A DNA stretch of 64,000 nt from Methyloversatilis universalis EHg5 (GTDB lineage: Bacteria > Pseudomonadota > Gammaproteobacteria > Burkholderiales > Rhodocyclaceae): NCBI RefSeq assembly GCF_000378945.1, contig NZ_KB900539.1:489241-553240 (forward strand), in the 5' to 3' direction. The notes under the pieces were generated by a model. It worked only from the letters and a program-made list of their open reading frames with translations, had not been told where the DNA came from and searched no databases. Position numbers and translations under genes: made by a program. Position 1 is the first letter of the stretch. Every line of letters starts with the position of its first letter. Shown here one piece after another: positions 1 through 64,000 of this stretch.

Positions 1-52
1 GCCACAGCAGGATCTGGCGGAAATGGCGGGCGACGGGCGACGGTGCGGTCAT
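1..52 (-). CDS. N-terminus of an unidentified protein (cut by window edge)
   Basis: An ATG at 52 on the minus strand opens a frame (MTAPSPVARHFRQILLW) that leaves the window. It starts 42 bases after the stop of the membrane glycosyltransferase and may be the next gene of that operon. Only 17 residues are visible, too few to name a family. It could also be a chance start. Confidence 0.3.
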   Translation of the reverse strand, partial: MTAPSPVARHFRQILLW

Positions 53-94
53 CGGCGGGCGGCGGCAGGCTGCGGGCGAACGGGATGCGCGAGT

Positions 95-1669
95 TTAGCG
101 CAGCGGCCGGCGCTGTTCCGGCGGCACCGCGCGCCTGTCCTTCACCACGGTCAGCGGCAAGCCCATGCGTTCGACCCGGGCGATTTCCTGGCCGGCCAGC
201 ACTTCATCACAGGCCATGTGGGTGGTCGAAATGAAGAAATCGGCGCGCACCCAGTCCTTGGTCACCTGGTAGCGCGCGGCCGGCAGCCAGGCCTGGGCCT
301 GCACCGACTCGGCGCACACCGCCACCTGCCACGGTTCGGCCGGAGCCGGTTCCGCATCGAGTCGGGCGCGCAGCAGGCCGGTCGCTTCGCGCACGCCGTC
401 CGACCAGTAGTCGGTTTCCCAGCGGCCGGGCGCGCCGGCGAAGCCGCCGGCCAGCCGGTTGTAGTTCATGTAGTGGTAGGGGGCCAGGCGCGCCATGTCG
501 ATCAGCGGCAGCGCGACGCCCACCGCGCACAGCGCAGCGAAAAGCGCGGCCGGCAGCGGCCGGCCACGCAGCGCCCGTGCGGTAGCGACCAGACCGCCGG
601 CGGCGATCAGCGCCAGCGGCGGCAGCAGGAAGGTGAAGTGGCGTACGCCGTTGTACAGCGCCGGGCGGGTGGCGATGGCCAGCAGCAGTGGCAGGCCGGC
701 GGCCAGCAGCACCGGCAGCCAGTGCATCCAGCGGATGCGGCGGGCGCCGACAAGGCCGGCACCGACGGCGAGCAGCAGTCCGGCCAGCGTCAGTTCCGGC
801 TGGCGCGCCGCGAGGTAGAGCGGCAGGTAGTGGCGCGGCACTTCGCCGATCTTCATCTGCACGCCGTCGAGCACGGTGAACAGTTCGAAGGTGAAGTGGG
901 AGAAGGTGGTGAGCGCGCTGAACAGATTGCCTGGCGCCTGCACCGACCACGGCCAGAACACGCCCATCAGCACCACCGCCACCGGCACCGCCGGCAGCAG
1001 TGCGCGCAGCGAAGCGAAGAGGTGGGCCGCGCGCGCGCGCAGGTCGCCGGCGGACAGGGCGCTCGCCGCCAGCACGGTCAGCCCCAGCGTCATCACCGCG
1101 AACACCGCGCCTACCCGCAGCCCGAAGGCGCAGCCGATGGCCGCACCCAGCTGCAGCACCTGCGACAGCGGTGGCCGGGGCAGCGCGGGCACCAGGCGCA
1201 CGATGCAGAAGGTGGCCCAGGCCATGCAGGCGGCGAACGGAATGTCCTTGGTATGAGTAAACAGCGCACCGCCCCAGGCGCCGGTCAGCATCAGCAGCAC
1301 CACTGCGGTCAGCCCGTGTGTGGCGCCGCCGAGCAGACGGCCGGTGCGATGCACAGCGTACAGCCCGCCCAGGCCGAACAGCGCGGTCAGCAGGTGGCGC
1401 AGGTCCCACACATTCATCGCCGGCAGCAGGCGTTCGGCCAGCGCCGCGATCAGGTCGAACAGGCCGCCGTACAGGTAGAGGTTCTTGTACTGGAAGGCCG
1501 ACAGGTCGGTCAGGCCGGAGGCGTAGTAGTCGAGCAGCAGGCGGCCATAGACGTGCTGCACCTCTTCGTCATTGCTCAGGCCGTGCTGGCCGAAGCCGTG
1601 CAGCACGTAGAGGACGAGGGCGATGGACAGCAGGGCGGGGGCGAAGCGGCGAAAAGCGGCTGGAATCAC
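95..1669 (-). CDS. Polytopic membrane glycosyltransferase (GT-C / GT39-like)
   Basis: A 524-residue membrane protein with about ten hydrophobic segments and a final soluble periplasmic-type domain of about 100 residues. The first transmembrane segment (about residues 10-25) is followed by an acidic motif NDEE (residues 33-36). This is the position of the catalytic acidic pair in GT-C glycosyltransferases, which use polyprenyl-phosphate sugars on the outer face of the inner membrane. Genes 3752-4792 (a polyprenyl-phosphate sugar synthase) and 3369-3752 (GtrA flippase) could supply such donors, but they form a separate operon. The start is GTG with no clear ribosome binding site. The next methionine is far inside the protein, so GTG is kept. 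Acceptor and sugar cannot be told. Confidence 0.7.
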   Translation of the reverse strand: MIPAAFRRFAPALLSIALVLYVLHGFGQHGLSNDEEVQHVYGRLLLDYYASGLTDLSAFQYKNLYLYGGLFDLIAALAERLLPAMNVWDLRHLLTALFGLGGLYAVHRTGRLLGGATHGLTAVVLLMLTGAWGGALFTHTKDIPFAACMAWATFCIVRLVPALPRPPLSQVLQLGAAIGCAFGLRVGAVFAVMTLGLTVLAASALSAGDLRARAAHLFASLRALLPAVPVAVVLMGVFWPWSVQAPGNLFSALTTFSHFTFELFTVLDGVQMKIGEVPRHYLPLYLAARQPELTLAGLLLAVGAGLVGARRIRWMHWLPVLLAAGLPLLLAIATRPALYNGVRHFTFLLPPLALIAAGGLVATARALRGRPLPAALFAALCAVGVALPLIDMARLAPYHYMNYNRLAGGFAGAPGRWETDYWSDGVREATGLLRARLDAEPAPAEPWQVAVCAESVQAQAWLPAARYQVTKDWVRADFFISTTHMACDEVLAGQEIARVERMGLPLTVVKDRRAVPPEQRRPLR

Positions 1670-1736
1670 GGAGAGGGGGTGGAAGAAGTGAGCGTTCGCT
1701 CAACGCACGACCCCGCCCGGCGCTGACAGCCGCACA

Positions 1737-1764
1737 AAAGAAAACGCCCCGCGCGGGCGGGGCG
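1737..1764 (-). terminator. Intrinsic terminator of the PEP-CTERM gene
   Basis: On the minus strand ACGCCCCGC pairs with GCGGGGCGT around a 4-base loop and is followed by TTTTCTTTT. It lies 20 bases after the stop of the minus-strand PEP-CTERM gene and separates it from the glycosyltransferase. Confidence 0.85.
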
Positions 1765-1785
1765 TCGTGCGGACGGTGTCCGGAA

Positions 1786-2352
1786 TCAGGCGCGGCGGCG
1801 GGCGATCAGGCCGAGCACGCCCAGACCGGCGGCGAACATGGCCCAGCCACCGGGTTCCGGCACCGGCATGGCCGGCGCGATCGGCGGCAGTGCGCTGCCG
1901 GTGTAGAGCACCGCGTGCGACAGGTTCTGCGCGATGCCGCGCACATTGGTCGCCACGCCGGCGGTGGTGTTGAAGCTCAGGCTGCTGACCGGTGAAGCGC
2001 TGTCGAAGAAGTAGTAGCTGTACTGGTTGGCCGCCTTCAGGCCGATCACGAAACGGCCGCTGACCGCGTTGTCGAAGCTCAGCGTGCCGCTGGTGGCGCC
2101 GTTCGGCGCAGCCGAGAACGGACCGTAGTTGCTGCTGTTGCTGGCACCCAGATAGCTCCAGGTACCGCCGAACAGGCTGGCCAGCGCGTCCAGTTCGGCC
2201 ACCTTGCCATTCAGGTTGCCGGAGTAGGCGCCCGAGCAGCTGCTGGCAGCCACCGACGAGAAGGTGGTGGCACCGCACGATTCGGCGTGCGCGCCGTGCA
2301 TGGCGAAGGTGGCGATCAGCGGCAGTGCGAGGCGGGCGAACAGCTTGGTCAT
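1786..2352 (-). CDS. PEP-CTERM sorting domain protein
   Basis: A 188-residue exported protein. It has an N-terminal signal peptide (MTKLFARLALPL..., cleavage near AHA) and a C-terminal tripartite sorting tag: VPEP, a hydrophobic stretch (WAMFAAGLGVLGLI) and RRRA. Known biology: exosortase (EpsH family) recognises VPEP tags, and such proteins go with exopolysaccharide production. The middle is Ser/Ala/Asn-rich with a Cys pair near the mature N-terminus and no recognised catalytic domain. An upstream in-frame ATG at 2379 exists, but the signal peptide begins cleanly at 2352. No exosortase gene is in the window. Confidence 0.85.
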   Translation of the reverse strand: MTKLFARLALPLIATFAMHGAHAESCGATTFSSVAASSCSGAYSGNLNGKVAELDALASLFGGTWSYLGASNSSNYGPFSAAPNGATSGTLSFDNAVSGRFVIGLKAANQYSYYFFDSASPVSSLSFNTTAGVATNVRGIAQNLSHAVLYTGSALPPIAPAMPVPEPGGWAMFAAGLGVLGLIARRRA

Positions 2353-2529
2353 TGCGGTGACTCCGATGCGTGGTTGCATGTGCGCGGCGGCTGCCGTGCG
2401 ATGGATTCCATGCTACGGAGACTGGCGGCAGAGCGCCGGTAATCGGTCACGCCCGGGCCGGGCGATTCGTTACGTTTTGCGTCGCAACAACCGGCAAAGC
2501 CGCGCCAGCCGGCCGAATGCGGAACTGCG

Positions 2530-3372
2530 TCACGATCCGGCCAGGGGTCGCGCCAGCGAACCGGGCCCGGTGCCGGTGGCCGCCATCAGCCCCGGCAGGT
2601 GGTCCATCAGCACGCCGTACTCGCGCACCCGGGCCGGGCCGATCGGGTCGCCGGGCAGCGCTGCGGTCGCCGGATGCACCATCAGTGCGTGGCCGTCGGC
2701 GGCGCGCGCGAGCCAGTCGCCGAGCCGGCGCCGGTAGCCTTCGGCGTCGCCGTCGAAGCCGTAGGCGCCGAGCAGGCGCGGCATGCACTCCATGCCGGCG
2801 GCGGTGGCCAGCCGTTCCAGTTCGTCGGCACCGAGTGCGGCGATGAACAGCGCCTTCGCGCCGTCGCCGATGCGGGCGCCGCTGATGCGCAGCCAGGGCA
2901 GCCGGCCGGCGTAGCGCGCGGCCAGTACGTCGACCAGCGCCTCGCGCACCTGCGGCAGCTGGTGCACGTGCTGGTGTCCGTCCACATAGTCGGGCGCACG
3001 GCCGGTGGCGTCTTCGAACAGCGCGCACTGGGCGGCGATTTCCGCGCGCAGTGCGGCCGGGTTCAGCCGCCGCATCAGGCTGGCGGCGATGAGCGGCCAC
3101 AGGCCGCGGCGCAGCGGGCTGAATTCGGTCAGGTCGAGGTGCAGACCCCAGCCGCAGACGGGGCCCTGATCACTGCCGTCATCCTCGTCGCCCCCGGCAT
3201 CGCTGGCGGGCGGTGACGCGACCGGAATCCGCGCTGCCGCCGCACGCCAGCCGGGCGCACGCGTCATGCAGCCGGCGCCGGCCAGCCGGCCGGCTTCGGC
3301 CAGCGCCAGAATGCCGTCATCGACCGCGGCGTTGAAGCCGTAGTCGTCTGCGGTCACGAACACCGTCCTCAT
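2530..3372 (-). CDS. YdjC/ChbG-HpnK family carbohydrate deacetylase
   Basis: A protein of 280 residues that opens with VTADDYGFN, the metal-binding start of the YdjC/ChbG/HpnK fold, and has the internal GLHLDLTEFSP and YVDGHQHVHQLP motifs that complete the metal site (Asp-Asp near the N-terminus, His in HLD and HQH). Family members remove N-acetyl groups from sugars such as chito-oligosaccharides or hopanoid-linked glucosamine. Its ATG overlaps the stop of the GtrA gene (ATGA), so the glycosyltransferase 2 - GtrA - deacetylase trio is one translationally coupled operon. This suggests it trims the sugar made or moved by its neighbours (inference). Confidence 0.85.
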   Translation of the reverse strand: MRTVFVTADDYGFNAAVDDGILALAEAGRLAGAGCMTRAPGWRAAAARIPVASPPASDAGGDEDDGSDQGPVCGWGLHLDLTEFSPLRRGLWPLIAASLMRRLNPAALRAEIAAQCALFEDATGRAPDYVDGHQHVHQLPQVREALVDVLAARYAGRLPWLRISGARIGDGAKALFIAALGADELERLATAAGMECMPRLLGAYGFDGDAEGYRRRLGDWLARAADGHALMVHPATAALPGDPIGPARVREYGVLMDHLPGLMAATGTGPGSLARPLAGS

Positions 3373-3752
3373 GCCGGCGGGTGGGCGAACGCCCAGTAGC
3401 GGCCGAGCAGCCAGGTGCTCAGTGCGACGAAGAACAGCACGATGCCCAGCGCCAGCCACAGCGGCAGCGGCGTGTATTCGAGCAGCGCCGCCAGCATGAT
3501 CTGGTTGCCGACGAAGGCGGTGCCCGACACCGCCATCAGTTTCGGCAGTGCGGTGCGATGCGGCGCCTTCGTGCCGGCGAACGACAGGTTGCGGTGGCCG
3601 AGATAGCTCACCGGAAAGGCGCACAGGAAGCCGATCAGGTTGGACCACGCCGGCGCGATGCCGGTGGCCCAGTCCACGCCCAGCGTCACGAAGTAATGGG
3701 TGGCCGCGGCGCAGCCGCCGACGATGAGGAACAGCAGCACCGACGCGCGCAT
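3369..3752 (-). CDS. GtrA-like flippase
   Basis: A protein of 127 residues with four hydrophobic segments, matching the GtrA/DPMS-like family in length and topology. GtrA proteins are thought to flip polyprenyl-phosphate sugars across the inner membrane. Its ATG shares one base with the stop of the upstream glycosyltransferase (TGATG), and its own stop overlaps the start of the deacetylase. The combination of GT2 and GtrA is the classic GtrB/GtrA pairing. Confidence 0.85.
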   Translation of the reverse strand: MRASVLLFLIVGGCAAATHYFVTLGVDWATGIAPAWSNLIGFLCAFPVSYLGHRNLSFAGTKAPHRTALPKLMAVSGTAFVGNQIMLAALLEYTPLPLWLALGIVLFFVALSTWLLGRYWAFAHPPA

Positions 3753-4792
3753 CAGCCCTGCGCCTCCCGACTGTCTTTGCCCGCCGGCTGCGCCGGCGTC
3801 ACCACTTCGGCCACCACATAGGGCGGCCGGCCCTTCACTTCCTCGTACACGCGGGCGAGGTATTCGCCGAGGATGCCGATGAACAGCAGCTGCACGCCGG
3901 AGAAGAACATGATGCTCACCACCACGGTCGGCCAGCCGGGCACGTCGATGCCGAGCAGCATTTTCTCGATCACGATGAACAGGCCGTAGGCGAAGGCCAG
4001 CGTGGACAGCGCCAGCCCGGTCAGGCTGGCCAGGCGCAGTGGCAGCACCGAAAAGCTGGTGAGCCCGGTCCAGGCCAGCCGCATCAGGTTGAAGCGGTTG
4101 AAGGTGGTGGTGCCGGCGGCGCGCGGCAGCGGGGTGTAAGGAATGCCGACCGAGCGGAAGCCCACCCAGGCGTACATGCCCTTCATGAAGCGCTGGCGCT
4201 CCGGCAGTGCGAGCAGGGCATCGACCACCTTGCGGTCCATCAGCCGGAAGTCGCCGGCATTGGGCGGAATGTCGAGCCGGCCGCCGAGGTTCATCAGCCG
4301 GTAGAAGAGGCGCGACCCCACTTCGTTCAGCAGCCCCTGCTGCGCGCGGTCGTCGCGCACCGCATAGACCATGTCCCAGCCTTCGCGCCACAGCGCCAGC
4401 ATGCGGCCGATCAGGTCCGCGGAATGCTGACCGTCGGCGTCCATGCACACCACCACGTCGCCGCGCGCGTGCTGCAGACCGGCGGAAATCGCCGCCTCCT
4501 TGCCGAAATTGCGCGAGAAGCGCACCAGCGTGACCGGCAGCCGTGCGGCGCAGGCGGCCGCGATGCGCGCGGTGTCGTCGCGGCTGCCGTCATCGACCAC
4601 CACGATTTCGTAGTGCGGCACCTGGGCTGCGAGCTGGCCGGCGATCATGTCCAGCGTGCCGGCCAGCGCACCGGCTTCGTTGTAGGCGGGTACCACCACG
4701 CTGAACAGCGCAGGCGGGGCGGCGCGCCGGGCATCCGGCGGCAGAGGGGCGACAGTGACGGGCGCGGCGGGGGCGGATGAGGGTGCGGACAC
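3752..4792 (-). CDS. GT2 polyprenyl-phosphate sugar transferase (GtrB/DPM1-like)
   Basis: A protein of 346 residues. A GT-A fold starts at VVVPAYNEAG (residues 32-41), with DDGS at 67-70 and the metal-binding MDADGQH at 117-123. Two transmembrane segments follow (about 235-310), as in GtrB, ArnC and DPM-type enzymes that load a sugar onto undecaprenyl phosphate. The first 28 residues are a Pro/Ala-rich extension, so a shorter start is possible. First gene of the GT2-GtrA-deacetylase operon. Confidence 0.85.
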   Translation of the reverse strand: MSAPSSAPAAPVTVAPLPPDARRAAPPALFSVVVPAYNEAGALAGTLDMIAGQLAAQVPHYEIVVVDDGSRDDTARIAAACAARLPVTLVRFSRNFGKEAAISAGLQHARGDVVVCMDADGQHSADLIGRMLALWREGWDMVYAVRDDRAQQGLLNEVGSRLFYRLMNLGGRLDIPPNAGDFRLMDRKVVDALLALPERQRFMKGMYAWVGFRSVGIPYTPLPRAAGTTTFNRFNLMRLAWTGLTSFSVLPLRLASLTGLALSTLAFAYGLFIVIEKMLLGIDVPGWPTVVVSIMFFSGVQLLFIGILGEYLARVYEEVKGRPPYVVAEVVTPAQPAGKDSREAQG

Positions 4793-4843
4793 GGTGGCGG
4801 AGCGGCGGTTCGGGAATCCGCCGGCAGTTTAACCGCCCCTCGC

Positions 4844-5248
4844 TCAGTCCCGGTTTTTCAGCGCTTCGGCGGCGCGGGTGAAGTGCTGCATCAGGCGCAC
4901 GCCGACATCGGTCGGAATGCCGGTGGCTTCGATCGCATGCACCATGCAGCGCAGCCAGGACACCACTTCGGCCTGCCCGATCGCGACGTGGGCGTGCATC
5001 TGCCGCAGGTTGGAGTGGCCCATGCGCTCGGCGTAATAGCGCGGGCCGCCGAGAAAGCCGCACAGGAACTCGAACTGCGCCTCGCGCAGGTGAGCGACGC
5101 CGAAGCCTTCCAGGTGCAGCTTGTGCACCGGCTCGCCGTCCGGGTGGGTTTCGACGATGTCGTAGAAGGCATTCACCAGCCGGCGCAGCGGCTCTTCTCC
5201 ACCGATCTGCTGGAACATGCTGGCGGGCTTCGTGGCGGGCGCGTTCAT
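4844..5248 (-). CDS. Group II truncated hemoglobin
   Basis: A protein of 134 residues with truncated-globin features: FYD near residue 24 (Tyr at the B10-like position), a proximal His within MHAHVAIG, and Trp in VVSWLRCM matching the G8 Trp of group II. Such globins bind O2 or NO and often act in NO detoxification or redox chemistry. The start at 5248 begins at the domain edge (MNAPATKPASMFQQIGG); upstream codons in the same frame look non-coding. It stands alone between the sugar operon and the ABC exporter. Confidence 0.85.
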   Translation of the reverse strand: MNAPATKPASMFQQIGGEEPLRRLVNAFYDIVETHPDGEPVHKLHLEGFGVAHLREAQFEFLCGFLGGPRYYAERMGHSNLRQMHAHVAIGQAEVVSWLRCMVHAIEATGIPTDVGVRLMQHFTRAAEALKNRD

Positions 5249-5495
5249 CGTGTCGTGCTCTGTCAGGTCGGTGCTGCTCGGTCCGTGAAAGGCGGGTGTG
5301 GGGGCCGCGTGCGTGCGGTGCGCGGCCTGCCGTCCGGGCTCACATCCGTCCGGCATGCAGTACGTGCGGTGCATGGTTCGATTGCAGTCTTCCCCCGCAC
5401 CGGGCCGTCGCTGCGCGGCGCCCACGACGCAAGAATCCGCCCGCGGGCGGCCGCGCACAATACCGCATTGGGGGTAGCCGGCCGGTCCGATGGAA

Positions 5496-7223
5496 CTATG
5501 CCGAAGCCGGTGCGGCGGCCGGGCGCGCGTCGTCGGCGAGCAGCCGGCCGGCGTCGAGCGTGAGCACGCGGCTGACGCGCTCGAAGGCGCGCGGCCGGTG
5601 CGCGATCAGGATGACGGTACGGCCCGGCGCGTGCTCGGTCATCAGCGCGTCGATCACGCGCGCCTCGGTGTCGGCGTCGAGCGCCGAGGTGGCTTCGTCC
5701 AGCAGCAGGATGGGGGCGTTGCGCAGCACCGCACGCGCGATGCCTACGCGCTGGCGCTGGCCGCCGGACAGGCTGTGACCGCGCTCGCCGACCGGGCTGT
5801 CCAGCCCCTCCGGCAGCAGCGCGACCACGTCCTCCAGCTGGGCGATGCGGCAGGCCGCCAGCACGTCGACCTCGCTCACTTCGCGGCCCAGCGTCAGGTT
5901 CTCGCGCAGCGACAGGCTGAACAGTTCGGTTTCCTGCGGTACCACCGCCACGTGATGCAGCAGCGCCTCGTGCCGGATGTCGGCCAGCGGCACGCTGCTG
6001 CTGTCGGTGCGGTCATCGACAAACAGCCGGCCGGATTCCGGCGCGTACAGCGCCAGCAGCAGCTTCACCAGCGTGCTCTTGCCGGAGCCGGAACGGCCAG
6101 CGATGCCCACGTGTTCGCCGCGCGCGATGTCCATGTCCAGCGGGCCGAGCACCCGCCGGCCGTCGTGCGCGAAGGTGAGCGCGCGCGCCGAAATGCGCTG
6201 CCAGCCGGCCGGCCAGTCCTGCGTGCCCTGCGGGCCGGGCGGCGCGTCGAACAGCGGCATCATGCGGCCGAGGTTGGAGGTGCGCTCGATCATGGTCTGC
6301 ACGCGGTCGGTCATGTCCATCGACGCCTCGCGCAGCGTGTTGAAGTAGGCGCTGTAGGTGAGCACCAGGCCGACCGACAGCCCGCCTTCCATCACGCCCC
6401 AGGCCACGCCGTAGATGTACAGCGCCCAGGCCGCCGCGGTGTGCAGCTGGAACAGCATCCACTTCGTGTTGGTGAGCCGCAGCCGTCGGTAGGCGAAGTC
6501 GCGCGCCGCCCGCTCGCGCTCGGCCACCCGCGCGCTCATGTCGGCCGCGGCATTCATCGCTTTCACCGACAGGATGTTGGCCGCGCTCTCGACGAAGCTG
6601 CCGCTGGCGTTCTCCATCGACGCGTTGATCTGGTCAGACAGCCGCGCGATGCGACGGTAGAAGTACCACTCGATGAAACCGAGCACGCCGCAGTAGTAGA
6701 GGAAGAACAGCGCGGTCGCCGGGTGCAGCAGCATGCAGGCGATCAGCGCGCCGAAGAAGGCACCGCTGGCGGTGAGCAGCGCATTGACCAGATCGCTGGT
6801 CCAGTCGCGCACCGCGTCCGCCCCGGTGATCACCCGCTGCGCCTTGTTGCCGGTGCTTTCCTTCTGGTGCCAGGCCAGCGAGAAATCGAGCAGCCGTTCG
6901 AAACCCCACACCTTGGCGCGCATGCGCGCGTCGATCGCCATGCGCCCGATCACCCGCTTGGTCGACAGCCGCACCAGCGCCACGCATGCGTGCGCCACGC
7001 CCAGCGTGCCCACCAGCGCATACAGCGGCGTCAGGCTGTCACCGCGCTGCCAGCCGAGCAGGAAATCCGCCACCCGCCCGATCAGGTAAGGCGGCAGCAT
7101 CGGATAGAACTGCACCACGCCCAGCACGCATACGAAAAACAGATAGCGCCGCCGGTCGCGGTCCAGAAAGAACGCGATCGCGCGGGGTACGTCGGTCAGG
7201 CGGAAAACGGGCGGGGCGGACAT
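5496..7223 (-). CDS. ABC exporter, fused permease and ATPase (MsbA-like)
   Basis: A protein of 575 residues. About six transmembrane segments fill residues 25-330, followed by one nucleotide-binding domain: Walker A GRSGSGKST at 376-384, signature LSGGQ at 485-489 and Walker B LLLDE at 506-510. This is the architecture of a type I (type IV fold) half-transporter exporter that works as a homodimer. The substrate cannot be told; lipid, drug or peptide export are all possible. It is the last ordinary chromosomal gene before the cassette array. Confidence 0.85.
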   Translation of the reverse strand: MSAPPVFRLTDVPRAIAFFLDRDRRRYLFFVCVLGVVQFYPMLPPYLIGRVADFLLGWQRGDSLTPLYALVGTLGVAHACVALVRLSTKRVIGRMAIDARMRAKVWGFERLLDFSLAWHQKESTGNKAQRVITGADAVRDWTSDLVNALLTASGAFFGALIACMLLHPATALFFLYYCGVLGFIEWYFYRRIARLSDQINASMENASGSFVESAANILSVKAMNAAADMSARVAERERAARDFAYRRLRLTNTKWMLFQLHTAAAWALYIYGVAWGVMEGGLSVGLVLTYSAYFNTLREASMDMTDRVQTMIERTSNLGRMMPLFDAPPGPQGTQDWPAGWQRISARALTFAHDGRRVLGPLDMDIARGEHVGIAGRSGSGKSTLVKLLLALYAPESGRLFVDDRTDSSSVPLADIRHEALLHHVAVVPQETELFSLSLRENLTLGREVSEVDVLAACRIAQLEDVVALLPEGLDSPVGERGHSLSGGQRQRVGIARAVLRNAPILLLDEATSALDADTEARVIDALMTEHAPGRTVILIAHRPRAFERVSRVLTLDAGRLLADDARPAAAPASA

Positions 7224-7387
7224 GGCGGTACGGCTGGGGCGAGCCGCCCATTATCGCGGGTCGGCGCAGCGCTGGCTCGTACGAAAGGTCGATAGCCGTG
7301 TAACACCGCAGATGAGAGGCTTGGATAAATCGACGCAGTGCTCAATACCTTGAATTTACGAATGAATCGTCTGCATGGTTCGCTGGA

Positions 7388-7446
7388 ATATCACGCAGTG
7401 GTCTGAGATATCACGCAAATGTGATTTATGCATCACGTTAGCGCCC
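7388..7446 (+). other. attI-like boundary at the start of the cassette array
   Basis: The first cassette opens at GTTAGCGCCC (7437-7446), whose exact reverse complement GGGCGCTAAC opens the attC at 8061. Just upstream lie two copies of ATATCACGCA (7388-7397 and 7408-7417, 20 bp apart) and the short inverted repeat GTGAT...ATCAC. Direct repeats plus a simple site is how integron attI sites are built, so this may be a fossil attI. No integrase gene lies beside it. The attI reading is an inference. Confidence 0.35.
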
Positions 7447-7463
7447 ATCACATTGGAGGAACT

Positions 7464-7991
7464 ATGGATGCAATGAAGGCACAGCTTCGAGAAGATTACT
7501 CAGGCCGGGATACCACTGACCTGATCGAATTGCGAACTCGTGACACTCTTACGGATACCGCATACGAAGTCCTCGATGAAATACTAAAGGAACGCGGTAT
7601 TGAAGCAACAGCAGTTGAAAAGGCACGAGAAGATCAGCAACTACAGCTAGAACGCGATGCCGTTGAGTCTCTCCCAAATATCGAGAGTGCCTGGCGAGGC
7701 ATGTATCGTTCATTTATCGTAATTCTCGTTTCTGTCTCAGTGGTCCTAGCTCTTGGTGAGGGCGACAAGTCACCCATCACAATCAGCGGTGGCCTTGCCT
7801 TTGCCATTTCAACGCTCTTTTTCTGGGTAAAGCTATGGTCACTCACAAAGGCCTTGGGTAAGGACCCAGTGCCATGGCTACTCTTGGTCATCTTCGTTCC
7901 GTTTCTATTGGGAAAGGTCATCGCTGTTTATCAAATGTGGGGGCATGTTCTTCGTGCTCGAAAGAAAGCAAATGCAACCGTCGCCGCCTAA
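7464..7991 (+). CDS. Cassette 1: hypothetical membrane protein
   Basis: A protein of 175 residues. The N-terminal 70 residues are charged and helical (MDAMKAQLREDYSGRDTTDL), ending in a coiled stretch. Three hydrophobic segments follow near residues 84-98, 107-123 and 135-152, and the tail is basic. The start at 7464 has a good ribosome binding site (GGAGG, 5 bases upstream), better than the in-frame ATG at 7428, which precedes the cassette boundary at 7437. The N-terminal part (DTTDLIEL...TDTAYEVLDEILKERG) resembles the short motif of soluble heads found on small bacterial membrane proteins. No function can be assigned. Codon use is AT-richer than in neighbouring chromosomal genes, as expected of a captured cassette. 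Confidence 0.75.
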   Translation: MDAMKAQLREDYSGRDTTDLIELRTRDTLTDTAYEVLDEILKERGIEATAVEKAREDQQLQLERDAVESLPNIESAWRGMYRSFIVILVSVSVVLALGEGDKSPITISGGLAFAISTLFFWVKLWSLTKALGKDPVPWLLLVIFVPFLLGKVIAVYQMWGHVLRARKKANATVAA

Positions 7992-8060
7992 TGCCGCATC
8001 GCTGTACTTCGCCGCAACTCCCGCTTCGAATGGCGACTTGTCTGCCCTCCTTCTATTCCT

Positions 8061-8129
8061 GGGCGCTAACCCATCGTTGCAGGGGGCGCTCCGCCTATCG
8101 GCGGCGCGCCTCTGAGCTCAGACGTTGAG
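8061..8129 (+). repeat. attC of cassette 1
   Basis: R'' box GGGCGCTAAC (8061-8070), spacer, L''-like CGTTGCAG, an imperfect palindromic arm (GGCGCTCCGCC/GGCGGCGCGCC), then CTCAGAC and an R'-like GTTGAGG. The IS1182-type element begins at its last base. Confidence 0.75.
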
Positions 8130-9918
8130 GCTGTAGAAAAACCCCTCCCCACCTTCGTTCGTTTACATGCCGTCGTTATGATTGCGCATCGCCTCCCCGG
8201 AGCCCTGCGATGCCGCGATTCAAGACGCCCGACTACGACCTGAAGCTCATCCCGGTCGATTTCGCGCAGCAGGTGCTGCCCGGCACCTTCGAGTTCGCGC
8301 TCTGCCACCTGGTCGACAACGAACTCGATCTCTCCACGCTCCGCACCCGCTACGCCAACGATGCCGGGGGTGCCCCGGCCTTCGATCCGGCCGTGCTGCT
8401 CAAGATCGTGCTGCTCGGGTACTCGCGCGGGCTGATCAGTTCGCGTTCCATCGCCACCGCCTGCCGCACCAACGTGCTGTTCATGGCCGTCTCCGGCGAC
8501 AGCGCACCGCACTTCACCACCGTCGCCCACTTCGTCAGCCGTCTGGGCGATGAGGCTCGCGCGCTCTTCACCCAGGTACTGCTCGTGTGCGACCGCCAGG
8601 GGCTGATCGGGCGCGAACTCTTCGCCATCGACGGCGTCAAGCTGCCGTCGAATGCATCCAAGGCCAAGAGCGGCACGCGTGCCGACTTCGAGCGCGAAGC
8701 CGCAAAGATGGAAGCGGCCGTGCAGCGCATGATCGGTGAGCAGAAGGCGCGCGATGCGCAAGCGAGCAATGACGACGCAGCCCGTGCACAGCGCACCCGA
8801 GAGCGCTTGAGCCACGAAGCAGCAAAGATCCGCGACTGGCTCGCGCGCAACCCACGTGACAGGCAAGGCGCCAAGGGCGCGCTGCGCCTGTCCAACCGCA
8901 CCGACAACGACTCGGCCAAGATGGCCACCGCCAAGGGCGTGGTCCAGGGCTATACCGGCGTGGCCACGGTCGATGCGGCCCACCAGATCGTGGTCGATGC
9001 CCAGGCACACGGCACCGGATCGGAACAGGAACTGCTGTTGCCAGTGATCGATGCAAGCAGCGCACAGCGCAAAGAGCACACCGCGATCTGCGCTGACGCC
9101 GGCTATCACTCCGAGAAGAACCTCGCCGGGCTGGAGAGCCGGAACGTCCCCGCCTGGGTGTGTGACAACGGTTACCGGCAGCGCGACCCGAGATACGCCG
9201 ATCAGGCCAGACACAAAGCAAAGCCTGACGCGCTGTGGGACAAGAGCGAGAAGGCGAAGCTGGCACGCACGGCCAGCAAGAACACGCGCTACGCCAACAC
9301 CGACTTCACCGAAGCGGAAGACCGCAGCCACTGCCTCTGCCCGGCGGGCAAGCGCCTCTATCGCAACGGCGCCGAATGCACGATCAACGGCTACGCCGCC
9401 ACCAAGTACACCGGTGCCGAGCGCGACTGCGTGCCGTGCGAGCAGCGCAGCCGCTGCCTGCGCACGCCAGAGAAGACCAAGGTGCGACAGGTCGCTTTCT
9501 TCCGCGGCAAACGCGACGGCGTCGAATCACACACCGAGCGGATGAAGCGGCGCATCGATTCCAGCGAGGGCAAGCGGATGATCGCCGCGCGGTTTGCCAC
9601 CGTAGAGCCGGTGTTCGGCAACCTGCGGCACAACAAGCGGCTCGCCCGCTTCACGCTGCGCGGGCGCACAAAAGTGGATGGGCAATGGAAGCTGTACTGC
9701 CTGGTGCACAACATCGAAAAGCTCGGGCACCACGACTACGCAAATTAGGTAAGCTCGCGGGCAAGCCACGACGCCGGCATTGCGCCGATCAAAGGCCACG
9801 GCTGAGGTCAGGAGACGACGATGAAACGAAGATTGCGGAGCTGAAATGAGGATGAACGACTTCGGACCGGCCAAGGCCGGCAGCAACCGCTTGCCCCGAG
9901 ATGGGGTTTTTCTACAGC
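8130..9918 (+). mobile_element. IS1182-family insertion sequence, complete
   Basis: A 1.79-kb element bounded by perfect 16-bp terminal inverted repeats, GCTGTAGAAAAACCCC at 8130-8145 and GGGGTTTTTCTACAGC at 9903-9918, with one transposase gene. Flanks are TTGAG on the left and GTCGTTAGCC on the right; I see no convincing target duplication. Its right end sits exactly three bases (GTC) before the attC core GTTAGCC. Two truncated copies of the same right end (11419-11704, 13003-13238) sit at the same distance from attC cores. Confidence 0.9.
8210..9748 (+). CDS. IS1182-family transposase
   Basis: A full-length DDE transposase of 512 residues. The N-terminal DUF772-like part (FDPAVLLKIVLLGYSRGLISSR) is followed by the first Asp in ELFAIDGVKLPS, an Ala/Arg/Glu-rich helical insert, the second Asp in AICADAGYHSEKN, the cysteine cluster CLCPAG...CVPCEQRSRC typical of the family, and a C-terminal Glu region (FATVEPVFGNLRHNK). 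No frameshift or stop interrupts it, so it may be active. A ribosome binding site GGAG precedes the ATG. Confidence 0.92.
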   Translation: MPRFKTPDYDLKLIPVDFAQQVLPGTFEFALCHLVDNELDLSTLRTRYANDAGGAPAFDPAVLLKIVLLGYSRGLISSRSIATACRTNVLFMAVSGDSAPHFTTVAHFVSRLGDEARALFTQVLLVCDRQGLIGRELFAIDGVKLPSNASKAKSGTRADFEREAAKMEAAVQRMIGEQKARDAQASNDDAARAQRTRERLSHEAAKIRDWLARNPRDRQGAKGALRLSNRTDNDSAKMATAKGVVQGYTGVATVDAAHQIVVDAQAHGTGSEQELLLPVIDASSAQRKEHTAICADAGYHSEKNLAGLESRNVPAWVCDNGYRQRDPRYADQARHKAKPDALWDKSEKAKLARTASKNTRYANTDFTEAEDRSHCLCPAGKRLYRNGAECTINGYAATKYTGAERDCVPCEQRSRCLRTPEKTKVRQVAFFRGKRDGVESHTERMKRRIDSSEGKRMIAARFATVEPVFGNLRHNKRLARFTLRGRTKVDGQWKLYCLVHNIEKLGHHDYAN

Positions 9919-9941
9919 GTCGTTAGCCCTCAAGGAACCCC

Positions 9942-10253
9942 ATGCGAGCACTAGTGATTCCGCCTGCCGCACAACGTGATGACGACGCTGTCCAAATGCT
10001 CAGCGCTTGGGTAGCGGAGCGTGGGCTCCATTGCACGATGAACGTCGGAATGTGGAGCGCACAGGGGATGGACGAACCTGCCGCTTGGGGCACTTTGCTC
10101 GCGGATGTTATCCGTCATTTATCGAATGCAATGGCGGAGGAGCTAGGCGCGGCACCCACCGCGACCACCCGCACGATTGTTGATGGTCTCCTCGAAGAGT
10201 TGAATGAACCAACGTCCAATGTGAGTGGTGGCTTTCATGCTGGTCATTCTTAA
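9942..10253 (+). CDS. Cassette 2: DUF5076-like protein
   Basis: A soluble protein of 103 residues beginning MRALVIPPAAQRDDDAVQM, with the central HCTMNVGMW motif. This pattern matches DUF5076 proteins, which from memory are common integron cassette cargo; function unknown. The ATG lies 20 bases inside the cassette boundary GTTAGCCC (9922) with AAGGAA as ribosome binding site. The cassette ends at the attC beginning GGGCTAAC (10280). Confidence 0.75.
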   Translation: MRALVIPPAAQRDDDAVQMLSAWVAERGLHCTMNVGMWSAQGMDEPAAWGTLLADVIRHLSNAMAEELGAAPTATTRTIVDGLLEELNEPTSNVSGGFHAGHS

Positions 10254-10279
10254 CCGCCTGTCCCTCATTCCGGCGTTGT

Positions 10280-10367
10280 GGGCTAACACTCCGGTCGAGG
10301 CGCGGCTTCGCCGCTGGGACGCCGTGCCGGCGAGGCCGGCCCGGCGCCCTTCACCTTCACGTTGGGC
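10280..10367 (+). repeat. attC of cassette 2
   Basis: R'' GGGCTAAC (10280-10287) is the exact reverse complement of the cassette start GTTAGCCC at 9922. The 88-bp site is GC-rich with hairpin-forming arms (GCGGC TTC GCCGC and GCCGGCGAGGCCGGC) and ends at the R' core GTTGGGC (10361-10367), a perfect GTTRRRY. Confidence 0.8.
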
Positions 10368-10385
10368 ACCTTGACGTCGTACGGG

Positions 10386-11033
10386 ATGAATCGGAGCACT
10401 TTGCGTCGGTTTGATAGAACTGCTCGCGCCTGTCTGACGAGCATCGCGCTTGCTTGCTCCTGCATGACGGCGGCCGCACAGAAGACTCTGTCGATGCCGT
10501 CCTCATCCATGGAACCTACGTTTGCAAGCGGAGCCGCGCTAAAGATAGATCTCTTCGCTTACCTGTTCACTTCACCTGCGCGTTGGGATGTCGTTGTCTA
10601 CCGTAGCGCCGACGGAAGACATTTCCTGGCGAAGCGAGTTGTAGGAATTCCCGGCGATACGGTCTCCTATGACCGGACCAAGCGCCTGCACGTGAATGGC
10701 GTTGCGGTTACTCTCACCCCGATTGAACTCAAGACGCCTCGCGAGTTGCCGAACGTGCGAACTTTCGTGGAGGCGATAGACGCAGAGCAGCATCTCATTC
10801 AGCTCCGCGATGGCGCGCCCGCCGTTGCAATTGAGGCCATCGAGGGCTTTCCTTGGCATGACCGCTGTACATACGCTCACGGCGGGTTCACCTGCACAGT
10901 ACCGCCGAGGCACTTCTTTGTACTGGGAGACAATCGCGACTCAAGCAGGGATAGCCGGTACCAAGGGTTCGTTCCCGAGGAAAGCATTGGAGGTCGCGTC
11001 GAGAATGCACCACCTATCCAAAGTGTGCGCTGA
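10386..11033 (+). CDS. Cassette 3: signal peptidase I-like protein (S26)
   Basis: A protein of 215 residues. One N-terminal hydrophobic segment (about residues 13-30) is followed by the S26A signal peptidase boxes: MPSSSMEPTF with the catalytic Ser (about residues 37-46), FLAKRVVGIPGD with the general-base Lys, and GDNRDSSRDSRY near the C-terminus. All key residues of LepB-type Ser/Lys proteases are present, so activity at the periplasmic face of the inner membrane is plausible. An earlier TTG start at 10362 would lie inside the recombination core; ATG 10386 is preferred. A complete signal peptidase is unusual cassette cargo. It may process co-mobile exported proteins or back up the housekeeping enzyme (speculation). 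Confidence 0.85.
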   Translation: MNRSTLRRFDRTARACLTSIALACSCMTAAAQKTLSMPSSSMEPTFASGAALKIDLFAYLFTSPARWDVVVYRSADGRHFLAKRVVGIPGDTVSYDRTKRLHVNGVAVTLTPIELKTPRELPNVRTFVEAIDAEQHLIQLRDGAPAVAIEAIEGFPWHDRCTYAHGGFTCTVPPRHFFVLGDNRDSSRDSRYQGFVPEESIGGRVENAPPIQSVR

Positions 11034-11047
11034 GGTGCCCAATCCAT
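11034..11047 (+). repeat. Left half of attC of cassette 3
   Basis: GGTGCCCAAT matches the reverse complement of the cassette start GTTGGGCAC except that its last base is T instead of C. After four more bases the sequence changes to a 235-bp repeat, so the attC is broken here. Confidence 0.6.
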
Positions 11048-11281
11048 CGTATATGGACTCCCTCAAAATCAAGACTGATCGATAGTCTGGTTTCTCCGGG
11101 TAGATCACTTGCAGTCATCTATCCGGCATCGTAATGGGTTCAGAGTGACCCGTGCCGACATGGAATCTGTGCGGGGCGCGCCAATCGATACAAGCGGCAC
11201 GCGTTTGGCTGTCGGAAGAGTTATCGGCGTTCGTCCCCGAGGGTGTGACCCGGTTGGCCATGATGGGCGATCTGTCTCGTG
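11048..11281 (-). repeat. Hairpin-rich repeat A, copy 1 (probable IS end)
   Basis: A 234-bp sequence about 85 % alike to 13695-13930 (judged by eye). Both copies begin CGTATATG(G/A)ACTCCCTC four bases after an attC R'' box. They contain two conserved inverted repeats: GACTG...AGTC followed by TGGTTT, and CCGGGTAGAT...ATCTATCCGG. In this copy a minus-strand frame ending at 11312 (tail LARKADQASFAVTA) could be the last part of a transposase, leaving about 264 nt of non-coding DNA to the end. That layout, and insertion in attC, resemble the IS1111-attC branch of IS110 elements; this is inference. Confidence 0.5.
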
Positions 11282-11311
11282 GCAAGCGGTGGCGGGAGGG
11301 GGTGACTCTGC

Positions 11312-11420
11312 TCAGGCAGTCACGGCGAACGAAGCCTGGTCTGCCTTTCTTGCAAGCCGGGGTTGGGGGTCACCGTAGACGGCGGCATCGCGCAGCACGC
11401 TGTAGCAGATGCGCGCTTGG
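11312..11420 (-). pseudogene. Possible C-terminal remnant of a transposase
   Basis: A minus-strand frame without start signals reads IQARICYSVLRDAAVYGDP and onward to a stop at 11312. It is cut on its 5' side by the IS1182 remnant. The position, next to repeat A, and the general look of the tail fit the end of an IS110-type transposase, but the match is too short to be sure. Confidence 0.3.
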
Positions 11421-11704
11421 ATGATCGCCGCCCGCTTCACGCTGCGCGGGCGCGCGCGAACGGATTGGCAGTGGAAGCTGTACTGCCTGGGGCACAACAT
11501 CGAAAAGCTCGGGCACCACGGATACGCAAATTAGGTAAGCTCGTGGGCAGGCCACGACGACGGCATCGCGCCAATCACGGGCCACGGCTGACGTCAGGAG
11601 ACGGCGATGAAACGAAGATTGCGGAGCTGAAATGAGGATAAACCACTTCGGACCGGCCAAGGCCGGCAGCATCTGCTTGCCCCGAGATGGGGTTTTTCTA
11701 CAGC
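11419..11704 (+). mobile_element. IS1182 right-end remnant 1
   Basis: About 286 bp near-identical to the last part of the complete IS: transposase C-terminus (internally deleted by about 60 bp near 11430), the 3' non-coding tail and the intact inverted repeat GGGGTTTTTCTACAGC (11689-11704). It is followed by GTC and the attC core GTTAGGC (11708-11714), exactly as at the complete copy. Confidence 0.85.
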
Positions 11705-11717
11705 GTCGTTAGGCATT

Positions 11718-12053
11718 ATGCGTAATTTCGAGACCGACAACCCGTCCATTTTCGAACGCTGCTTTGCGGCCGCTTTCTCCGGCGTGGCTGCGGGAGCAAC
11801 GTATGCAACCTTGCTGTTCTTTCACACAGGCACATGGGGCGCTGAGCAAGTAGAAGCATTTAAGGACATCGGCAAGTGGATTGTCCTTGCTGGAGCCGTT
11901 GTAGGTTTTTTGGGAGGTATCTCTTTGGTCGTGTGGATTTGGGGCGAAATCTGGGACACATCAAGCCAGCCTCTCTTCTCACTTCGCACTGCTGTTGCTT
12001 TGTTGGCCTTATCTGCAATTGCATATGGCATATTTATGCACATGCCTAAATGA
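11718..12053 (+). CDS. Cassette 4: hypothetical membrane protein
   Basis: A protein of 111 residues with three predicted transmembrane segments (about residues 18-35, 52-73 and 88-107) and no conserved motif I recognise. The ATG lies 10 bases after the cassette core GTTAGGC (11708), a spacing typical of cassette genes. The stop is followed by an attC at 12081. Likely an inner-membrane protein of unknown role. Confidence 0.7.
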   Translation: MRNFETDNPSIFERCFAAAFSGVAAGATYATLLFFHTGTWGAEQVEAFKDIGKWIVLAGAVVGFLGGISLVVWIWGEIWDTSSQPLFSLRTAVALLALSAIAYGIFMHMPK

Positions 12054-12080
12054 ACAAATCCACCCAGCCTTCGCGCCCCA

Positions 12081-12150
12081 GCCTAACTGGTCGTTCAACA
12101 AGAGGCCTACCAGCTTCGCTGGCTGCGTCCTGTTAACTCGGGCGTCAGAC
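12081..12150 (+). repeat. attC of cassette 4
   Basis: A classic 70-bp site: R'' GCCTAAC, L''-like TCGTTCAAC, arms GGCCTACCAGC/GCTGGCTGC around TTC, L'-like TTAACTCGGGC and R' GTCAGAC (core T changed to C). R'' is the reverse complement of the cassette start GTTAGGC. Confidence 0.85.
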
Positions 12151-12154
12151 ATCT

Positions 12155-12412
12155 ATGGCCGAGCCTTCACCGTGGCGCACTCAGGTGGCTTCCGACGTAA
12201 TTCGTGACGGGCTCGGGGTAGAACTCATCGACGGTGCGGATCTAGTCGTGGCTGCGGTGTTCCGATGCGATGCCGATCACACCGTTTCCTTCAGCCAGTT
12301 CGTTGAGTCTGTTCCGTTGCATGCTATCGAAATGCTTATCGCGCGCGCGAGGGATCGTCTGGATCCATTCGAGGACGGCAAGCCTTTGAGCTACGGCGAA
12401 CGCGATGCCTAA
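12155..12412 (+). CDS. Cassette 5: hypothetical soluble protein
   Basis: An acidic soluble protein of 85 residues (MAEPSPWRTQVASDVIRDGL) with no recognised domain. It starts 11 bases after the R' core of the preceding attC, and its last codons run into the next attC, both usual for cassette genes. Function unknown. Confidence 0.6.
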   Translation: MAEPSPWRTQVASDVIRDGLGVELIDGADLVVAAVFRCDADHTVSFSQFVESVPLHAIEMLIARARDRLDPFEDGKPLSYGERDA

Positions 12413-12520
12413 CCTTGTGTTCGATCGGACCCTCCGCGGCAAAGGCTCTCGTGGCCTTGCTCTTCATTTCTGGCAGCTCCGGCCTTTGCCGTTCCGGGCC
12501 GCTCAACGCGAACGTTCGGC
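12407..12520 (+). repeat. attC of cassette 5
   Basis: A 114-bp site with R'' GCCTAAC (12407-12413), long complementary arms (CGGCAAAGGC and GCCTTTGCCG), L'-like GCTCAACGC and R' GTTCGGC (12514-12520). The stop codon of the cassette gene lies inside R''. Confidence 0.75.
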
Positions 12521-12529
12521 GTCACAAGC

Positions 12530-13072
12530 ATGAACTCTGATCAACGGTTCCGCGATCTCGGTGACGAGGATCGAAAATGGCTATCCGACCAACGGCGCAC
12601 GATTGAAAAGCTGCTTGCCGGGAATCCCGATGCACAACTCAAGTATCAGACTTCGGCCGGAAAGCTCGGCACCATCCGGGCAGTGTTAGAGGGTTGCACC
12701 TTTCGATCTGATCAGACCTTTGAACTCCAGGGTCTCGGCATCATCCTCGGGGACGCACTATCTGCTGAGATGGGTTTGGTTTGGAAAATGCTCGAAGATC
12801 AGTACGGAATCAGCCCATGTCTCGTGGCGGAAGGAACATCGGTTGTTTTGTATCCACAGACCATGATTTCAAAGCGCATTGAGCGTGGTGAGGCAGTCGA
12901 CGTGTTTGATCTCTTTAACTCGGTATGCGATCAGATTGAAGATTTGAAGGCGAGGGGGGCTGAGATGACGCCGAATTCGTCATTCCAGCGGACCTGTCGC
13001 AGCAATGGAGGCTGTATTGCCTGGTGCACAACATCGAGAAGCTCGGGTGCCACGGATACGCAAATTAGGTAA
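12530..13072 (+). CDS. Cassette 6: DUF3806-like protein with an IS-encoded tail
   Basis: A protein of 180 residues. Residues 1 to about 145 resemble DUF3806, including the TMISKRIERGEAVDVFDLF segment near residues 113-131 and the C-terminal helix VCDQIEDL. From about residue 146 (MTPNSSFQRTC) the frame runs through the attC half-site (12967-13002) and then into an IS1182 remnant read in a different frame from the transposase, so the last 35 or so residues are not native. The protein is probably unaffected in its core. Function of DUF3806 is unknown. The ATG is 10 bases after R' GTTCGGC. Confidence 0.7.
   Translation: MNSDQRFRDLGDEDRKWLSDQRRTIEKLLAGNPDAQLKYQTSAGKLGTIRAVLEGCTFRSDQTFELQGLGIILGDALSAEMGLVWKMLEDQYGISPCLVAEGTSVVLYPQTMISKRIERGEAVDVFDLFNSVCDQIEDLKARGAEMTPNSSFQRTCRSNGGCIAWCTTSRSSGATDTQIR
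12967..13002 (+). repeat. Left half of attC of cassette 6
   Basis: GACGCCGAAT (12967-12976) is the reverse complement of the cassette start GTTCGGCGTC with one mismatch; CGTCATTCCAGCGGAC follows as the L'' side. The right half is replaced by an IS1182 remnant from 13003, giving a hybrid site. Confidence 0.65.
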
Positions 13073-13238
13073 GCTCACGGGCAGGCCAAGACTACGGCAT
13101 CGCGCAGGTCACGGGCCACGGCTGACGTCAGGGGACGACGATGCAACGAAGATTGCGGAGCTGAGATGAGGATGAACCACTTCGGACTGGCCAAGGCCGG
13201 CAGCAACCGCTTGCCCCGGAATGGGGTATTTCTACAGC
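13003..13238 (+). mobile_element. IS1182 right-end remnant 2
   Basis: About 236 bp homologous to the end of the complete IS, beginning inside the transposase C-terminus and ending with the inverted repeat GGGGTATTTCTACAGC (13223-13238, one change from the intact copy). It is followed by GTC and the attC core GTTAGGT (13242-13248), the same junction as in the other two copies. Confidence 0.85.
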
Positions 13239-13251
13239 GTCGTTAGGTATC

Positions 13252-13689
13252 ATGGCTGATCTGTCGCGTGCAGCCATTATGCTGAACTCCGTTCTTGTAT
13301 TCGTAGGGGTTGGGCCATTGATCGGCATGATTGGGATGCTGACAGACGCGCAGGTTGGGCCAATTTGGCCACTGTTCTTTCTCTTCGTATTTCCTGTGAT
13401 GTTTGCCTATCAAGTAGGCGTTCAGGCTGCGATGATCGCTGGTCTGATATTTGGCATGACTATGTCTAGCTCGCTTAGATGGAGAAAAGCACAGACATCA
13501 CGAATCCAGGTAGGTATTGCGATTGCTCTTGGAGCGCTTTCTGGGTACGTTGGGTTCTGTCTCCAAGCGGTACCCGAGAATTTTCACGTAGAAGACTGTA
13601 CGTCTCCCGGTGCCATATTCGTTGGCTGCCTACCAGGCGTACTTTGCGGCTTGATTGTTCACTTAACATCGGAATGGCATAATTCCTAG
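13252..13689 (+). CDS. Cassette 7: hypothetical membrane protein
   Basis: A protein of 145 residues with four hydrophobic segments (about residues 5-27, 33-50, 55-68 and 85-107) and a periplasmic-type loop with two cysteines (EDCTSPGAIFVGC). The ATG lies 10 bases inside the cassette boundary GTTAGGT. No family recognised. The cassette's own R'' may be the degenerate AATTCCTAGC at 13681-13690, after which repeat A begins. Confidence 0.65.
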   Translation: MADLSRAAIMLNSVLVFVGVGPLIGMIGMLTDAQVGPIWPLFFLFVFPVMFAYQVGVQAAMIAGLIFGMTMSSSLRWRKAQTSRIQVGIAIALGALSGYVGFCLQAVPENFHVEDCTSPGAIFVGCLPGVLCGLIVHLTSEWHNS

Positions 13690-13694
13690 CCTTT

Positions 13695-13930
13695 CGTATA
13701 TGAACTCCCTCCAAAATCAAGACTGACCGACAGTCTGGTTTTACCGGGTAGATCACTTGCAGTCATCTATCCGGCATCCGTAGTGGGTTTTGAGTGATCC
13801 GTGCCGACATGGAATCTGCGCGGCGAGCGCCAATCGATACAAGAAGCACGCGTTTTGCCGCGGGAAGGGGTATAGGCGTTCGCCCCTGAGGGTGTGACCA
13901 AATCGGCCCTGATGGGCGATGTGTTTCATG
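13695..13930 (-). repeat. Hairpin-rich repeat A, copy 2, closing the array
   Basis: Homologous to 11048-11281, again starting CGTATATG four bases after an attC-like half-site. Conserved hairpins: GACTG ACCGA CAGTC followed by TGGTTTT, and CCGGGTAGAT...ATCTATCCGG. No transposase frame remains. It forms the right boundary of the cassette cluster against the acetyltransferase gene. Strand is set as for copy 1. Confidence 0.5.
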
Positions 13931-13975
13931 CCCTGTAATGTTGGGAAGTGCAGGCCCTTCTCATACGATGTTTCA

Positions 13976-14452
13976 ATGGCGATACGCGAAGCCCTCGAAT
14001 CCGATCTCGAAGCGCTGGTGGCGGTGTTCACCGCGGCGGTACATGCGCTCGCTGGCGGCGCATACACCGCCGAACAGTGCGCCGCTTGGGCACCGATTCC
14101 GCCGGATCCGGAGGTCTGGCGCAACCGGCTGTCCGCGTTGAACGTGCTGCTCGCGTGCGAGGGTGAGCAGGTGGCCGGTTTCATTGGCTATGCGCCGAGC
14201 GGGCATGTCGATCTGCTGTTCACCGCGCCGCAGTTCGCCCGCCGGGGCGTGGCGACGGCGCTGTTCGGTGCGGCGTGCGCGGACATGCGCCGTTCGGGCG
14301 CGCAGCGCCTGAGTACCGAGGCGAGTCTGGCCGCCCGGCCCTTTTTCGAGCGGCAGGGCTTCGCGGTGGTCGCGGAAGAGGACGTGCTGCGGCAGGGCGT
14401 GGCATTGCGCCGATTCCGGATGACCCGCGACCTGCGTGTACAGGGCGCGTAA
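13976..14452 (+). CDS. GNAT-family N-acetyltransferase
   Basis: A protein of 158 residues opening MAIREALESDLEALVAVFTAAV, with an acetyl-CoA binding motif near QFARRGVATALFGAACADM (about residues 88-106) and the C-terminal ARPFFERQGF strand-helix. This is the GNAT fold; the acyl acceptor is unknown. In-frame upstream codons to 13919 belong to repeat A, so ATG 13976 is preferred. GC content returns to chromosomal level here. Confidence 0.85.
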   Translation: MAIREALESDLEALVAVFTAAVHALAGGAYTAEQCAAWAPIPPDPEVWRNRLSALNVLLACEGEQVAGFIGYAPSGHVDLLFTAPQFARRGVATALFGAACADMRRSGAQRLSTEASLAARPFFERQGFAVVAEEDVLRQGVALRRFRMTRDLRVQGA

Positions 14453-14565
14453 TCGGCGGAGAGCGCGGCCGGCGACCTCGCATTGCTATGATCGTCCGTC
14501 GCCCGGCGATCCGCCGGCGTTGAGGGCGATCTTCATTCCCGGCGGGCCTGTTCCGGAATGCATTC

Positions 14566-14976
14566 ATGCGCACAAGCAGCTGGTATTCGAATTTCGCGAA
14601 GGCGACCGCGCGTTTCTGCGGGCGGCCACGGGTGTTTGTCGTGGCGCTGCTGGTCATCGTGGTCTGGCTGGTTACCGGGCCGATCTTCGACTACAGCGAC
14701 ACCTGGCAGCTGGTGATCAATACTGGCACCACCATCGTCACCTTCCTGATGGTGTTCCTGATCCAGAACACGCAGAACCGCGACACCGAGGCGATACAGG
14801 TGAAGCTCGACGAGCTGATACGCGCGACCCGCGGCGCCCACAACGCGCTGCTCGATCTGGAAGAACTGGAAGACGAAACGCTGGACGCCTTCCGCAAGCG
14901 CTATCAGCTGCTCGCCACACATGCGCGGGCGGAGATGGGGCGCGGCTTCGAGGACACCGGCACGCCCGAGGCCTAG
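14566..14976 (+). CDS. Low-affinity iron permease-like membrane protein
   Basis: A protein of 136 residues with two transmembrane helices (about residues 23-40 and 50-67) and the conserved NTGTTIVTFLMVFLIQNTQNRDTEAIQ block of the PF04120 iron permease-like family, followed by a short cytoplasmic helix (KLDELIRATRGAHN). Fungal Fet4 gave the family its name; the role of the short bacterial proteins is not established. Confidence 0.8.
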   Translation: MRTSSWYSNFAKATARFCGRPRVFVVALLVIVVWLVTGPIFDYSDTWQLVINTGTTIVTFLMVFLIQNTQNRDTEAIQVKLDELIRATRGAHNALLDLEELEDETLDAFRKRYQLLATHARAEMGRGFEDTGTPEA

Positions 14977-15174
14977 ACCGGGGACGCCGCGGCAGGCCTT
15001 CACCGCTGCGGATCAGGACGCGGCTGGATTGCCTGCGCGCCAGACCCACCCGGGCGCCGGGGCCGACGCAGATCGCGCCGGTTCCGGCCGGCCGCTGCCT
15101 CCGGCGATGACCGGTGTCAACGCGCCGCAGTCGTGCGCGTAGACTCCGGTGTTCCGACAACAGAGGTTTTACGC

Positions 15175-15330
15175 ATGAGAGTACTCATCGCACTGGCGAT
15201 ACTCGTTTCATCCCTTGCCGGCTGCGCGGTCTATACGCCGTCCGGCGCCGTCGTGATTGACCCCGCGGGGCCGCGTGGTTCGGGCGGCGGATTCTGCCCG
15301 CCGGGTCAGGCCAAGAAGGGCAACTGCTGA
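15175..15330 (+). CDS. Small lipoprotein
   Basis: A protein of 51 residues with a signal sequence and lipobox LAGC (Cys at residue 17), then a short Gly/Pro-rich mature part ending CPPGQAKKGNC. The start at 15175 has AGAGG upstream (15162-15166); the longer frame from 15133 lacks one. Probably lipid-anchored in the envelope; function unknown. Confidence 0.7.
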   Translation: MRVLIALAILVSSLAGCAVYTPSGAVVIDPAGPRGSGGGFCPPGQAKKGNC

Positions 15331-15506
15331 GCCGCTGAAGCCCGCACGCCGGGTTCTTCCGGTGCAGCCGCAGCGCGTGGCGGACTCCGGCGCCCTGCGC
15401 CCCGGCCTGCGTGCTGCGCGGCCGGTGCGCAGCGCAGGCTGCCGTGCCCCGAAAGGACGTCGAACGCGCGCAGACCTGCACGGTCTACGCCGCCACAGGA
15501 GGACGC

Positions 15507-15956
15507 ATGAAAACCTATACGAAATCACCCGAGGCGATTGCCCGCCTCGACCCCGAGCAGTACCGCGTGACCCAGCAGAGCGGCACCGAATATCCGGGCA
15601 CCGGCGAATACCTGCACAACCACGCGCCGGGCATTTACGTGGATATCGTGTCCGGCGAGCCGCTGTTCGCGTCGGGCGACAAGTTCGAGTCCGGCTGCGG
15701 CTGGCCGAGCTTTACGAAACCCATCGAGCCGGCGCACGTGGTGGAGCTGCGCGATTCCTCGCTCGGCATGATCCGCACCGAGGTGCGCTCGAAGCACGGC
15801 GACAGCCACCTCGGTCACGTGTTTCCTGACGGTCCGCGTGACCGCGGTGGACTGCGCTACTGCATCAACTCGGCGTCGCTGCGCTTCATTCACCGTGACG
15901 ACATGGTGGCCGAAGGCTACGGCGACTATCTCGACCAGGTGGAGGACGTGCGATGA
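15507..15956 (+). CDS. msrB: Peptide-methionine (R)-S-oxide reductase MsrB
   Basis: A protein of 149 residues with the MsrB fold: GCGWPSF (Cys64), [10 protein letters not shown] and the catalytic [11 protein letters not shown] (Cys119). It reduces the R epimer of methionine sulfoxide. The two CxxC pairs that bind zinc in many MsrB proteins are missing ([11 protein letters not shown] where they would begin), so this is the zinc-free type that can use Cys64 as resolving cysteine. Start set by AGGAGG at 15497. Its stop overlaps the msrA start (ATGA). Confidence 0.93.
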
Positions 15957-16453
15957 GCAGCGAACGAGCGGTGCTCGCTGGAGGCTGTTTCTGGGGCATG
16001 CAGCAGCTGCTGCGCCGTCTGCCCGGCGTGCTGTCGAGCCGGGTGGGCTACAGCGGCGGTGATGTGCCGAACGCGACCTACCGTAACCACGGCATGCACG
16101 CCGAGGTGATCGAGGTGGTGTTCGATCCGGCGGTGCTGAGCTACCGCCAGCTGCTGGAGTGCTTCTTTCAGATTCACGATCCGACGACGCCCAATCGCCA
16201 GGGCAATGATCGCGGGCCGTCCTACCGTTCGGCGATCTACTGGTGCAGCGAGGCGCAGCGCGAAGAGGCGCTGCGCACCATCGCCGACGTCGATGCCTCC
16301 GGTCTGTGGCCGGGCAAAGTGGTGACCGAAGTCGAACCGGTGGGCGATTTCTGGGAAGCCGAAGCGGAGCACCAGGACTATCTGGAGCATTTCCCGAACG
16401 GCTACACCTGCCACTTTCCGCGGCCGAACTGGGTGCTGCCGCGCAAGGCCTGA
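15953..16453 (+). CDS. msrA: Peptide-methionine (S)-S-oxide reductase MsrA
   Basis: A protein of 166 residues with the catalytic GGCFWGMQ motif (Cys12), [12 protein letters not shown], and [12 protein letters not shown]. It reduces the S epimer of methionine sulfoxide with thioredoxin. It lacks extra C-terminal resolving cysteines, as short MsrAs do. It is coupled to msrB by a 4-base overlap; the pair repairs oxidised proteins. The last part of its coding sequence is duplicated downstream (see 16663-16930). Confidence 0.93.
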
Positions 16454-16930
16454 TTGGTTGCGGGGCAGGGCTTCAGCGGGGAGGGTACGCGGTTTGCCGA
16501 GGCTGCATCGCGGCGGGGGCGCCGCTCCCACGGGGCATGCTCCGCGGGTGAATATCCGGTGGGAGCGGCGCCTTCGCCGCGATGGGGCGGGCGTATTGTG
16601 CTGCTGTCTTTCCACGGTCAGACAGCGGTGAATTGAAGACGCTCGATCCGGCGTACTGCCCAACGGGCTGCACCGGTTACTTCCCCGGCCGAACCGCGGG
16701 CTGCCGCGCAAGGCCTGATTGTTTGGGAGCAGGGCTTCAGCGGGGAAAGTACGCGTTTCGCCGAGGCCGCATCGCGGCGGGGGCGCCGCTCCCACGGGGC
16801 ATGCTCCACCGGTGAATATGCGGTGGGAGCGGCGCTTTCGCTGCGATGGGGCGGGCGTAGTGCGCCAGCTATCGCTGCCGCACTACCGCTGCGCAATGAC
16901 GAAAGCAGACGCCACAAACGAAAACGGCGG
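16397..16930. repeat. Tandem duplication of about 270 bp with inverted GTGGGAGCGGC repeats
   Basis: The segment covering the end of msrA and the following 210 bases is repeated from about 16663. In both copies the msrA tail pattern GCCGCGCAAGGCCTGATTG recurs (16436 and 16700 region), but the second copy has no open msrA frame. Each copy holds a pair of 26-bp inverted arms, CATCGCGGCG...CTCCCAC and GTGGGAGCGGCG...CGATG (16506-16531/16559-16584 and 16770-16795/16823-16848), a REP-like hairpin. Nothing coding is seen between 16454 and 16982. Confidence 0.75.
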
Positions 16931-16956
16931 ACATGGGCACCCCCCATGTCCGCCGT
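16917..16956 (-). terminator. Intrinsic terminator of the dmm operon
   Basis: On the minus strand ACGGCGGACATGGG pairs with CCCATGTCCGCCGT (14 bp) around a 5-base loop, followed by TTTTCGTTTG. It lies 27 bases after the stop of the heme subunit gene. Confidence 0.9.
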
Positions 16957-16982
16957 GAGCTGCCGCTGTGCGGCGCTGCTTG

Positions 16983-18023
16983 CTAGGGCTGCGTGCCGCC
17001 CGGCAGCACTTCTCCGTCGTCGAACTTCGACAGCCACTCGATGGTGGTGGGCTTGTAGCGCACCAGACCCTTGTACTCGGCCAGTTCGTTCGGCAGCGTG
17101 CTCAGCACGCGGTGGAAGCGCTTGGCCCAGCGCGGGTGGGTGGCCAGATCGTTCATGCTGGCCAGATAGCCGCGGATCGAGAACAGCATGCCGTTGCTGC
17201 GCGGCAGACGGAACAGGGCCTGCAGTTCGACCCGCAGATGCACCTTGTCACCGACGTTGTCCGGCGTGACGCTGGCACGGTCCGGACCCCACTCGGGGTA
17301 GGTTTCCGGCGAGGTGTCGAGGCGCGGGTTGATGGTCATGGTCCAGTTCAGGCGGCGTACCGGGCGGCTCTGCTGCAGCATGAGCAGATACTTCAGCGCG
17401 CGGTCGAACACGCCCAGTTCGTGGGCCAGCGGCACCGGGCCGTGCCATTCCATGAAGCTCATGCCGGCGTCGAACATGAGCGACCAGTCGGCCTGCGAGG
17501 TGATCATGCCGGAGTCGGCGAACAGGTTGTTGTCGCGCTGGTCCATGATGACGAAATCACCCTGACACTGGCGGCCGATGTACTCGAACGGCGGGCAGGG
17601 CAGCGTTGCGGCGTCGCCGAAGGTGAAGGTCTGGTCGATGCCCAGCGGCTTGTTAACCCAGTGCCAGCGCTCACCGTCCTTGGTCAGCGTGAACAGTTCG
17701 GGGTAGTCGCGCGACAGCGACTCCATGATCAGTTCCAGCGTGTCCCACTCGGCGTCCATCATGTGCGGCAGTGACACGCAGCGGCCCGGGTCGCGCTCGA
17801 GCGTGATCGCGCGGTCACGCATTTCGGCGATGTAGTGTTCGTCGATGTCGAAGGCGTTCTCGAACACCGAACCTTCCGGTCCCTTGGTGTGCGGCTCCAT
17901 GTTGACCGAGTACATGTACTGGTCCTGATGGAAGGGGAAGGGGAAACGTTTGATGGCCTGGGGCGAGTTGCGGTAGGTGTAGGTACCGCGGAAGGTTTCG
18001 TCCGGCTTGAATGCGATGGTCAT
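16983..18023 (-). CDS. Heme-dependent oxidative N-demethylase, catalytic (alpha) subunit
   Basis: A protein of 346 residues of the DUF3445/HODM-alpha family. Family biology: the heme-binding PAS-like subunit oxidises dimethylamine to methylamine plus formaldehyde with O2, using electrons from a ferredoxin-type reductase. Visible family blocks include FPFPFHQDQYMYSVNMEPH near the N-terminus, RAITLERDPGRCVSLPHMMDA, and WNFTM-like RLNWTMTINPRLDTSP in the C-terminal half. Start set by GAGGAG 8 bases upstream. Last gene of the operon GcvT-like, zinc-ribbon subunit, reductase, heme subunit; the reductase ends 14 bases upstream. Confidence 0.88.
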   Translation of the reverse strand: MTIAFKPDETFRGTYTYRNSPQAIKRFPFPFHQDQYMYSVNMEPHTKGPEGSVFENAFDIDEHYIAEMRDRAITLERDPGRCVSLPHMMDAEWDTLELIMESLSRDYPELFTLTKDGERWHWVNKPLGIDQTFTFGDAATLPCPPFEYIGRQCQGDFVIMDQRDNNLFADSGMITSQADWSLMFDAGMSFMEWHGPVPLAHELGVFDRALKYLLMLQQSRPVRRLNWTMTINPRLDTSPETYPEWGPDRASVTPDNVGDKVHLRVELQALFRLPRSNGMLFSIRGYLASMNDLATHPRWAKRFHRVLSTLPNELAEYKGLVRYKPTTIEWLSKFDDGEVLPGGTQP

Positions 18024-18036
18024 GGTGTGCTCCTCC

Positions 18037-18996
18037 TCACAGGTTCAGCGTCAGGCAACCGCCCTTCAGGCGGGAGACGCAGGGCATGATCTTTTTGCCC
18101 GAGGCGCGTTCTTCGGCGCTCAGGTACAGGTCGTGATGGATCAGTTCGCCGCTGGCGTCGACCACTTCCAGTTCGCACTGGCCACAGGCGCCGCCACGGC
18201 ACAGGTAGGGCGCATCGACGCCCTGCTGTTCGATCGCTTCCAGCAGTGACAGGTCGCTCGGCACGGTGAAGGCCTTGCCCGACAGCGTGAGCTGCACGTC
18301 GAACGGTTCGCCGCCGGTCGGCGCCAGGAACTGCTCGCTGTGCAGGTGGCTTTCCGGCCACCCGAGCGCCTTGCCGGCGTTCATGCTGGCGGCCACCATG
18401 CCGCCCGGGCCACAGATGTAGAAGTGGGTGCCCAGCGGGCGGCCGGCCAGCAGCGACGAGAACTCGATCTGTTCGCGGCGCGACTGCACGTAGTGATGGA
18501 TGCGGCCCGGAGCCAGCGCTTCGAGCTCGTCGACGAACACGCCGTACTCCGGCGCGCGGTAGGCGTAATGCACTTCGAAGTCGGCGCCGAGGCGGGCCAG
18601 TTCGCGTGCCTGCGAAAGAATCGGCGTAATGCCGATGCCGCCGGCCACCAGGATGTGGCGGCGGCCGAGGCGGTTCAGCGAGAACAGGTTCACCGGCGCG
18701 GAAATGTCGATGCGCATGCCTTCGCGCGCCTGTTCGTGCAGCCAGCGCGAACCGCCGCGCGAATCTTCCTGCTTGCGCACGGCCACCCGCCAGGTCTTGC
18801 GGTCGGTCGGGTCGCCGAGCAGCGAGTATGGATTGCGGTGCGGGCGGTCGCTCAGCGGCAGCGACAGCACGATGTGGCTGCCGCCGGAATAGATCGGGAA
18901 GTCATCGCCGTCGGTGCGCGACAGGCTGAATTCGCGGATGCCCGGCGCCAGGTCGCGGATGCGTCGGATTTCGACGTTCAGGGATGCGCTGCTCAT
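18037..18996 (-). CDS. Dimethylamine monooxygenase reductase subunit (FMN/FAD and 2Fe-2S)
   Basis: A protein of 319 residues with the layout of phthalate-dioxygenase-reductase-type proteins: flavin domain (RNPYSLLGDP), NAD-binding domain (LVAGGIGITPILSQA; YICGPGGMV) and a C-terminal plant-type ferredoxin with CRGGACGQC...PCVS cysteine ligands. It would pass electrons from NAD(P)H to the heme subunit. Its ATG overlaps the stop of the gene before it (ATGA), so earlier in-frame starts are rejected. Confidence 0.9.
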   Translation of the reverse strand: MSSASLNVEIRRIRDLAPGIREFSLSRTDGDDFPIYSGGSHIVLSLPLSDRPHRNPYSLLGDPTDRKTWRVAVRKQEDSRGGSRWLHEQAREGMRIDISAPVNLFSLNRLGRRHILVAGGIGITPILSQARELARLGADFEVHYAYRAPEYGVFVDELEALAPGRIHHYVQSRREQIEFSSLLAGRPLGTHFYICGPGGMVAASMNAGKALGWPESHLHSEQFLAPTGGEPFDVQLTLSGKAFTVPSDLSLLEAIEQQGVDAPYLCRGGACGQCELEVVDASGELIHHDLYLSAEERASGKKIMPCVSRLKGGCLTLNL

Positions 18997-19586
18997 GGGT
19001 AAGCCACCTCCGCAGCAGGCACTTCGCCCGGCACTTCGGCATCGATCTGGAAGCCCATGTAGGCACCCAGGCGACGGGAGAAGTGATCGCGCACGAACAG
19101 CGATCGGCCACAGCCGCTGCATGAAACGATATTGGTATGCACGCCGCGGGTGATGGTGCGGCAATGGACGCAGAACACCGGGCGCGCCTTGGTGCCCAGC
19201 TGTGCGTGACGGATTTCGTCGCGGCTCACGCCGAAGGTTTCGGCCAGCTGCGAGACCTGCCAGATCGCGTCTTCGGAGCCGGCGAGGTAGATGCGCGTGC
19301 CCATCTGCGCCACGTAGAAGGCGTCACGCAGTACTTCCAGCGCCTCGGCCAGGGTGTGCGCCTCGAGGTAGAGGGCGGTGTCCGGCAGGTTCTGCGACCA
19401 CACGCTGCGGCTGTCGTCGGCCGGGCGCAGATGGACGAGCGTGAGCGTGCCGCCGGGCGGATTGGACAGCAGGCGCTGCGCTAGCGCAGCGTCTTCGGCG
19501 CTGACGAACAGGATGTGGTGCGTGCCGGTACGGTCCCATTCGAGCTCGGCGTAGATCGGCTGGCTTTTGGTGGCTAGGGTGGACAT
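18993..19586 (-). CDS. dmmA: Dimethylamine monooxygenase small subunit (DmmA-like, zinc ribbon)
   Basis: A protein of 197 residues. The N-terminal two thirds form an alpha/beta domain (LEWDRTGTHHILFVSAED...); the C-terminal part has two CxxC pairs (Cys139/142 and Cys156/159, FCVHC and VSCSGCGRS), a rubredoxin- or zinc-ribbon-like site. The family is found with the heme subunit and reductase in dimethylamine oxidation operons. Its role may be electron transfer or assembly. Gene names within dmmDABC vary between sources, so the letter is tentative. Confidence 0.8.
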   Translation of the reverse strand: MSTLATKSQPIYAELEWDRTGTHHILFVSAEDAALAQRLLSNPPGGTLTLVHLRPADDSRSVWSQNLPDTALYLEAHTLAEALEVLRDAFYVAQMGTRIYLAGSEDAIWQVSQLAETFGVSRDEIRHAQLGTKARPVFCVHCRTITRGVHTNIVSCSGCGRSLFVRDHFSRRLGAYMGFQIDAEVPGEVPAAEVAYP

Positions 19587-19617
19587 GCGGCGTCTCGATA
19601 CGTGGTGTTGCAGGGTG

Positions 19618-19648
19618 CCGCCGCGCGCGGCAATCCACGCGCGGCGGT
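19618..19648. repeat. Intercistronic hairpin in the dmm operon
   Basis: CCGCCGCGCG and CGCGCGGCGG pair around a short loop between the GcvT-like gene and the DmmA-like gene. There is no T-run, so it is more likely an mRNA stabilising or processing hairpin than a terminator. Confidence 0.5.
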
Positions 19649-19663
19649 GGGATCAGAGCGCGA

Positions 19664-20782
19664 TCAGCGCTTCTTGTCCGGATGGGTGCGCTGACGCAGC
19701 GGGTCGTAGAACGGCGTCGGCACGACCAGCGCGGCCAGCTTGCCGGCCTTGGCTCCGATCGTCAGGCGGGTGCCCAGATTCGAATGCGACGGCTTCAGGT
19801 GCACCATGGCCAGCGACTGCATCAGCAGGCGGCTGTACGAGGCCGAGGTGACCACGCCGACTTCCTTCTCGCCGTCATAGACCTTGGCGCCTGCTTCCAC
19901 CGCTTCGTGGTGGGTCACGATCATGCCGGCCTGCTTGACGCGCTCACGGCCCTTCAGTGCGAGCACGGCGGCCTTGCCGATGTAGTCGCCCTTCTTGTCG
20001 AGGTCGACCGCCCAGTCCATGTTCACTTCCCACGGCGTGGTGTCGCCTTCCGGCATTTCGAACGGGAAGAACAGCAGGCCGCCTTCGACGCGGGTCAGAT
20101 CCAGCGCGGTCCAGGAGCAGGGGATGACGCCCTTCGGCTTGCCGGCTTCCACGATGGCGTCCCACAGGAACACGGCGTCAGCAGCGGTGCAGTACACCTC
20201 GTAGCCGCGCTCGCCGGAGTAGCCGCCGCGGCCCAGAGTCACCTTCTTGCCGAACAGCGTGGTTTCGACGTGGTTGAAGTAGGGCAGCGCAGCCAGGTTG
20301 GCCGGGGTGTGCGGGGACAGCACGTCGAGCGAGACCGGGCCCTGCAGCGACAGGATGTGCACATCCAGGTCGGCGGCGATGGTCACGTTCTTGCCGACCG
20401 ACAGTTCGGCCAGGGTCTTCGGCGTGGCGCCGCTGCCGTGCGAAATGCGGAATTTGTCGGCGGCATCGCGGATGATCATGATGTCATCGACCAGTGCGCC
20501 GGCTTCGTTCACTTCGCCGCCGAGGCGGGCGGTGCCCGGCTTCAGCTTGGTCACGTCGATGGTGACCAGGCGGTCGATCACGGCTTCGGCGTCCGGGCCG
20601 GACACGTTCACGATGTTCAGCGCCGACACGTCGTACAGGCCGGCGCGCGAGCGGGTGGCGATCACTTCATCGTGCGGGCAGCTGTTGTAGCTCCACGGGA
20701 TCGGCATGTTGTTCCACGTATCGCCATCCAGCTTCGAGCCGAGCTGACGGTGACGCTCGTTCAGAATCGAATTCCTTTGCAT
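19664..20782 (-). CDS. GcvT-like THF-dependent aminomethyltransferase of the dmm operon
   Basis: A protein of 372 residues of the GcvT fold: DVSALNIVNVSGPDAEAVIDRL (about 49-70), LSLQGP, GYSGERGYEV and a C-terminal barrel (YSRLLMQSLAMVHL). In related DMA demethylases the GcvT-like partner takes the formaldehyde released at the heme site and loads it on tetrahydrofolate. First gene of the dmm operon. Start at 20782 has GGAGAACCGGGAA upstream; longer frames overlap the promoter. It is transcribed from the shared-motif promoter at 20838-20887. Confidence 0.88.
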   Translation of the reverse strand: MQRNSILNERHRQLGSKLDGDTWNNMPIPWSYNSCPHDEVIATRSRAGLYDVSALNIVNVSGPDAEAVIDRLVTIDVTKLKPGTARLGGEVNEAGALVDDIMIIRDAADKFRISHGSGATPKTLAELSVGKNVTIAADLDVHILSLQGPVSLDVLSPHTPANLAALPYFNHVETTLFGKKVTLGRGGYSGERGYEVYCTAADAVFLWDAIVEAGKPKGVIPCSWTALDLTRVEGGLLFFPFEMPEGDTTPWEVNMDWAVDLDKKGDYIGKAAVLALKGRERVKQAGMIVTHHEAVEAGAKVYDGEKEVGVVTSASYSRLLMQSLAMVHLKPSHSNLGTRLTIGAKAGKLAALVVPTPFYDPLRQRTHPDKKR

Positions 20783-20837
20783 TTCCCGGTTCTCCTTGTC
20801 TGAGGTGTCGCCGCGCAGCGCGTGCGATCTGAGACCG

Positions 20838-20887
20838 ATTCTGTTGCCGGGGGCAGGGGCGGACAATTCTCAAGAGGGGTTACCCCC
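20838..20887 (-). promoter_or_regulatory. Promoter of the dmm operon with shared C1 motif
   Basis: Read on the minus strand: GGGGGTAACCCC then TCTTGAGAATTGT (20863-20887), with -35 TTGTCC (20866-20861), 17-bp spacer and -10 CAGAAT (20843-20838). The upstream block is palindromic (GGGG TAA CCCC). The same arrangement is found at 25379-25428, 25613-25663 and 28760-28808. Confidence 0.65.
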
Positions 20888-20953
20888 TAGGTGGTATGTG
20901 CGCCGCCGCATGGGCTGCGTAGGCTTTGCCCATCACGACAGCGGAGACGCAGG

Positions 20954-21352
20954 ATGGCGACAGCGGGCGGTTACACGGGTGCGTGCCTGTGCGGCGGGGT
21001 GCGATACGCGATCAGGGGCACGCTCGATGCGCCGGTGGCCTGTCACTGCAGCCAGTGCGCACGCACCAGCGGCCACCATGCGGTGATGGCCTGCTGTGCC
21101 GACGCGGATCTGGACGTATCCGCCGGCGGCACGCTGCGCTGGTACGCCTCATCAGCCAGCGTGAAGCGCGGCTTCTGCGAGCGGTGCGGCGGCAACCTGT
21201 TCTGGAAGGACGCGACCAGCGCGGTCACCTACGTGACCGCCGGCACGCTGGACCGGCCGGCCGGGCTGAAGCTGTCGGCCCACATCTTCGCCGGCTCGCG
21301 CGCCGACTATTACGACATCGACGACGATCTGCCGCGCAGCGACGCCTGGTAG
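20954..21352 (+). CDS. GFA/CENP-V family zinc protein
   Basis: A protein of 132 residues with the GFA zinc motifs: GACLCGGVRY, CHCSQCARTSG (CxCxxC) and CERCGGNLFW (CxxC). The family was named after a glutathione-dependent formaldehyde-activating enzyme, although most members have unknown substrates. Placement between the dmm and tmm-tdm operons, where formaldehyde is released, makes a role in formaldehyde handling plausible. Start set by GGAGACGCAGG; the frame to 20891 would overlap the dmm promoter. Confidence 0.8.
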   Translation: MATAGGYTGACLCGGVRYAIRGTLDAPVACHCSQCARTSGHHAVMACCADADLDVSAGGTLRWYASSASVKRGFCERCGGNLFWKDATSAVTYVTAGTLDRPAGLKLSAHIFAGSRADYYDIDDDLPRSDAW

Positions 21353-21457
21353 GCCGTTTCCGGCCCCGCGGCGGCGGTCGGGCTGCGCCGGATGACGACT
21401 CCATCGCGACCGGCCGCGTACCCCGTGCGGGCCGGCCGGCACATCGGCGCCTGAAAT

Positions 21458-21495
21458 GAAAAAGGGCGAGGAACGGCTTTCGCCGCTCCGCGCCC
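21458..21495 (-). terminator. Intrinsic terminator of the tmm-tdm operon
   Basis: On the minus strand GGGCGCGGAGCGGC pairs with GCCGTTCCTCGCCC around GAAA, followed by TTTTT. It lies 20 bases after the tdm stop. Confidence 0.92.
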
Positions 21496-21514
21496 TGCTG
21501 CCTGCGGACTGCGA

Positions 21515-23797
21515 TCAGGCGCGCACGCGCGCCTTGGTCGGGTCGTAGTGCGAGGTCTTCACCTGTGTGGCCTTGATGCGCTTCTGGTGGCCGTCCAGCT
21601 TGCCGACTTCCACCGTGGCGCCCAGTTCGACCGCCGACACGTCCAGTCGCGCCAGCGCGATGGTCTTGCCGAGTATCGGCGAACGGGTGGTGCTGGTGAT
21701 CTGGCCGATCTGCGCGCGACCGTTGAAGATCGGATCGCCGTGCGCCACCAGTTCGGTGCCTTCGATGTCGAGGCCGACCATGACGCGCGCCGGGTGGGCC
21801 TTGCGGCGCTCCAGCGCGGCCTTGCCGACGTAGTCATCCTCCTTGTCGGCCGCCACCGCGAAACCGATGCCGGCTTCGAACGGGTCGGTCTGGTCGCAGA
21901 AGTCGTACTCGGCGAAGATGAGCGCGGCTTCGATGCGCAGCATGTCGAGCGCGGCCAGGCCCATCGGCGCAATGCCGTGCGGCTCGCCGGCTTTCGCGAT
22001 GGCGTCCCACACCTGCACCGCGTGCTTCGGGTGGCACCACACTTCATAGCCCAGTTCGCCGGTGTAACCGGTGCGCGACACGACGACCGGCAGGCCCTCG
22101 ATCTTGCCCACGGTCAGGCGGAACCACTTCAGTTCGTCCATCGACGCATTGCCCGGCGGCGTGACCACGATTTCGCGCAGGATGTCGCGCGACTTCGGGC
22201 CCTGCACCGACAGGTTGTGCAGCTGGTCGGTGGAGGACTTCACCCACACGCGCAGGTTGTTCTTCGCCGCCAGTTCGCGCAGCCACACGCCGCAGTAGTC
22301 GTCGCCGCACACCAGACGGAAGTTGTTCTGGCACAGCCGGAACACCGTGCCGTCGTCGATCATGCCGCCGTGCTCGTAGCAGAGCGCGGTGTAGACGATC
22401 TGGCCGACCGCCAGCTTGCGGATATTGCGCGTCGTGGCCAGCTGCAGCAGCTGCTCGGCGTCCGGGCCGGTGATTTCGAACTTGCGCAGCGCGGACAGAT
22501 CGATCATCACCGCGCGTTCGCGGCAGGCCCAGTATTCGTCGATCGGGCCGTTGGACGAGAACGAATCCTGCAGCCAGAAGCCGCGGTACTCGACCATGCG
22601 GCGGGTGAGCGCGGAGGTGCGGGCGTGGAAGCCGGTCTCGCGGGTCAGTTTTGGGGCGGCGTCGGGCGTCATGCGGTGTGCGATCCCTTTGGAGAAGTTG
22701 TTCGAGGCGTCATAGACCCGGACGTGGATGTCGGTGGGGTTCCAGCCGTTGGCCGGGTCGATGTCGTCGGTGCAGGACGAGGAGGCGCAGACCAGATCGG
22801 TCATCGCGCGCAGCAGCACGTAGTCGCCGGCACGCGACCACGGTTCGTCCAGGCTGATGCTGTCGTCGTGATTGACGATGGTGTTGTAGAAGAAGTTGAT
22901 CGCCGGCCAGCCTGCGCGACGCGCCACGCCGTGCGGTTCGAGCGCGTTGTTGAAGTTGTCGCTGCAGTTGGCGTGACCGGGGTAACCCATGTCGTCGTAG
23001 TACTTCGCGCTGCAGGCGAGCATGAAGGTGTCGTGGCGGCCGACGGTGTCGCGGACCACCTCGACCAGCGGTACCTGGCGCTCGTCGTAGTACTTGTTCA
23101 GCAGGCCGGGGCCGGGGCTGGCCGAACCCATGAGCGTGCGCGTGGTGGTCGGGTCGAGGTCGTATTCCTGTCCCTGCGCCAGCGCGGCAGCGTCGAAGGC
23201 GAGGAAGTCGGAGCACTGGCGGCCATCGACGTCGATCACCTGGATGTAGTCACCGGCCTTCACGCGGTAGGCGTGCGCGGTGCCGGCACCGATGCGCAGG
23301 TCGAGCACCGGCGGAGCCAGCGGCGGCGGCGCGATGCCGGCCACCGGTTCGGCGCACTCGACGTCGGCGATCAGTTCGGTGGGCGCGTTCTGCGCGTCGG
23401 GCTGCATGTCTTCGCCCGGTGCGTGCAGCGCGCAGCGCACGGCGCCCGGCGCGGCAATGATGCGCTGGCCGCCGGCCAGTCCGTCGCTGCCGAACACCTC
23501 GGCACGGACCAGGCTCCAGCCGGCCGGCGCACCGCTGAGCAGCGCGCGGGCGAAGGCCGGCACGTCGGCCGGGGTGGTGACGGGCAGACCGGGCAGCATG
23601 GCTTCCGCGATGCCGGCCGGGCCTGCGACATAGAGATGGCCCGGTTGCAGACCTTCCGGGTCGGTCAGCGTGAGGCGGTCGCCGGCGGCCAGGTCGAAGG
23701 AGACCGAGCAGCCACCGGCGGCGACGTGGCGGACATGGCGTGCTCGCGTTCGCGCGGCAGTCGCCGGATTCAGCGTAGGTTCGACGATCGTGTTCAT
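21515..23797 (-). CDS. tdm: Trimethylamine N-oxide demethylase (TMAO to DMA + formaldehyde)
   Basis: A protein of 760 residues with two halves, as in known Tdm enzymes. The N-terminal part ends in a DUF1989 domain (about 165-375) and the C-terminal part is GcvT-like (about 390-756, with FEITGPDAEQLL, LSVQGPKSRD and GYTGELGYEVW). Cys262, Cys278 and Cys342 keep the 16- and 64-residue spacing that I recall for the zinc site of the Methylocella enzyme. DUF1989 cleaves TMAO to DMA and formaldehyde; the THF domain captures the formaldehyde. Second gene after tmm, 110 bases apart. Confidence 0.92.
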   Translation of the reverse strand: MNTIVEPTLNPATAARTRARHVRHVAAGGCSVSFDLAAGDRLTLTDPEGLQPGHLYVAGPAGIAEAMLPGLPVTTPADVPAFARALLSGAPAGWSLVRAEVFGSDGLAGGQRIIAAPGAVRCALHAPGEDMQPDAQNAPTELIADVECAEPVAGIAPPPLAPPVLDLRIGAGTAHAYRVKAGDYIQVIDVDGRQCSDFLAFDAAALAQGQEYDLDPTTTRTLMGSASPGPGLLNKYYDERQVPLVEVVRDTVGRHDTFMLACSAKYYDDMGYPGHANCSDNFNNALEPHGVARRAGWPAINFFYNTIVNHDDSISLDEPWSRAGDYVLLRAMTDLVCASSSCTDDIDPANGWNPTDIHVRVYDASNNFSKGIAHRMTPDAAPKLTRETGFHARTSALTRRMVEYRGFWLQDSFSSNGPIDEYWACRERAVMIDLSALRKFEITGPDAEQLLQLATTRNIRKLAVGQIVYTALCYEHGGMIDDGTVFRLCQNNFRLVCGDDYCGVWLRELAAKNNLRVWVKSSTDQLHNLSVQGPKSRDILREIVVTPPGNASMDELKWFRLTVGKIEGLPVVVSRTGYTGELGYEVWCHPKHAVQVWDAIAKAGEPHGIAPMGLAALDMLRIEAALIFAEYDFCDQTDPFEAGIGFAVAADKEDDYVGKAALERRKAHPARVMVGLDIEGTELVAHGDPIFNGRAQIGQITSTTRSPILGKTIALARLDVSAVELGATVEVGKLDGHQKRIKATQVKTSHYDPTKARVRA

Positions 23798-23812
23798 GTC
23801 TTGGAAGCACCT

Positions 23813-23854
23813 GCGACCCGGCGTGTCCGAGGGAGGTCGGACAGACCGGGTCGC
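23813..23854 (-). promoter_or_regulatory. Large hairpin between tmm and tdm
   Basis: In the tmm-tdm intercistronic RNA, GCGACCCGG pairs with CCGGGTCGC, a 3-nt internal loop follows, then GTCCGA pairs with TCGGAC around a hexaloop. It ends 16 bases before the tdm ATG and may stabilise the message, or lower or gate tdm translation. The hexaloop CCTCCC does not fit the A1/G4 rule of ANTAR targets. Confidence 0.5.
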
Positions 23855-23907
23855 GTCAGGATGGATCGATCAGCAGGTCCGGCGCGGTGGCGTCAGACCT
23901 GGGCGCG

Positions 23908-25269
23908 TCAGGCCTGTTCGGTCGATTCCGGCTCGTTCAGATAGGCCTTGAGCGAGTCGTCGAGCGCTTCCAGCCACGAGGTGTGGTGCGGCGTGGCCAT
24001 GGTGCCGGTCATCAGCGAGCGGTAGCACTTGTTGCGGTAGCCCATGATGTCTTCGTACTTGTCCTGCTTCCATTCCAGGAAAGTGCGGTTCACTTCGGGA
24101 ATCGGGAAGCTCGGATAGTCGGTGCCATCGATCAGGTGCTGGATGTACTTGCCCTGGAATTCGAACATCTGCTGGGCGTCTTCCAGCGTCAGTTCCTCTT
24201 CGCGCCACTTCATGTCCTCGGCGTGCATCTCTTCGTACGACGGCACCGGCAGGCGGCCGAGAATGACGTCGCGCGCGTACCAGGCCTGGGCGTCGAACAT
24301 GTTGAAGCTGTACCACTGATCCTGCATGCCCAGGTACATCAGCTGCGGGTTCTCCTCCCACATGATGCCCTTGTACAGATTGAGCGGCCACAGGCGGTTG
24401 TCGGTCTTCAGGCGCAGCTCTTCGGCCAGGAAGGGGAAATGGTGCTTGTAGCCGGTGCACAGGATGATTGCATCGATGTGCTTGCTGGTGCCGTCGGCGA
24501 AGTGCGCGGTCTTGCCGTCCACGCGCAGCAGCTGCGGCTTCTCTTCCCAGTTGGCGGGCCACTTGTAGCCCATCGGGTTGGTGCGGTAGCAGCTGGTGAT
24601 CGAGCGGGCGCCGTACTTGTAGCACTGCGAGCCGATGTCTTCCGCCGAGTAGCTGGCGCCGACGATGAGCACGTCCTTGTCCTTGAATTCCAGCGCGTCG
24701 CGGAAGTCGTGGGCGTGCAGCACGCGGCCGCCGAAGCTTTCGAAGCCCGGGAAGTAGGGCACGTTCGGGGTCGAGAAGTGACCGCTGGCGACGACGACGT
24801 AGTCGAACTCTTCCGAGTAGGTCACGTCCTGGTCGTAGTTGTGCACGGTGACCGTGAACTTCTTGGTCGCGTCGTCAAAGGTGACGTTGCGGGCGGCGGT
24901 GTTGAAGCGGATGTACTTGCGCACGCCGGCCTTTTCAACGCGGCCCTTGATGTAGTCCCACAGGACTTCACGCGGAGGGTAGGAGCCCATCGGGCGACCG
25001 AAGTGTTCGTCGAAGGTGTAGTCGGCGAATTCCAGACATTCCTTCGGGCCGTTGGACCACAGATAACGGTACATGCTGCCGTGCACCGGCTCGCCGTGCT
25101 CGTCCAGGCCGGTGCGCCAGGTGTAGTTCCACATGCCGCCCCAGTCGGACTGCTTTTCGTAGCAGACGATCTCGGGAATATCGGCACCCTTGGCCTGGGC
25201 TGACTGGAAGGCCCGGAGCTGGGCAAGGCCGCTGGGGCCGGCACCGATGATGGCAACGCGCTTCTTCAT
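23908..25269 (-). CDS. tmm: Trimethylamine monooxygenase (flavin-containing, Tmm)
   Basis: A protein of 453 residues of the bacterial FMO family: FAD motif GAGPSG (9-14), the FMO fingerprint [12 protein letters not shown], and NADPH motif GASYSAED; further hallmarks are the [11 protein letters not shown] and [15 protein letters not shown] blocks seen in marine Tmm proteins. It oxidises TMA to TMAO with NADPH and O2. The neighbouring tdm supports TMA rather than indole or sulfide as substrate. Start is the ATG before [13 protein letters not shown] with AGAGGGA upstream. First gene of the tmm-tdm operon. Confidence 0.93.
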
Positions 25270-25378
25270 GATCTGTATCCCTCTTCTGTGGTCCGTGTGT
25301 GGATACGACCGCGGCATGTTCCTGTCCGCGCGGTCGCGGGCTGGACGCAGGACTGTCGCCGCGTCTCAGGTGCGGCGA

Positions 25379-25428
25379 ATGATGCGAAGGCGGATCAACC
25401 CCCACAATTCTCAAGAGGGATTACCCCC
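25379..25428 (-). promoter_or_regulatory. Promoter of tmm-tdm with shared C1 motif
   Basis: Minus strand: GGGGGTAATCCC then TCTTGAGAATTGT (25428-25404), -35 TTGTGG (25407-25402), 17-bp spacer, -10 CATCAT (25384-25379). The upstream motif differs from the dmm copy at one position in this stretch. A further GGGG/CCCC pair (AACCCCTTACCCCTTTGGGG) lies just upstream. Confidence 0.65.
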
Positions 25429-25612
25429 AAAGGGGTAAGGGGTTTTGCGGCGCTGCGGCATACGGCTGCCGCGAGAACGCTGCGCAGCGGGGGCGGGTGT
25501 TCGGATCGTGGGCGCTGGCGCGGTTGCCGGCCCGGGCGTCATTCCTTCTGCATGCAGCGACGGCGCTCAGAAGCGCAGCAGGAGAGGGAGCCGGGCGCGC
25601 GCTTACCTCTTT
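25429..25612. other. Divergent spacer between tmm and the outer-membrane protein promoter
   Basis: No convincing gene. GC-rich with short hairpins (GCGGCGCTGCGGC; TGCGCAGC). It separates two divergent promoters that carry the same motif pointing outward. Confidence 0.6.
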
Positions 25613-25663
25613 GTGGGTAATCCCTTGTGAGAATTGTTCCGACAACTGTGCGCTTCCAATAAT
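25613..25663 (+). promoter_or_regulatory. Promoter of the outer-membrane protein gene with shared C1 motif
   Basis: GTGGGTAATCCC then TTGTGAGAATTGT (25613-25637), -35 TTGTTC (25634-25639), 18-bp spacer, -10 AATAAT (25658-25663). The gene starts 310 bases downstream, leaving a long leader with two notable hairpins. Confidence 0.6.
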
Positions 25664-25802
25664 CGGCCCGACATCGCAACACCGTGCACTCCTGCCGGTC
25701 GCGAAGTGCGGGGAGATCAGTGTGACGCAGCGCCACTGCCATTCGTACCACCGCTCGCCGGACTGCCTTGCGGCGTCCGCTCCGCCCGCCCTTTCCTGTC
25801 CG

Positions 25803-25864
25803 CCGGCTGCATCGACGCAGCCGGAGGCATCTCCGCTTCACCCCGTCCCGAGTATCGAGGTTCG
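25803..25864 (+). promoter_or_regulatory. Candidate ANTAR-binding tandem hairpins in the leader RNA
   Basis: Hairpin 1: CCGGCTGC / GCAGCCGG (8 bp, 25803-25810 and 25817-25824) around the hexaloop ATCGAC. Hairpin 2: CGAGT / GTTCG (5 bp with two G-U pairs, 25849-25853 and 25860-25864) around ATCGAG. The linker is 24 nt. Known rule: ANTAR regulators bind two hairpins whose six-base loops carry A at position 1 and G at position 4; both loops do. Hairpin 2 overlaps an alternative pairing CCCGA (25847-25851) with TCGGG (25880-25884). No U-rich terminator follows, so classic antitermination is not shown. Confidence 0.45.
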
Positions 25865-25973
25865 CATCCGGCAGCGCCGTCGGGTCGCGGACCGACTCAT
25901 AACCGGTTGGCTATGGGCAGGCCTTCCGTTTCTCAAATCGCCCGAAACCGTGGATCAACAGAGGGAGAACTCC

Positions 25974-26765
25974 GTGTCAAATCATCGACGTCATCGCAGC
26001 ACCCTGGGCGCAGCCATGCTTGCGCTGTTCGCCGTACCGTTCTGTGCGCAGGCGGAAGAGGCCCCGGCCCCTTCGTACACCATCACGTCGAACATCGGCG
26101 TGTTCTCGCAGTACATCTTCCGCGGCATTTCGTACACGCAGGAAAACCCGGCGGTGCAGGGCGGCTTCGATTTCGCGCACGAGAGCGGCGCCTATCTGGG
26201 CATCTGGGGCACCAATGTGAGCGATCTGGCGCTGTCGAACGCGACCGGCGAGATCGACGTGTACGGTGGCTATGCCAAGACCTACGGCGACTGGACGTTT
26301 GACGTGGGCTTCCTGCAGTTCATTTTCCCGGGCGGCAAGTATGATCCGTCGGGCGAGAGCCTGAACACGCTGGAACTGAACGCGGCGGTGACCTGGAAGT
26401 TCATCCAGCTGAAGTACTCGCATTCGGTGACCGACTACTTCGGTTTCAACGACAAGACCTTCGGTCTGGGTCGTGGCGACTCGGATGGTTCGCACTACCT
26501 CGAGGCGAACGCGAACTACGAGTTCCTGCCGACGTGGCAGCTGAACCTGCACGTGGGTCACCAGAAGGTGAAGAACTACGAGGAGTACAACTTCACCGAC
26601 TGGAAGGTGGGCGTGACGAAGAGCTTCGACGGTGGCTGGCAGGCAGCGGTGGCCTATATCGACACCAATGCCGACAAGAACTTCTACACCATCTGCGACA
26701 ACGGCATCCGCTGCAAGGACACCGGCGACAGCAAGTGGCTCGCCTACATCAAGCGCACCTTCTGA
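25974..26765 (+). CDS. Outer-membrane beta-barrel protein (TIGR02001 type)
   Basis: A protein of 263 residues starting with GTG after GAGGGAGAA. The signal peptide ends near FCAQA; the mature protein is rich in alternating aromatic and polar strands (ITSNIGVFSQYIFRGISYTQ at its start), typical of the Gcw_chp/TIGR02001 family often annotated as porin-like. Being under the same promoter motif as tmm and dmm and just upstream of a permease, it may admit methylated amines through the outer membrane (inference). Confidence 0.8.
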   Translation: MSNHRRHRSTLGAAMLALFAVPFCAQAEEAPAPSYTITSNIGVFSQYIFRGISYTQENPAVQGGFDFAHESGAYLGIWGTNVSDLALSNATGEIDVYGGYAKTYGDWTFDVGFLQFIFPGGKYDPSGESLNTLELNAAVTWKFIQLKYSHSVTDYFGFNDKTFGLGRGDSDGSHYLEANANYEFLPTWQLNLHVGHQKVKNYEEYNFTDWKVGVTKSFDGGWQAAVAYIDTNADKNFYTICDNGIRCKDTGDSKWLAYIKRTF

Positions 26766-26774
26766 TGAATCCCT

Positions 26775-26802
26775 GGGCGTCGGCGTAAGCCGGCGCCCTT
26801 TT
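26775..26802 (+). terminator. Terminator or attenuator between the outer-membrane protein and permease genes
   Basis: GGGCGTCGGC pairs with GCCGGCGCCC around GTAA, followed by TTTT. It lies only 20 bases before the permease start, so it may set the permease at a lower level than the outer-membrane protein by partial read-through. Confidence 0.75.
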
Positions 26803-26821
26803 CGTATCGAGGGAAATGACC

Positions 26822-28528
26822 ATGAGCAGCAATGCAGATGTAATCGGCAGCATGTCTGGCGGGGCTTCGGCCAGCCGGGCTGAAAATGCCGCGCTGCACC
26901 GGAAGATCGACTGGACCGGTGCATTCTGGGTGGCCAGCGGCGTGCCCGCGCTGGTGCTGTTTTCGATCGGTGCCATCGCGGCGACCGTGGGCAAGCCGTC
27001 CTGGCTGGTGTGGACGCTGTCGATCGGCTTCGGTTTCATCCAGGCCTTCACCTATGCCGAAATCGCCGGCCTGTTCCCGCACAAGTCGGGTGGCGCGTCG
27101 GTGTACGGCGCGGTCGCCTGGGTGCGCTACAGCAAGCTGATCGCACCGGTGTCCGTGTGGTGTAACTGGTTCGCCTGGTCGCCGGTGCTCGCCATCGGTT
27201 CAGGGCTGGCCGCGGGCTACATTCTCGGCGCGCTGTTCCCGGCCGATGCCGCGATCAATACCTGGCAGCTCACGCTGGTCGATCTGAGTTCGATCAAGGC
27301 CGGGCTGTCGCTGCGCATCAACGCGACCTTCCTGGTCGGCGTGGTCATCCTGCTGGCGGTGTTTGCCATCCAACACGGTGGCATCCTGCGCTCTGCACGG
27401 ACCACCATGGTGCTGGGTGTGGTCGCGCTGATTCCGCTGATGCTGATCGCGCTGGTGCCGCTGCTGACCGGTGACATTCCGTCGGCCCACTTCTCGCCGA
27501 TGCTGCCGATCGCTCGCGACGCGCAGGGGCTGGTGATCGACGGTGCCTGGGACATGGCCGGCATCACGCTGATGGCGGGCGGCCTGTTCATCGCTGCGTG
27601 GTCTACCTACGGCTTCGAAACCGCGGTCTGCTACACCCGCGAATTCAAGGACCCGAAGAAGGACACCTTCAAGGCGATCTTCTATTCCGGCCTGCTGTGC
27701 ATCGTGGTGTTCACGCTGGTTCCGCTGGCCTTCCAGGGTCATCTGGGCCTGGGTGAAGTGGTGACCCCGCCGGTGGTGGAAGCCGACGGTACGGTGTCGA
27801 CTCCGGCGGTCTACAGCGGCATGCTGGCCCCGGAAATCTACAGCGGCATGGGCGTGGCGAACGTGATGTCGCACATGGTCGGCGGTGGCGAGATCGTGGC
27901 CAACCTGCTGGTGGTGATGCTGGTGCTGGCGGTGCTGCTGTCCATCATGACCTCGATGGCCGGCTCGTCGCGCACGCTGTACCAGGCATCGGTCGATGGC
28001 TGGCTGCCGCGCTACCTGTCGCACGTGAATGAGCACGGCGCCCCGACGCACGCGATGTGGACCGACCTCGGCTTCAACCTCATCCTGCTGCTGATGTCGG
28101 ACTATGTGTTCGTGCTGGCCTGCTCCAACGTCGGTTACATCATGTTCAACTTCCTGAACCTGAATTCCGGCTGGATCCACCGCATCGACCGTCCGGACTG
28201 GGAGCGTCCGTTCAAGGCACCGAAGATCGTGCTCGGACTGGGCGTCATCCTGGGCTTCGTGAATCTGTCGCTGATGGGTCTGGGCGCCGACATCTACGGT
28301 GCCGGCACGCTGACCGCCGGTCTGGTGTTCGCCTCGCTCATCATCCCGGTGTTCCTGTACCGCCACTATGTGCAGGACAAGGGCCAGTTCCCGGATGCGA
28401 TGCTCGAGGACATGCACCTCGGTGACGCGCTGCCCAAGGGCGGCAAACGCGCCGGCATCCTGCCCTACGTCACGCTGGCAGCTGGCGTGGTGGTGGTGAT
28501 CGTGGCGCACAACCTCGCGGTGTACTGA
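26822..28528 (+). CDS. APC-family amine/amino acid permease
   Basis: A protein of 568 residues with 12 or more hydrophobic segments. The first, ASGVPALVLFSIGAIAATVG, and the later YAEIAGLFPHKSGGASVYGAVAW match the conserved TM1 and TM2-3 region of amino acid/polyamine/organocation transporters. Gene position within the TMA/DMA cluster suggests uptake of a methylated amine or a related compound; the family alone does not show this. Of two close ATGs (26816, 26822) the second has the better spacing from GAGGG. A periplasmic insert of about 40 residues lies around residues 305-350. Confidence 0.82.
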   Translation: MSSNADVIGSMSGGASASRAENAALHRKIDWTGAFWVASGVPALVLFSIGAIAATVGKPSWLVWTLSIGFGFIQAFTYAEIAGLFPHKSGGASVYGAVAWVRYSKLIAPVSVWCNWFAWSPVLAIGSGLAAGYILGALFPADAAINTWQLTLVDLSSIKAGLSLRINATFLVGVVILLAVFAIQHGGILRSARTTMVLGVVALIPLMLIALVPLLTGDIPSAHFSPMLPIARDAQGLVIDGAWDMAGITLMAGGLFIAAWSTYGFETAVCYTREFKDPKKDTFKAIFYSGLLCIVVFTLVPLAFQGHLGLGEVVTPPVVEADGTVSTPAVYSGMLAPEIYSGMGVANVMSHMVGGGEIVANLLVVMLVLAVLLSIMTSMAGSSRTLYQASVDGWLPRYLSHVNEHGAPTHAMWTDLGFNLILLLMSDYVFVLACSNVGYIMFNFLNLNSGWIHRIDRPDWERPFKAPKIVLGLGVILGFVNLSLMGLGADIYGAGTLTAGLVFASLIIPVFLYRHYVQDKGQFPDAMLEDMHLGDALPKGGKRAGILPYVTLAAGVVVVIVAHNLAVY

Positions 28529-28571
28529 GATCCGCGAACCGCCTGCGGTCCGCCGCAGGCGGCGCAGCAAG

Positions 28572-28604
28572 GGCCGTCCGGACTGATGTCCGGGCGGCCT
28601 TTTT
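28572..28604 (+). terminator. Intrinsic terminator after the permease
   Basis: GGCCGTCCGGAC pairs with GTCCGGGCGGCC (one G-T mismatch) around TGAT, followed by TTTTT. An additional hairpin CCGCCTGCGG/CCGCAGGCGG lies just before it at about 28539-28563. Confidence 0.9.
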
Positions 28605-28648
28605 CTTTGCGTGAACCCGCTGCATCGTCCGTCCGGTCGTGCAGGGAG

Positions 28649-28669
28649 CGTGATGCGGAATGCATCACG
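28649..28669. promoter_or_regulatory. Palindrome upstream of the candidate small RNA
   Basis: CGTGATGC and GCATCACG form a perfect 8-bp inverted repeat with a 5-base centre, about 110 bases upstream of the small-RNA promoter. It could be a regulator binding site. The rest of 28605-28757 holds nothing I recognise. Confidence 0.35.
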
Positions 28670-28759
28670 CATGGATTCTGAAGCGGGGTGCCGGGAGGGG
28701 CGCAGGAAAAGGACGGGTCACCCGCCTGTCATTGCGGTGCCTGCGGTTCTACCCCCTAT

Positions 28760-28808
28760 GGCTTACTCCCTCTTGAGAATTGTGGGCCAGCAGGGTGATC
28801 GCAATAAT
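28760..28808 (+). promoter_or_regulatory. Orphan promoter with shared C1 motif
   Basis: GGCTTACTCCC then TCTTGAGAATTGT (28760-28783), -35 TTGTGG (28780-28785), 17-bp spacer, -10 AATAAT (28803-28808). It has the best -10 of the four copies. No plus-strand protein gene follows. Confidence 0.6.
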
Positions 28809-28814
28809 GCTTCA

Positions 28815-28985
28815 CATGCACCGGGCCGGTGCAGGCCTGTCCCGGCGGGCCGGGCAGACTTCGTCTGCTTCAGCGCTTCATCCGGCCGGCGCACTCGAGG
28901 GAACCCGGGAGCCCTCGGCTCTCCTCACCTTGGGCCGGCATGCGACATCAGCTCCTCCTGATATGCGCTGCCGGCGTCTTTTTTT
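28815..28985 (+). ncRNA. Candidate small RNA of the methylated-amine regulon
   Basis: From the promoter at 28760-28808 to a strong intrinsic terminator lies a unit of about 170 nt without a credible protein. Predicted local hairpins: GCACCG GGC CGGTGC; CTG-CCCGG/CCGGG-CAG; GCAGAC TTC GTCTGC; CGAGGG...CCCTCG. The terminator is GCCGGCA...TGCCGGC with an inner ATCAG/CTGAT stem and the loop CTCCTC, then seven T (28979-28985). It converges on the ANTAR regulator gene, stopping three bases short of its stop codon. Small RNAs that titrate an ANTAR protein are known for eut systems; I found no A1/G4 hexaloop here, so the role is open. Confidence 0.5.
28934..28985 (+). terminator. Intrinsic terminator of the candidate small RNA
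   Basis: GCCGGCA (28934-28940) pairs with TGCCGGC (28969-28975); inside, GCGACATCAG faces CTGATATGCG around CTCCTC; T-run 28979-28985. The T-run is on the plus-strand side only, so it does not serve the minus-strand regulator gene. Confidence 0.85.
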
Positions 28986-28987
28986 GG

Positions 28988-29605
28988 TCAGCGCATCCGG
29001 GCCAGATTTTCGGCCGGTGCCTGCATCAGATCCCGTGCCACGTCCTCGATCTTGCGCCGCTGAGTGCGCGCGGTCTTGCGCAGCATTTCGAAAGCCGGTT
29101 GCCGCTCGATGCGCAGGCGTTCCATCAGGATGCCGACCGCGATGCTGATTTCCCGTCGCTCGTCGAGCGCGCGCTGAAGGTTCTGGCCGTTGCGGTGCAG
29201 GCGGCGCAGGTCTTCCGAACGTGCCAGCGCGGTACGCAGCGTAGGCAGCAGCTGTTCCACATCGATCGGCTTGACCAGATAGCCCAGTGCGCCGCGCTCC
29301 ACCGCGCTGCGTACCCGACCCGGATCGCCGAATGCGGTCAGGAAAATGACCGGCAGCGACAGCTGGGCGTTGAGCAGCGCCGCCAGCTCCAGGCCCGACA
29401 TGCCCGGCAGCTGTTCGTCGAGAATGACCAGATCGAAGGCGTGTTCCGCGATCTGGGGCATTGCCTCCTCGGCCGAACGGGCGACGGCGACACGGTAGCC
29501 GTGATCGCGCAGGCCGGCCGACAGCGTGGCGGAAATCAGTCTGTCGTCCTCGACCAGCAGCAGGTGAGGGCGCTGGTCCGGTTCTTCGTCCTGTGGGGTG
29601 CTCAT
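28988..29605 (-). CDS. Response regulator with ANTAR RNA-binding domain
   Basis: A protein of 205 residues. Receiver domain with acidic pair (ED at 19-20), phospho-acceptor Asp63 (DLVILDEQLPG) and Lys112 (YLVKP). A short coiled linker leads to a C-terminal ANTAR domain (about 138-200: ALDERREISIAVGILMERLRI...AFEMLRKTARTQ). ANTAR proteins bind paired RNA hairpins and usually prevent transcription termination; AmiR, NasR and EutV are examples. It follows its kinase by 25 bases and is the EutV counterpart of an EutVW-like pair. Its neighbours make the TMA/DMA genes the likely targets. Confidence 0.9.
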   Translation of the reverse strand: MSTPQDEEPDQRPHLLLVEDDRLISATLSAGLRDHGYRVAVARSAEEAMPQIAEHAFDLVILDEQLPGMSGLELAALLNAQLSLPVIFLTAFGDPGRVRSAVERGALGYLVKPIDVEQLLPTLRTALARSEDLRRLHRNGQNLQRALDERREISIAVGILMERLRIERQPAFEMLRKTARTQRRKIEDVARDLMQAPAENLARMR

Positions 29606-29630
29606 CTTGGAAATCTCTTCAAAGCGCTCT

Positions 29631-31121
29631 TCAAAGCGTGATGATGGGGGGGCGCAGAAGCAGGTGTGCCTGCACCCGGTCGGCGTGCTGACGGTAGGTC
29701 AGTTCCGCATGTTCGGCTGGCAGGAGTGCCGCCAGCAGTTCCAGGCCCTGACCAAGGTGCCGGTGAGCCTGGAAGTCGAATCCTTCGGGCAGTCGTCCGT
29801 GATTGGCGATGACGATGCGTGCCCCTTCGCTGCACAGTTCGAGATCGATGCCGATGCCGTCCTCGTCTCCGTCGCTGCGGTGGTGTTTCACCGCATTCAT
29901 CAGCAGTTCGTTCAGCACGACGGCCAGCGGCACCATTTCGGCGTCGGCGAGGATGCGCGTGTCGCCGCTGCGGTCATTCACCTGCAGCCGCACCGGCGAC
30001 TGGAACAGGCCTTCGATGCTGCCGGCGATCATGCGCAGCAGATCGCCCAGCACCAGCGGTTCGCCCGGATGGCTGCCCTGCAGTTCGTGGATGACCGCGA
30101 TCGACCTGACCTGACTGATGGCGCCGGTCAGCGCGCTGGCCAGACCCGGATGCTGGCCGGCGCAGCGTCGCAGCAGACCGACCACGCCCTGCAGGCTGTT
30201 CTTCATCCTGTGATGCGCCTCGCGCACCAGAGTTTCCGACTGCCGCTCCGCCTGCGCCAGCGTGTGCGCCTCGGCCTGCTTGCGTACCGTGATGTCTTCG
30301 GCCACGCCAGCCACCCGCACCCGGCCGCCCTGTGGCTGCCAGGGGAAGGCGCGGCAGTGCAGCCACATGAGCTGTCCGCCGGGGGCGACCATCCGGACCT
30401 CGACCTGGGCGTTGTCGCCCTGCGACTGCGCGGCCAGGAAGGTGTCGAATCGTGGCCGGTCGGGTGGTGCGATCAGCGTGCGCCAGTGCGCGATGTCATC
30501 CCTGCTCGGAACGCCGGACAGCGAGGTCAGTTCGGAAAAGGCCGGGCTGCCGTAATGGATGCGGCCGGTCTGCGGATCGCTCACCCAGAAGATTTCGCGG
30601 ATGTGCTCGGCCAGCAGGTAGAAGCGCTCCTGCGCCGCCTGCATTTCCGCTTCCGCCCGTTTGCGGGCCCGGATGTCGCGTACCACCGCGATCACATAGT
30701 CACTGGCGTCGAGATGGATGCGTGCGCCGCTGACGTCCACCGGAATGATTTCGCCGTCGCGCGCGACGATCAGACCGTCGTCGTAGCGGGCGCTGCCGAC
30801 AGTGCGGACCTGGTCGAAAGCCGCAGCGATGCGCACGGTTTCGCTCGCCGGATGGATCTGCGATACCGGACGCCCGGCCAGCTCGTCGCGCCGGTAGCCA
30901 AGCAGCGCCTCGGCGGCGGCGTTGGCGTCACGCAGTTCGCCGTCGGGTGAAAGCAGGAACAGGGCGTCCGGCACGCCGTCGAACAGCGGCTGCCATGCCG
31001 GCCGGTCTATGTCTTTGGGATATTGAGGGGCGAGTGGCGCAGCGGCCTGCACCGAAACGGTGCCTGTCGCCCCCGACCCCAAGTGCCGGGACGCAACCGG
31101 AATAGGTGTGCTGCGGGCCAT
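29631..31121 (-). CDS. PAS-PAS sensor histidine kinase, HisKA_2 type (EutW-like)
   Basis: A protein of 496 residues without transmembrane segments. Two PAS domains (about 40-150 and 165-285, each followed by a PAC-like VVRDIRARK or VAEDITVRK) precede a HisKA_2 phospho-acceptor region EAHHRMKNSLQGVVGLLRRC and an HATPase domain (VLNELLMNAVKHH). HisKA_2 kinases are the usual partners of ANTAR regulators. The PAS domains suggest a cytoplasmic small-molecule or redox signal. ATG 31121 has AGGGGG eight bases upstream; ATG 31163 would add 14 residues. Confidence 0.88.
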   Translation of the reverse strand: MARSTPIPVASRHLGSGATGTVSVQAAAPLAPQYPKDIDRPAWQPLFDGVPDALFLLSPDGELRDANAAAEALLGYRRDELAGRPVSQIHPASETVRIAAAFDQVRTVGSARYDDGLIVARDGEIIPVDVSGARIHLDASDYVIAVVRDIRARKRAEAEMQAAQERFYLLAEHIREIFWVSDPQTGRIHYGSPAFSELTSLSGVPSRDDIAHWRTLIAPPDRPRFDTFLAAQSQGDNAQVEVRMVAPGGQLMWLHCRAFPWQPQGGRVRVAGVAEDITVRKQAEAHTLAQAERQSETLVREAHHRMKNSLQGVVGLLRRCAGQHPGLASALTGAISQVRSIAVIHELQGSHPGEPLVLGDLLRMIAGSIEGLFQSPVRLQVNDRSGDTRILADAEMVPLAVVLNELLMNAVKHHRSDGDEDGIGIDLELCSEGARIVIANHGRLPEGFDFQAHRHLGQGLELLAALLPAEHAELTYRQHADRVQAHLLLRPPIITL

Positions 31122-31296
31122 GAGTGGCGCCCCCTGTATGCCGTTGTGCCGAAGCTCCGACATAGACGGTGCTGCGCGGGGGTCGGGCGCGGCACGACTG
31201 CTGTCCGTTCGGACCGGATCTGACGTCCGGCTTGCTTCATTAACGGATCATTTTATCGCATGGTTCCGGTCTTGCGAGCGAAAGGTGAACGCGCGT

Positions 31297-31674
31297 TCAG
31301 AAATGGTCGGCCAGCACCAGGGCCCACACCAGTCCGGCGTTGAGCAGCGCCACCATGACCGCGGCCGAGCCGATGTCCTTGGCCCGTTTGGCGAGCTGGT
31401 GGTTTTCCAGTGAAATGCGGTCCACCGTGGCCTCGACCGCCGAATTGAGCAGTTCGACAATGAGCACCGCCAGCACGCTGAAGCACAGCAGCGCGCGTTC
31501 GCTGCCCGAGTTGCCCAGCCACAGCGCCAGCGGGATGAGCACCAGCGCCGCCACCACTTCCTGGCGGAAGGCGTCTTCGTGGCGGAAGGCGGCGCGCAGG
31601 CCGGCCGCCGAGTAGCCAGCGGCATTGATCAGCCGGCGCAGCCCGGTCTTGCCCTTGAACGGACTTTCCTGCAT
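31297..31674 (-). CDS. dgkA: Diacylglycerol kinase
   Basis: A small membrane protein of 125 residues with three transmembrane helices and the DgkA hallmarks: N-terminal GLRRLINAAGYSAAGL, RHEDAFRQEV, and ELLNSAVEATVDRIS...AKDIGSAAV with the catalytic Glu and Asn. It phosphorylates diacylglycerol to phosphatidate to recycle lipid after membrane-derived oligosaccharide synthesis. Confidence 0.93.
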   Translation of the reverse strand: MQESPFKGKTGLRRLINAAGYSAAGLRAAFRHEDAFRQEVVAALVLIPLALWLGNSGSERALLCFSVLAVLIVELLNSAVEATVDRISLENHQLAKRAKDIGSAAVMVALLNAGLVWALVLADHF

Positions 31675-31735
31675 GGATTTCAGTGTTCCTGAGGGGAGGC
31701 GGGCAGCGCGCGTGGCGCCGCCCGGCCGAAACGGA

Positions 31736-32239
31736 TCAGCGGAGGGCTGCCAGTGCGGCGGCGTAGTCCGGTTCCTGCTTGATTTCGGGCACCAGCTCGG
31801 CGTGCAGCACGGTGTCGTCGGCGTCCAGTACCAGCACTGCGCGTGCGGTCAGGCCAGCCAGCGGGCCGTCGATGATTTCCACGCCGTAGTTGGCCATGAA
31901 TTCGCGGCCGCGCAGCGTGGACAGCGACTGCACGTTCTGCAGGCCTTCGGTTTCGCAGAAGCGCTTCATCGCGAACGGCAGGTCGGCCGAAATGACCAGC
32001 ACCACGGTGTTGGCGATGTTGCCGGCCTGTTCGTTGAACTTGCGGGTGGAGGTCTGGCAGACCGGCGTGTCCAGGCTGGGCACGATGTTGAGCACCTTGC
32101 GCTTGCCGGCAAGGCTGGCCAGCGATACGTCGGCCAGATCGGTGCCGACCAGCGAGAACGCCGGCGCCTTGCTGCCCTTGGCCGGGAAATGGCCGGCGAG
32201 GTGAATGGGGTTGCCGCCGAGCGTGATGGTCTGGGTCAT
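31736..32239 (-). CDS. tpx: Thiol peroxidase (atypical 2-Cys peroxiredoxin)
   Basis: A protein of 167 residues with the Tpx signature: [16 protein letters not shown] carrying the peroxidatic Cys (about residue 61) and the resolving Cys in [11 protein letters not shown] (about 94). It reduces hydrogen and alkyl peroxides with thioredoxin. A clear GGAGGAA ribosome binding site precedes the ATG. It stands as a single gene. Confidence 0.94.
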
Positions 32240-32312
32240 GTCGTTTCCTCCTGGCGTGGTGTGATGCGCACCTTAACGGCGTGCGGACTGCGGTATGCCC
32301 CGATCCTGACGA

Positions 32313-33644
32313 TCAGGGATGGAATACGTAGAGCCGGTAGCCACCGGCGGATGCCGTGCCCGGATCGACCAGCAGGCTGACTGCATGTTCCGAGTTTCCC
32401 GTGAAGGTTTCGGGACGGTCGGCCGCAGGCAGATAGTCTTCGGGGGCGATGGCCCGCCGTATCACCGGCCGGTCGGCGTTGTCGGTCAGTGTCAGCTCCA
32501 GATGTGGCCAGGCCTGCGGGAAGGCGGCGCCGTTGCGCAGCAGCGCGTTCAGCCTGAGCAGCGGTGCACGCTGCGCGTCCGGGTTCAGTTCGGACGATTC
32601 GATGCTGATCAGGTCGGCGCGGCGCGGCGCCGGCACGCTGCAGCCCAGACGTTCGCAGGCGCGCTCCAGCACCGGCTTGAGCGCCGGCTGGGCGACCGCC
32701 AGTTCAGTACGGAACAGATAGATGAGCTGGGCCACGGCGGCCAGAGCGAGCAGTGTGCTGCCGGTGGTCCACAGCACGGTGGCGGCGATGCTGCGGCGGG
32801 CCGGTGCCGCGTCGCCGTAAAGCTCGCGGCGTATGCGCTGCATTGCCGGGTCGCGCACCGGCTCCAGCCGGGTCGGTGCGTCGAGCAGTGGATCGGGCCC
32901 GGCGGGCCGGGGCGCACTTCCACTGTCTGCAGAGGGCGTGTCGTCCGGGCGCTCGGCGGGCTCGGCCGGCTGCTCGGGGAAAGGTTCATCAGCCGCCGGA
33001 GACGGGACATCCTCAACGATGGCACCGGACGCCGCGGGCAGTTCGTCCGCCGAGTTGATCTCTGCCAGCATTTCGGCCACCGGAACCGGCTGCGTGATGT
33101 CCGGGTCGGGCGTGTCTGCAGGCGTGTCGCCGAGGTCGTCCAGCGGTGCGCCAAGATCTATCGTGACCGCGTCGTCATCGCTGGGCCTGTGGTCGGGGTG
33201 GTCGACCGGCGTGTTGTCTGCGGGCGGTTTGCCGGCATCGACGACGTTCTGCGCAGCCCAGTATCCGGTGGTCCGTTCGACGAGCGATTCCACGCTTTCG
33301 CCGGCCACCGGTGCCGGCAGATCGCCGCTGTCTTCCGGCAGATCGTCAGCCTGCCAGTCGGTGACAACGTCGGCCGGCGACGGGGTGGGCGCTTCGATAT
33401 CAGGGGCAGCCAGCACGCTCAGTGTGGCGTGGCTCTGCTCGGGCGGCGGTGGCGCTTCGCTTGCCGGGCTGTCGTCGATCGCTGTGGTGGCGCCGGGACT
33501 GCGCGGCAGCGGCAGTTCGACCATGGCGTCGACGGCGTCGAACACGGTGTGACAGCGGCCGCAGCGAACCCGGCCTTCGCGTGCCCGGAGCTGTACCGTG
33601 TCCAGTCTGAACACGGTGGCGCAGGCCGGGCAGCGGGTGAGCAT
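32313..33644 (-). CDS. Zinc-ribbon and DUF3426 membrane protein
   Basis: A protein of 443 residues. It opens with an MJ0042-type zinc ribbon (MLTRCPACATVFRLD...VRCGRCHTVFDA), continues with about 200 residues of acidic, Pro/Asp-rich low-complexity linker, then has one transmembrane helix (about 275-300) and a C-terminal DUF3426 domain. In Betaproteobacteria this gene sits next to prmA, as here. Function unknown; the layout suggests a cytoplasmic zinc ribbon tethered to a periplasmic domain. Confidence 0.85.
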   Translation of the reverse strand: MLTRCPACATVFRLDTVQLRAREGRVRCGRCHTVFDAVDAMVELPLPRSPGATTAIDDSPASEAPPPPEQSHATLSVLAAPDIEAPTPSPADVVTDWQADDLPEDSGDLPAPVAGESVESLVERTTGYWAAQNVVDAGKPPADNTPVDHPDHRPSDDDAVTIDLGAPLDDLGDTPADTPDPDITQPVPVAEMLAEINSADELPAASGAIVEDVPSPAADEPFPEQPAEPAERPDDTPSADSGSAPRPAGPDPLLDAPTRLEPVRDPAMQRIRRELYGDAAPARRSIAATVLWTTGSTLLALAAVAQLIYLFRTELAVAQPALKPVLERACERLGCSVPAPRRADLISIESSELNPDAQRAPLLRLNALLRNGAAFPQAWPHLELTLTDNADRPVIRRAIAPEDYLPAADRPETFTGNSEHAVSLLVDPGTASAGGYRLYVFHP

Positions 33645-34558
33645 CAGGCGCGGGTCCCGGTCAGCAGCACCCAGCCTTCGCGCTCACCGGCCACCTCCAG
33701 TTCGAAAGCAGGGCGGTAGGCGGCACGCACCATGTCGGTCTGCGCGGCGAGGATGCCGGACAGCGCGATGCGTCCGCCGCTGCGGGTGAGACCGCACAGC
33801 AGCGGCGCCAGCACGGTGAGCGGATTGGCCAGGATGTTGGCGACCACGACGTCGGCGGTGTGGTCGATGTTTTCGCGCGAATGCAGCAGTTCGAGCGTGG
33901 CACCATTGCGTTCGGCGTTGTAGCGGGCAGCATCCATCGCGTGCGGGTCGATGTCGGTACCGGTCACCCGGGCTGCGCCCAGCTTGGCGGCCGCCAGTGC
34001 CAGAATGCCCGAGCCGCAGCCATAGTCGATCACGGTTTCGCCACCGGCGATGACCGAATCCAGCCATTCCAGGCACAGGCGCGTGGTCGGGTGCGAGCCG
34101 GTGCCGAACGCCATGCCCGGGTCCAGCGTGATGTTGATCGCCGCCGGGTCCGGCTGATCGTGCCACGAAGGCACGATCCACAGCCGTTTCGATACCGGTA
34201 TCGGCTCGAACTGCGCCTGCGTGATGCGCACCCAGTTCTGCTCGTCCAGCGGTGCGGTGGTGTAGGGCGGCGGCGCGGTCAGGCCGGCGGCTTCCGCCGC
34301 TTCGGCCATCGCGGTCGCGTAGTCGGCGTCGCGGTCGAACAGCGCGTGGATGCGCGAATGCGGCCACAGCTCGACCGCCACCGGCATGCCCGGCTCGCCG
34401 AACTGCGGTTTCTCTTCCGGCGTGCCGGCGTCGGCGTCCTCGATGTCCACCGACAGCGCGCCCGCTTCGAGCAGCGCGTCAGACAGCGCTTCGGCGTTGC
34501 CGGAATCGGACAGCAGCGTGACCGTGATCCAGCCGCCGCCCTGCTGCGCGTCGCTCAT
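33644..34558 (-). CDS. prmA: Ribosomal protein L11 methyltransferase
   Basis: A protein of 304 residues with the PrmA layout: N-terminal L11-binding domain, GMAFGTGSHPTTRLCLEWL, then the SAM-binding VIDYGCGSGILALAAAKLGA and the NILANPL motif of the active site. It trimethylates ribosomal protein L11. ATG 34558 is chosen; a GTG at 34579 directly after accC would add seven residues. Its stop shares its last bases with the start of the DUF3426 gene. Confidence 0.94.
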   Translation of the reverse strand: MSDAQQGGGWITVTLLSDSGNAEALSDALLEAGALSVDIEDADAGTPEEKPQFGEPGMPVAVELWPHSRIHALFDRDADYATAMAEAAEAAGLTAPPPYTTAPLDEQNWVRITQAQFEPIPVSKRLWIVPSWHDQPDPAAINITLDPGMAFGTGSHPTTRLCLEWLDSVIAGGETVIDYGCGSGILALAAAKLGAARVTGTDIDPHAMDAARYNAERNGATLELLHSRENIDHTADVVVANILANPLTVLAPLLCGLTRSGGRIALSGILAAQTDMVRAAYRPAFELEVAGEREGWVLLTGTRA

Positions 34559-34579
34559 GCCTGCGTCTTCGTCCGCCAC

Positions 34580-35941
34580 TTACTTCGCCTTGGCGGCTTC
34601 CTGCGCCGCGAGTTTCTGTTCCAGATAGTGGATGCTGGTGCCGCCGTCCATGAAACGGCTGTCGTGCATCAGCTCCTGGTGCAGCGGGATGTTGGTCTTG
34701 ATGCCGCTGACGATCATTTCCGACAGCGCGATGCGCATGCGGCGGATCGCCTGTTCGCGGGTATCGCCGTAGGTGATCACCTTGCCGATCATCGAATCGT
34801 AATGCGGCGGCACCGTGTAGCCCTGGTACACGTGCGAATCGACGCGCACGCCGGGGCCACCCGGCGGGTGATAGCCGGTGATCTTGCCCGGGCTGGGCGT
34901 GAACTTGTACGGGTCTTCGGCGTTGATGCGGCATTCCAGCGCGTGGCCGGTCAGCTTGATGTCGCGCTGCTTGAAACGCAGTTTTTCACCGGCCGCGACG
35001 CGGATCTGTTCCTGCACCAGATCGATGCCGGTAATCAGCTCGGTCACCGGATGCTCGACCTGGATGCGGGTGTTCATTTCGATGAAATAGAACTCGCCGT
35101 TCTCGAACAGGAATTCGAAGGTGCCGGCGCCGCGGTACTTGATGCGGCGGCAGGCTTCGGCGCAACGCTCGCCGACGCGCTGGATCAGGCGGGCCGGAAT
35201 GCCGGGCGCCGGCGCTTCCTCGATGATCTTCTGGTGGCGGCGCTGCATCGAACAGTCGCGCTCGCCCAGATACACCGCGTTGCCGTGTGCGTCAGCCAGC
35301 ACCTGGATTTCCACATGGCGCGGGTTCTCGAGGAACTTCTCCATGTAGACCGACGGGTTGTTGAACGCCGCGCCGGCTTCGGTGCGGGTCATCTGCACTG
35401 CGTTGATCAGCGCGGCCTCGGTATGCACCGTGCGCATGCCGCGACCGCCGCCGCCGCCGGCCGCCTTGATGATGACCGGATAGCCGATGCTGCGCGCGAT
35501 GCGCACGATTTCCTTCGGGTCGTCGCCGAGCGCGCCGTCCGAGCCGGGCACGCAGGGCACGCCGGCGGCCTTCATCGCGTCCTTGGCCGACACCTTGTCA
35601 CCCATCAGCGTGATGGTTTCCGGGCGCGGGCCGATGAACACGAAGCCGCTGCGCTCGACGCGCTCGGCGAAATCGGCGTTCTCCGACAGGAAGCCGTAGC
35701 CCGGATGGATCGCTTCGGCGTCGGTCACTTCTGCCGCCGAAATGATGGCCGGGATATTCAGGTAGGACTGGCCAGACGGTGCCGGCCCGATGCAGACCGA
35801 TTCGTCGGCCAGCCTGACGTACTTCGCCTCGGTGTCGGCCTCGGAGTGCACCGCCACCGTGCGGATGCCCAGTTCGCGGCAGGCGCGCAGGATGCGCAGC
35901 GCGATTTCGCCGCGGTTCGCGATCAGTATCTTTCCGAACAT
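34580..35941 (-). CDS. accC: Acetyl-CoA carboxylase, biotin carboxylase subunit
   Basis: A protein of 453 residues: [17 protein letters not shown] at the N-terminus, the ATP-grasp glycine loop [10 protein letters not shown], and [14 protein letters not shown] with the catalytic residues. It carboxylates the biotin on AccB in the first step of fatty acid synthesis. It follows accB by 11 bases, the usual accBC operon. Confidence 0.96.
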
Positions 35942-35952
35942 GGGGCGGTCGC

Positions 35953-36408
35953 TCAGCCGATGATGAACAGCGGCTGGCCGTATTCGACCGGCTGGCCGTT
36001 CTCGACCAGAACGGCCTTCACGACGCCGGCGGCGTCGGATTCGATCTCGTTCATCAGCTTCATCGCTTCGATGATGCACAGCGTTTCGCCGGCGGCAACG
36101 GTCTGGCCGACGTCGACGAAGGCCTTGCCGCCGGGCGTGGCGGAGCGATAGAAGCTGCCCACCATCGGCGATTTCACGACATGGCCTTCAGGCAGTGCGC
36201 TTTCGGCTGCAGCGGCCGGGGCTGCAGCCGCCGCGGGAGCGGGCGCTGCGGCAACCGGCGCCGGCGCGGCGACGTAGGTGGCCTGAGCGACCGGGGCGGG
36301 CAGGTGCTTGGCGATACGGACCTTCTCTTCGCCTTCGGTCACTTCCAGTTCGGAAATGCCCGATTCCTGCACCAGGTCGATCAGTTTCTTGAGTTTGCGC
36401 AAATCCAT
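35953..36408 (-). CDS. accB: Biotin carboxyl carrier protein of acetyl-CoA carboxylase
   Basis: A protein of 151 residues. N-terminal helical domain ([17 protein letters not shown]), an Ala/Pro-rich flexible linker (about 40-75) and a C-terminal biotinyl domain with the biotinylated Lys in [14 protein letters not shown] 36408 is the family start; upstream in-frame codons overlap aroQ. Confidence 0.95.
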
Positions 36409-36451
36409 GGTGTTTCCCCGCGTGAGCCGGCCTCGTCGGACCGGCGAGTGA

Positions 36452-36970
36452 TTATTGTTTGCTGCCGAGACGCCGCAGCGCGAATTCGAGCGCAGCTTCG
36501 TAGCCGTAGGCGCCGAGGCCGCACACCACGCCGACCGCGATGTCCGACAGGTAGGAGTGGTGACGGAAGGCTTCCCGCGCATGCACGTTCGACAGATGTA
36601 CCTCGACGAACGGAATGGCGACTGCAGCCAGTGCGTCACGGATGGCGACGCTGGTGTGCGTGTAGGCCGCCGGGTTGATCACGATGAAGTTCACACCCTC
36701 GCCGCGTGCGGCCTGGATGCGGCTGACCAGATCGCCTTCGTGATTGCTCTGGAAACACTCCAGCGTGACGCCGACGCCCAGCGCAACCACCTTCAGCTTC
36801 GCGTCGATGTCGGCGAGCGTCAGATGGCCGTAGATTTCCGGTTCGCGCGTGCCCAGCAGATTCAGGTTGGGCCCGTGCAGCACGAGGATGCGGCGGGCGT
36901 TCGCACCGCTTTCCGCGGCGGCCGGCTGCGTGGCAGGTTTGGTCGCCTTGCGGCGCGTTGTGGGCTGCAT
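36452..36970 (-). CDS. aroQ: 3-dehydroquinate dehydratase, type II
   Basis: A protein of 172 residues: [21 protein letters not shown] near the N-terminus, catalytic Tyr in that block, [16 protein letters not shown], and [20 protein letters not shown]. The third step of aromatic amino acid synthesis. The first 25 residues are a charged Ala-rich extension not typical of the family. It sits directly upstream of accBC, a common proteobacterial order. Confidence 0.94.
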
Positions 36971-37126
36971 GGCGGCAAGTTTGCCGGAATTCGCGTCAGA
37001 TTGTCCAGCAAGGGTATTCTGCCCGTGCAGCCGCGTCGTGCTGGCGCCGACCCGTTTCGTGCAACCGTGGATCCGGGTGAGGCGGTTGTCCAGGCGACGG
37101 CCGGGCCGGTGTCCGGCGGCTGTGCG

Positions 37127-37663
37127 CTACTGCGTCCGGGCCTGCAGGATGGCGTCCAGTTCGGCTTCCTTGTAGGCGCCGAGCTTGCGTTCGACGATCT
37201 TCCCGTCGCGCGAGAAGATGACGGTGAAAGGCATGGCCTGCTGCGTGTTGCCCAGATCGGCCGACAGCTGTATCGCGTCCGCGCCACCGATCAGCAGTGG
37301 ATAGGCGATCCTTTCTTCCTGCAGATAACGGCGCACGTTGTCGGCATTGTCGATGCTGATGCCGACAAATTGAACGCCGCGTGCAGCGTACTTCTCTGAC
37401 AGGCGGGAGAAGGCGGGCATTTCCTCGCGACACGGCGCACACCAGGTGGCCCAGAAATTCACTACGCGAACCCGGTCGCGCCAGGCGGAGAAGGGCATGG
37501 GCCTGCCTTCGGCATCGGCCAGTTTCATTGCTTCCAGTCGCTCGGCGTCACCGGCGGTGGCGGGCGTCAGCGCGGGCAGGCGGCTCTGGCCAAACCAGAT
37601 GCCGGCCAGGCCTGCGCTGGCACTCACCGCGGCGATCAGGCCGCGGCGCGTCCATGCGTTCAT
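37127..37663 (-). CDS. TlpA-like thiol-disulfide oxidoreductase
   Basis: A protein of 178 residues with an N-terminal signal anchor (twin Arg TRRGLIAAVSASAGLAG) and a thioredoxin fold with active site WATWCAPCREE (CxxC about residues 75-78). Periplasmic TlpA/ResA-like proteins reduce disulfides, for example in cytochrome c maturation. Its ATG overlaps the stop of the upstream gene (37660-37663). Confidence 0.88.
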   Translation of the reverse strand: MNAWTRRGLIAAVSASAGLAGIWFGQSRLPALTPATAGDAERLEAMKLADAEGRPMPFSAWRDRVRVVNFWATWCAPCREEMPAFSRLSEKYAARGVQFVGISIDNADNVRRYLQEERIAYPLLIGGADAIQLSADLGNTQQAMPFTVIFSRDGKIVERKLGAYKEAELDAILQARTQ

Positions 37664-38232
37664 TCGGTTTCCTCTTCCTTGTCGAGCAGCGCGCGCAGCG
37701 ATTCAGCGCGCATCCGTTCACGGCTGCGCGAACGCTCCAGACCGGAGGGGAAGACCGAAAGTTCGACCGGCAGGTCGTCCCAGTCGAACAGCAGCGTGGT
37801 TTCCGGGCTGTTGCGGTCGGGTCGGCGCGGGTCGCGGCTGTCGAAATCGACGCCGTTGTTCAGCAGGAACACCTCGACTTCCTTGGCACTGTCGGCGAAC
37901 ACCTGCAGTTCGATGGCCGAGAAGCGCCCGGCGGTGCCATCGACCACGCTGCCGGTGGCGTAGGGCTTGAAGCGGTTCAGCTCAACCATCAGTTCAAGCG
38001 TCGCGTTGCGCAGCGTACGCAGCTGCTCCGGCTGTTCGTCCGCGAAATAGAGGGCCTGGTATTCGCGCACCGCCTCCTCGATCTCGGCGTTGGTGGGCAA
38101 TTCCTCGTTCGGGCCGACGCCGAGCTGGCGTGCGGCCTTGCGCTTGGCCATGCCGTAGTCGCGCATGCCTTCTTCCGCGATCAGGCGTGCTGCGGCACTG
38201 GCGATCTGGCGTCGGATGTTGCTGGGGCGCAT
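37660..38232 (-). CDS. Conserved protein with nucleotidyltransferase-like segment
   Basis: A protein of 190 residues. The N-terminal third is basic and helical (MRPSNIRRQIASAAARLIAEEGMRDYGMAKRKAARQLG); the middle holds TGSVVDGTAGRFSAIELQVF, which resembles a nucleotidyltransferase GS...D.E region, and FLLNNGVDFDS. The gene is divergent to mpl and precedes the tlpA-like gene in Betaproteobacteria. Function not established. ATG 38232 fits the conserved start; the frame to 38310 would overlap mpl. Confidence 0.8.
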   Translation of the reverse strand: MRPSNIRRQIASAAARLIAEEGMRDYGMAKRKAARQLGVGPNEELPTNAEIEEAVREYQALYFADEQPEQLRTLRNATLELMVELNRFKPYATGSVVDGTAGRFSAIELQVFADSAKEVEVFLLNNGVDFDSRDPRRPDRNSPETTLLFDWDDLPVELSVFPSGLERSRSRERMRAESLRALLDKEEETE

Positions 38233-38302
38233 GGTCGGGTGCAGCAGGGAAAGGTGAGGCGGGTTGGTAGAATCCCCAGCCATTCTGTCACATCGCTCCA
38301 CC

Positions 38303-39652
38303 ATGCACATTCACATCCTCGGCATCTGCGGCACCTTCATGGGCGGTATCGCCGCGCTGGCACGGGAGGCGGGGCACCGCGTTACCGGATGCGACGCCAA
38401 TGTCTATCCGCCGATGAGTACCCAGCTGGAAAGTCTGGGTATCGAACTGATCGAGGGCTACGACCCGGGGCAGATCGGACTGGCACCGGACGTGTTCGTG
38501 GTGGGCAATGCGGTGTCGCGCGGCAATCCGCTGCTGGAGGAAATCCTCGATCGCGGGCTGTCTTATGTTTCAGGACCTCAGTGGCTCGCCGAACACGTGC
38601 TGGCCGGACGCTGGGTGCTGGCGGTGGCCGGTACGCATGGCAAGACCACCACCACATCGATGCTGGCCTGGATGCTGGAGGCAGCCGGACTGAAGCCCGG
38701 CTTCCTGATCGGGGGGGTGCCGCAGAATTTCGGCGTGTCCGCCCGGCTCGGCGACGCGCCATTCTTCGTGATTGAGGCGGACGAATACGACACCGCCTTC
38801 TGCGACAAGCGCTCCAAGTTCGTGCACTACCGGCCGCGCACCGCGATCCTCAACAATCTTGAGTTCGATCATGCCGACATCTTTGCTGATCTGGCTGCGA
38901 TCGAAACGCAATTCCATCATCTCGTGCGCACCATGCCGCGCCTCGGCCGGGTGATTGCGAACGGCGGCGAGGAATCACTGAAGCGTGTGATGGCGCGCGG
39001 TCTGTGGAGCGAAATCGAGTGGTTCAACGATGCGGCGGGTTGGCAGGTCGAATCGACCGGTGATGAGCTGTCTGTGGTCGGCCCGACGGGCGAGCGGGTT
39101 GCCGGCCGTCTTTCGATGCCAGGTCGCCACAATGCGAACAACGCGCTGGCCGCCATGCTGGCGGCACGTCATGCCGGCGTGCGGCCGGAGCACGCGCTGG
39201 CTTCGCTGGCCGACTTCGGCGGCATACGCCGCCGGCTGGAGCGGGTGGGCGAAGCGGGTGGGGTGACCGTCTACGACGATTTCGCCCATCACCCGACCGC
39301 GATTGACGAAACGCTGCGTGCGCTGCGTTCGGTGGTCGGGCGTTCGCGGATCCTGGCGGTGATCGAGCCGCGCTCCAATACGATGAAGCTCGGTGTCATG
39401 AAAGCGCGCCTGCCGGCAGCGCTGGAAGAGGCTGATGTCTGTTACTGCCTGGGTGGCAGTGCGCTTGGCTGGGATGCCGCGGAAGCCTTGTCGCCGCTGG
39501 GAGAGCGGGCAAAGGTGGGGGCGTCGGTCGATGAGCTCGTGTCATGGATTGCGCGGGATGCGCAGCCGGGAGATCACGTGCTGGTGATGAGCAATGGCGG
39601 CTTCGGTGGCATCCACGGCCGGCTGCTGCAGAAGCTCGCGCAGCCCCGCTGA
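38303..39652 (+). CDS. mpl: UDP-N-acetylmuramate:L-Ala-gamma-D-Glu-meso-DAP ligase
   Basis: A protein of 449 residues of the Mur ligase fold: HILGICGTFMGGIAALA at the start, ATP loop VAGTHGKTTTTSML, EADEYDTAFCDKRSKFVHYRP (typical of Mpl) and a C-terminal domain with VYDDFAHHPTAI. It recycles murein tripeptide onto UDP-MurNAc. ATG 38303 begins the fold directly. Confidence 0.95.
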   Translation: MHIHILGICGTFMGGIAALAREAGHRVTGCDANVYPPMSTQLESLGIELIEGYDPGQIGLAPDVFVVGNAVSRGNPLLEEILDRGLSYVSGPQWLAEHVLAGRWVLAVAGTHGKTTTTSMLAWMLEAAGLKPGFLIGGVPQNFGVSARLGDAPFFVIEADEYDTAFCDKRSKFVHYRPRTAILNNLEFDHADIFADLAAIETQFHHLVRTMPRLGRVIANGGEESLKRVMARGLWSEIEWFNDAAGWQVESTGDELSVVGPTGERVAGRLSMPGRHNANNALAAMLAARHAGVRPEHALASLADFGGIRRRLERVGEAGGVTVYDDFAHHPTAIDETLRALRSVVGRSRILAVIEPRSNTMKLGVMKARLPAALEEADVCYCLGGSALGWDAAEALSPLGERAKVGASVDELVSWIARDAQPGDHVLVMSNGGFGGIHGRLLQKLAQPR

Positions 39653-39678
39653 GGGCACTGACATGGTGCGGGGCAATA

Positions 39679-39692
39679 TTGATAAGGATCAA
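39679..39692. promoter_or_regulatory. Perfect FNR/Anr box upstream of the cytochrome oxidase operon
   Basis: TTGATAAGGATCAA matches the consensus TTGATNNNNATCAA exactly. It lies 93 bases before the DUF2244 gene. If TTGATA also serves as -35 and TAGCTT (39702-39707) as -10, FNR binding would block this promoter without oxygen, which would suit an aerobic oxidase. The promoter reading is inference. Confidence 0.7.
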
Positions 39693-39771
39693 TACCCGTG
39701 TTAGCTTATGCCTGTTAAGCGGCCAGCAGAAGCCGTGTCAGGGGAGATAACACTTTCGGGGCGGTGGTGCA

Positions 39772-40242
39772 GTGTCCGCAGTGTTCAGCCAATCCAACGG
39801 GTTCAGCATCGTTGCGCGACGCAACTGTTCGTTGTCGCCGCGCGCGCTTCTGGTTTTCTTCCTGGTCACGGCTGTGTTGTCCCTCGCGATCGCGACGGCC
39901 TGGGCAATGGTCGGCGTCTGGTGGGTGTTCCCGTTCGCGGGAATCGAAATCGGTGCGCTGGGTATTGCCTTCGTTGCGTTCGGCAGGCGCGTGGGAGATT
40001 TCGAGCGCATCCATCTCGATGACGACCGTCTCGTGGTGGAGCTGTGCGAAAGAGATCGCGTCTGCAGGCATGAATTTGTGCCCGCATGGGCCCGGGTGGA
40101 GACACGCAGGGTAGGCCTGGGTTCCGAAGTTGTCGTGCGCTGCCGCGATCATCAGATCGTGGTGGGGCGCTATCTGGATGAGGGAGACCGCGAGTTGCTG
40201 GCGCGGGAGCTGTCGGCTAGATTGCGGGAAAAACGGTTTTAA
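39772..40242 (+). CDS. DUF2244 membrane protein
   Basis: A protein of 156 residues with a GTG start (SAVFSQSNGFSIVARRNCSLSPR), two transmembrane helices (about 25-65) and a C-terminal domain (FERIHLDDDRLVVELCERD). DUF2244 genes commonly precede cytochrome c oxidase genes in Betaproteobacteria, suggesting a part in oxidase assembly. Start is tentative, as no strong ribosome binding site is seen. Confidence 0.78.
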   Translation: MSAVFSQSNGFSIVARRNCSLSPRALLVFFLVTAVLSLAIATAWAMVGVWWVFPFAGIEIGALGIAFVAFGRRVGDFERIHLDDDRLVVELCERDRVCRHEFVPAWARVETRRVGLGSEVVVRCRDHQIVVGRYLDEGDRELLARELSARLREKRF

Positions 40243-40288
40243 GACCGCGGTTTCAGAATCAATCACAACATATATCTGGGGTTGCAAT

Positions 40289-41431
40289 ATGGCGCTATCA
40301 AGAGGTGGCTCGTCCATCGCCCGTCGGGCATGGGCCGGGATGGGGTTGTTTCTGCTGGCTGGGCTCGCCCAGGCGGAAATGAGGCTCAACCTGCAGGAGC
40401 CGATCACCGAACTGGGTCACAAGGTGTATGACCTGCACCTGCTGATGACCATTGTCTGTGGCGTCATTTTCGTCGCCGTTTTCGGCGTGATGTTCTGGTC
40501 GGTGTTCGTGCACCGCAAGTCGGCGGGCTACAAGGCCGCGACCTTCCATGAAAGCACCACGGTCGAAATCCTCTGGACCATCGTTCCGGTGTTCATCCTG
40601 CTGGGCATGGCCTGGCCGGCGACCAAGACCATCCTCGCGATGCGCGACACCAGCAATCCCGACATCACCATCAAGGCCACCGGCTACCAGTGGAAGTGGG
40701 GCTATGACTACCTGAAGGGCGCGGGCGAAGGCATCAGCTTCACCAGCAGCCTGTCGACCCCGCAACCGCAGATCCGCAACGAAGCCGAAAAGACCGTCGA
40801 TTACCTGCTCGAGGTCGACAACGAGCTGGTCGTGCCGGTCGGCAAGAAGGTCCGCATCCTGACCACGGCCAACGACGTGATCCACGCATGGTGGGTGCCC
40901 GCGCTGGCGGTGAAGCAGGATGCCGTTCCGGGCTTCATCCGTGATACCTGGTTCCGTGCCGAGAAGACCGGCACTTTCCGTGGTCAGTGCGCAGAACTGT
41001 GCGGCAAGGACCATGGCTACATGCCCATCGTCGTCAAGGTCGTGACCGAAGAGGAATACGCCGCCTGGACCGAGAAGAAGAAGGCCGAGCAGGCCGCTGC
41101 CGCTGACGATCCGAACAAGATGTACACGGTTGAGGAACTGGCTCCGCGTGGCGAGAAGGTTTTTGCCGCCAATTGCGCTGCCTGTCACCAGGCCAATGGC
41201 CAGGGCCTGCCGCCGGCCTTCCCGGCGCTCGACGGCTCCAAGGTCGTGCTCGGCCCGCAGGACGGCCAGATCGGCGTGCTGCTGCATGGCCGTCAGGGCA
41301 CCGCGATGGCATCGTTCAAGCACATGAGCGATACCGACCTTGCCGCGGTGATCACCTACACGCGCAACAGCTGGAGCAACAAGACCGGCGAAGTGATCCA
41401 ACCGTCGGACATCAAGATGGCGCGCGAGTAA
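40289..41431 (+). CDS. coxB: Cytochrome c oxidase subunit II with fused cytochrome c domain
   Basis: A protein of 380 residues: signal peptide (cleavage after LAQA), two transmembrane helices, CuA domain with the ligand set CAELCGKDHGYM (about residues 233-244), then a C-terminal cytochrome c with CAACH (about 294-298) and axial Met in GTAMASFKHM. The fusion marks a caa3-type oxidase that carries its own electron donor heme. Start ATG 40289 fits the signal peptide. Confidence 0.95.
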   Translation: MALSRGGSSIARRAWAGMGLFLLAGLAQAEMRLNLQEPITELGHKVYDLHLLMTIVCGVIFVAVFGVMFWSVFVHRKSAGYKAATFHESTTVEILWTIVPVFILLGMAWPATKTILAMRDTSNPDITIKATGYQWKWGYDYLKGAGEGISFTSSLSTPQPQIRNEAEKTVDYLLEVDNELVVPVGKKVRILTTANDVIHAWWVPALAVKQDAVPGFIRDTWFRAEKTGTFRGQCAELCGKDHGYMPIVVKVVTEEEYAAWTEKKKAEQAAAADDPNKMYTVEELAPRGEKVFAANCAACHQANGQGLPPAFPALDGSKVVLGPQDGQIGVLLHGRQGTAMASFKHMSDTDLAAVITYTRNSWSNKTGEVIQPSDIKMARE

Positions 41432-41479
41432 GCGGCCTCTCTGAACGTTCAGTCAATTTCTAGATTTCGGGAGACATAC

Positions 41480-43066
41480 ATGGCTGCGATTCCGGGCGGT
41501 GCCGACCACTCGCACGATCACGCACATGATCACCCCAGCGGCTTCATGCGCTGGGTTACCACGACCAACCACAAGGACATCGGTTCGATGTACCTGTGGT
41601 TCTCGTTCGCAATGTTCATCGTCGGCGGCATCATGGCGCTGGTCATCCGCGCCGAGCTGTTCCAGCCGGGCCTGCAGGTGGTCGACCCTGACCGCTTCAA
41701 CCAGATGACCACGCTGCACGGTCTCATCATGGTGTTCGGCGCCATCATGCCGGCCTTCGTCGGCTTCGCGAACTGGATGATTCCGCTGATGATCGGCGCA
41801 TCCGACATGGCGTTCGCGCGCATGAACAACTGGTCGTTCTGGCTGCTGCCGCCGGCCGCCATCCTGCTGACGAGCTCGCTGCTGGTTCCGGGCGGCGCCG
41901 CCGCCTCGGGCTGGACGCTGTATCCGCCGCTGACCGTACAGATGGGCATCGGCATGGACATGGCGATCTTCGCGGTGCACATCCTGGGCATTTCTTCGAT
42001 CATGGGCTCGATCAACATCGTGACCACGATCCTGAACATGCGCGCCCCGGGCATGACCCTGATGAAGATGCCGCTGTTCTGCTGGACCTGGCTGATCACC
42101 GCCTATCTGGTCATCGCCGTGATGCCGGTTCTGGCCGGCGCGGTCACCATGATCCTGACCGACCGTCATTTCGGCACCAGCTTCTTCAACGCCGCCGGTG
42201 GCGGTGACCCGGTCCTGTACCAGCACATCTTCTGGTTCTTCGGTCACCCCGAGGTGTACATCATCGCGATCCCGGCCTTCGGTGTCGTGTCGCAGGTGAT
42301 TCCCGCCTTCTCGCGCAAGCCGCTGTTCGGTTATGCCTCGATGGTGTACGCGACCTCGTCGATTGCCATCCTGTCCTTCATCGTGTGGGCGCACCACATG
42401 TATACGGTGGGCATGCCGGTGGCCGGCCAGCTGTACTTCATGTTCGCCACCATGCTGATCGCGATCCCGACCGGCGTGAAGGTGTTCAACTGGGTGGCTA
42501 CCATGTGGCGCGGCTCGCTGAGCTTCGAAACCCCGATGCTGTTCTCGATCGGCTTCCTGTTCCTCTTCACGCTGGGCGGTTTCTCTGGCCTGGTGCTGTC
42601 GATGACCGCGGTGGACGTGCAGCTGCACGACAGCTACTACGTGGTGGCGCACTTCCACTACGTGATGGTGGCGGGTGCGCTGTTCTCGGCCTATGCCGGC
42701 GCGTACTACTGGCTGCCGAAGTGGACCGGTCACATGTACGACGAAAAGCTCGGCAAGCTGCACTTCTGGCTGTCGCTGATCTTCTTCAACATGACCTTCT
42801 TCGTGCAGCACTTCCTGGGCCTGGCCGGCATGCCGCGCCGTATCCCGGATTACTCGCTGCAGTTCGCCGAATTCAACAAGATTTCGTCGATCGGTGCTTT
42901 CGGTTTCGGTCTGTCGCAGCTGGTGTTCCTGGTTGTGGTGCTGAAGTGCCTGAAGGGTGGCGAGAAGGCTTCGGCCAAGCCGTGGGATGGTGCGGAAGGT
43001 CTGGAATGGACCGTGCCGTCGCCCGCGCCGCACCACACCTTCGAAGTGCCGCCGGTCGTCAAGTGA
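41480..43066 (+). CDS. coxA: Cytochrome c oxidase subunit I
   Basis: A protein of 528 residues with 12 transmembrane helices. Heme a and a3/CuB ligands are visible: TTLHGLIMVF, WFFGHPEVYI (His-Tyr cross-link), VWAHHMYTVG and VAHFHYVMV. The catalytic subunit that reduces O2 to water and pumps protons. It follows coxB by 48 bases. Confidence 0.96.
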   Translation: MAAIPGGADHSHDHAHDHPSGFMRWVTTTNHKDIGSMYLWFSFAMFIVGGIMALVIRAELFQPGLQVVDPDRFNQMTTLHGLIMVFGAIMPAFVGFANWMIPLMIGASDMAFARMNNWSFWLLPPAAILLTSSLLVPGGAAASGWTLYPPLTVQMGIGMDMAIFAVHILGISSIMGSINIVTTILNMRAPGMTLMKMPLFCWTWLITAYLVIAVMPVLAGAVTMILTDRHFGTSFFNAAGGGDPVLYQHIFWFFGHPEVYIIAIPAFGVVSQVIPAFSRKPLFGYASMVYATSSIAILSFIVWAHHMYTVGMPVAGQLYFMFATMLIAIPTGVKVFNWVATMWRGSLSFETPMLFSIGFLFLFTLGGFSGLVLSMTAVDVQLHDSYYVVAHFHYVMVAGALFSAYAGAYYWLPKWTGHMYDEKLGKLHFWLSLIFFNMTFFVQHFLGLAGMPRRIPDYSLQFAEFNKISSIGAFGFGLSQLVFLVVVLKCLKGGEKASAKPWDGAEGLEWTVPSPAPHHTFEVPPVVK

Positions 43067-43194
43067 GCGATCACGTGACCGGGATGGATGAAGAACTCCG
43101 CCGCCGCAACGTGCGTACCGCGTTGTGGCTGGCGGCGACCGCAATCGCCGTGTTCGTGATGTTCATCGTGCGTTACGGGATTTCGTCCCAATGA
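43063..43194 (+). CDS. Cytochrome oxidase small assembly protein
   Basis: A protein of 43 residues with one transmembrane helix (ALWLAATAIAVFVMFIVRYG). A GTG at 43063 overlaps the coxA stop (GTGA) and suggests coupling; an ATG at 43084 would give 36 residues. Small proteins of this kind between coxA and ctaG are annotated as oxidase assembly proteins in Betaproteobacteria. Its stop overlaps the ctaG start. Confidence 0.75.
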   Translation: MSDHVTGMDEELRRRNVRTALWLAATAIAVFVMFIVRYGISSQ

Positions 43195-43775
43195 CCGAAC
43201 CGAGGTCGGGAGCGGAAGAGGCCACTGGCCGCAACCGCTCTACGCTGATCCGCCTGGTGGTATCCGCCTTCCTGATGTTCGGCTTCGGCTACGCGCTGGT
43301 GCCGTTCTACGAGAAGCTGTGCCAGGTGCTCGACGTGAACAACCTGAACAAGCAGGACAACGCGCTGCCGCTGAACACCCAGGTGGACCGGTCGCGCAGC
43401 GTCACCGTGGAGTTCGACGCCAACCTTCACCGGTTGCCGTGGAATTTCAAGCCGGTGACCGGTTCGCTGGTGGTTCATCCGGGCGAGATCGTGACGGTCG
43501 AGTACGAAGTTTCGAACAATCGCGAAGACGCGGTGACCGGTCAGGCCATCCCGAGCTACACGCCGTCCGCGGCAATGCAGTATTTCCAGAAGCTGGACTG
43601 TTTCTGCTTCAAGCAGCAGACGCTGGCAGCGGGGGAGACGCGGCGCATGCCGATCGCCTTCCTCGTGTCGCCGTCCCTGCCGAAGGACATCAACACGATC
43701 ACGCTGTCCTACACCTTCTTCGAGGTGCCGGGTGCGAATGCGGCGAGCGTGCAGACTGAGAAGGCCGGGGGCTGA
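43191..43775 (+). CDS. ctaG: Cytochrome c oxidase assembly protein CtaG/Cox11
   Basis: A protein of 194 residues with one N-terminal transmembrane helix (about 20-40) and a periplasmic Ig-like domain with the copper-binding KLDCFCFKQQTL (CxC) motif. It delivers copper to the CuB site of subunit I. ATGA overlap with the preceding small gene fixes the start. Confidence 0.94.
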   Translation: MTEPRSGAEEATGRNRSTLIRLVVSAFLMFGFGYALVPFYEKLCQVLDVNNLNKQDNALPLNTQVDRSRSVTVEFDANLHRLPWNFKPVTGSLVVHPGEIVTVEYEVSNNREDAVTGQAIPSYTPSAAMQYFQKLDCFCFKQQTLAAGETRRMPIAFLVSPSLPKDINTITLSYTFFEVPGANAASVQTEKAGG

Positions 43776-43778
43776 AGC

Positions 43779-43967
43779 TTGGCCGGGCTGGTGAAGAATG
43801 TGGTGACGGTGTTGTCAGCCTTCGTCGGGATTCGCCGCAAGGGCGATCACGACGAGGCGGCGACCTCGCTGACACCGCTACAGGTTATAGTCACGGGCGT
43901 GGTTGCAGCCGCGCTGTTCGTGATTGCAGTGATCTTGGGTGTAAGAATTCTGATAAGCATCGCTTGA
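43779..43967 (+). CDS. DUF2970 small membrane protein
   Basis: A protein of 62 residues with a soluble N-terminal half (LSAFVGIRRKGDHDEAA) and one C-terminal transmembrane helix, matching DUF2970 proteins that sit between ctaG and coxC in Betaproteobacteria. The start is TTG (43779) or GTG (43791). Confidence 0.78.
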   Translation: MAGLVKNVVTVLSAFVGIRRKGDHDEAATSLTPLQVIVTGVVAAALFVIAVILGVRILISIA

Positions 43968-43992
43968 GAGAAACCGGGAAGGAAAAACACAA

Positions 43993-44862
43993 ATGAGCAG
44001 CTCGCATACGCCACAGCAGGCCCCTTACTACTACGTGCCAGCACCCTCGACCTACCCGATCACCGGGTCGATCGCGCTGTTCCTGTTCGCACTGGGTTCG
44101 GTGCTGACGATGAACAAGATCAGTGGCGGTGGCTTCGTGCTCGGCGCCGGTCTGCTGGTGCTGTTCTACATGATGTACACCTGGTTCGGAAAAGTCGCCC
44201 AGGAGTCCGAAGGCGGTCTGTACAGCAAGCGTGTTGGCGTGTCCTTCCGCTGGGCGATGGGCTGGTTCATCTTTTCTGAAGTGATGTTCTTCGCCGCCTT
44301 CTTCGGCGCGCTGTTCTACGCTCGTGTGCTCGCCATGCCTGATCTGGCCAGCCTCGAACATCAGGCACTGCTGTGGCCGGAAGCGAAGGCGCTGTGGCCG
44401 AACGCGGGCCCGGGCTATGACGGTGGTCCGTTCAGCCCGATGGGCGCCTGGGGCATCCCGGCGATCAACACCCTTCTGCTGCTGACCTCCGGCGTCACGC
44501 TGACCTGGGCGCACCACGGACTGCTGCACAACAACCGTGGTCAGCTGAAGCTGGGCCTGTTCCTGACCATTGCGCTGGGTGTCGTGTTCCTCGGTTTCCA
44601 GGGTTATGAGTACGCGCATGCCTACTCAGAGCTGAACGTCAAAATGACCACCGGCGTGTTCGGTTCCGTCTTCTACATGCTCACCGGCTTCCACGGTTTT
44701 CACGTGACTGTTGGTGCAACCATGCTGATCGTGATACTGTGCCGCGTCCTTGCGGGCCACTTCAGCCCGGAAAACCACTTCGGCTTCGAAGCGGTTGCGT
44801 GGTACTGGCATTTTGTCGACGTCGTCTGGCTTCTGCTTTTCGTCGTCGTGTATTGGATCTGA
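43993..44862 (+). CDS. coxC: Cytochrome c oxidase subunit III
   Basis: A protein of 289 residues with seven transmembrane helices; family blocks RWAMGWFIFSEVMFFAAFFGALFY, TWAHHGLLHNNR and the C-terminal FHGFHVTVGA...WYWHFVDVVW. A structural core subunit of the aa3/caa3 oxidase. Confidence 0.95.
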   Translation: MSSSHTPQQAPYYYVPAPSTYPITGSIALFLFALGSVLTMNKISGGGFVLGAGLLVLFYMMYTWFGKVAQESEGGLYSKRVGVSFRWAMGWFIFSEVMFFAAFFGALFYARVLAMPDLASLEHQALLWPEAKALWPNAGPGYDGGPFSPMGAWGIPAINTLLLLTSGVTLTWAHHGLLHNNRGQLKLGLFLTIALGVVFLGFQGYEYAHAYSELNVKMTTGVFGSVFYMLTGFHGFHVTVGATMLIVILCRVLAGHFSPENHFGFEAVAWYWHFVDVVWLLLFVVVYWI

Positions 44863-44934
44863 CGTCAAATCGGGATCTGCGAGGAGGAGAGTGGGCCGGT
44901 AAGCAAAGAAGAGCCCTTATAAAATAAACGCTCG

Positions 44935-44962
44935 GCGCCGCACATCGTGCGGCGCTTTTTTT
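44935..44962 (+). terminator. Intrinsic terminator after coxC
   Basis: GCGCCGCAC pairs with GTGCGGCGC around ATC, followed by seven T. The rest of the space to the convergent gene at 45107 holds nothing recognised. Confidence 0.92.
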
Positions 44963-45106
44963 CGTGCTCAGGTTTTGTGCCGAGGTGCCGTGCCCGTATG
45001 TCTGGCGCACGAGACGCGTGCAGCCCGCTGTGGCGGGCCTGGGCAAGGCGGAAGGGCGGAGAGGGCGTGGGCGGGCCGGCGAGCGCCGGCGCGCAGGGCA
45101 GAACAG

Positions 45107-45301
45107 TCAGAGCTTGCCGGTGATGAAACCGAAGCGGTAGCCCAGCATCAGCAGAATGAACAGCGCCATCGACAGGCCGACCCGTATCGCCAGCGAGCGC
45201 AGCATGCGGGTCGAGTTGCCGGTATCGCGGAACAGGAAGAAGAGCGCTGAACCGAGGCTTGCAAGCACGGTCAGCAGCATGAAGATTACGAGGTAGCGCA
45301 T
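45107..45301 (-). CDS. Twin-transmembrane protein (DUF2909-like)
   Basis: A protein of 64 residues with two transmembrane helices (about 3-22 and 40-60) separated by a short basic loop (RDTGNSTRMLRSLAIR). Small twin-TM proteins in this position of cox clusters are annotated DUF2909; function unknown. The ATG at 45301 is preceded by AAGGA. It runs opposite to the cox genes. Confidence 0.75.
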   Translation of the reverse strand: MRYLVIFMLLTVLASLGSALFFLFRDTGNSTRMLRSLAIRVGLSMALFILLMLGYRFGFITGKL

Positions 45302-45354
45302 CAAAGGAATCCTTGGCTCGGTCGGTCAGTGTACCCGCCGGGTGAGCGACGGCA

Positions 45355-46077
45355 ATGCTTGAGTTCAATTTCGCGGAGCGTTCGTTCCGCATTCGCTTCT
45401 GGCCCGCCCTGGCCTGTCTGGTCGTCATCGCCGTCACGCTGATGGCGGCGCGCTGGCAGACCGCGCGGGCGCACTACAAGCAGTCGCTCGAGGACGCGTA
45501 TGTCCTTGCGCAGACCCGGCCTCCGCTCGACCTGACAGGCTGGGCCGCCGATGCGCCACCCGAGTACGTTCGGGCGTCGGTACGCGGGATCTGGCGGACC
45601 GACATGCTCATCTTCGCCGACAACCAGGTGAAGGACGGGCTGGCCGGTTACGGCGTATACATGCCGCTCTGCCAGGCCGCCAGCCGCTGCGTGCTGGTTG
45701 CCCGCGGATGGGTGGGTCATGGCGGACGACGCGACGTGTTGCCTGTGGTGGACACGCCGTCGGGCGAGCAACAGGTGGACGGCGTGGTAACCGCGCCGGC
45801 CGGGCGTTTCGTCGAACTGTCGGGCGACGCGGTGCAGGGCAGCGTCTGGCAGAACGTGACGGTCGAGCGGGTGCGCCGGGCGTCCGGACTGGAACTGGCG
45901 CCCTTCATCCTGGTTCAGGGTGGAGGCGCGGACGACGGATTGCGCCGAGACTCGGTGCGCCCGGATTTCGGCATCAACAAGCACTGGATGTATGCCGCCC
46001 AGTGGTACGGCTTTGCGCTGGTCACCCTGGTGTCCGGCCTGTATGCGGCGATCAGGAAAACGGGAGAGAAGTCTTGA
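45355..46077 (+). CDS. SURF1-family oxidase assembly protein
   Basis: A protein of 240 residues with an N-terminal helix (FWPALACLVVIAVTLMAARWQTARA) and a C-terminal one (WYGFALVTLVSGLYAAI), flanking a periplasmic domain with PEYVRASVRGIW and the GVYMPLCQ region. SURF1 helps insert heme A into subunit I. Its stop overlaps the TTG start of the next gene. Confidence 0.9.
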   Translation: MLEFNFAERSFRIRFWPALACLVVIAVTLMAARWQTARAHYKQSLEDAYVLAQTRPPLDLTGWAADAPPEYVRASVRGIWRTDMLIFADNQVKDGLAGYGVYMPLCQAASRCVLVARGWVGHGGRRDVLPVVDTPSGEQQVDGVVTAPAGRFVELSGDAVQGSVWQNVTVERVRRASGLELAPFILVQGGGADDGLRRDSVRPDFGINKHWMYAAQWYGFALVTLVSGLYAAIRKTGEKS

Positions 46078-46631
46078 AGGGCAGGAAGATTCTGATCATT
46101 CTGGCGGCGGTCTGCGTGCTGCCGCTGCTCGCGTCCTACGCGATGTATTTCTTCTGGCGACCGGACAGCACGGTCAATTACGGCCAGCTGCTGTCGCCGC
46201 GCCCTCTGCCGAGCGAAACGCTGACCGGGGTGGACGGCAAGCCCTTCGAGTTCTCGTCGGTGAAGGGGCGCTGGACCCTGGTGCTGGCCGACGGCGCCAC
46301 CTGCGACGCCAAGTGCGAGGAACTTCTGTACTTCATCCGCCAGGTGCGCAAGGCGCAGGGCGAACACCAGGAGCGCATCGAGCGTGTGTGGCTGCTGACC
46401 GATGCGGCGCAGCCCAAGCCCGAACTGCTGTCAGCGGTCGAAGGCATGCACGTCGTGCGGGCTGCAGGCAGCGCGACGTTGGCCGCGTTCGCGACCGATC
46501 CGGCGCATCCGCGCGCCATCCATCTGGTCGATCCGCTGGGGCAGGTCATGATGCGCTACCCGGATGATCCGGACCCCAAGAAGATGATCAAGGATTTTCA
46601 ACGTCTGATGAAGTATTCGAGGCTGGGCTGA
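46074..46631 (+). CDS. Oxidase-cluster membrane-anchored SCO/thioredoxin-like protein
   Basis: A protein of 185 residues with a TTG start (GGGAGAGA upstream; TTGA overlap with the SURF1 gene), an N-terminal anchor (ILIILAAVCVLPLLASYAMYFFW) and a thioredoxin-like fold. The usual active site is replaced by ADGATCDAKCEELLYFIRQV with a CxxxC pair, as in SCO-like copper chaperones, and a late MRYPDDPDPKKMIKDFQRL helix. Common between surf1 and ctaA in Betaproteobacteria; probably a copper or redox assembly factor. Confidence 0.8.
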   Translation: MKGRKILIILAAVCVLPLLASYAMYFFWRPDSTVNYGQLLSPRPLPSETLTGVDGKPFEFSSVKGRWTLVLADGATCDAKCEELLYFIRQVRKAQGEHQERIERVWLLTDAAQPKPELLSAVEGMHVVRAAGSATLAAFATDPAHPRAIHLVDPLGQVMMRYPDDPDPKKMIKDFQRLMKYSRLG

Positions 46632-47611
46632 TGAAGACCTATCGCACGCTGCTGCTGACCACGGTGGTCATGACCTTCGCGCTGATCGTGCTCGGCGCCT
46701 ATGTCCGTCTGTCCGACGCCGGTCTGGGCTGTCCGGACTGGCCCGGCTGCTACGGGCATCCGACCGTGATCCACGCCTCCGAGCACATTTCGGCGGCGCT
46801 GGCCGCCAACCCTGACGGGCCGGTGTCGTTCGCCAAGGCGTGGAAGGAAATGATCCACCGCTACTTCGCCGGCATCGTCGGCCTGTGCATCGTGGCCATC
46901 GCGGTACTGGCCTGGCGCCATCGCCGCGAGCGGGGTGCTTCACCGGTGCTGGCCACGATCCTGATCGGCGTGCTGATACTGCAGGCGCTGTTCGGCAAGT
47001 GGACGGTCACCATGCTGCTGAAGCCGGCCATCGTGACCGGCCATCTGATCGGCGGTCTGACCGTGCTCACGCTGCTGGTGTGGCTGTATGCGCGGGCGCG
47101 GGGCGCCAGCGGGCGCCCGGCCCGACCGGGTCTGCGCACCTTCGCCGCGATCGCTTTCGTCGTGCTGGCCGCACAGATTTCTCTCGGCGGCTGGGTGAGC
47201 ACCAACTACGCGGCGCTGGCCTGTACCGATCTGCCGACCTGCCACGGGGAATGGGTGCCGCAGATGGATGTCCGCAACGGCTTCCACATCGTGCGCGAAC
47301 TGGGCCAGAGCGCCGATGGCGAAACGCTCACCATGGATGCGCTGACCGCCATCCACTGGATGCACCGGCTGGGCGCGATCATCGCAGCACTGGTGATCGG
47401 TGCGCTGGCGTTCGCGCTGCGCGCTGCCCACCACCGTACGCTGGGCAATGCGCTGCTGGCGGTGCTGGTGGCGCAGGTGTCGCTGGGCGTGGCCAACGTC
47501 TGGCTCAGCCTGCCGCTGCCCCTGGCCGCCGCCCACAATGGTGGCGCTGCAGCATTGGTGATCCTGATGGTGCTGATAAACTACCGCGTCCGCGCAAACG
47601 CGCAGTACTGA
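46631..47611 (+). CDS. ctaA: Heme A synthase (COX15/CtaA)
   Basis: A protein of 326 residues with eight transmembrane helices. Hallmarks: [52 protein letters not shown] and IHWMHRLGA with heme-binding His residues. It converts heme O to heme A for the oxidase. Its ATG shares a base with the preceding stop. Confidence 0.95.
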
Positions 47612-47627
47612 ACACCCGGAGCCCTGC

Positions 47628-48527
47628 ATGAAAGCCCTGCGGCTTGATCGACAGCCCTTCCAGCTGAAACTGTCCAATTACCTGCAACTCACCAAGCCGC
47701 GGGTCGTTTCGCTCATCGTCTTCTGCGCCGTGATCGGCATGTTCCTCGCGGTGCCCTCCGGCCTGCCCGACATGGGTGTGGTGCTGGCGGCGACCGTGGG
47801 CATCGCGCTGGTGGCAGGTGCCGCCGCCGCGGTGAACTGTCTGGTCGAACAGAAGATCGACGCGGTGATGGCGCGCACCCGTGCCCGTCCGCTGCCGCGT
47901 GGTGAAGTGAATTCGTTCGAGACGCTGGCTTTTTCCGGCGTGGTCGGCGGCGCCGGTCTGTCCATGCTCTACCACTGGGTGAATCCGCTCACCATGTGGC
48001 TCACACTGGCCACCTTCATCGGCTACGCCATCATCTACACCGTGTTCCTGAAGCCGGCCACGCCGCAGAACATCGTGATCGGCGGCGCCTCCGGCGCGAT
48101 GCCGCCGGTGCTGGGCTGGGCCGCGGTGACCGGTGAGGTGTCGGCCGATGCGCTGCTGCTGTTCCTGATCATTTTCGCCTGGACGCCGCCGCACTTCTGG
48201 GCGCTGGCGCTCTACCGCACCCAGGAATACGCCAAGGCCGGCCTGCCCATGCTGCCGGTGACCCATGGTGCGGAATACACCCGTCTGCAGGTGTTCCTGT
48301 ACACCCTCATCCTGTTCGCGGTCACCGTGCTGCCCTTCGCGTCGCGCATGAGCGGCTGGATCTATCTGGTGTCCGCGGTGGTGCTGTCCGGCATGTTCAT
48401 CGTGTACGCCTGGCGGCTGATGCGGAACTACTCAGACGAACTGGCGAAGAAAACCTTCCGCTTCTCGCTGTGGCACCTGTCGCTGCTGTTCGCAGCGCTG
48501 CTGGTCGACCACTACGTGAAGCTGTGA
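47628..48527 (+). CDS. ctaB: Protoheme IX farnesyltransferase (heme O synthase)
   Basis: A protein of 299 residues of the UbiA fold, nine transmembrane helices, with the prenyl-diphosphate Asp-rich motifs [21 protein letters not shown] and the second [13 protein letters not shown] block. It adds the farnesyl group to heme B, the step before CtaA. Its stop overlaps the GTG of the SCO gene. Confidence 0.95.
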
Positions 48528-49120
48528 AGCGCCGCTCCTTCATCGCCACGCTTCTGGCGGGCGCGATGGCGATTGCGCTGGCCGGCTGCGGCCGGTCCGG
48601 GCCGCGCTTCCACAGCGTTGATATCACCGGCGCTGAGTACGCCAAGGGCTTCTCGCTGACCGATCACACCGGTGCTGCCCGTACCCTGGCCGACTACAAG
48701 GGCAAGGTGGTGACCGTGTTTTTCGGTTTCACCCATTGCCCGGACGTGTGTCCGACCAGTCTGGCCACCATGAAGCAGGCGCTCACGCTGATGGGGCCGG
48801 ACGCTGCGCGGGTGCAGGTGCTGTTCGTCACGCTGGATCCGGAGCGCGACAGCGCTGAACTGCTGGCCGCCTATGTACCGAAGTTCGATCCGTCCTTCGT
48901 CGGCCTGCGCGGTGATGCGGTGGCGACGGCGGCCGCGGCCAAGGAATACAAGATCTTCTACCAGAAGGTGCCGGGCAAGACGCCGGACAGCTATACGCTG
49001 GACCACTCCGCCGGCACCTATGTACACGACGCACAAGGCCATGTCCGGCTGTTCATCCGTCACGGCGAAACGCCGCAGAAGATCGCCGACGACCTGAAGG
49101 CACTGCTCGCCCAGGGGTGA
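48524..49120 (+). CDS. SCO1/SenC copper chaperone lipoprotein
   Basis: A protein of 198 residues starting GTG (GTGA overlap with ctaB). The N-terminus is a lipoprotein signal (ALAGC lipobox), followed by a thioredoxin fold with [14 protein letters not shown] (CxxxC) and a distal His in [11 protein letters not shown], the copper-binding trio of SCO proteins. It metallates the CuA site of subunit II. Confidence 0.93.
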
Positions 49121-49144
49121 TCCCGCGGCGGTGAACAGGGCAAC

Positions 49145-49173
49145 AAAAAAGCGACCCGAAGGTCGCTTTTTTT
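49145..49173. terminator. Bidirectional terminator between SCO and rpoH
   Basis: AAAAAAGCGACC and GGTCGCTTTTTTT around CGAA. A-run and T-run on both sides let it work for the plus-strand cox operon and the minus-strand rpoH gene. Confidence 0.92.
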
Positions 49174-49191
49174 GTTCGGGTGCCCGGAGAC

Positions 49192-50079
49192 TCAGGCCGC
49201 CATGCCCAGCATCTTCTGCATCGACGCCTTCATTTTCTGCATGGCCTTGGCTTCGATCTGGCGGATGCGCTCGGCCGACACGCCGTACTCGGCGGCCAGT
49301 TCGTGCAGCGTGGCCGCTTCGCCGTCCTGCACCAGCCAGCGCCGCTGCACGATGGCACGGCTGCGGTCGTCCAGCGCAGCCAGCGCCGAGTGCAGACCCT
49401 CTTCCTGCAGACGGACGTTCTGCGCCGCTTCCATCACGTCCAGCGGTTCTGCGGCCGAATCGGCCAGCCAGTGGATGGGCGCCAGACGGGCACTGTCGCG
49501 GTCGTCATCCTCGCTGCTGCCTTCCAGCGCGACATCCTGACCGGACAGGCGGGTTTCCATCTCGACCACTTCTTCCGGCTTCACGCCCAGCGTCTTCGCC
49601 ACTTCCTGCACTTCCGCCGGATTCAGCGTGTTGCTGCTGTGCTTGAGGCTGCGCAGATTGAAGAACAGCTTGCGCTGCGCCTTGGTGGTGGCGACCTTGA
49701 CCAGACGCCAGTTGCGCAGGATGTATTCGTGGATTTCCGCCTTGATCCAGTGGATGGCGAAGGACACCAGACGCACGCCGCGGTCCGGGTCGAAGCGCTT
49801 CACCGCCTTCATCAGGCCGATATTGCCTTCCTGGATCAGGTCGGCGTGCGGCAGGCCGTAGCCCAGATAGCCGCGGGCGATTGCGATCACCAGGCGCAGG
49901 TGGGACATGACGAGCGTACGCGCCGCGCCGAGGTCTTCATCGTCACGGAAGCGGCGGGCGAGCGACTGTTCCTGCTCTTCGGTGAGCAGCGGAACGCGGC
50001 TGGCCGCCTGGATGTAGCTGTCAATATTGCCCAGCGCACCGGGCGCCGGCAGATTCGGAACCATCAGAGCATGGGTCAT
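49192..50079 (-). CDS. rpoH: Heat-shock sigma factor 32 (RpoH)
   Basis: A protein of 295 residues with sigma-70 regions: region 1.2 (IDSYIQAASRVPLLTEEQE), region 2 (LIQEGNIGLMKAVKRFDPDRGVRLVSFAIHWIKAEIHEYIL), the RpoH box with NWRLVKVATTKAQRKLFFNLRS, and region 4 (HELAAEYGVSAERIRQIEAKAMQKMK). It directs transcription of heat-shock genes. A perfect CIRCE operator lies 28 bases upstream. Confidence 0.95.
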   Translation of the reverse strand: MTHALMVPNLPAPGALGNIDSYIQAASRVPLLTEEQEQSLARRFRDDEDLGAARTLVMSHLRLVIAIARGYLGYGLPHADLIQEGNIGLMKAVKRFDPDRGVRLVSFAIHWIKAEIHEYILRNWRLVKVATTKAQRKLFFNLRSLKHSSNTLNPAEVQEVAKTLGVKPEEVVEMETRLSGQDVALEGSSEDDDRDSARLAPIHWLADSAAEPLDVMEAAQNVRLQEEGLHSALAALDDRSRAIVQRRWLVQDGEAATLHELAAEYGVSAERIRQIEAKAMQKMKASMQKMLGMAA

Positions 50080-50106
50080 GATTCATTCCTCCCTTGAGGG
50101 TCAACA

Positions 50107-50133
50107 TTAGCACTCTCTGACAGGGAGTGCTAA
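50107..50133. promoter_or_regulatory. CIRCE operator upstream of rpoH
   Basis: TTAGCACTC-N9-GAGTGCTAA, a perfect match to the HrcA-binding CIRCE consensus, placed between rpoH and the alcohol dehydrogenase gene end (50198). It would let HrcA repress rpoH and so couple the two heat-shock systems. hrcA is not in the window. Confidence 0.95.
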
Positions 50134-50197
50134 CAATGCGTTCGGGCGAGTTCGTATCAAAACTTGAATCGTGACCCGGTGCGCGCCCCGCCTGCTT

Positions 50198-51253
50198 TCA
50201 GGCGTCCTTCAGCGTCTGCATGTCGATCACGAAGCGGTACTTCACGTCGCTTTTCAGCATGCGGCCGTAGGCGTCCTCGATCGCCTGCATCGGAATCATC
50301 TCGATGTCGGCCGTAATGCCCTTGTCGGCGCAGAAATCCAGCATTTCCTGGGTTTCGGCGATGCCGCCGATCAGCGAGCCGGCGATCTGGCGACGGCCGA
50401 AGATGAGGTTGCCGACCGACGGCGACGGATGCGGCTCGGCCGGCACGCCGACCAGCGTGAGCGTGCCGTCGCGCTTGAGCAGCGTTACGAAGGCGTCGAG
50501 GTCGTGCGGGGCGGCCACCGTGTTCAGGATGAAGTCGAAACTGCTGGCGTGGGCGGCCATTTCGTCCGCGTTCTTCGACACCACCACTTCGTCGGCGCCG
50601 AGCGCCCGTGCATCGTCGCGCTTGGAGGGCGAGGTGGTGAAGGCGACCACGTGGGCGCCGAGCGCGTGTGCCAGCTTGATGCCCATGTGGCCGAGGCCGC
50701 CGATGCCGACCACGCCCACCTTGCTGCCCGGGCCGACCTTCCAGTGCCGCAGCGGCGACCAGGTGGTGATGCCCGCGCACAGCAGTGGCGCCACGCCGGC
50801 CAGATCCTGTTCGCCGTGATTGATGCGCAGCACGAAGTGTTCGGTCACCACGATGGCCGTGGAATAGCCGCCGTAGGTGTTCTCGCCGCCGCCATACACT
50901 GGTCCGTTGTAGGTCGCAGTGAAGCCGTGCTCGCAGTACTGTTCCAGTCCGTCGCCGCAGGACGGGCAGCTGCGGCAGCTGTCGACCATGCAGCCGACGC
51001 CGACCAGGTCGCCCACCTTGACCTTGCTGACGCCGGTGCCGACCGCAGTCACCCGGCCGACGATTTCATGGCCCGGAACGCACGGGTAGATCGTGCCCGG
51101 CCATTCGCCGCGGGCGGTGTGCAGATCGGAATGGCAGACGCCGCAGTACAGGATGTCGATCGCCACGTCATTCGCACCCGGGGTGCGTCGCTCGAACGAG
51201 AAGGGCGTGAGCGGGGCGGTGGCGGAACGGGCGGCGTAGGCGTAAGTCTTCAT
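50198..51253 (-). CDS. Zinc-dependent NAD(P) alcohol dehydrogenase (YahK/CAD-like)
   Basis: A medium-chain dehydrogenase of 351 residues. Catalytic zinc site YCGVCHSDLH and PGHEIVGRVTAVG; structural zinc CRSCPSCGDGLEQYC; NADP-binding fold VGIGGLGHMGIKLAHALGA. Members reduce a broad range of aldehydes; a role in aldehyde removal is possible but not specific to C1 metabolism. Confidence 0.9.
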   Translation of the reverse strand: MKTYAYAARSATAPLTPFSFERRTPGANDVAIDILYCGVCHSDLHTARGEWPGTIYPCVPGHEIVGRVTAVGTGVSKVKVGDLVGVGCMVDSCRSCPSCGDGLEQYCEHGFTATYNGPVYGGGENTYGGYSTAIVVTEHFVLRINHGEQDLAGVAPLLCAGITTWSPLRHWKVGPGSKVGVVGIGGLGHMGIKLAHALGAHVVAFTTSPSKRDDARALGADEVVVSKNADEMAAHASSFDFILNTVAAPHDLDAFVTLLKRDGTLTLVGVPAEPHPSPSVGNLIFGRRQIAGSLIGGIAETQEMLDFCADKGITADIEMIPMQAIEDAYGRMLKSDVKYRFVIDMQTLKDA

Positions 51254-51494
51254 GAGCGGTCTCCGGGCAGTTTGCGGAATCGGGCGTGAGAAATAAGGCG
51301 TGAGAAATAGGGCGGCAACAGAAGAATGTGGCCGACGATGTGATCAAGTCTAGGGCGTGGAATACCACCGCTGCACGAAGGTTTCCGCAAGCCTTGTGAA
51401 GCGACGCTTCTCAATCGTCTGCGCTGGCCTGCCTGAGCGCTCGCCGGACGGTTGTGGGCCGGTCCGGCGGCGCGCGCTACAATCCGGGGCTTCC

Positions 51495-51827
51495 ATGGGC
51501 CGACTTCCGCCAACGATGTTCCGTTCCGTCGCAAGCTTTCTGCTGCTGTGCCTGCCGCTGTTCGCGTCGGCGCAGTTGCGTCCGATCCCGCCGGACGCGA
51601 TCAAGGCCAAGATGAAGCCGCCGCAGAACGGCGTGGCCGAAGTCGGCAAATACATATTCAAGCTGGCGCCCGGTGCGCAGATCCGTTCGACCGACAACCG
51701 CATCATGCTGCCGGTGATGATAGGCAGCGAGCAGGTGGTGCGTTACCAGCTCGACGCCAATGGCGAGCTGTTCCGCGTCTGGGTGCTGTCGCCGGACGAG
51801 ATCGACCTGCCGGCGCCCAAACAGTAA
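51495..51827 (+). CDS. Small exported protein of unknown function
   Basis: A protein of 110 residues with a signal peptide (MFRSVASFLLLCLPLFASA) and a mature domain KMKPPQNGVAEVGKYIFKLAPGAQIRS... with strand-rich pattern. ATG 51495 or 51516 may start it; the latter begins the signal peptide neatly. It lies just before miaB. Confidence 0.72.
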   Translation: MGRLPPTMFRSVASFLLLCLPLFASAQLRPIPPDAIKAKMKPPQNGVAEVGKYIFKLAPGAQIRSTDNRIMLPVMIGSEQVVRYQLDANGELFRVWVLSPDEIDLPAPKQ

Positions 51828-51842
51828 TTTTTCCGTTCCCCG

Positions 51843-53192
51843 ATGACCCGCAAGATTTACATCAAGACCTTCGGCTGCCAGATGAACGAGTACGACTCGG
51901 ACAAGATGGCCGATGTGCTCGGCGATGCCGAAGGTCTGGAAAAGACCGACCGCCCGGAAGAGGCCGACGTGATCCTGTTCAACACCTGTTCGGTGCGCGA
52001 GAAGGCGCAGGAAAAGGTGTTTCATGACCTCGGCCGGGTGAAGCATCTGAAGCGCGAAAACCCCAACCTCATCATCGGTGTCGGCGGCTGCGTCGCCAGC
52101 CAGGAGGGGGCGGCCATCGTCGAGCGTGCGCCCTACGTCGACCTGGTGTTCGGCCCGCAGACGCTGCACCGGCTGCCCGACCTCATTTCGAAGCGCCGCG
52201 CCAGCGGCCGGCCGCAGGTGGACATCAGCTTCCCGGAAATCGAGAAGTTCGACCACATGCCGCCGGCGCGGGTCGAGGGCGCGACCGCCTTCGTGTCCAT
52301 CATGGAAGGCTGTTCCAAGTACTGCACCTTCTGCGTCGTGCCCTACACCCGTGGCGAGGAAGTGTCGCGGCCGCTGGACGACATCCTGACCGAGATCGCC
52401 ATGCTGGTCGGGCAGGGCGTGAAGGAAGTGACGCTGCTCGGCCAGAACGTGAATGCCTGGCGCGCGCCGATCAGCCGCGATTCCGAAGACATCGGCGATT
52501 TCGCTTTCCTGCTCGAATGCGTGCACGACCTGCCGGGCATCGAGCGCATCCGCTACACCACCTCGCATCCGCGTGAAATGACGCAGCGGGTGATCGACGC
52601 CTACGCGAAGCTGCCCAAGCTGGTGTCGCAGCTGCACCTGCCGGTGCAGTCCGGTTCCGACCGCGTGCTGGCGGCGATGAAGCGCGGCTATACCGCGCTC
52701 GAATACAAGGCGGTGGTGCGCAAGCTGCGCGCCGCGCGCCCCGACCTGTCGCTGACCTCCGATTTCATCGTCGGCTTCCCGGGGGAGACCGAAGAGGATT
52801 TCGAGAAGACCATGAAGCTGATCGACGACGTCGGTTTCGACGGCAGTTTCAGCTTCGTCTACAGCGCCCGCCCGGGCACGCCGGCCGCCGACCTGGCCGA
52901 CGACACGCCACAGGACGCGAAGCTGGCGCGGCTGGCAAGGCTGCAGAAGCGCATTGACGAACAGGCGCAGGCAGTGAGCCAGACCATGGTGGGCAAGGTG
53001 CAGCGCATCCTGGTCGAAGGCCATGCGCGCAAGGACGCAACCGAACTGGCTGGCCGCACCGACAACAACCGGGTGGTGAATTTCCCCGGCGCGGCGCGCC
53101 TGATCAACCAGTTCATCGACGTACGCATCACCAGCGCGCTGCCGCACAGCCTGCGCGGCGAAGTGGTCACCCGCGAGGCAGTCAGCGCTTGA
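51843..53192 (+). CDS. miaB: tRNA-2-methylthio-N6-dimethylallyladenosine synthase
   Basis: A radical-SAM methylthiotransferase of 449 residues. The N-terminal UPF0004 domain ([33 protein letters not shown]) provides three cysteines for the auxiliary cluster; the radical SAM motif is CSKYCTFC; a TRAM domain ends the protein. It modifies A37 of tRNAs reading UNN codons. Its stop overlaps the TTG of phoH. Confidence 0.95.
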
Positions 53193-54172
53193 AGACCCGT
53201 CCGCTCGAACTGGTGCTGGAGCCGCTGGACAACACGCGGCTGGCCAACCTCTGTGGCGTGCTCGACGAGAATCTGCGCCAGCTTGAAACCGCCTACGACG
53301 TCGAGATCGCCCGCCGCGGCGAGCGCTTCCGCGTCAGTGGCGAGCCCGGTCAGTCGCAGCGTGCTGCGGCGGCGCTGCGCCATTTCTACAGCGTGGCCGA
53401 CGCGCATCTGAGCATCGATGCCATCCAGCTCGGGCTGATCGAACTGTCGAACCGGCAGGCGGCCGAGCCGGCCGCGCCGGTGCTGCACACCCGCAAGACC
53501 AATCTGCACGGCCGCACGCCGCGACAGACGCAGTACCTGAGGCAGATCCAGGAACACGACATCACCTTCGGCATCGGTCCGGCCGGTACCGGCAAGACCT
53601 ATCTGGCGGTGGCCAGCGCGGTCGATGCACTCGAGCGCGAAACGGTCGCCCGCATCGTGCTGACCCGGCCGGCGGTGGAAGCTGGCGAGCGGCTCGGCTT
53701 TCTGCCGGGCGATCTGGCGCAGAAGGTCGACCCCTATCTGCGGCCGCTGTACGACGCGCTGTACGACCTGATGGGCTTCGAGCGCGTGGCCCGCGCCTTC
53801 GAGCGGCAGGTGATCGAGATCGCGCCGCTGGCCTACATGCGCGGCCGCACGCTGAACAACGCCTTCATCATTCTCGACGAGGCGCAGAACACCACGCCGG
53901 AACAGATGAAGATGTTCCTGACCCGCATGGGCATCGGCTCGAAGGCGGTCATCACCGGTGACCTCACGCAGATTGATCTGCCGCGCGGCCACAAGAGCGG
54001 GCTGGGTGAGGCGCGCAAGGTACTGGCCGACGTGCGCGGCATCGCGATGACCGAATTCCTGGCCGAAGACGTGGTGCGCCATCCGCTGGTGGCCCGCATC
54101 GTGTCGGCCTACGAGCGCTTCGAGGCGCAGCGCGACGCCGAAGAAGCAATGCGCAAGGGGCCGCGCGGCTGA
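53189..54172 (+). CDS. PhoH-family ATPase
   Basis: A protein of 327 residues with an N-terminal KH-like domain and a PhoH ATPase: Walker [12 protein letters not shown], Walker [24 protein letters not shown]. It starts TTG, overlapping the miaB stop. PhoH genes next to ybeY are common and are thought to act in RNA/ribosome metabolism. Confidence 0.9.
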
Positions 54173-54645
54173 TGCGGCTCAATCTGTCGGTGCAGTACGC
54201 CTGCGCGCGCGAGGCCTGTCCGCCGCGCGAGGACGTGAAGCGCTGGGTGCGTGCCGCGCTCGACCCGGACGTGATCACGCGCGCCGACATCACGGTGCGT
54301 TTCGTCGACGCGGACGAAGGGCAGGCGCTCAACCTCGAATACCGCGGCCGCGACTACGCGACCAATGTGCTGTCCTTCCCGTACGAACAGGGCGCGCATC
54401 TGGCCGGCGATCTGGTGGTGTGCCTGCCGGTGCTGGTGCGCGAAACGGCGGAACAGGGCAAGGCCTTCGCCGGCCACGCTGCCCACCTGATCGTGCACGG
54501 CACGCTGCACCTGCAGGGCTGGGACCACGAAACGTCGGATGAAGATGCCGACGCGATGGAAGACGAAGAACGTCATATCCTTGCCGGGCTCGGGATCGCA
54601 GATCCCTACGCCGGTGACTACTCGATTCAATCAACGGAGGTTTGA
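54172..54645 (+). CDS. ybeY: Endoribonuclease YbeY (rRNA maturation)
   Basis: A protein of 157 residues with the zinc motif [15 protein letters not shown] and the preceding [10 protein letters not shown] block. It processes 16S rRNA 3' ends and takes part in ribosome quality control. Its start shares a base with the phoH stop (TGATG). Confidence 0.94.
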
Positions 54646-54646
54646 A

Positions 54647-55123
54647 ATGTCGGATCAGAGCGACGACAGCGATGTTGGCCTGAAGGTGGTGGCGGTCATC
54701 GTGACCGCGGTGGTGGCTGCGGTAGTCGGCTATGCAGTGTCGCTGGCCGGCAAGCCGGCCGCCGCACCGGTGGCCGAGGTGGTGGTGGTCGAGGTGCCGG
54801 AGCCGGTGGGCGAGGCGCTCGCCCGCCTGTATTTCGAGATCGGCCAGGCCGAACTCGCCGCCGAGGCCGCCGACGCGATCGCGCGGGTACAGGCGGCACT
54901 GGGCGCAACGCCCGATGCCATCGTGCTGCTGTCCGGTTTCCACGATCCGTCGGGCGACGCCGCGCAGAACGCGGAGCTGGCCAAGGCACGCGCACTGGCG
55001 GTGCGCGACGCGCTGGTCGCGGCCGGTGTGGCGGAAGGCCGCATCCACCTGCGCAAGCCGGAAGTGACCGCCGCCGACGGCCCGCCGGAAGAGGCGCGCC
55101 GGGTGGAAATTCGCGTCCAGTAA
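54647..55123 (+). CDS. OmpA-domain membrane protein
   Basis: A protein of 158 residues with one N-terminal transmembrane helix (VVAVIVTAVVAAVVGYAVSLAG) and an OmpA-like C-terminal domain (IVLLSGFHDPSGDAAQNAELAKARALAVRDAL). The family may bind peptidoglycan from the inner membrane. Ribosome binding site ACGGAGG sets the start two bases after the ybeY stop. Confidence 0.85.
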   Translation: MSDQSDDSDVGLKVVAVIVTAVVAAVVGYAVSLAGKPAAAPVAEVVVVEVPEPVGEALARLYFEIGQAELAAEAADAIARVQAALGATPDAIVLLSGFHDPSGDAAQNAELAKARALAVRDALVAAGVAEGRIHLRKPEVTAADGPPEEARRVEIRVQ

Positions 55124-55214
55124 GCCGGTTGCCAGCCCCGCCTGCGCGGGGCTGACTCGAAACGGACACGCTCCCCGGGTTACACTGGGGGCATGTTCGT
55201 CACCCTTGGTCCGC

Positions 55215-56068
<854 letters not shown>

Positions 56069-56072
<4 letters not shown>

Positions 56073-57529
56073 AGCCGGCGCTGCGGCTGACCGCGGCTTT
56101 CGTTGCCGGCGCGCTGACTGTCGCCGGCTTCGCGCCCTTCGGCGTGTTCGTGCTGCCGGTGCTCACGCTGGCTACCCTGCTGTGGCTGATCGACGGACTG
56201 CCGCCACGAGCCGCTGCGCTGACCGGCTATGTGTTCGGTTTGGGCGGTTTTCTGGCCGGCGTGTCCTGGGTCAATGTGAGCCTGAGCCAGTTCGGCGGCA
56301 TGCCGCTGCCGCTGTCGCTGCTGGCCACCTTCCTGTTCTGCGCCTATCTCGCGCTGTTCCCGGCCGCCGCACTGGCGGCACTGCGTACGTTCGCGCCGTC
56401 GCCGCGTCTGGCGCCGCTGCTGTTCGCCGCGCTGTGGGTGCTGGGCGAATGGCTGCGCGGCACGCTGTTCACCGGTTTTCCCTGGCTGGCCAGCGGCTAC
56501 GCGCACGCCGCACCCAGCCCGCTGGCCGGCTATGTGCCGGTATTCGGTGTGCATGGCGCCGGCTTCGTGGCCGCGCTGATGGCCGGCCTGCTGGCCGCTT
56601 TCGTCACGCAGCGGCTGGCGCTGCGGCCGGTGCTGCTGTCGCTCGCCGCCCTGCTGGCCGGTGGTGCGCTGCTCGGTGCCGTCAGCTGGACCGTGCCAAC
56701 CGGCCGCACGCTGACCGTGAGCCTGCTGCAGGGGAATATCGAACAGAGCATGAAGTGGGTGCCGGAGCGCCTGCCCGAGTCGATGAACGCCTACCTCGAT
56801 CTGGCCCGCGCCTGGCCGGCCGATCTGGTGGTGCTGCCGGAAACCGCGGTGCCGCTGCCCTACGACGAAATCGACCCGCGCTGGCTGGAGGCGGTGCGCG
56901 CCACCGGGCGCGACGTGCTGATGGGTGCGGTCACCGTGGGCGAGGTCGATGGCCGCGCGCGCTATTTCAACAGCGCACGCGCGCTGGGCCGGGACGATGC
57001 GCAGTACAGCAAGGCACATCTGGTGCCCTTCGGCGAATTCACGCCGCCGCTGTTCGCCTGGACGCTGAAGCTGCTGTCGATTCCGATGTCCGATTTCGGG
57101 CGTGGCGCCGCGGTGCAGCCGCCGCTGGATCTGGCAGGTGAGAAGGTGGCAGTGAACATCTGCTACGAGGACGTGTTCGGCGAGGAACTGATCGCCGGTG
57201 CGCGCGACGCGACACTGCTGGTCAATGTGTCGAACACCGCCTGGTTCGGCGACTCCTGGGCGCAGCCGCAGCACCTGCAGATCGCCCAGGTGCGCGCGCT
57301 CGAACTGGGGCGGCCCATGCTGCGCGCAACCAATACCGGCATGACGGCCGCCATCCAGCCGGACGGTCGTGTGGTCGCGGCGCTGCCGCCCTTCAGCCGC
57401 GCGGCCCTGCGGGTCGAGCTGCAGGGGTATCAGGGACTCACCCCTTTCCTGCGCTGGGGCAATCTGCCGGTACTGCTGCTGGCGCTTGCCGCCGTCATCG
57501 TTGCCGCGGTGCAGCGCAAAAAGGGCTGA
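56069..57529 (+). CDS. lnt: Apolipoprotein N-acyltransferase
   Basis: A protein of 486 residues: several N-terminal membrane helices followed by a carbon-nitrogen hydrolase domain with VLPETAVPLPYDEI (catalytic Glu), the conserved KAHLVPFGEF (Lys) and NICYEDVFGEEL (Cys). It adds the third acyl chain to lipoproteins. Confidence 0.94.
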
Positions 57530-57567
57530 GCCGGTAAAATCCCGCCTTTCCCTCACGGTCTGGCTCC

Positions 57568-58518
57568 ATGTCCGCTGCACCCACATTCCAGGAAGTGCTG
57601 CTGCGTCTGTCCCGCTTCTGGGGCGACCAGAACTGCGCGCTGCTTCAACCCTATGACATCGAGGTCGGTGCCGGCACCTTCCACACCGCCACCTTCCTGC
57701 GCGCCATCGGCCCGGAGCCCTGGCGTGCCGCCTACGTGCAGCCCTCGCGCCGTCCGAAGGATGGTCGCTATGGCGAGAACCCGAACCGGCTGCAGCACTA
57801 CTACCAGTTCCAGGTCGCGCTGAAGCCGTCGCCGCCCAACATCCAGGAGCTGTACATCGACAGCCTGCGCGCGCTTGGCCTCGATCCGACGAAGCATGAC
57901 ATCCGCTTCGTCGAGGACGACTGGGAATCGCCCACGCTGGGTGCCTGGGGTCTGGGCTGGGAAGTGTGGCTGGACGGCATGGAGGTGACCCAGTTCACCT
58001 ACTTCCAGGAAGTGGGTTCGATTCCGTGCAAGCCGGTGCTGGGCGAAATCACCTACGGCGCCGAGCGTCTGGCGATGTATCTGCAGGGCGTCGAGAACGT
58101 GTACGACCTGGTATGGGCGCCGGGCATCCGCTACGGCGACGTGTATCACCAGAACGAGGTCGAACAGTCGACCTACAACTTCGAGCATTCGAACGTCGAG
58201 TGGCTGTTCCGCCAGTTCGGCGACTACGAGTCGGAAGCGAAGCGCCTGATCGAGGCCGGCCTGCCGCTGCCCGGTTACGAAATGGTCATGAAGGCCTCGC
58301 ACAGCTTCAACCTGCTGGATGCGCGCGGCGCCATTTCGGTGACCGAGCGCGCCGCCTACATCGGCCGCGTGCGTGCGCTGGCGCGACTGGTGGCGCAGGC
58401 CTACTACGCGTCGCGCGAACAGCGCGGCTTCCCGATGGCCGACCTGAGCAGCCCGCGTCTGCGCGCGCTGCTGGGCGAGGAAGAGTGCCAGCGCATCGAG
58501 GCACTGCGCGCGGCCTGA
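57568..58518 (+). CDS. glyQ: Glycyl-tRNA synthetase alpha subunit
   Basis: A class II synthetase core of 316 residues ([71 protein letters not shown]). The alpha subunit holds the catalytic site; the beta subunit follows. Confidence 0.96.
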
Positions 58519-58588
58519 CGGGCCATGCGTCCATCCTGATCCGACCGAACCGTTTTGAGGCTGCTGCGGCGGCCTGTCTGGAATAACT

Positions 58589-60694
58589 ATGCAAGCCACA
58601 TTGCTGGTCGAACTGCTGACCGAAGAATTGCCGCCCAGGGCGCTGTCGCGTCTGGGCGAAGTATTTGCCGATGCGGTGTTCAAGGCGCTGGTCGAGCGCA
58701 AGCTGGTCGCCGCCGATGCGCGCATGGACCGCTACGCCAGCCCGCGCCGCCTTGCGCTCACCGTGCAGGGCGTGGCCGATCGCGCACCGGATGCGGTGGT
58801 CGATGAAAAGCTGATGCCGGTCGCGGTTGCGCTCGATGCCGAAGGCAAGCCGACCGCCGCGCTGCTGAAGAAGCTGCAGGCCAAGGGCATTCCGGTCGAG
58901 GCGCTGCCGCAGTTCACGCGCCGCATGGACGGCAAGAGCGAAACGCTGTTCTTCGCGATGACCGTACCGGGCGCAGCACTCGACGACGTGCTGGCCGGCA
59001 TCGTGCTCGACGCGCTGAAGAAGCTGCCGATTCCGAAACTCATGCGCTGGGCCGACTGTGACTACCAGTTCGTGCGCCCGGTGCATGGCCTGGTGCTGCT
59101 GCACGGCGAACGCATCGTGCCGGGCCAGGCCTTCGGCCATGCGGCCGGCCGCAGCACCCGCGGCCACCGCTTCATGGGCGAGGGCGAGGTGACGCTGGCG
59201 AATGCCGACGAATACGCCCGCGCGCTGTACGAACGTGGCGCGGTGATGGCCTCTTTCGACGCCCGCCGCGCGCTCATCGTGCAGCGTCTGGCCGAAGCCT
59301 GCCGTGCGCTCGGCGACGGCGTGCAGCATGTCGACGACGCGGCGCTGATCGATGAAGTGACCGCGCTGGTCGAGAACCCGAACGTGTATGTCGCGCAGTT
59401 CGAACCGGAATTCCTCGCCGTGCCGCAGGAGTGCCTCATCCTGACGATGAAGGCCAACCAGAAGTACTTCCCGCTGCTCGATGCCGCCGGTCGCCTGCTG
59501 AACCGCTTCCTGGTGGTGTCCAACATGCAGGTGGCGGACCCGCACAACATCGTGTCCGGCAACGAGCGCGTGGTGCGCGCACGGCTGTCGGACGCGCGCT
59601 TCTTCTTCGAACAGGACAAGAAGGCGCCGCTGGCTTCGCGCATCACGAAGATGGAGGCGGTGGTGTATCACAACCGCCTGGGCAGCCAGATGGACCGCGT
59701 CATGCGCATCCAGCGGCTGGCCACCGACATCGCCGGCCGCCTCGGCGCCGACGTGATGCAGGCGGCGCGCGCCGGTCTGCTGGCCAAGGCCGATCTGATG
59801 ACCGATATGGTGGGCGAATTCCCTGAGCTGCAGGGCGTGATGGGCCGCTACTACGCGCAGCACGACGGCGAAGCCGAAGTGGTGGCGCAGGCGGTCGACC
59901 AGCACTACCGCCCGCGCTTCGCCGGCGACGCGCTGCCGGAAGGCCCGATCGCCTGCGCAGTGTCGGTGGCTGACAAGATCGATGCGCTGGCCGGTTTCTT
60001 CGGCATAGGCCAGATCCCGACCGGCGACAAGGACCCGTTCGCGCTGCGCCGTGCCGCGCTGGGCGTGCTGCGCATCCTGATGGAAGCGCCGCTGCCGCTG
60101 GATCTCGCGGAACTGATCGCCGCCTCGCGCGGCGGTTTCCGCGCCGGCCAGGTGGGCGAGGGCGAGAGCGCGAATTTCGAGGGTCAGCTGCTGGATTTCA
60201 TGATCGAGCGCCTGCGCAATCTGCTGCGCGACGCCGGCCACGACGCGCGCGCGATCGACGCGGTGCTGGCGCAGCGCCCGACCCGCATTGACCGGGTGCC
60301 GGCCAAGCTGGCTGCCGTGGTCGCCTTCTCGGCGCTGCCGGAGGCACAGTCGCTGGCGGCCGCCAACAAGCGCATCGTGAACATCCTGAAGAAGGCCGAA
60401 TCGGTCGGCAGCACGGTCGACGCCGCGCTGTTTGCCGAAGCCGCCGAACGCGAACTGCACGCCGCGCTGGTGGCGGTGCAGCCGACGCTGGAGGCGGATC
60501 TGGCCGCCGGTCGCTACGCCGAAGCGCTGACCGCGCTGGCGCAGCTGCGCGCGCCGGTGGACCGCTTCTTCGACGACGTGATGGTGAATGCCGACGATGC
60601 CGCGGTGCGCGCCAACCGGCTCGCGCTGCTTGGCCAGCTGGCCGCGGCGATGAATGCGGTGGCCGACATTTCGCGCCTCGAACTGAAGGACTGA
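58589..60694 (+). CDS. glyS: Glycyl-tRNA synthetase beta subunit
   Basis: A protein of 701 residues: [15 protein letters not shown] at the start, an HD-like domain in the middle and a C-terminal DALR anticodon-binding region ([15 protein letters not shown]). It binds tRNA-Gly with glyQ. Confidence 0.96.
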
Positions 60695-60709
60695 GGACGG
60701 AGCGCGCCC

Positions 60710-61261
60710 GTGAAGCTCATGAAGCTCATCATTCTGGACCGTGACGGCGTCATCAACTACGACTCCGACCAGTTCATCAAGTCACCGCAGGAGTGGCGGC
60801 CGATCGAAGGTTCGATGGAGGCGATCGCGCAGCTGAACCAGTGGGGCTGGCGTGTGGTGGTGGCGACCAATCAGTCGGGCGTGGGCCGCGGCCTGTTCGA
60901 TATGGACACGCTGGCCGCCATCCACGACAAGATGCACCGCACGGTGGCGCAGGCTGGCGGCCGCATCGACGCCATCTTCTTCTGCCCGCACGCGGCCGAT
61001 TCCAAGTGCGCCTGCCGCAAGCCCAAGCCGGGCATGCTGCTGGAGATCGCCGAGCGCTTCAACGTCGATCTGGAGGATGTGCCGGTGGTCGGCGACAGCC
61101 TGCGCGACCTGCAGTCGGCGGTGAGCGCCGGCGCGCAGCCGGTGCTGGTGCGCACCGGCAAGGGCGAGAAGACCGCGCTCGATCCTGACCTGCCGCCGGG
61201 TACGCCCATCCACGACAATCTCGCCGCCTATGTGCGCGCACTCACGGTAAATACCGACTGA
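60710..61261 (+). CDS. gmhB: D-glycero-beta-D-manno-heptose 1,7-bisphosphate 7-phosphatase
   Basis: A HAD-family protein of 183 residues: LDRDGVINYDS (nucleophile Asp), VATNQSGVGRGLF, and the zinc-binding CPHAADSKCACRKPKPGML. Part of ADP-heptose synthesis for LPS. Start is GTG 60710 or ATG 60719. Its stop overlaps the plsC start. Confidence 0.93.
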   Translation: MKLMKLIILDRDGVINYDSDQFIKSPQEWRPIEGSMEAIAQLNQWGWRVVVATNQSGVGRGLFDMDTLAAIHDKMHRTVAQAGGRIDAIFFCPHAADSKCACRKPKPGMLLEIAERFNVDLEDVPVVGDSLRDLQSAVSAGAQPVLVRTGKGEKTALDPDLPPGTPIHDNLAAYVRALTVNTD

Positions 61262-62004
61262 TGACCTTCATCCGTTCGCTGCTGTTCTTCGTCATTCTGT
61301 TCGTCCTTACGCCGCCGTACTCGCTGCTCGCCATCCTGGCGCGCCCGCTGCCGGCGCGCGTGCGCTACCGGGTGATCGGCTTCTGGACCCACATGGTGAT
61401 GTGGGCGCTGTACTGGGTGGTCGGACTGCGCCATCGCGTGATCGGCCGCGAGAACCTGCCGAAGGGCAAGGCGGTGGTGCTGTGCAAGCACCAGTCCGCC
61501 TGGGAAACGCTGGCGCTGCAGGTCATCCTGCCGCCGGTGGCGTTCGTGTTCAAACGCGAACTGCTGCGCATTCCCTTCTTTGGCTGGGGACTGGGCTGCA
61601 TGCCGATGATCGCGATCGACCGCGGCGCCGGCAAGGACGCGCTTACCCAGGTCGAGGAACAGGGGGCGCGCCTGCTTGACCTCGGTTTCTGGGTCACCGT
61701 GTTTCCCGAAGGCACCCGCATGCCGCCGGGCCAGACCCGGCGCTACAAGATCGGCGGTGCGCGGCTGGCTGAAGTGACCGGTGCGCCGGTGATACCGATC
61801 GCGCACAATGCCGGCGACTTCTGGAAGCGCAACGCCTTCCTGAAGCAGGCGGGCGAGATCACCGTGAGCATCGGCCCGGCGATCGACACCCGGGGCTTGA
61901 CGTCGGAACAGATCAACCGGCAGGCTCAGGCATGGATCGAAAGCGAAATGCGCAGGCTGTTCCCGCACCACTATGAAAACGCCCCCGTGCCCGCAGCAGC
62001 TTGA
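61261..62004 (+). CDS. plsC: 1-acyl-sn-glycerol-3-phosphate acyltransferase
   Basis: A membrane-bound protein of 247 residues with the acyltransferase motifs CKHQSAWETLAL (HX4E-like: HQSAWE) and VFPEGTRMPPG. It makes phosphatidic acid. It sits in the gmhB-plsC order typical after glyQS in Betaproteobacteria. Confidence 0.93.
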   Translation: MTFIRSLLFFVILFVLTPPYSLLAILARPLPARVRYRVIGFWTHMVMWALYWVVGLRHRVIGRENLPKGKAVVLCKHQSAWETLALQVILPPVAFVFKRELLRIPFFGWGLGCMPMIAIDRGAGKDALTQVEEQGARLLDLGFWVTVFPEGTRMPPGQTRRYKIGGARLAEVTGAPVIPIAHNAGDFWKRNAFLKQAGEITVSIGPAIDTRGLTSEQINRQAQAWIESEMRRLFPHHYENAPVPAAA

Positions 62005-62749
62005 ATTGGCGCTCGACGTGCCTGACAACGCACCGCCGCCGGTGCGCGGACGCCATATCGTGCTCGGCCAGCAGATCGTCGAGTACGCGCTGCGCCGCAG
62101 CCGTCGCAATTCCATCGGCTTCTCGATCGGCGAGTCCGGCCTGCGCGTGACCGCGCCGCACTGGGTCACGATGCCGCAGATCGAGGAGGCGCTGCGCGAG
62201 AAGCAGCGCTGGATATTCACCAAGCTGGGCGAGGTGCGCGCACGGCGCGCGCCGGTGCGCACCGACTGGCGCGACGGCGCCCGCATTCCCTACATGGGTC
62301 ATCCGGTCACGCTGCGCCTGGGCGACACCTGCGCCCGGCCGCTGGTTGAGGCGGAAGTGCTGCGCCTGCCGCTGCCGGCCGACGCCGACCATGACCGCAT
62401 CCGCGATGCGGTGTCCGGCTTCCTGCAGCAGGAAGCGCTGGCGCTGTTCACCCGACGCGCCGGCGAACTGGCGGCCGCCATCGACGTGGCACCGTCGCGC
62501 GTGGTGCTCAGTTCGGCCAGCACGCTGTGGGGTTCGTGCACCGCGCAGGGCGTGATCCGGCTGAACTGGCGGCTCATCCATTTCTCGTCCGCGGTGATCG
62601 ACTACGTGATCGCGCACGAACTGGCGCACCTGAAGGAACTGAATCACTCCCGCGCGTTCTGGGACACCGTGGCGGCCATCCTGCCCGGTTTCGAGGACGC
62701 CCGCCGCGAACTGCGCGCCTACCACCCGGGCCGCATCGTCGCCCCCTGA
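61973..62749 (+). CDS. YgjP-like M48/SprT metalloprotease family protein
   Basis: A protein of 258 residues of DUF45: WGSCTAQGVIRLNWRLIHFSSAVIDYV and the zinc motif HELAHLKELNHSRAFW (HExxH). Its physiological substrate is unknown. The ATG lies 31 bases inside plsC in another frame; later starts are possible. Confidence 0.88.
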   Translation: MKTPPCPQQLELALDVPDNAPPPVRGRHIVLGQQIVEYALRRSRRNSIGFSIGESGLRVTAPHWVTMPQIEEALREKQRWIFTKLGEVRARRAPVRTDWRDGARIPYMGHPVTLRLGDTCARPLVEAEVLRLPLPADADHDRIRDAVSGFLQQEALALFTRRAGELAAAIDVAPSRVVLSSASTLWGSCTAQGVIRLNWRLIHFSSAVIDYVIAHELAHLKELNHSRAFWDTVAAILPGFEDARRELRAYHPGRIVAP

Positions 62750-62764
62750 AGAAAGGACATTCCC

Positions 62765-63163
62765 ATGCGCATCCTCCACACCATGCTGCGGGTCGGCAAT
62801 CTCGACCGCTCGCTCGATTTCTATACCCAGGTTCTCGGCATGCGCGAACTGCGCCGCAAGGACTATCCGGACGGCCAGTTCACGCTGGCTTTCGTCGGCT
62901 ATCAGGACGAAGCCGACGGTGCGGTGCTGGAACTGACCTACAACTGGGGCACCGAGAAGTACGACCTGGGCAATGCCTACGGCCATATCGCGCTCGAGGT
63001 GGACGATGCCTACGCCGCCTGTGATCAGGTGAAGGCGCGCGGCGGCAAGGTGGTGCGCGAAGCCGGCCCGATGAAGCACGGCTCGACCGTGATCGCCTTC
63101 GTCGAAGACCCGGACGGCTACAAGATCGAGTTCATCCAGCGCGGCACGCAGGCGGCCGGCTGA
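62765..63163 (+). CDS. gloA: Lactoylglutathione lyase (glyoxalase I)
   Basis: A protein of 132 residues with two beta-alpha-beta-beta-beta modules: [26 protein letters not shown] with metal-binding His, GHIALEVDD with the second, and [14 protein letters not shown] with Glu. It turns the methylglyoxal-glutathione adduct into S-lactoylglutathione. Confidence 0.94.
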
Positions 63164-63263
63164 GCCGTGCGCCACCGCGCAGGTCCGTGACATATTCACG
63201 TGGCGTGCGCCCCCTGCAGGATTAGCGTGCCGGCTTCCATCACCCGGAAGGAGGTCGGAAGCC

Positions 63264-63917
63264 ATGCGTTCATCCCTCATCGCCCTGGCGCTGCTGACGC
63301 TGGGCGCCACCCAGGCGGCGCAGGCGGCGCCGTCGAGCATCTTCGATGCCGGCAACGACGGCTGGACGGTGTCCGACACCAACCCGCCCTTCGATTCCTT
63401 CGGCGGCTCGTTCACGCCGGATTATGACGAGGCGGGGCAGTTCATCCGCTACACCGATCCGTCGTCGATGAGCTTCTTCTTCGAGGCGCCGGAATCCTTC
63501 CTCGGTGATCTGTCCGCCTATTACGGCGGCGTGCTGCGCTACAGCCAGACGCTGTCGGTGCAGACGCCGCAGTGGCGCGACGATCCGGATCTGGTGCTGG
63601 TCAATGGCAGCGGTCTGGTGCTGGTCTATCAGAACCCGAACCAGCCGGGCACCGGCTGGACCGATTACGCGGTGTCGCTGAGCGCGGGCGGCTGGCGCGT
63701 CGGCGCGCTGGACGGCAGCTTCGCCACCGGCGCGCAGATGCAGGCGGTACTCGGCGATCTGCAGCGGCTGCGCATCCGTGGTGAATACATATCCGGCGTG
63801 GTCGAAACCACTGCGCTCGACAACGTGTCGATCAGCGCAGTGCCGGAGCCGGCATCCTGGGCCTTCATGCTGGCCGGTGCAGGTGTGCTGTCCGCCGCGC
63901 TGCGCCGCCGCGCCTGA
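63264..63917 (+). CDS. PEP-CTERM sorting domain protein
   Basis: A protein of 217 residues with a signal peptide (cleavage near AAQAA), a lectin/jelly-roll-like beta-rich middle (SSIFDAGNDGWTVSDTNPPF...) resembling laminin-B-type domains, and the C-terminal VPEP, hydrophobic helix and RRRA tag. The second PEP-CTERM protein of the window, unrelated in its middle part to the one at 1786. Confidence 0.87.
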   Translation: MRSSLIALALLTLGATQAAQAAPSSIFDAGNDGWTVSDTNPPFDSFGGSFTPDYDEAGQFIRYTDPSSMSFFFEAPESFLGDLSAYYGGVLRYSQTLSVQTPQWRDDPDLVLVNGSGLVLVYQNPNQPGTGWTDYAVSLSAGGWRVGALDGSFATGAQMQAVLGDLQRLRIRGEYISGVVETTALDNVSISAVPEPASWAFMLAGAGVLSAALRRRA

Positions 63918-64000
63918 TCAGGCGGCGACCCGGTTCGCCTTCATTTCGCCGCGCAGCGCCTCGGCCAGACTTTCGACCGCGGATTCGAGCCGGTCGAGCA
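63918..64000 (-). CDS. C-terminus of an unidentified protein (cut by window edge)
   Basis: A minus-strand frame enters from the right edge and stops at 63918 with the 26-residue tail LDRLESAVESLAEALRGEMK..., a likely amphipathic helix or coiled coil. It converges on the PEP-CTERM gene with one base or less between stops. Family unknown. Confidence 0.4.
   Translation of the reverse strand, partial: LDRLESAVESLAEALRGEMKANRVAA

Follow-up and report, generated by a model that had tools for sequence, protein, structure and literature searches.

A probable NarL-type composite activator site in the trimethylamine gene region of Methyloversatilis and a predicted small RNA

In a 64,000-nt stretch of the Methyloversatilis universalis EHg5 genome (GCF_000378945.1, NZ_KB900539.1, positions 489,241-553,240, forward strand; hereafter the window) a promoter motif recurs four times, and the repeat is genuine and above chance. 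Comparison of sequences leads us to regard the motif as a probable composite activator site, at which the response regulator NarL2, together with the sensor kinase NarX2, would activate a trimethylamine (TMA) regulon that would include a small RNA (sRNA) in 4 of the 10 motif-bearing genomes of the genus. NarX2-NarL2 are our own names for a divergent NarX/NarL pair, as opposed to the nar-side pair NarX1-NarL1.

In the proposed mechanism NarX2 would be a divergent NarX-type sensor kinase and the partner of NarL2, whose phosphorylated dimers would bind a 16-bp 7-2-7 repeat near -57 and, once bound, would aid sigma-70 RNA polymerase at weak promoters with a fixed GAGAATTG in the -35 region. The putative targets are gcvT-dmm, tmm-tdm, the porin-trimethylamine N-oxide (TMAO) permease genes and an RNA of about 170 nt with an intrinsic terminator, of which the CUCCUC stretches could pair with Shine-Dalgarno sequences.

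The repeated motif and its operator

An earlier note on this DNA had described the block GGGTAAYCCC joined to a second block at 20863-20887, 25404-25428, 25613-25637 and 28760-28783, and a search of the window recovered all four copies. Copies 1 and 2 (both on the minus strand) match exactly, copy 3 (plus) reads TTGTGAGAATTGT with 2 mismatches within block 2, and copy 4 (plus), exact in block 2, has GGCTTACTCC where GGGTAAYCCC was expected in block 1 (3 mismatches). The -10 boxes with their spacings had likewise been given correctly (CAGAAT 17, CATCAT 17, AATAAT 18 and AATAAT 17 bp). The features are listed in Table 1.

Table 1. Sites, genes and predicted RNA in the window (positions are those of the window)
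Feature	Position	Strand	Details
Site 1	20864..20896	-	operator TACCACCTAGGGGGTA (20881-20896) and element ending GAGAATTG; -10 CAGAAT 20838-20843; before gcvT-dmm
Site 2	25405..25437	-	operator TACCCCTTTGGGGGTA (25422-25437) and element; -10 CATCAT 25379-25384; before tmm-tdm
Site 3	25604..25636	+	operator TACCTCTTTGTGGGTA (25604-25619) and element; -10 AATAAT 25658-25663; before porin and TMAO permease
Site 4	28750..28782	+	weaker operator TACCCCCTATGGCTTA (28750-28765) and element; -10 AATAAT 28803-28808; before predicted sRNA; 3 mismatches to composite
gcvT-like gene (folate-binding demethylase family)	19664..20782	-	Pfam GCV_T; first downstream of site 1
Dimethylamine monooxygenase-like genes, three ORFs	16983..19586	-	Pfam HODM_asu-like and DmmA-like
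tmm, trimethylamine monooxygenase	23908..25269	-	NCBIfam NF058570, 839 bits (cut-off 675)
tdm, trimethylamine N-oxide demethylase	21515..23797	-	NCBIfam NF053776, 1235 bits (cut-off 1100)
Porin gene (Gcw_chp outer-membrane protein), GTG start	25974..26765	+	Pfam PF09694 on longer ORF 25497-26765
TMAO permease	26816..28528	+	NCBIfam NF053774, 864 bits (cut-off 690)
Predicted sRNA, about 170 nt	28815..28985	+	start placed from the -10; conserved in 4 genomes
sRNA terminator hairpin, loop CUCCUC, then T run	28934..28985	+	compensatory change in 4/16 pairs among 4 sequences

The sequence TCTTGAGAATTGT occurred with at most 1 mismatch at 3 places in the 4.09-Mb genome, all inside the window, and a general promoter element was thereby ruled out. 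The 33-bp composite TACC-N8-GGTAAYCCCTNNTGAGAATTG was found with at most 3 mismatches at exactly four genome places, the four copies themselves (reversed control: 0). Block 2 alone, with at most 3 mismatches, showed no excess in the window (4 versus 5.0 expected from shuffles).

The probable operator is the 16-bp inverted repeat TACC-N8-GGTA, which lies directly upstream of the block described earlier and is centred near -57; GAGAATTG lies over the -35 at a fixed distance downstream. The GGG/CCC palindrome had been assigned to a regulator overlapping the -35, whereas the relevant palindrome is TACC-N8-GGTA, upstream of the -35. An operator role for GGGTAAYCCC was rejected: this sequence marks the junction of the right half of TACC-N8-GGTA with the next block and is absent from copy 4. 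Copies had further been placed before dmm, tmm-tdm and an outer-membrane protein gene; the latter two placements hold (the porin start at the GTG was picked from the sequence), while copy 1 precedes a gcvT-like gene that heads the dmm genes. Copy 4 has no large gene downstream on the same strand.

The operators fit the E. coli NarL 7-2-7 consensus TACYYMT-NN-AKRRGTA with scores of 10-14 out of 14. Within the 64 kb a score of 13 was reached by sites 2 and 3 only; sites 1 and 4 scored 11 and 10, as did 172 window positions, these sites or others. Allowing at most 1 mismatch, the consensus matched 3 places in the genome and 3 in the reversed control, and the number of such places alone is therefore not enriched. 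For comparison, PMC4549865 describes an engineered NarL site of sequence TACCCCTAAAGGGGTA. According to the available part of PMC7419079, NarL of E. coli activates from -44.5, -67.5 and -77.5, and single sites placed at intermediate positions mostly yielded promoters of poor activity; -57, near which the present operators are centred, is absent from the active positions reported in that part.

Conservation and distribution of the sites

Across 13 genomes of the genus the motif was present in all 10 that encode the TMAO demethylase (Tdm) and in none of the 3 that lack it. Site 2 is kept before tmm and site 3 before the porin gene in 10/10 motif-bearing genomes, and site 1 before gcvT in 9/10, one gcvT site being absent from this ten-genome comparison because the G003 contig stops before gcvT. 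Site 4 occurs in 4/10 (G000, G001, G004, G010). A scan of the order yielded matches in 6 of 399 genomes (reversed control: 0). It returned six sites beyond the organism's own genome, five of them before methylated-amine genes (a permease in three cases, trimethylamine dehydrogenase, and a gcvT paralogue). The sixth (G079), located where an unrelated gene begins, was counted as chance, as was an exact 13-mer without operator in G039 and G054. The co-occurrence with Tdm and these five sites bear out the methylated-amine regulon proposed in the earlier note.

Each of the five TMA sites in other families clusters with NarX2/NarL2 homologues. A full-length NarL-like regulator was encoded at 49 of 80 named Tmm loci, with an adjacent kinase motif in 45 of these 49. 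A 7-2-7-like site lay at most 350 bp upstream of tmm at 24/49 loci (0.41 expected), and at 20/45 when Methyloversatilis was excluded (0.40 expected); locus L070, with less than 150 bp upstream, was left out of this count. Burkholderia-type loci with a full-length regulator had no 7-2-7-like site within 350 bp of tmm.

NarL offers no explanation of the GAGAATTG element. The main regulator could bind this block over the -35, with the 7-2-7 repeat as a second input and two proteins acting jointly, an arrangement that we regard as unlikely but worth keeping in mind. The block exceeds the -35 hexamer in length and stands at a constant distance across the genus. In the five other-family TMA sites it takes the form GGGAATTG, GAGAATTG or GACAATTG, and by eye many tmm promoters of Pseudomonas show a counterpart, GAATTG or GAGTT. 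The genus sites were gathered by GAGAATTG, however, and its invariance therefore comes partly from selection; the block may be a plain -35 contact, and the arrangement lacks a candidate protein. The operator half-sites, moreover, vary in bases across the genus yet remain an inverted repeat, as a protein-bound palindrome would.

The candidate regulator pair

The earlier note knew of no named regulator with this site, but the NarL family is known for such sites, and a NarX/NarL-type pair accompanies the genes. NarX2-NarL2 adjoins the TMAO permease in 5/10 motif genomes and is about 98 kb distant in the window's genome, where a second porin gene beside narX2-narL2 (L166) has no site of this kind. 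Orthologues were found in 9/10 motif genomes. G004 has the motif and Tdm without a NarL2 orthologue (best 43-44%), and G005 has NarL2 without Tdm.

NarL2 scored above the NCBIfam NarL cut-off of 250 in the window's genome (281) and in G012 (276), as did the homologues of G060 and G107 (268 and 271). The G012 copy contains a PF00072 receiver and a PF00196 (LuxR-type, GerE) output domain, both above cut-off. The recognition helix reads TVKVHIKH in 10/10 NarL2 sequences and TVKVHVKH in E. coli NarL and both f25 regulators; NarL2 thus keeps in 10/10 the K-V-K residues (K188, V189 and K192) which we take to be the DNA contacts of E. coli NarL. Two trees compared NarL2 with NarL and the NarL-like regulators of other Tmm loci, the second without L095, L154 and the partial L059 sequence; for the grouping with E. 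coli NarL the fork support was 84/59.

NarX2 has a HisKA_3 and HATPase_c kinase core and scored below the NCBIfam NarX (578) and NarQ (553) cut-offs, with 199 and 214; NarX1 also fell below them (208 and 272), so that these cut-offs cannot separate the two kinases. Inspection found nothing like a periplasmic nitrate-binding P-box between the two hydrophobic segments of NarX2.

That NarX1-NarL1 uses the sites instead, which would put TMA catabolism under nitrate control, seems improbable to us. The site type is NarL's, NarX1 carries on inspection VNEAGRMRMQAYRMS, which we take to be a nitrate-type P-box, and a NarL1 orthologue is also present in G004, the genome without NarL2. Against this, NarL1 scored 213, below the NarL cut-off of 250, and has the altered helix TVKIHVQH in 10/10 sequences; the nar region fetched (L205) has no composite site and no strong 7-2-7 site (best score 12); and the TMA clusters of nine genomes (G003, G006, G008, G011, G012, G060, G086, G107, G151) hold NarX2-NarL2 and not NarX1-NarL1. 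In the preferred reading, the signal would be a methylated amine or a catabolite and not nitrate.

Compared with NarX-NarL of E. coli, the system is alike in that NarL2 passes the NarL cut-off and the operators fit its consensus; it differs in its TMA-catabolic targets, in a sensor without a P-box on inspection, and in an operator near -57 combined with a fixed second element. In the marine Roseobacter Ruegeria pomeroyi, coordinated control of the tmm, tdm and dmm genes, here ascribed to the proposed NarL2, is attributed in PMC13390433 to TmaR (AraC family) and TmoR (GntR family), two protein families other than the NarL type; the paper also mentions TmaR homologues in some Betaproteobacteria. 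No AraC- or GntR-type domain was detected among the 40 window ORFs run against Pfam. Among the matches listed in a literature search of mainly non-subscription journal papers, no title or abstract opening reported a NarL-type regulator of TMA genes.

The predicted small RNA and the trimethylamine regulon

Copy 4, for which the earlier note names no target, appears to drive a small RNA and no protein gene. A protein gene behind site 4 was rejected: the G010 sequence has a good fold as far as the terminator (z -3.6; 0/200 shuffles equally good) and the next gene is on the opposite strand. The fold is ordinary in the window (z -1.5; 19/200 shuffles equally good), and the case for the RNA therefore rests on conservation, the covarying hairpin and the terminator. 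No Rfam family reached the gathering score in the window, the best weak match being Esr41 (16 versus 102 bits). A first RNA model built from four copies gave six new finds; the ten strong copies of the second model, these six among them, are its own training rows. Weak matches beyond these were seen in G002, G007, G037 and G045 (first model; the G002 and G007 matches seemed to be unrelated) and in G015, G044, G045 and G051 (second model).

There are sRNAs with C-rich anti-Shine-Dalgarno loops; the predicted sRNA resembles them in its two CUCCUC stretches, one of which forms the terminator loop, and differs in that no Rfam family fits it. If made, it would presumably act on translation. Pairing predictions for ten TMA-locus genes were best for dmmC (-20.6 and -21.9 kcal/mol), and other ORF starts reached similar values: 4 of 27 others in the window paired with one stretch or the other at -20 kcal/mol or stronger. 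Genomes that lack the sRNA likewise keep the GTGAGGA of dmmC.

Next to the sRNA a two-component pair with REC-ANTAR and PAS-HisKA_2 domains is encoded (28988-31163), which could control the regulon by antitermination from constitutive promoters as in EutV/EutW-type systems; G005 also has two copies of the RNA module within 6 kb of its ANTAR gene. We regard this as highly improbable, and the ANTAR protein was rejected as regulator of the four promoters. ANTAR proteins bind RNA, and paired A1/G4 hexaloops occurred in only one of four leaders and were unconserved, while no ANTAR-type hairpins were found in the sRNA and its loop is CUCCUC. Nor does the pair track the motif across genomes: an orthologue is at the locus in 5/10 motif genomes, none of at least 65% was found in the other five, and three genomes without motif or Tdm have one.

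Returning to NarX2-NarL2, a broader reading can be offered tentatively, and we lean slightly against holding it in full. NarX2 would sense a methylated amine or a catabolite, and a nitrate-type system would have been re-purposed as a widespread beta- and gammaproteobacterial TMA regulator, placed before Tmm/Tdm or trimethylamine dehydrogenase, depending on which of these TMA enzymes occurs. This regulator would also drive, in some Methyloversatilis, an sRNA with anti-Shine-Dalgarno loops, forming a feed-forward loop; a related RNA module lies behind TMAO permeases and behind genes resembling the N-methylglutamate pathway. Trimethylamine and TMAO are widespread nitrogen and carbon sources, and the analysis provides a specific candidate regulator, operator and regulon for the beta- and gammaproteobacterial TMA pathway. 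It would represent a NarL-type operator used outside nitrate respiration, tied to two unrelated TMA-oxidising enzymes and accompanied by a predicted co-regulated sRNA.

The composite site and its operator

The promoter motif of the earlier note was found at all four of its positions in the window (see table), two copies being exact, the third with two mismatches in its second block and the fourth with three in its first. Alignment of the copies additionally revealed what had gone unnamed, a 16-bp inverted repeat (TACC-N8-GGTA, the operator) common to all four: TACCACCTAGGGGGTA, TACCCCTTTGGGGGTA, TACCTCTTTGTGGGTA and the weaker TACCCCCTATGGCTTA. Sites 1–3 lie, in that order, ahead of a gcvT-like gene with dimethylamine monooxygenase-like genes, of tmm and tdm, and of Gcw_chp porin and TMAO permease genes. 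Site 4 is directed into 28815–28985, which closes with a plus-strand terminator just before the point where a convergently oriented gene for a response regulator ends. If the -10 element starts at -12, the operator is centred at -56.5 (porin -57.5). The 33-bp composite, with up to three mismatches, occurred at exactly four places in 4.09 Mb (reversed control: none).

The 12 distinct operators fit 10–14 of the 14 specified bases of the NarL 7-2-7 consensus TACYYMT-NN-AKRRGTA. Within the 64-kb window a score of 13 was reached by sites 2 and 3 only (site 1, 11; site 4, 10); genome-wide, three places including sites 2 and 3 had at most one mismatch, as did three for the reversed control. Two LuxR-type genes (3745506, 3746339) are located at a distance of about 3.6 kb from the third place. 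PMC4549865 describes an engineered NarL site, TACCCCTAAAGGGGTA, and PMC7419079 reports activation from NarL sites at -44.5, -67.5 and -77.5, most other constructs being weak. The motif is read as a NarL-type operator of a predicted trimethylamine (TMA) regulon.

Tdm was present in 10 of the 13 Methyloversatilis genomes, the same ten that carry an exact 13-mer of the site; the 13-mer occurred without operator in 2 of 48 other genomes searched. The 33 sites counted in these ten motif genomes preceded porin (10/10), tmm (10/10), gcvT (9/10; the G003 contig stops short of gcvT) and sRNA (4/10) genes. Sites for operator comparison were gathered by means of GAGAATTG, and its invariance among them is therefore partly due to selection; its presence in all ten tmm and all ten porin promoters is not a product of selection.

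Features and coordinates (sites 1–4 by the motif copies of the earlier note; L, locus; G, genome; G000, the window's own; C1, its contig)
Feature	Location	Strand	Remark
Site 1	window 20863–20887	-	
Site 2	window 25404–25428	-	
Site 3	window 25613–25637	+	
Site 4	window 28760–28783	+	
DDE transposase gene	window 8210–9748	+	between cell-surface and methylated-amine genes
Porin leader	window 25803–25885	+	hexaloop hairpins
REC-ANTAR regulator, PAS-PAS-HisKA_2 kinase	window 28988–31163	-	next to sRNA
PAS-GGDEF-EAL gene	L122 11894–14008	-	G010
PAS-GGDEF-EAL gene	L183 7347–9470	+	G005
sRNA module copies	L183 9463–9540, 11673–11750		G005; TMAO permease-like gene immediately ahead of each copy (identified once by model, once by eye)
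sRNA module copy	C1:396263–396342 = L186 8264–8343		G000; behind permease gene
Remaining sRNA module copies			one each in G001, G010, G005 (G005 copy behind permease gene)
NarX2-NarL2	about C1:410084–412329		G000; ~98 kb from site 1
Third near-consensus 7-2-7 place	C1:3741902–3741917 (L208)		G000
Helix plus PAS-like protein	L048 3576–4280		
Composite sites			G060, G107 (one each); between NarX2/NarL2 homologues and TMAO permease
Composite sites			G151 (two); before TMAO permease, before trimethylamine dehydrogenase (1011 bits with its best-matching chain, 1djn)
Composite site			G086; before gcvT paralogue

The predicted small RNA and its neighbours

Site 4 and the stretch downstream were kept in four genomes (G000, G001, G004, G010), in which the 3' part of the predicted RNA of ~170 nt (sRNA) retains CTCTCCTCACCTT as well as a terminator hairpin whose loop is CUCCUC; compensatory change across the four sequences is seen in 4 of 16 hairpin pairs. 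A covariance model built from these detected six further strong copies. The 3' modules comprise CTCACC, the CUCCUC-loop hairpin and a T run, show compensatory change in 5 of 13 pairs over ten sequences, and possibly constitute a 3'-UTR RNA family. Genes resembling glutamate synthase and a gene for a type III glutamine synthetase lie near the G000 copy and look like the N-methylglutamate pathway, to which the permease genes ahead of this copy and of the remaining G005 copy also appear to belong. No Rfam family matched the sRNA, and no single target stood out in the target search.

The adjacent ANTAR/kinase pair is EutV/EutW-like, and its orthologues also occur in G005, G007 and G009, all lacking Tdm. 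The porin leader contains two ANTAR-target-like A1/G4 hexaloop hairpins (ATCGAC, AGCGCC), whose conservation was not found in relatives. In G010 and G005 the ANTAR gene is separated from the sRNA or permease by a PAS-GGDEF-EAL gene, which is missing from the corresponding place in the window.

Candidate regulators of the TMA genes

A domain search of the 13 genus genomes identified a LuxR-type gene beside the TMA genes in five (G003, G006, G008, G011, G012), namely a NarL-like regulator (NarL2) behind a NarX-like kinase gene (NarX2) and adjoining TMAO permease. NarL2 orthologues (87–100% identity) were present in ten genomes, comprising nine of the ten motif genomes and G005, which lacks Tdm; the sole motif genome in which none was found is G004, a MAG. 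The second porin gene, next to NarX2-NarL2 in the window's genome, has no composite-type site. A separate pair, NarX1-NarL1, adjoins narK- and narG-like genes. NarL2 scored above and NarL1 below the NarL cut-off (NCBIfam, 250); both kinases fell below the NarX and NarQ cut-offs. The recognition helix is TVKVHIKH in NarL2 (10/10) versus TVKIHVQH in NarL1 (10/10), and by inspection a P-box was seen in NarX1 and none in NarX2. The earlier note knew of no named regulator with such a site; the operator fits the NarL-type consensus, and its most likely binder is NarL2.

Extending the motif search to 399 evenly drawn genomes of the order gave matches in six (reversed control: none), and five of six sites outside the window's genome lay at TMA-related genes; the remaining one, in G079, looks like chance. 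NarX2 and NarL2 homologues share the cluster in three larger regions (G060, G086 and G151; NarL2 identity 56, 71 and 57%), that of G086 also holding tmm, tdm and dmm genes. The regulators of G060 and G107 both carry the helix TVKVHVKH and group with NarL2 at 94/88. A matrix scan added weak sites (21–23 bits; training sites 41–59) before gcvT in G060 and near a permease gene of G005.

Among 80 named Tmm loci, the best of 410 relatives detected, a NarL-like regulator was full-length in 49, matched partially in 19 and was absent from 12. An adjacent ORF with an ELHD-type kinase motif accompanied 45 of the 49. In the 350 bp preceding tmm, TAYYY-N6-RRRTA occurred in 24 of these 49 loci versus 0.41 expected from base shuffles (20/45 versus 0.40 without Methyloversatilis), in 1 of 19 partial-match loci (L059) and in 2 of 11 loci without regulator, both Methyloversatilis. 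The regulator is also encoded in the loci of Burkholderia and Paraburkholderia, with no such pattern within that distance of tmm. The partial matches inspected were LuxR-type helices fused to another domain, except in L059, where a NarL2-like gene (68–70% identical) is interrupted by the locus end. In the tree, 45 regulators of Tmm loci formed one clade separate from NarL2 and NarL.

In L048, L049, L051 and similar loci, a protein with an N-terminal NarL-like DNA-binding helix followed by a PAS-like part is encoded near dmm genes, the full-length regulator being absent; it is possibly a one-component variant. Locus L070 (CAMDGF010000047.1) bears the title of a Klebsiella pneumoniae MAG; its tmm, tdm and gcvT share 80, 69 and 77% identity with those of the window, and it is probably a mis-binned contig.

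What is new is the fixed second element of the composite site, the putative association of a NarL-type regulator with TMA catabolism, seen across several families and for two enzyme routes, and a predicted RNA that would stand under the same type of promoter as the TMA genes.
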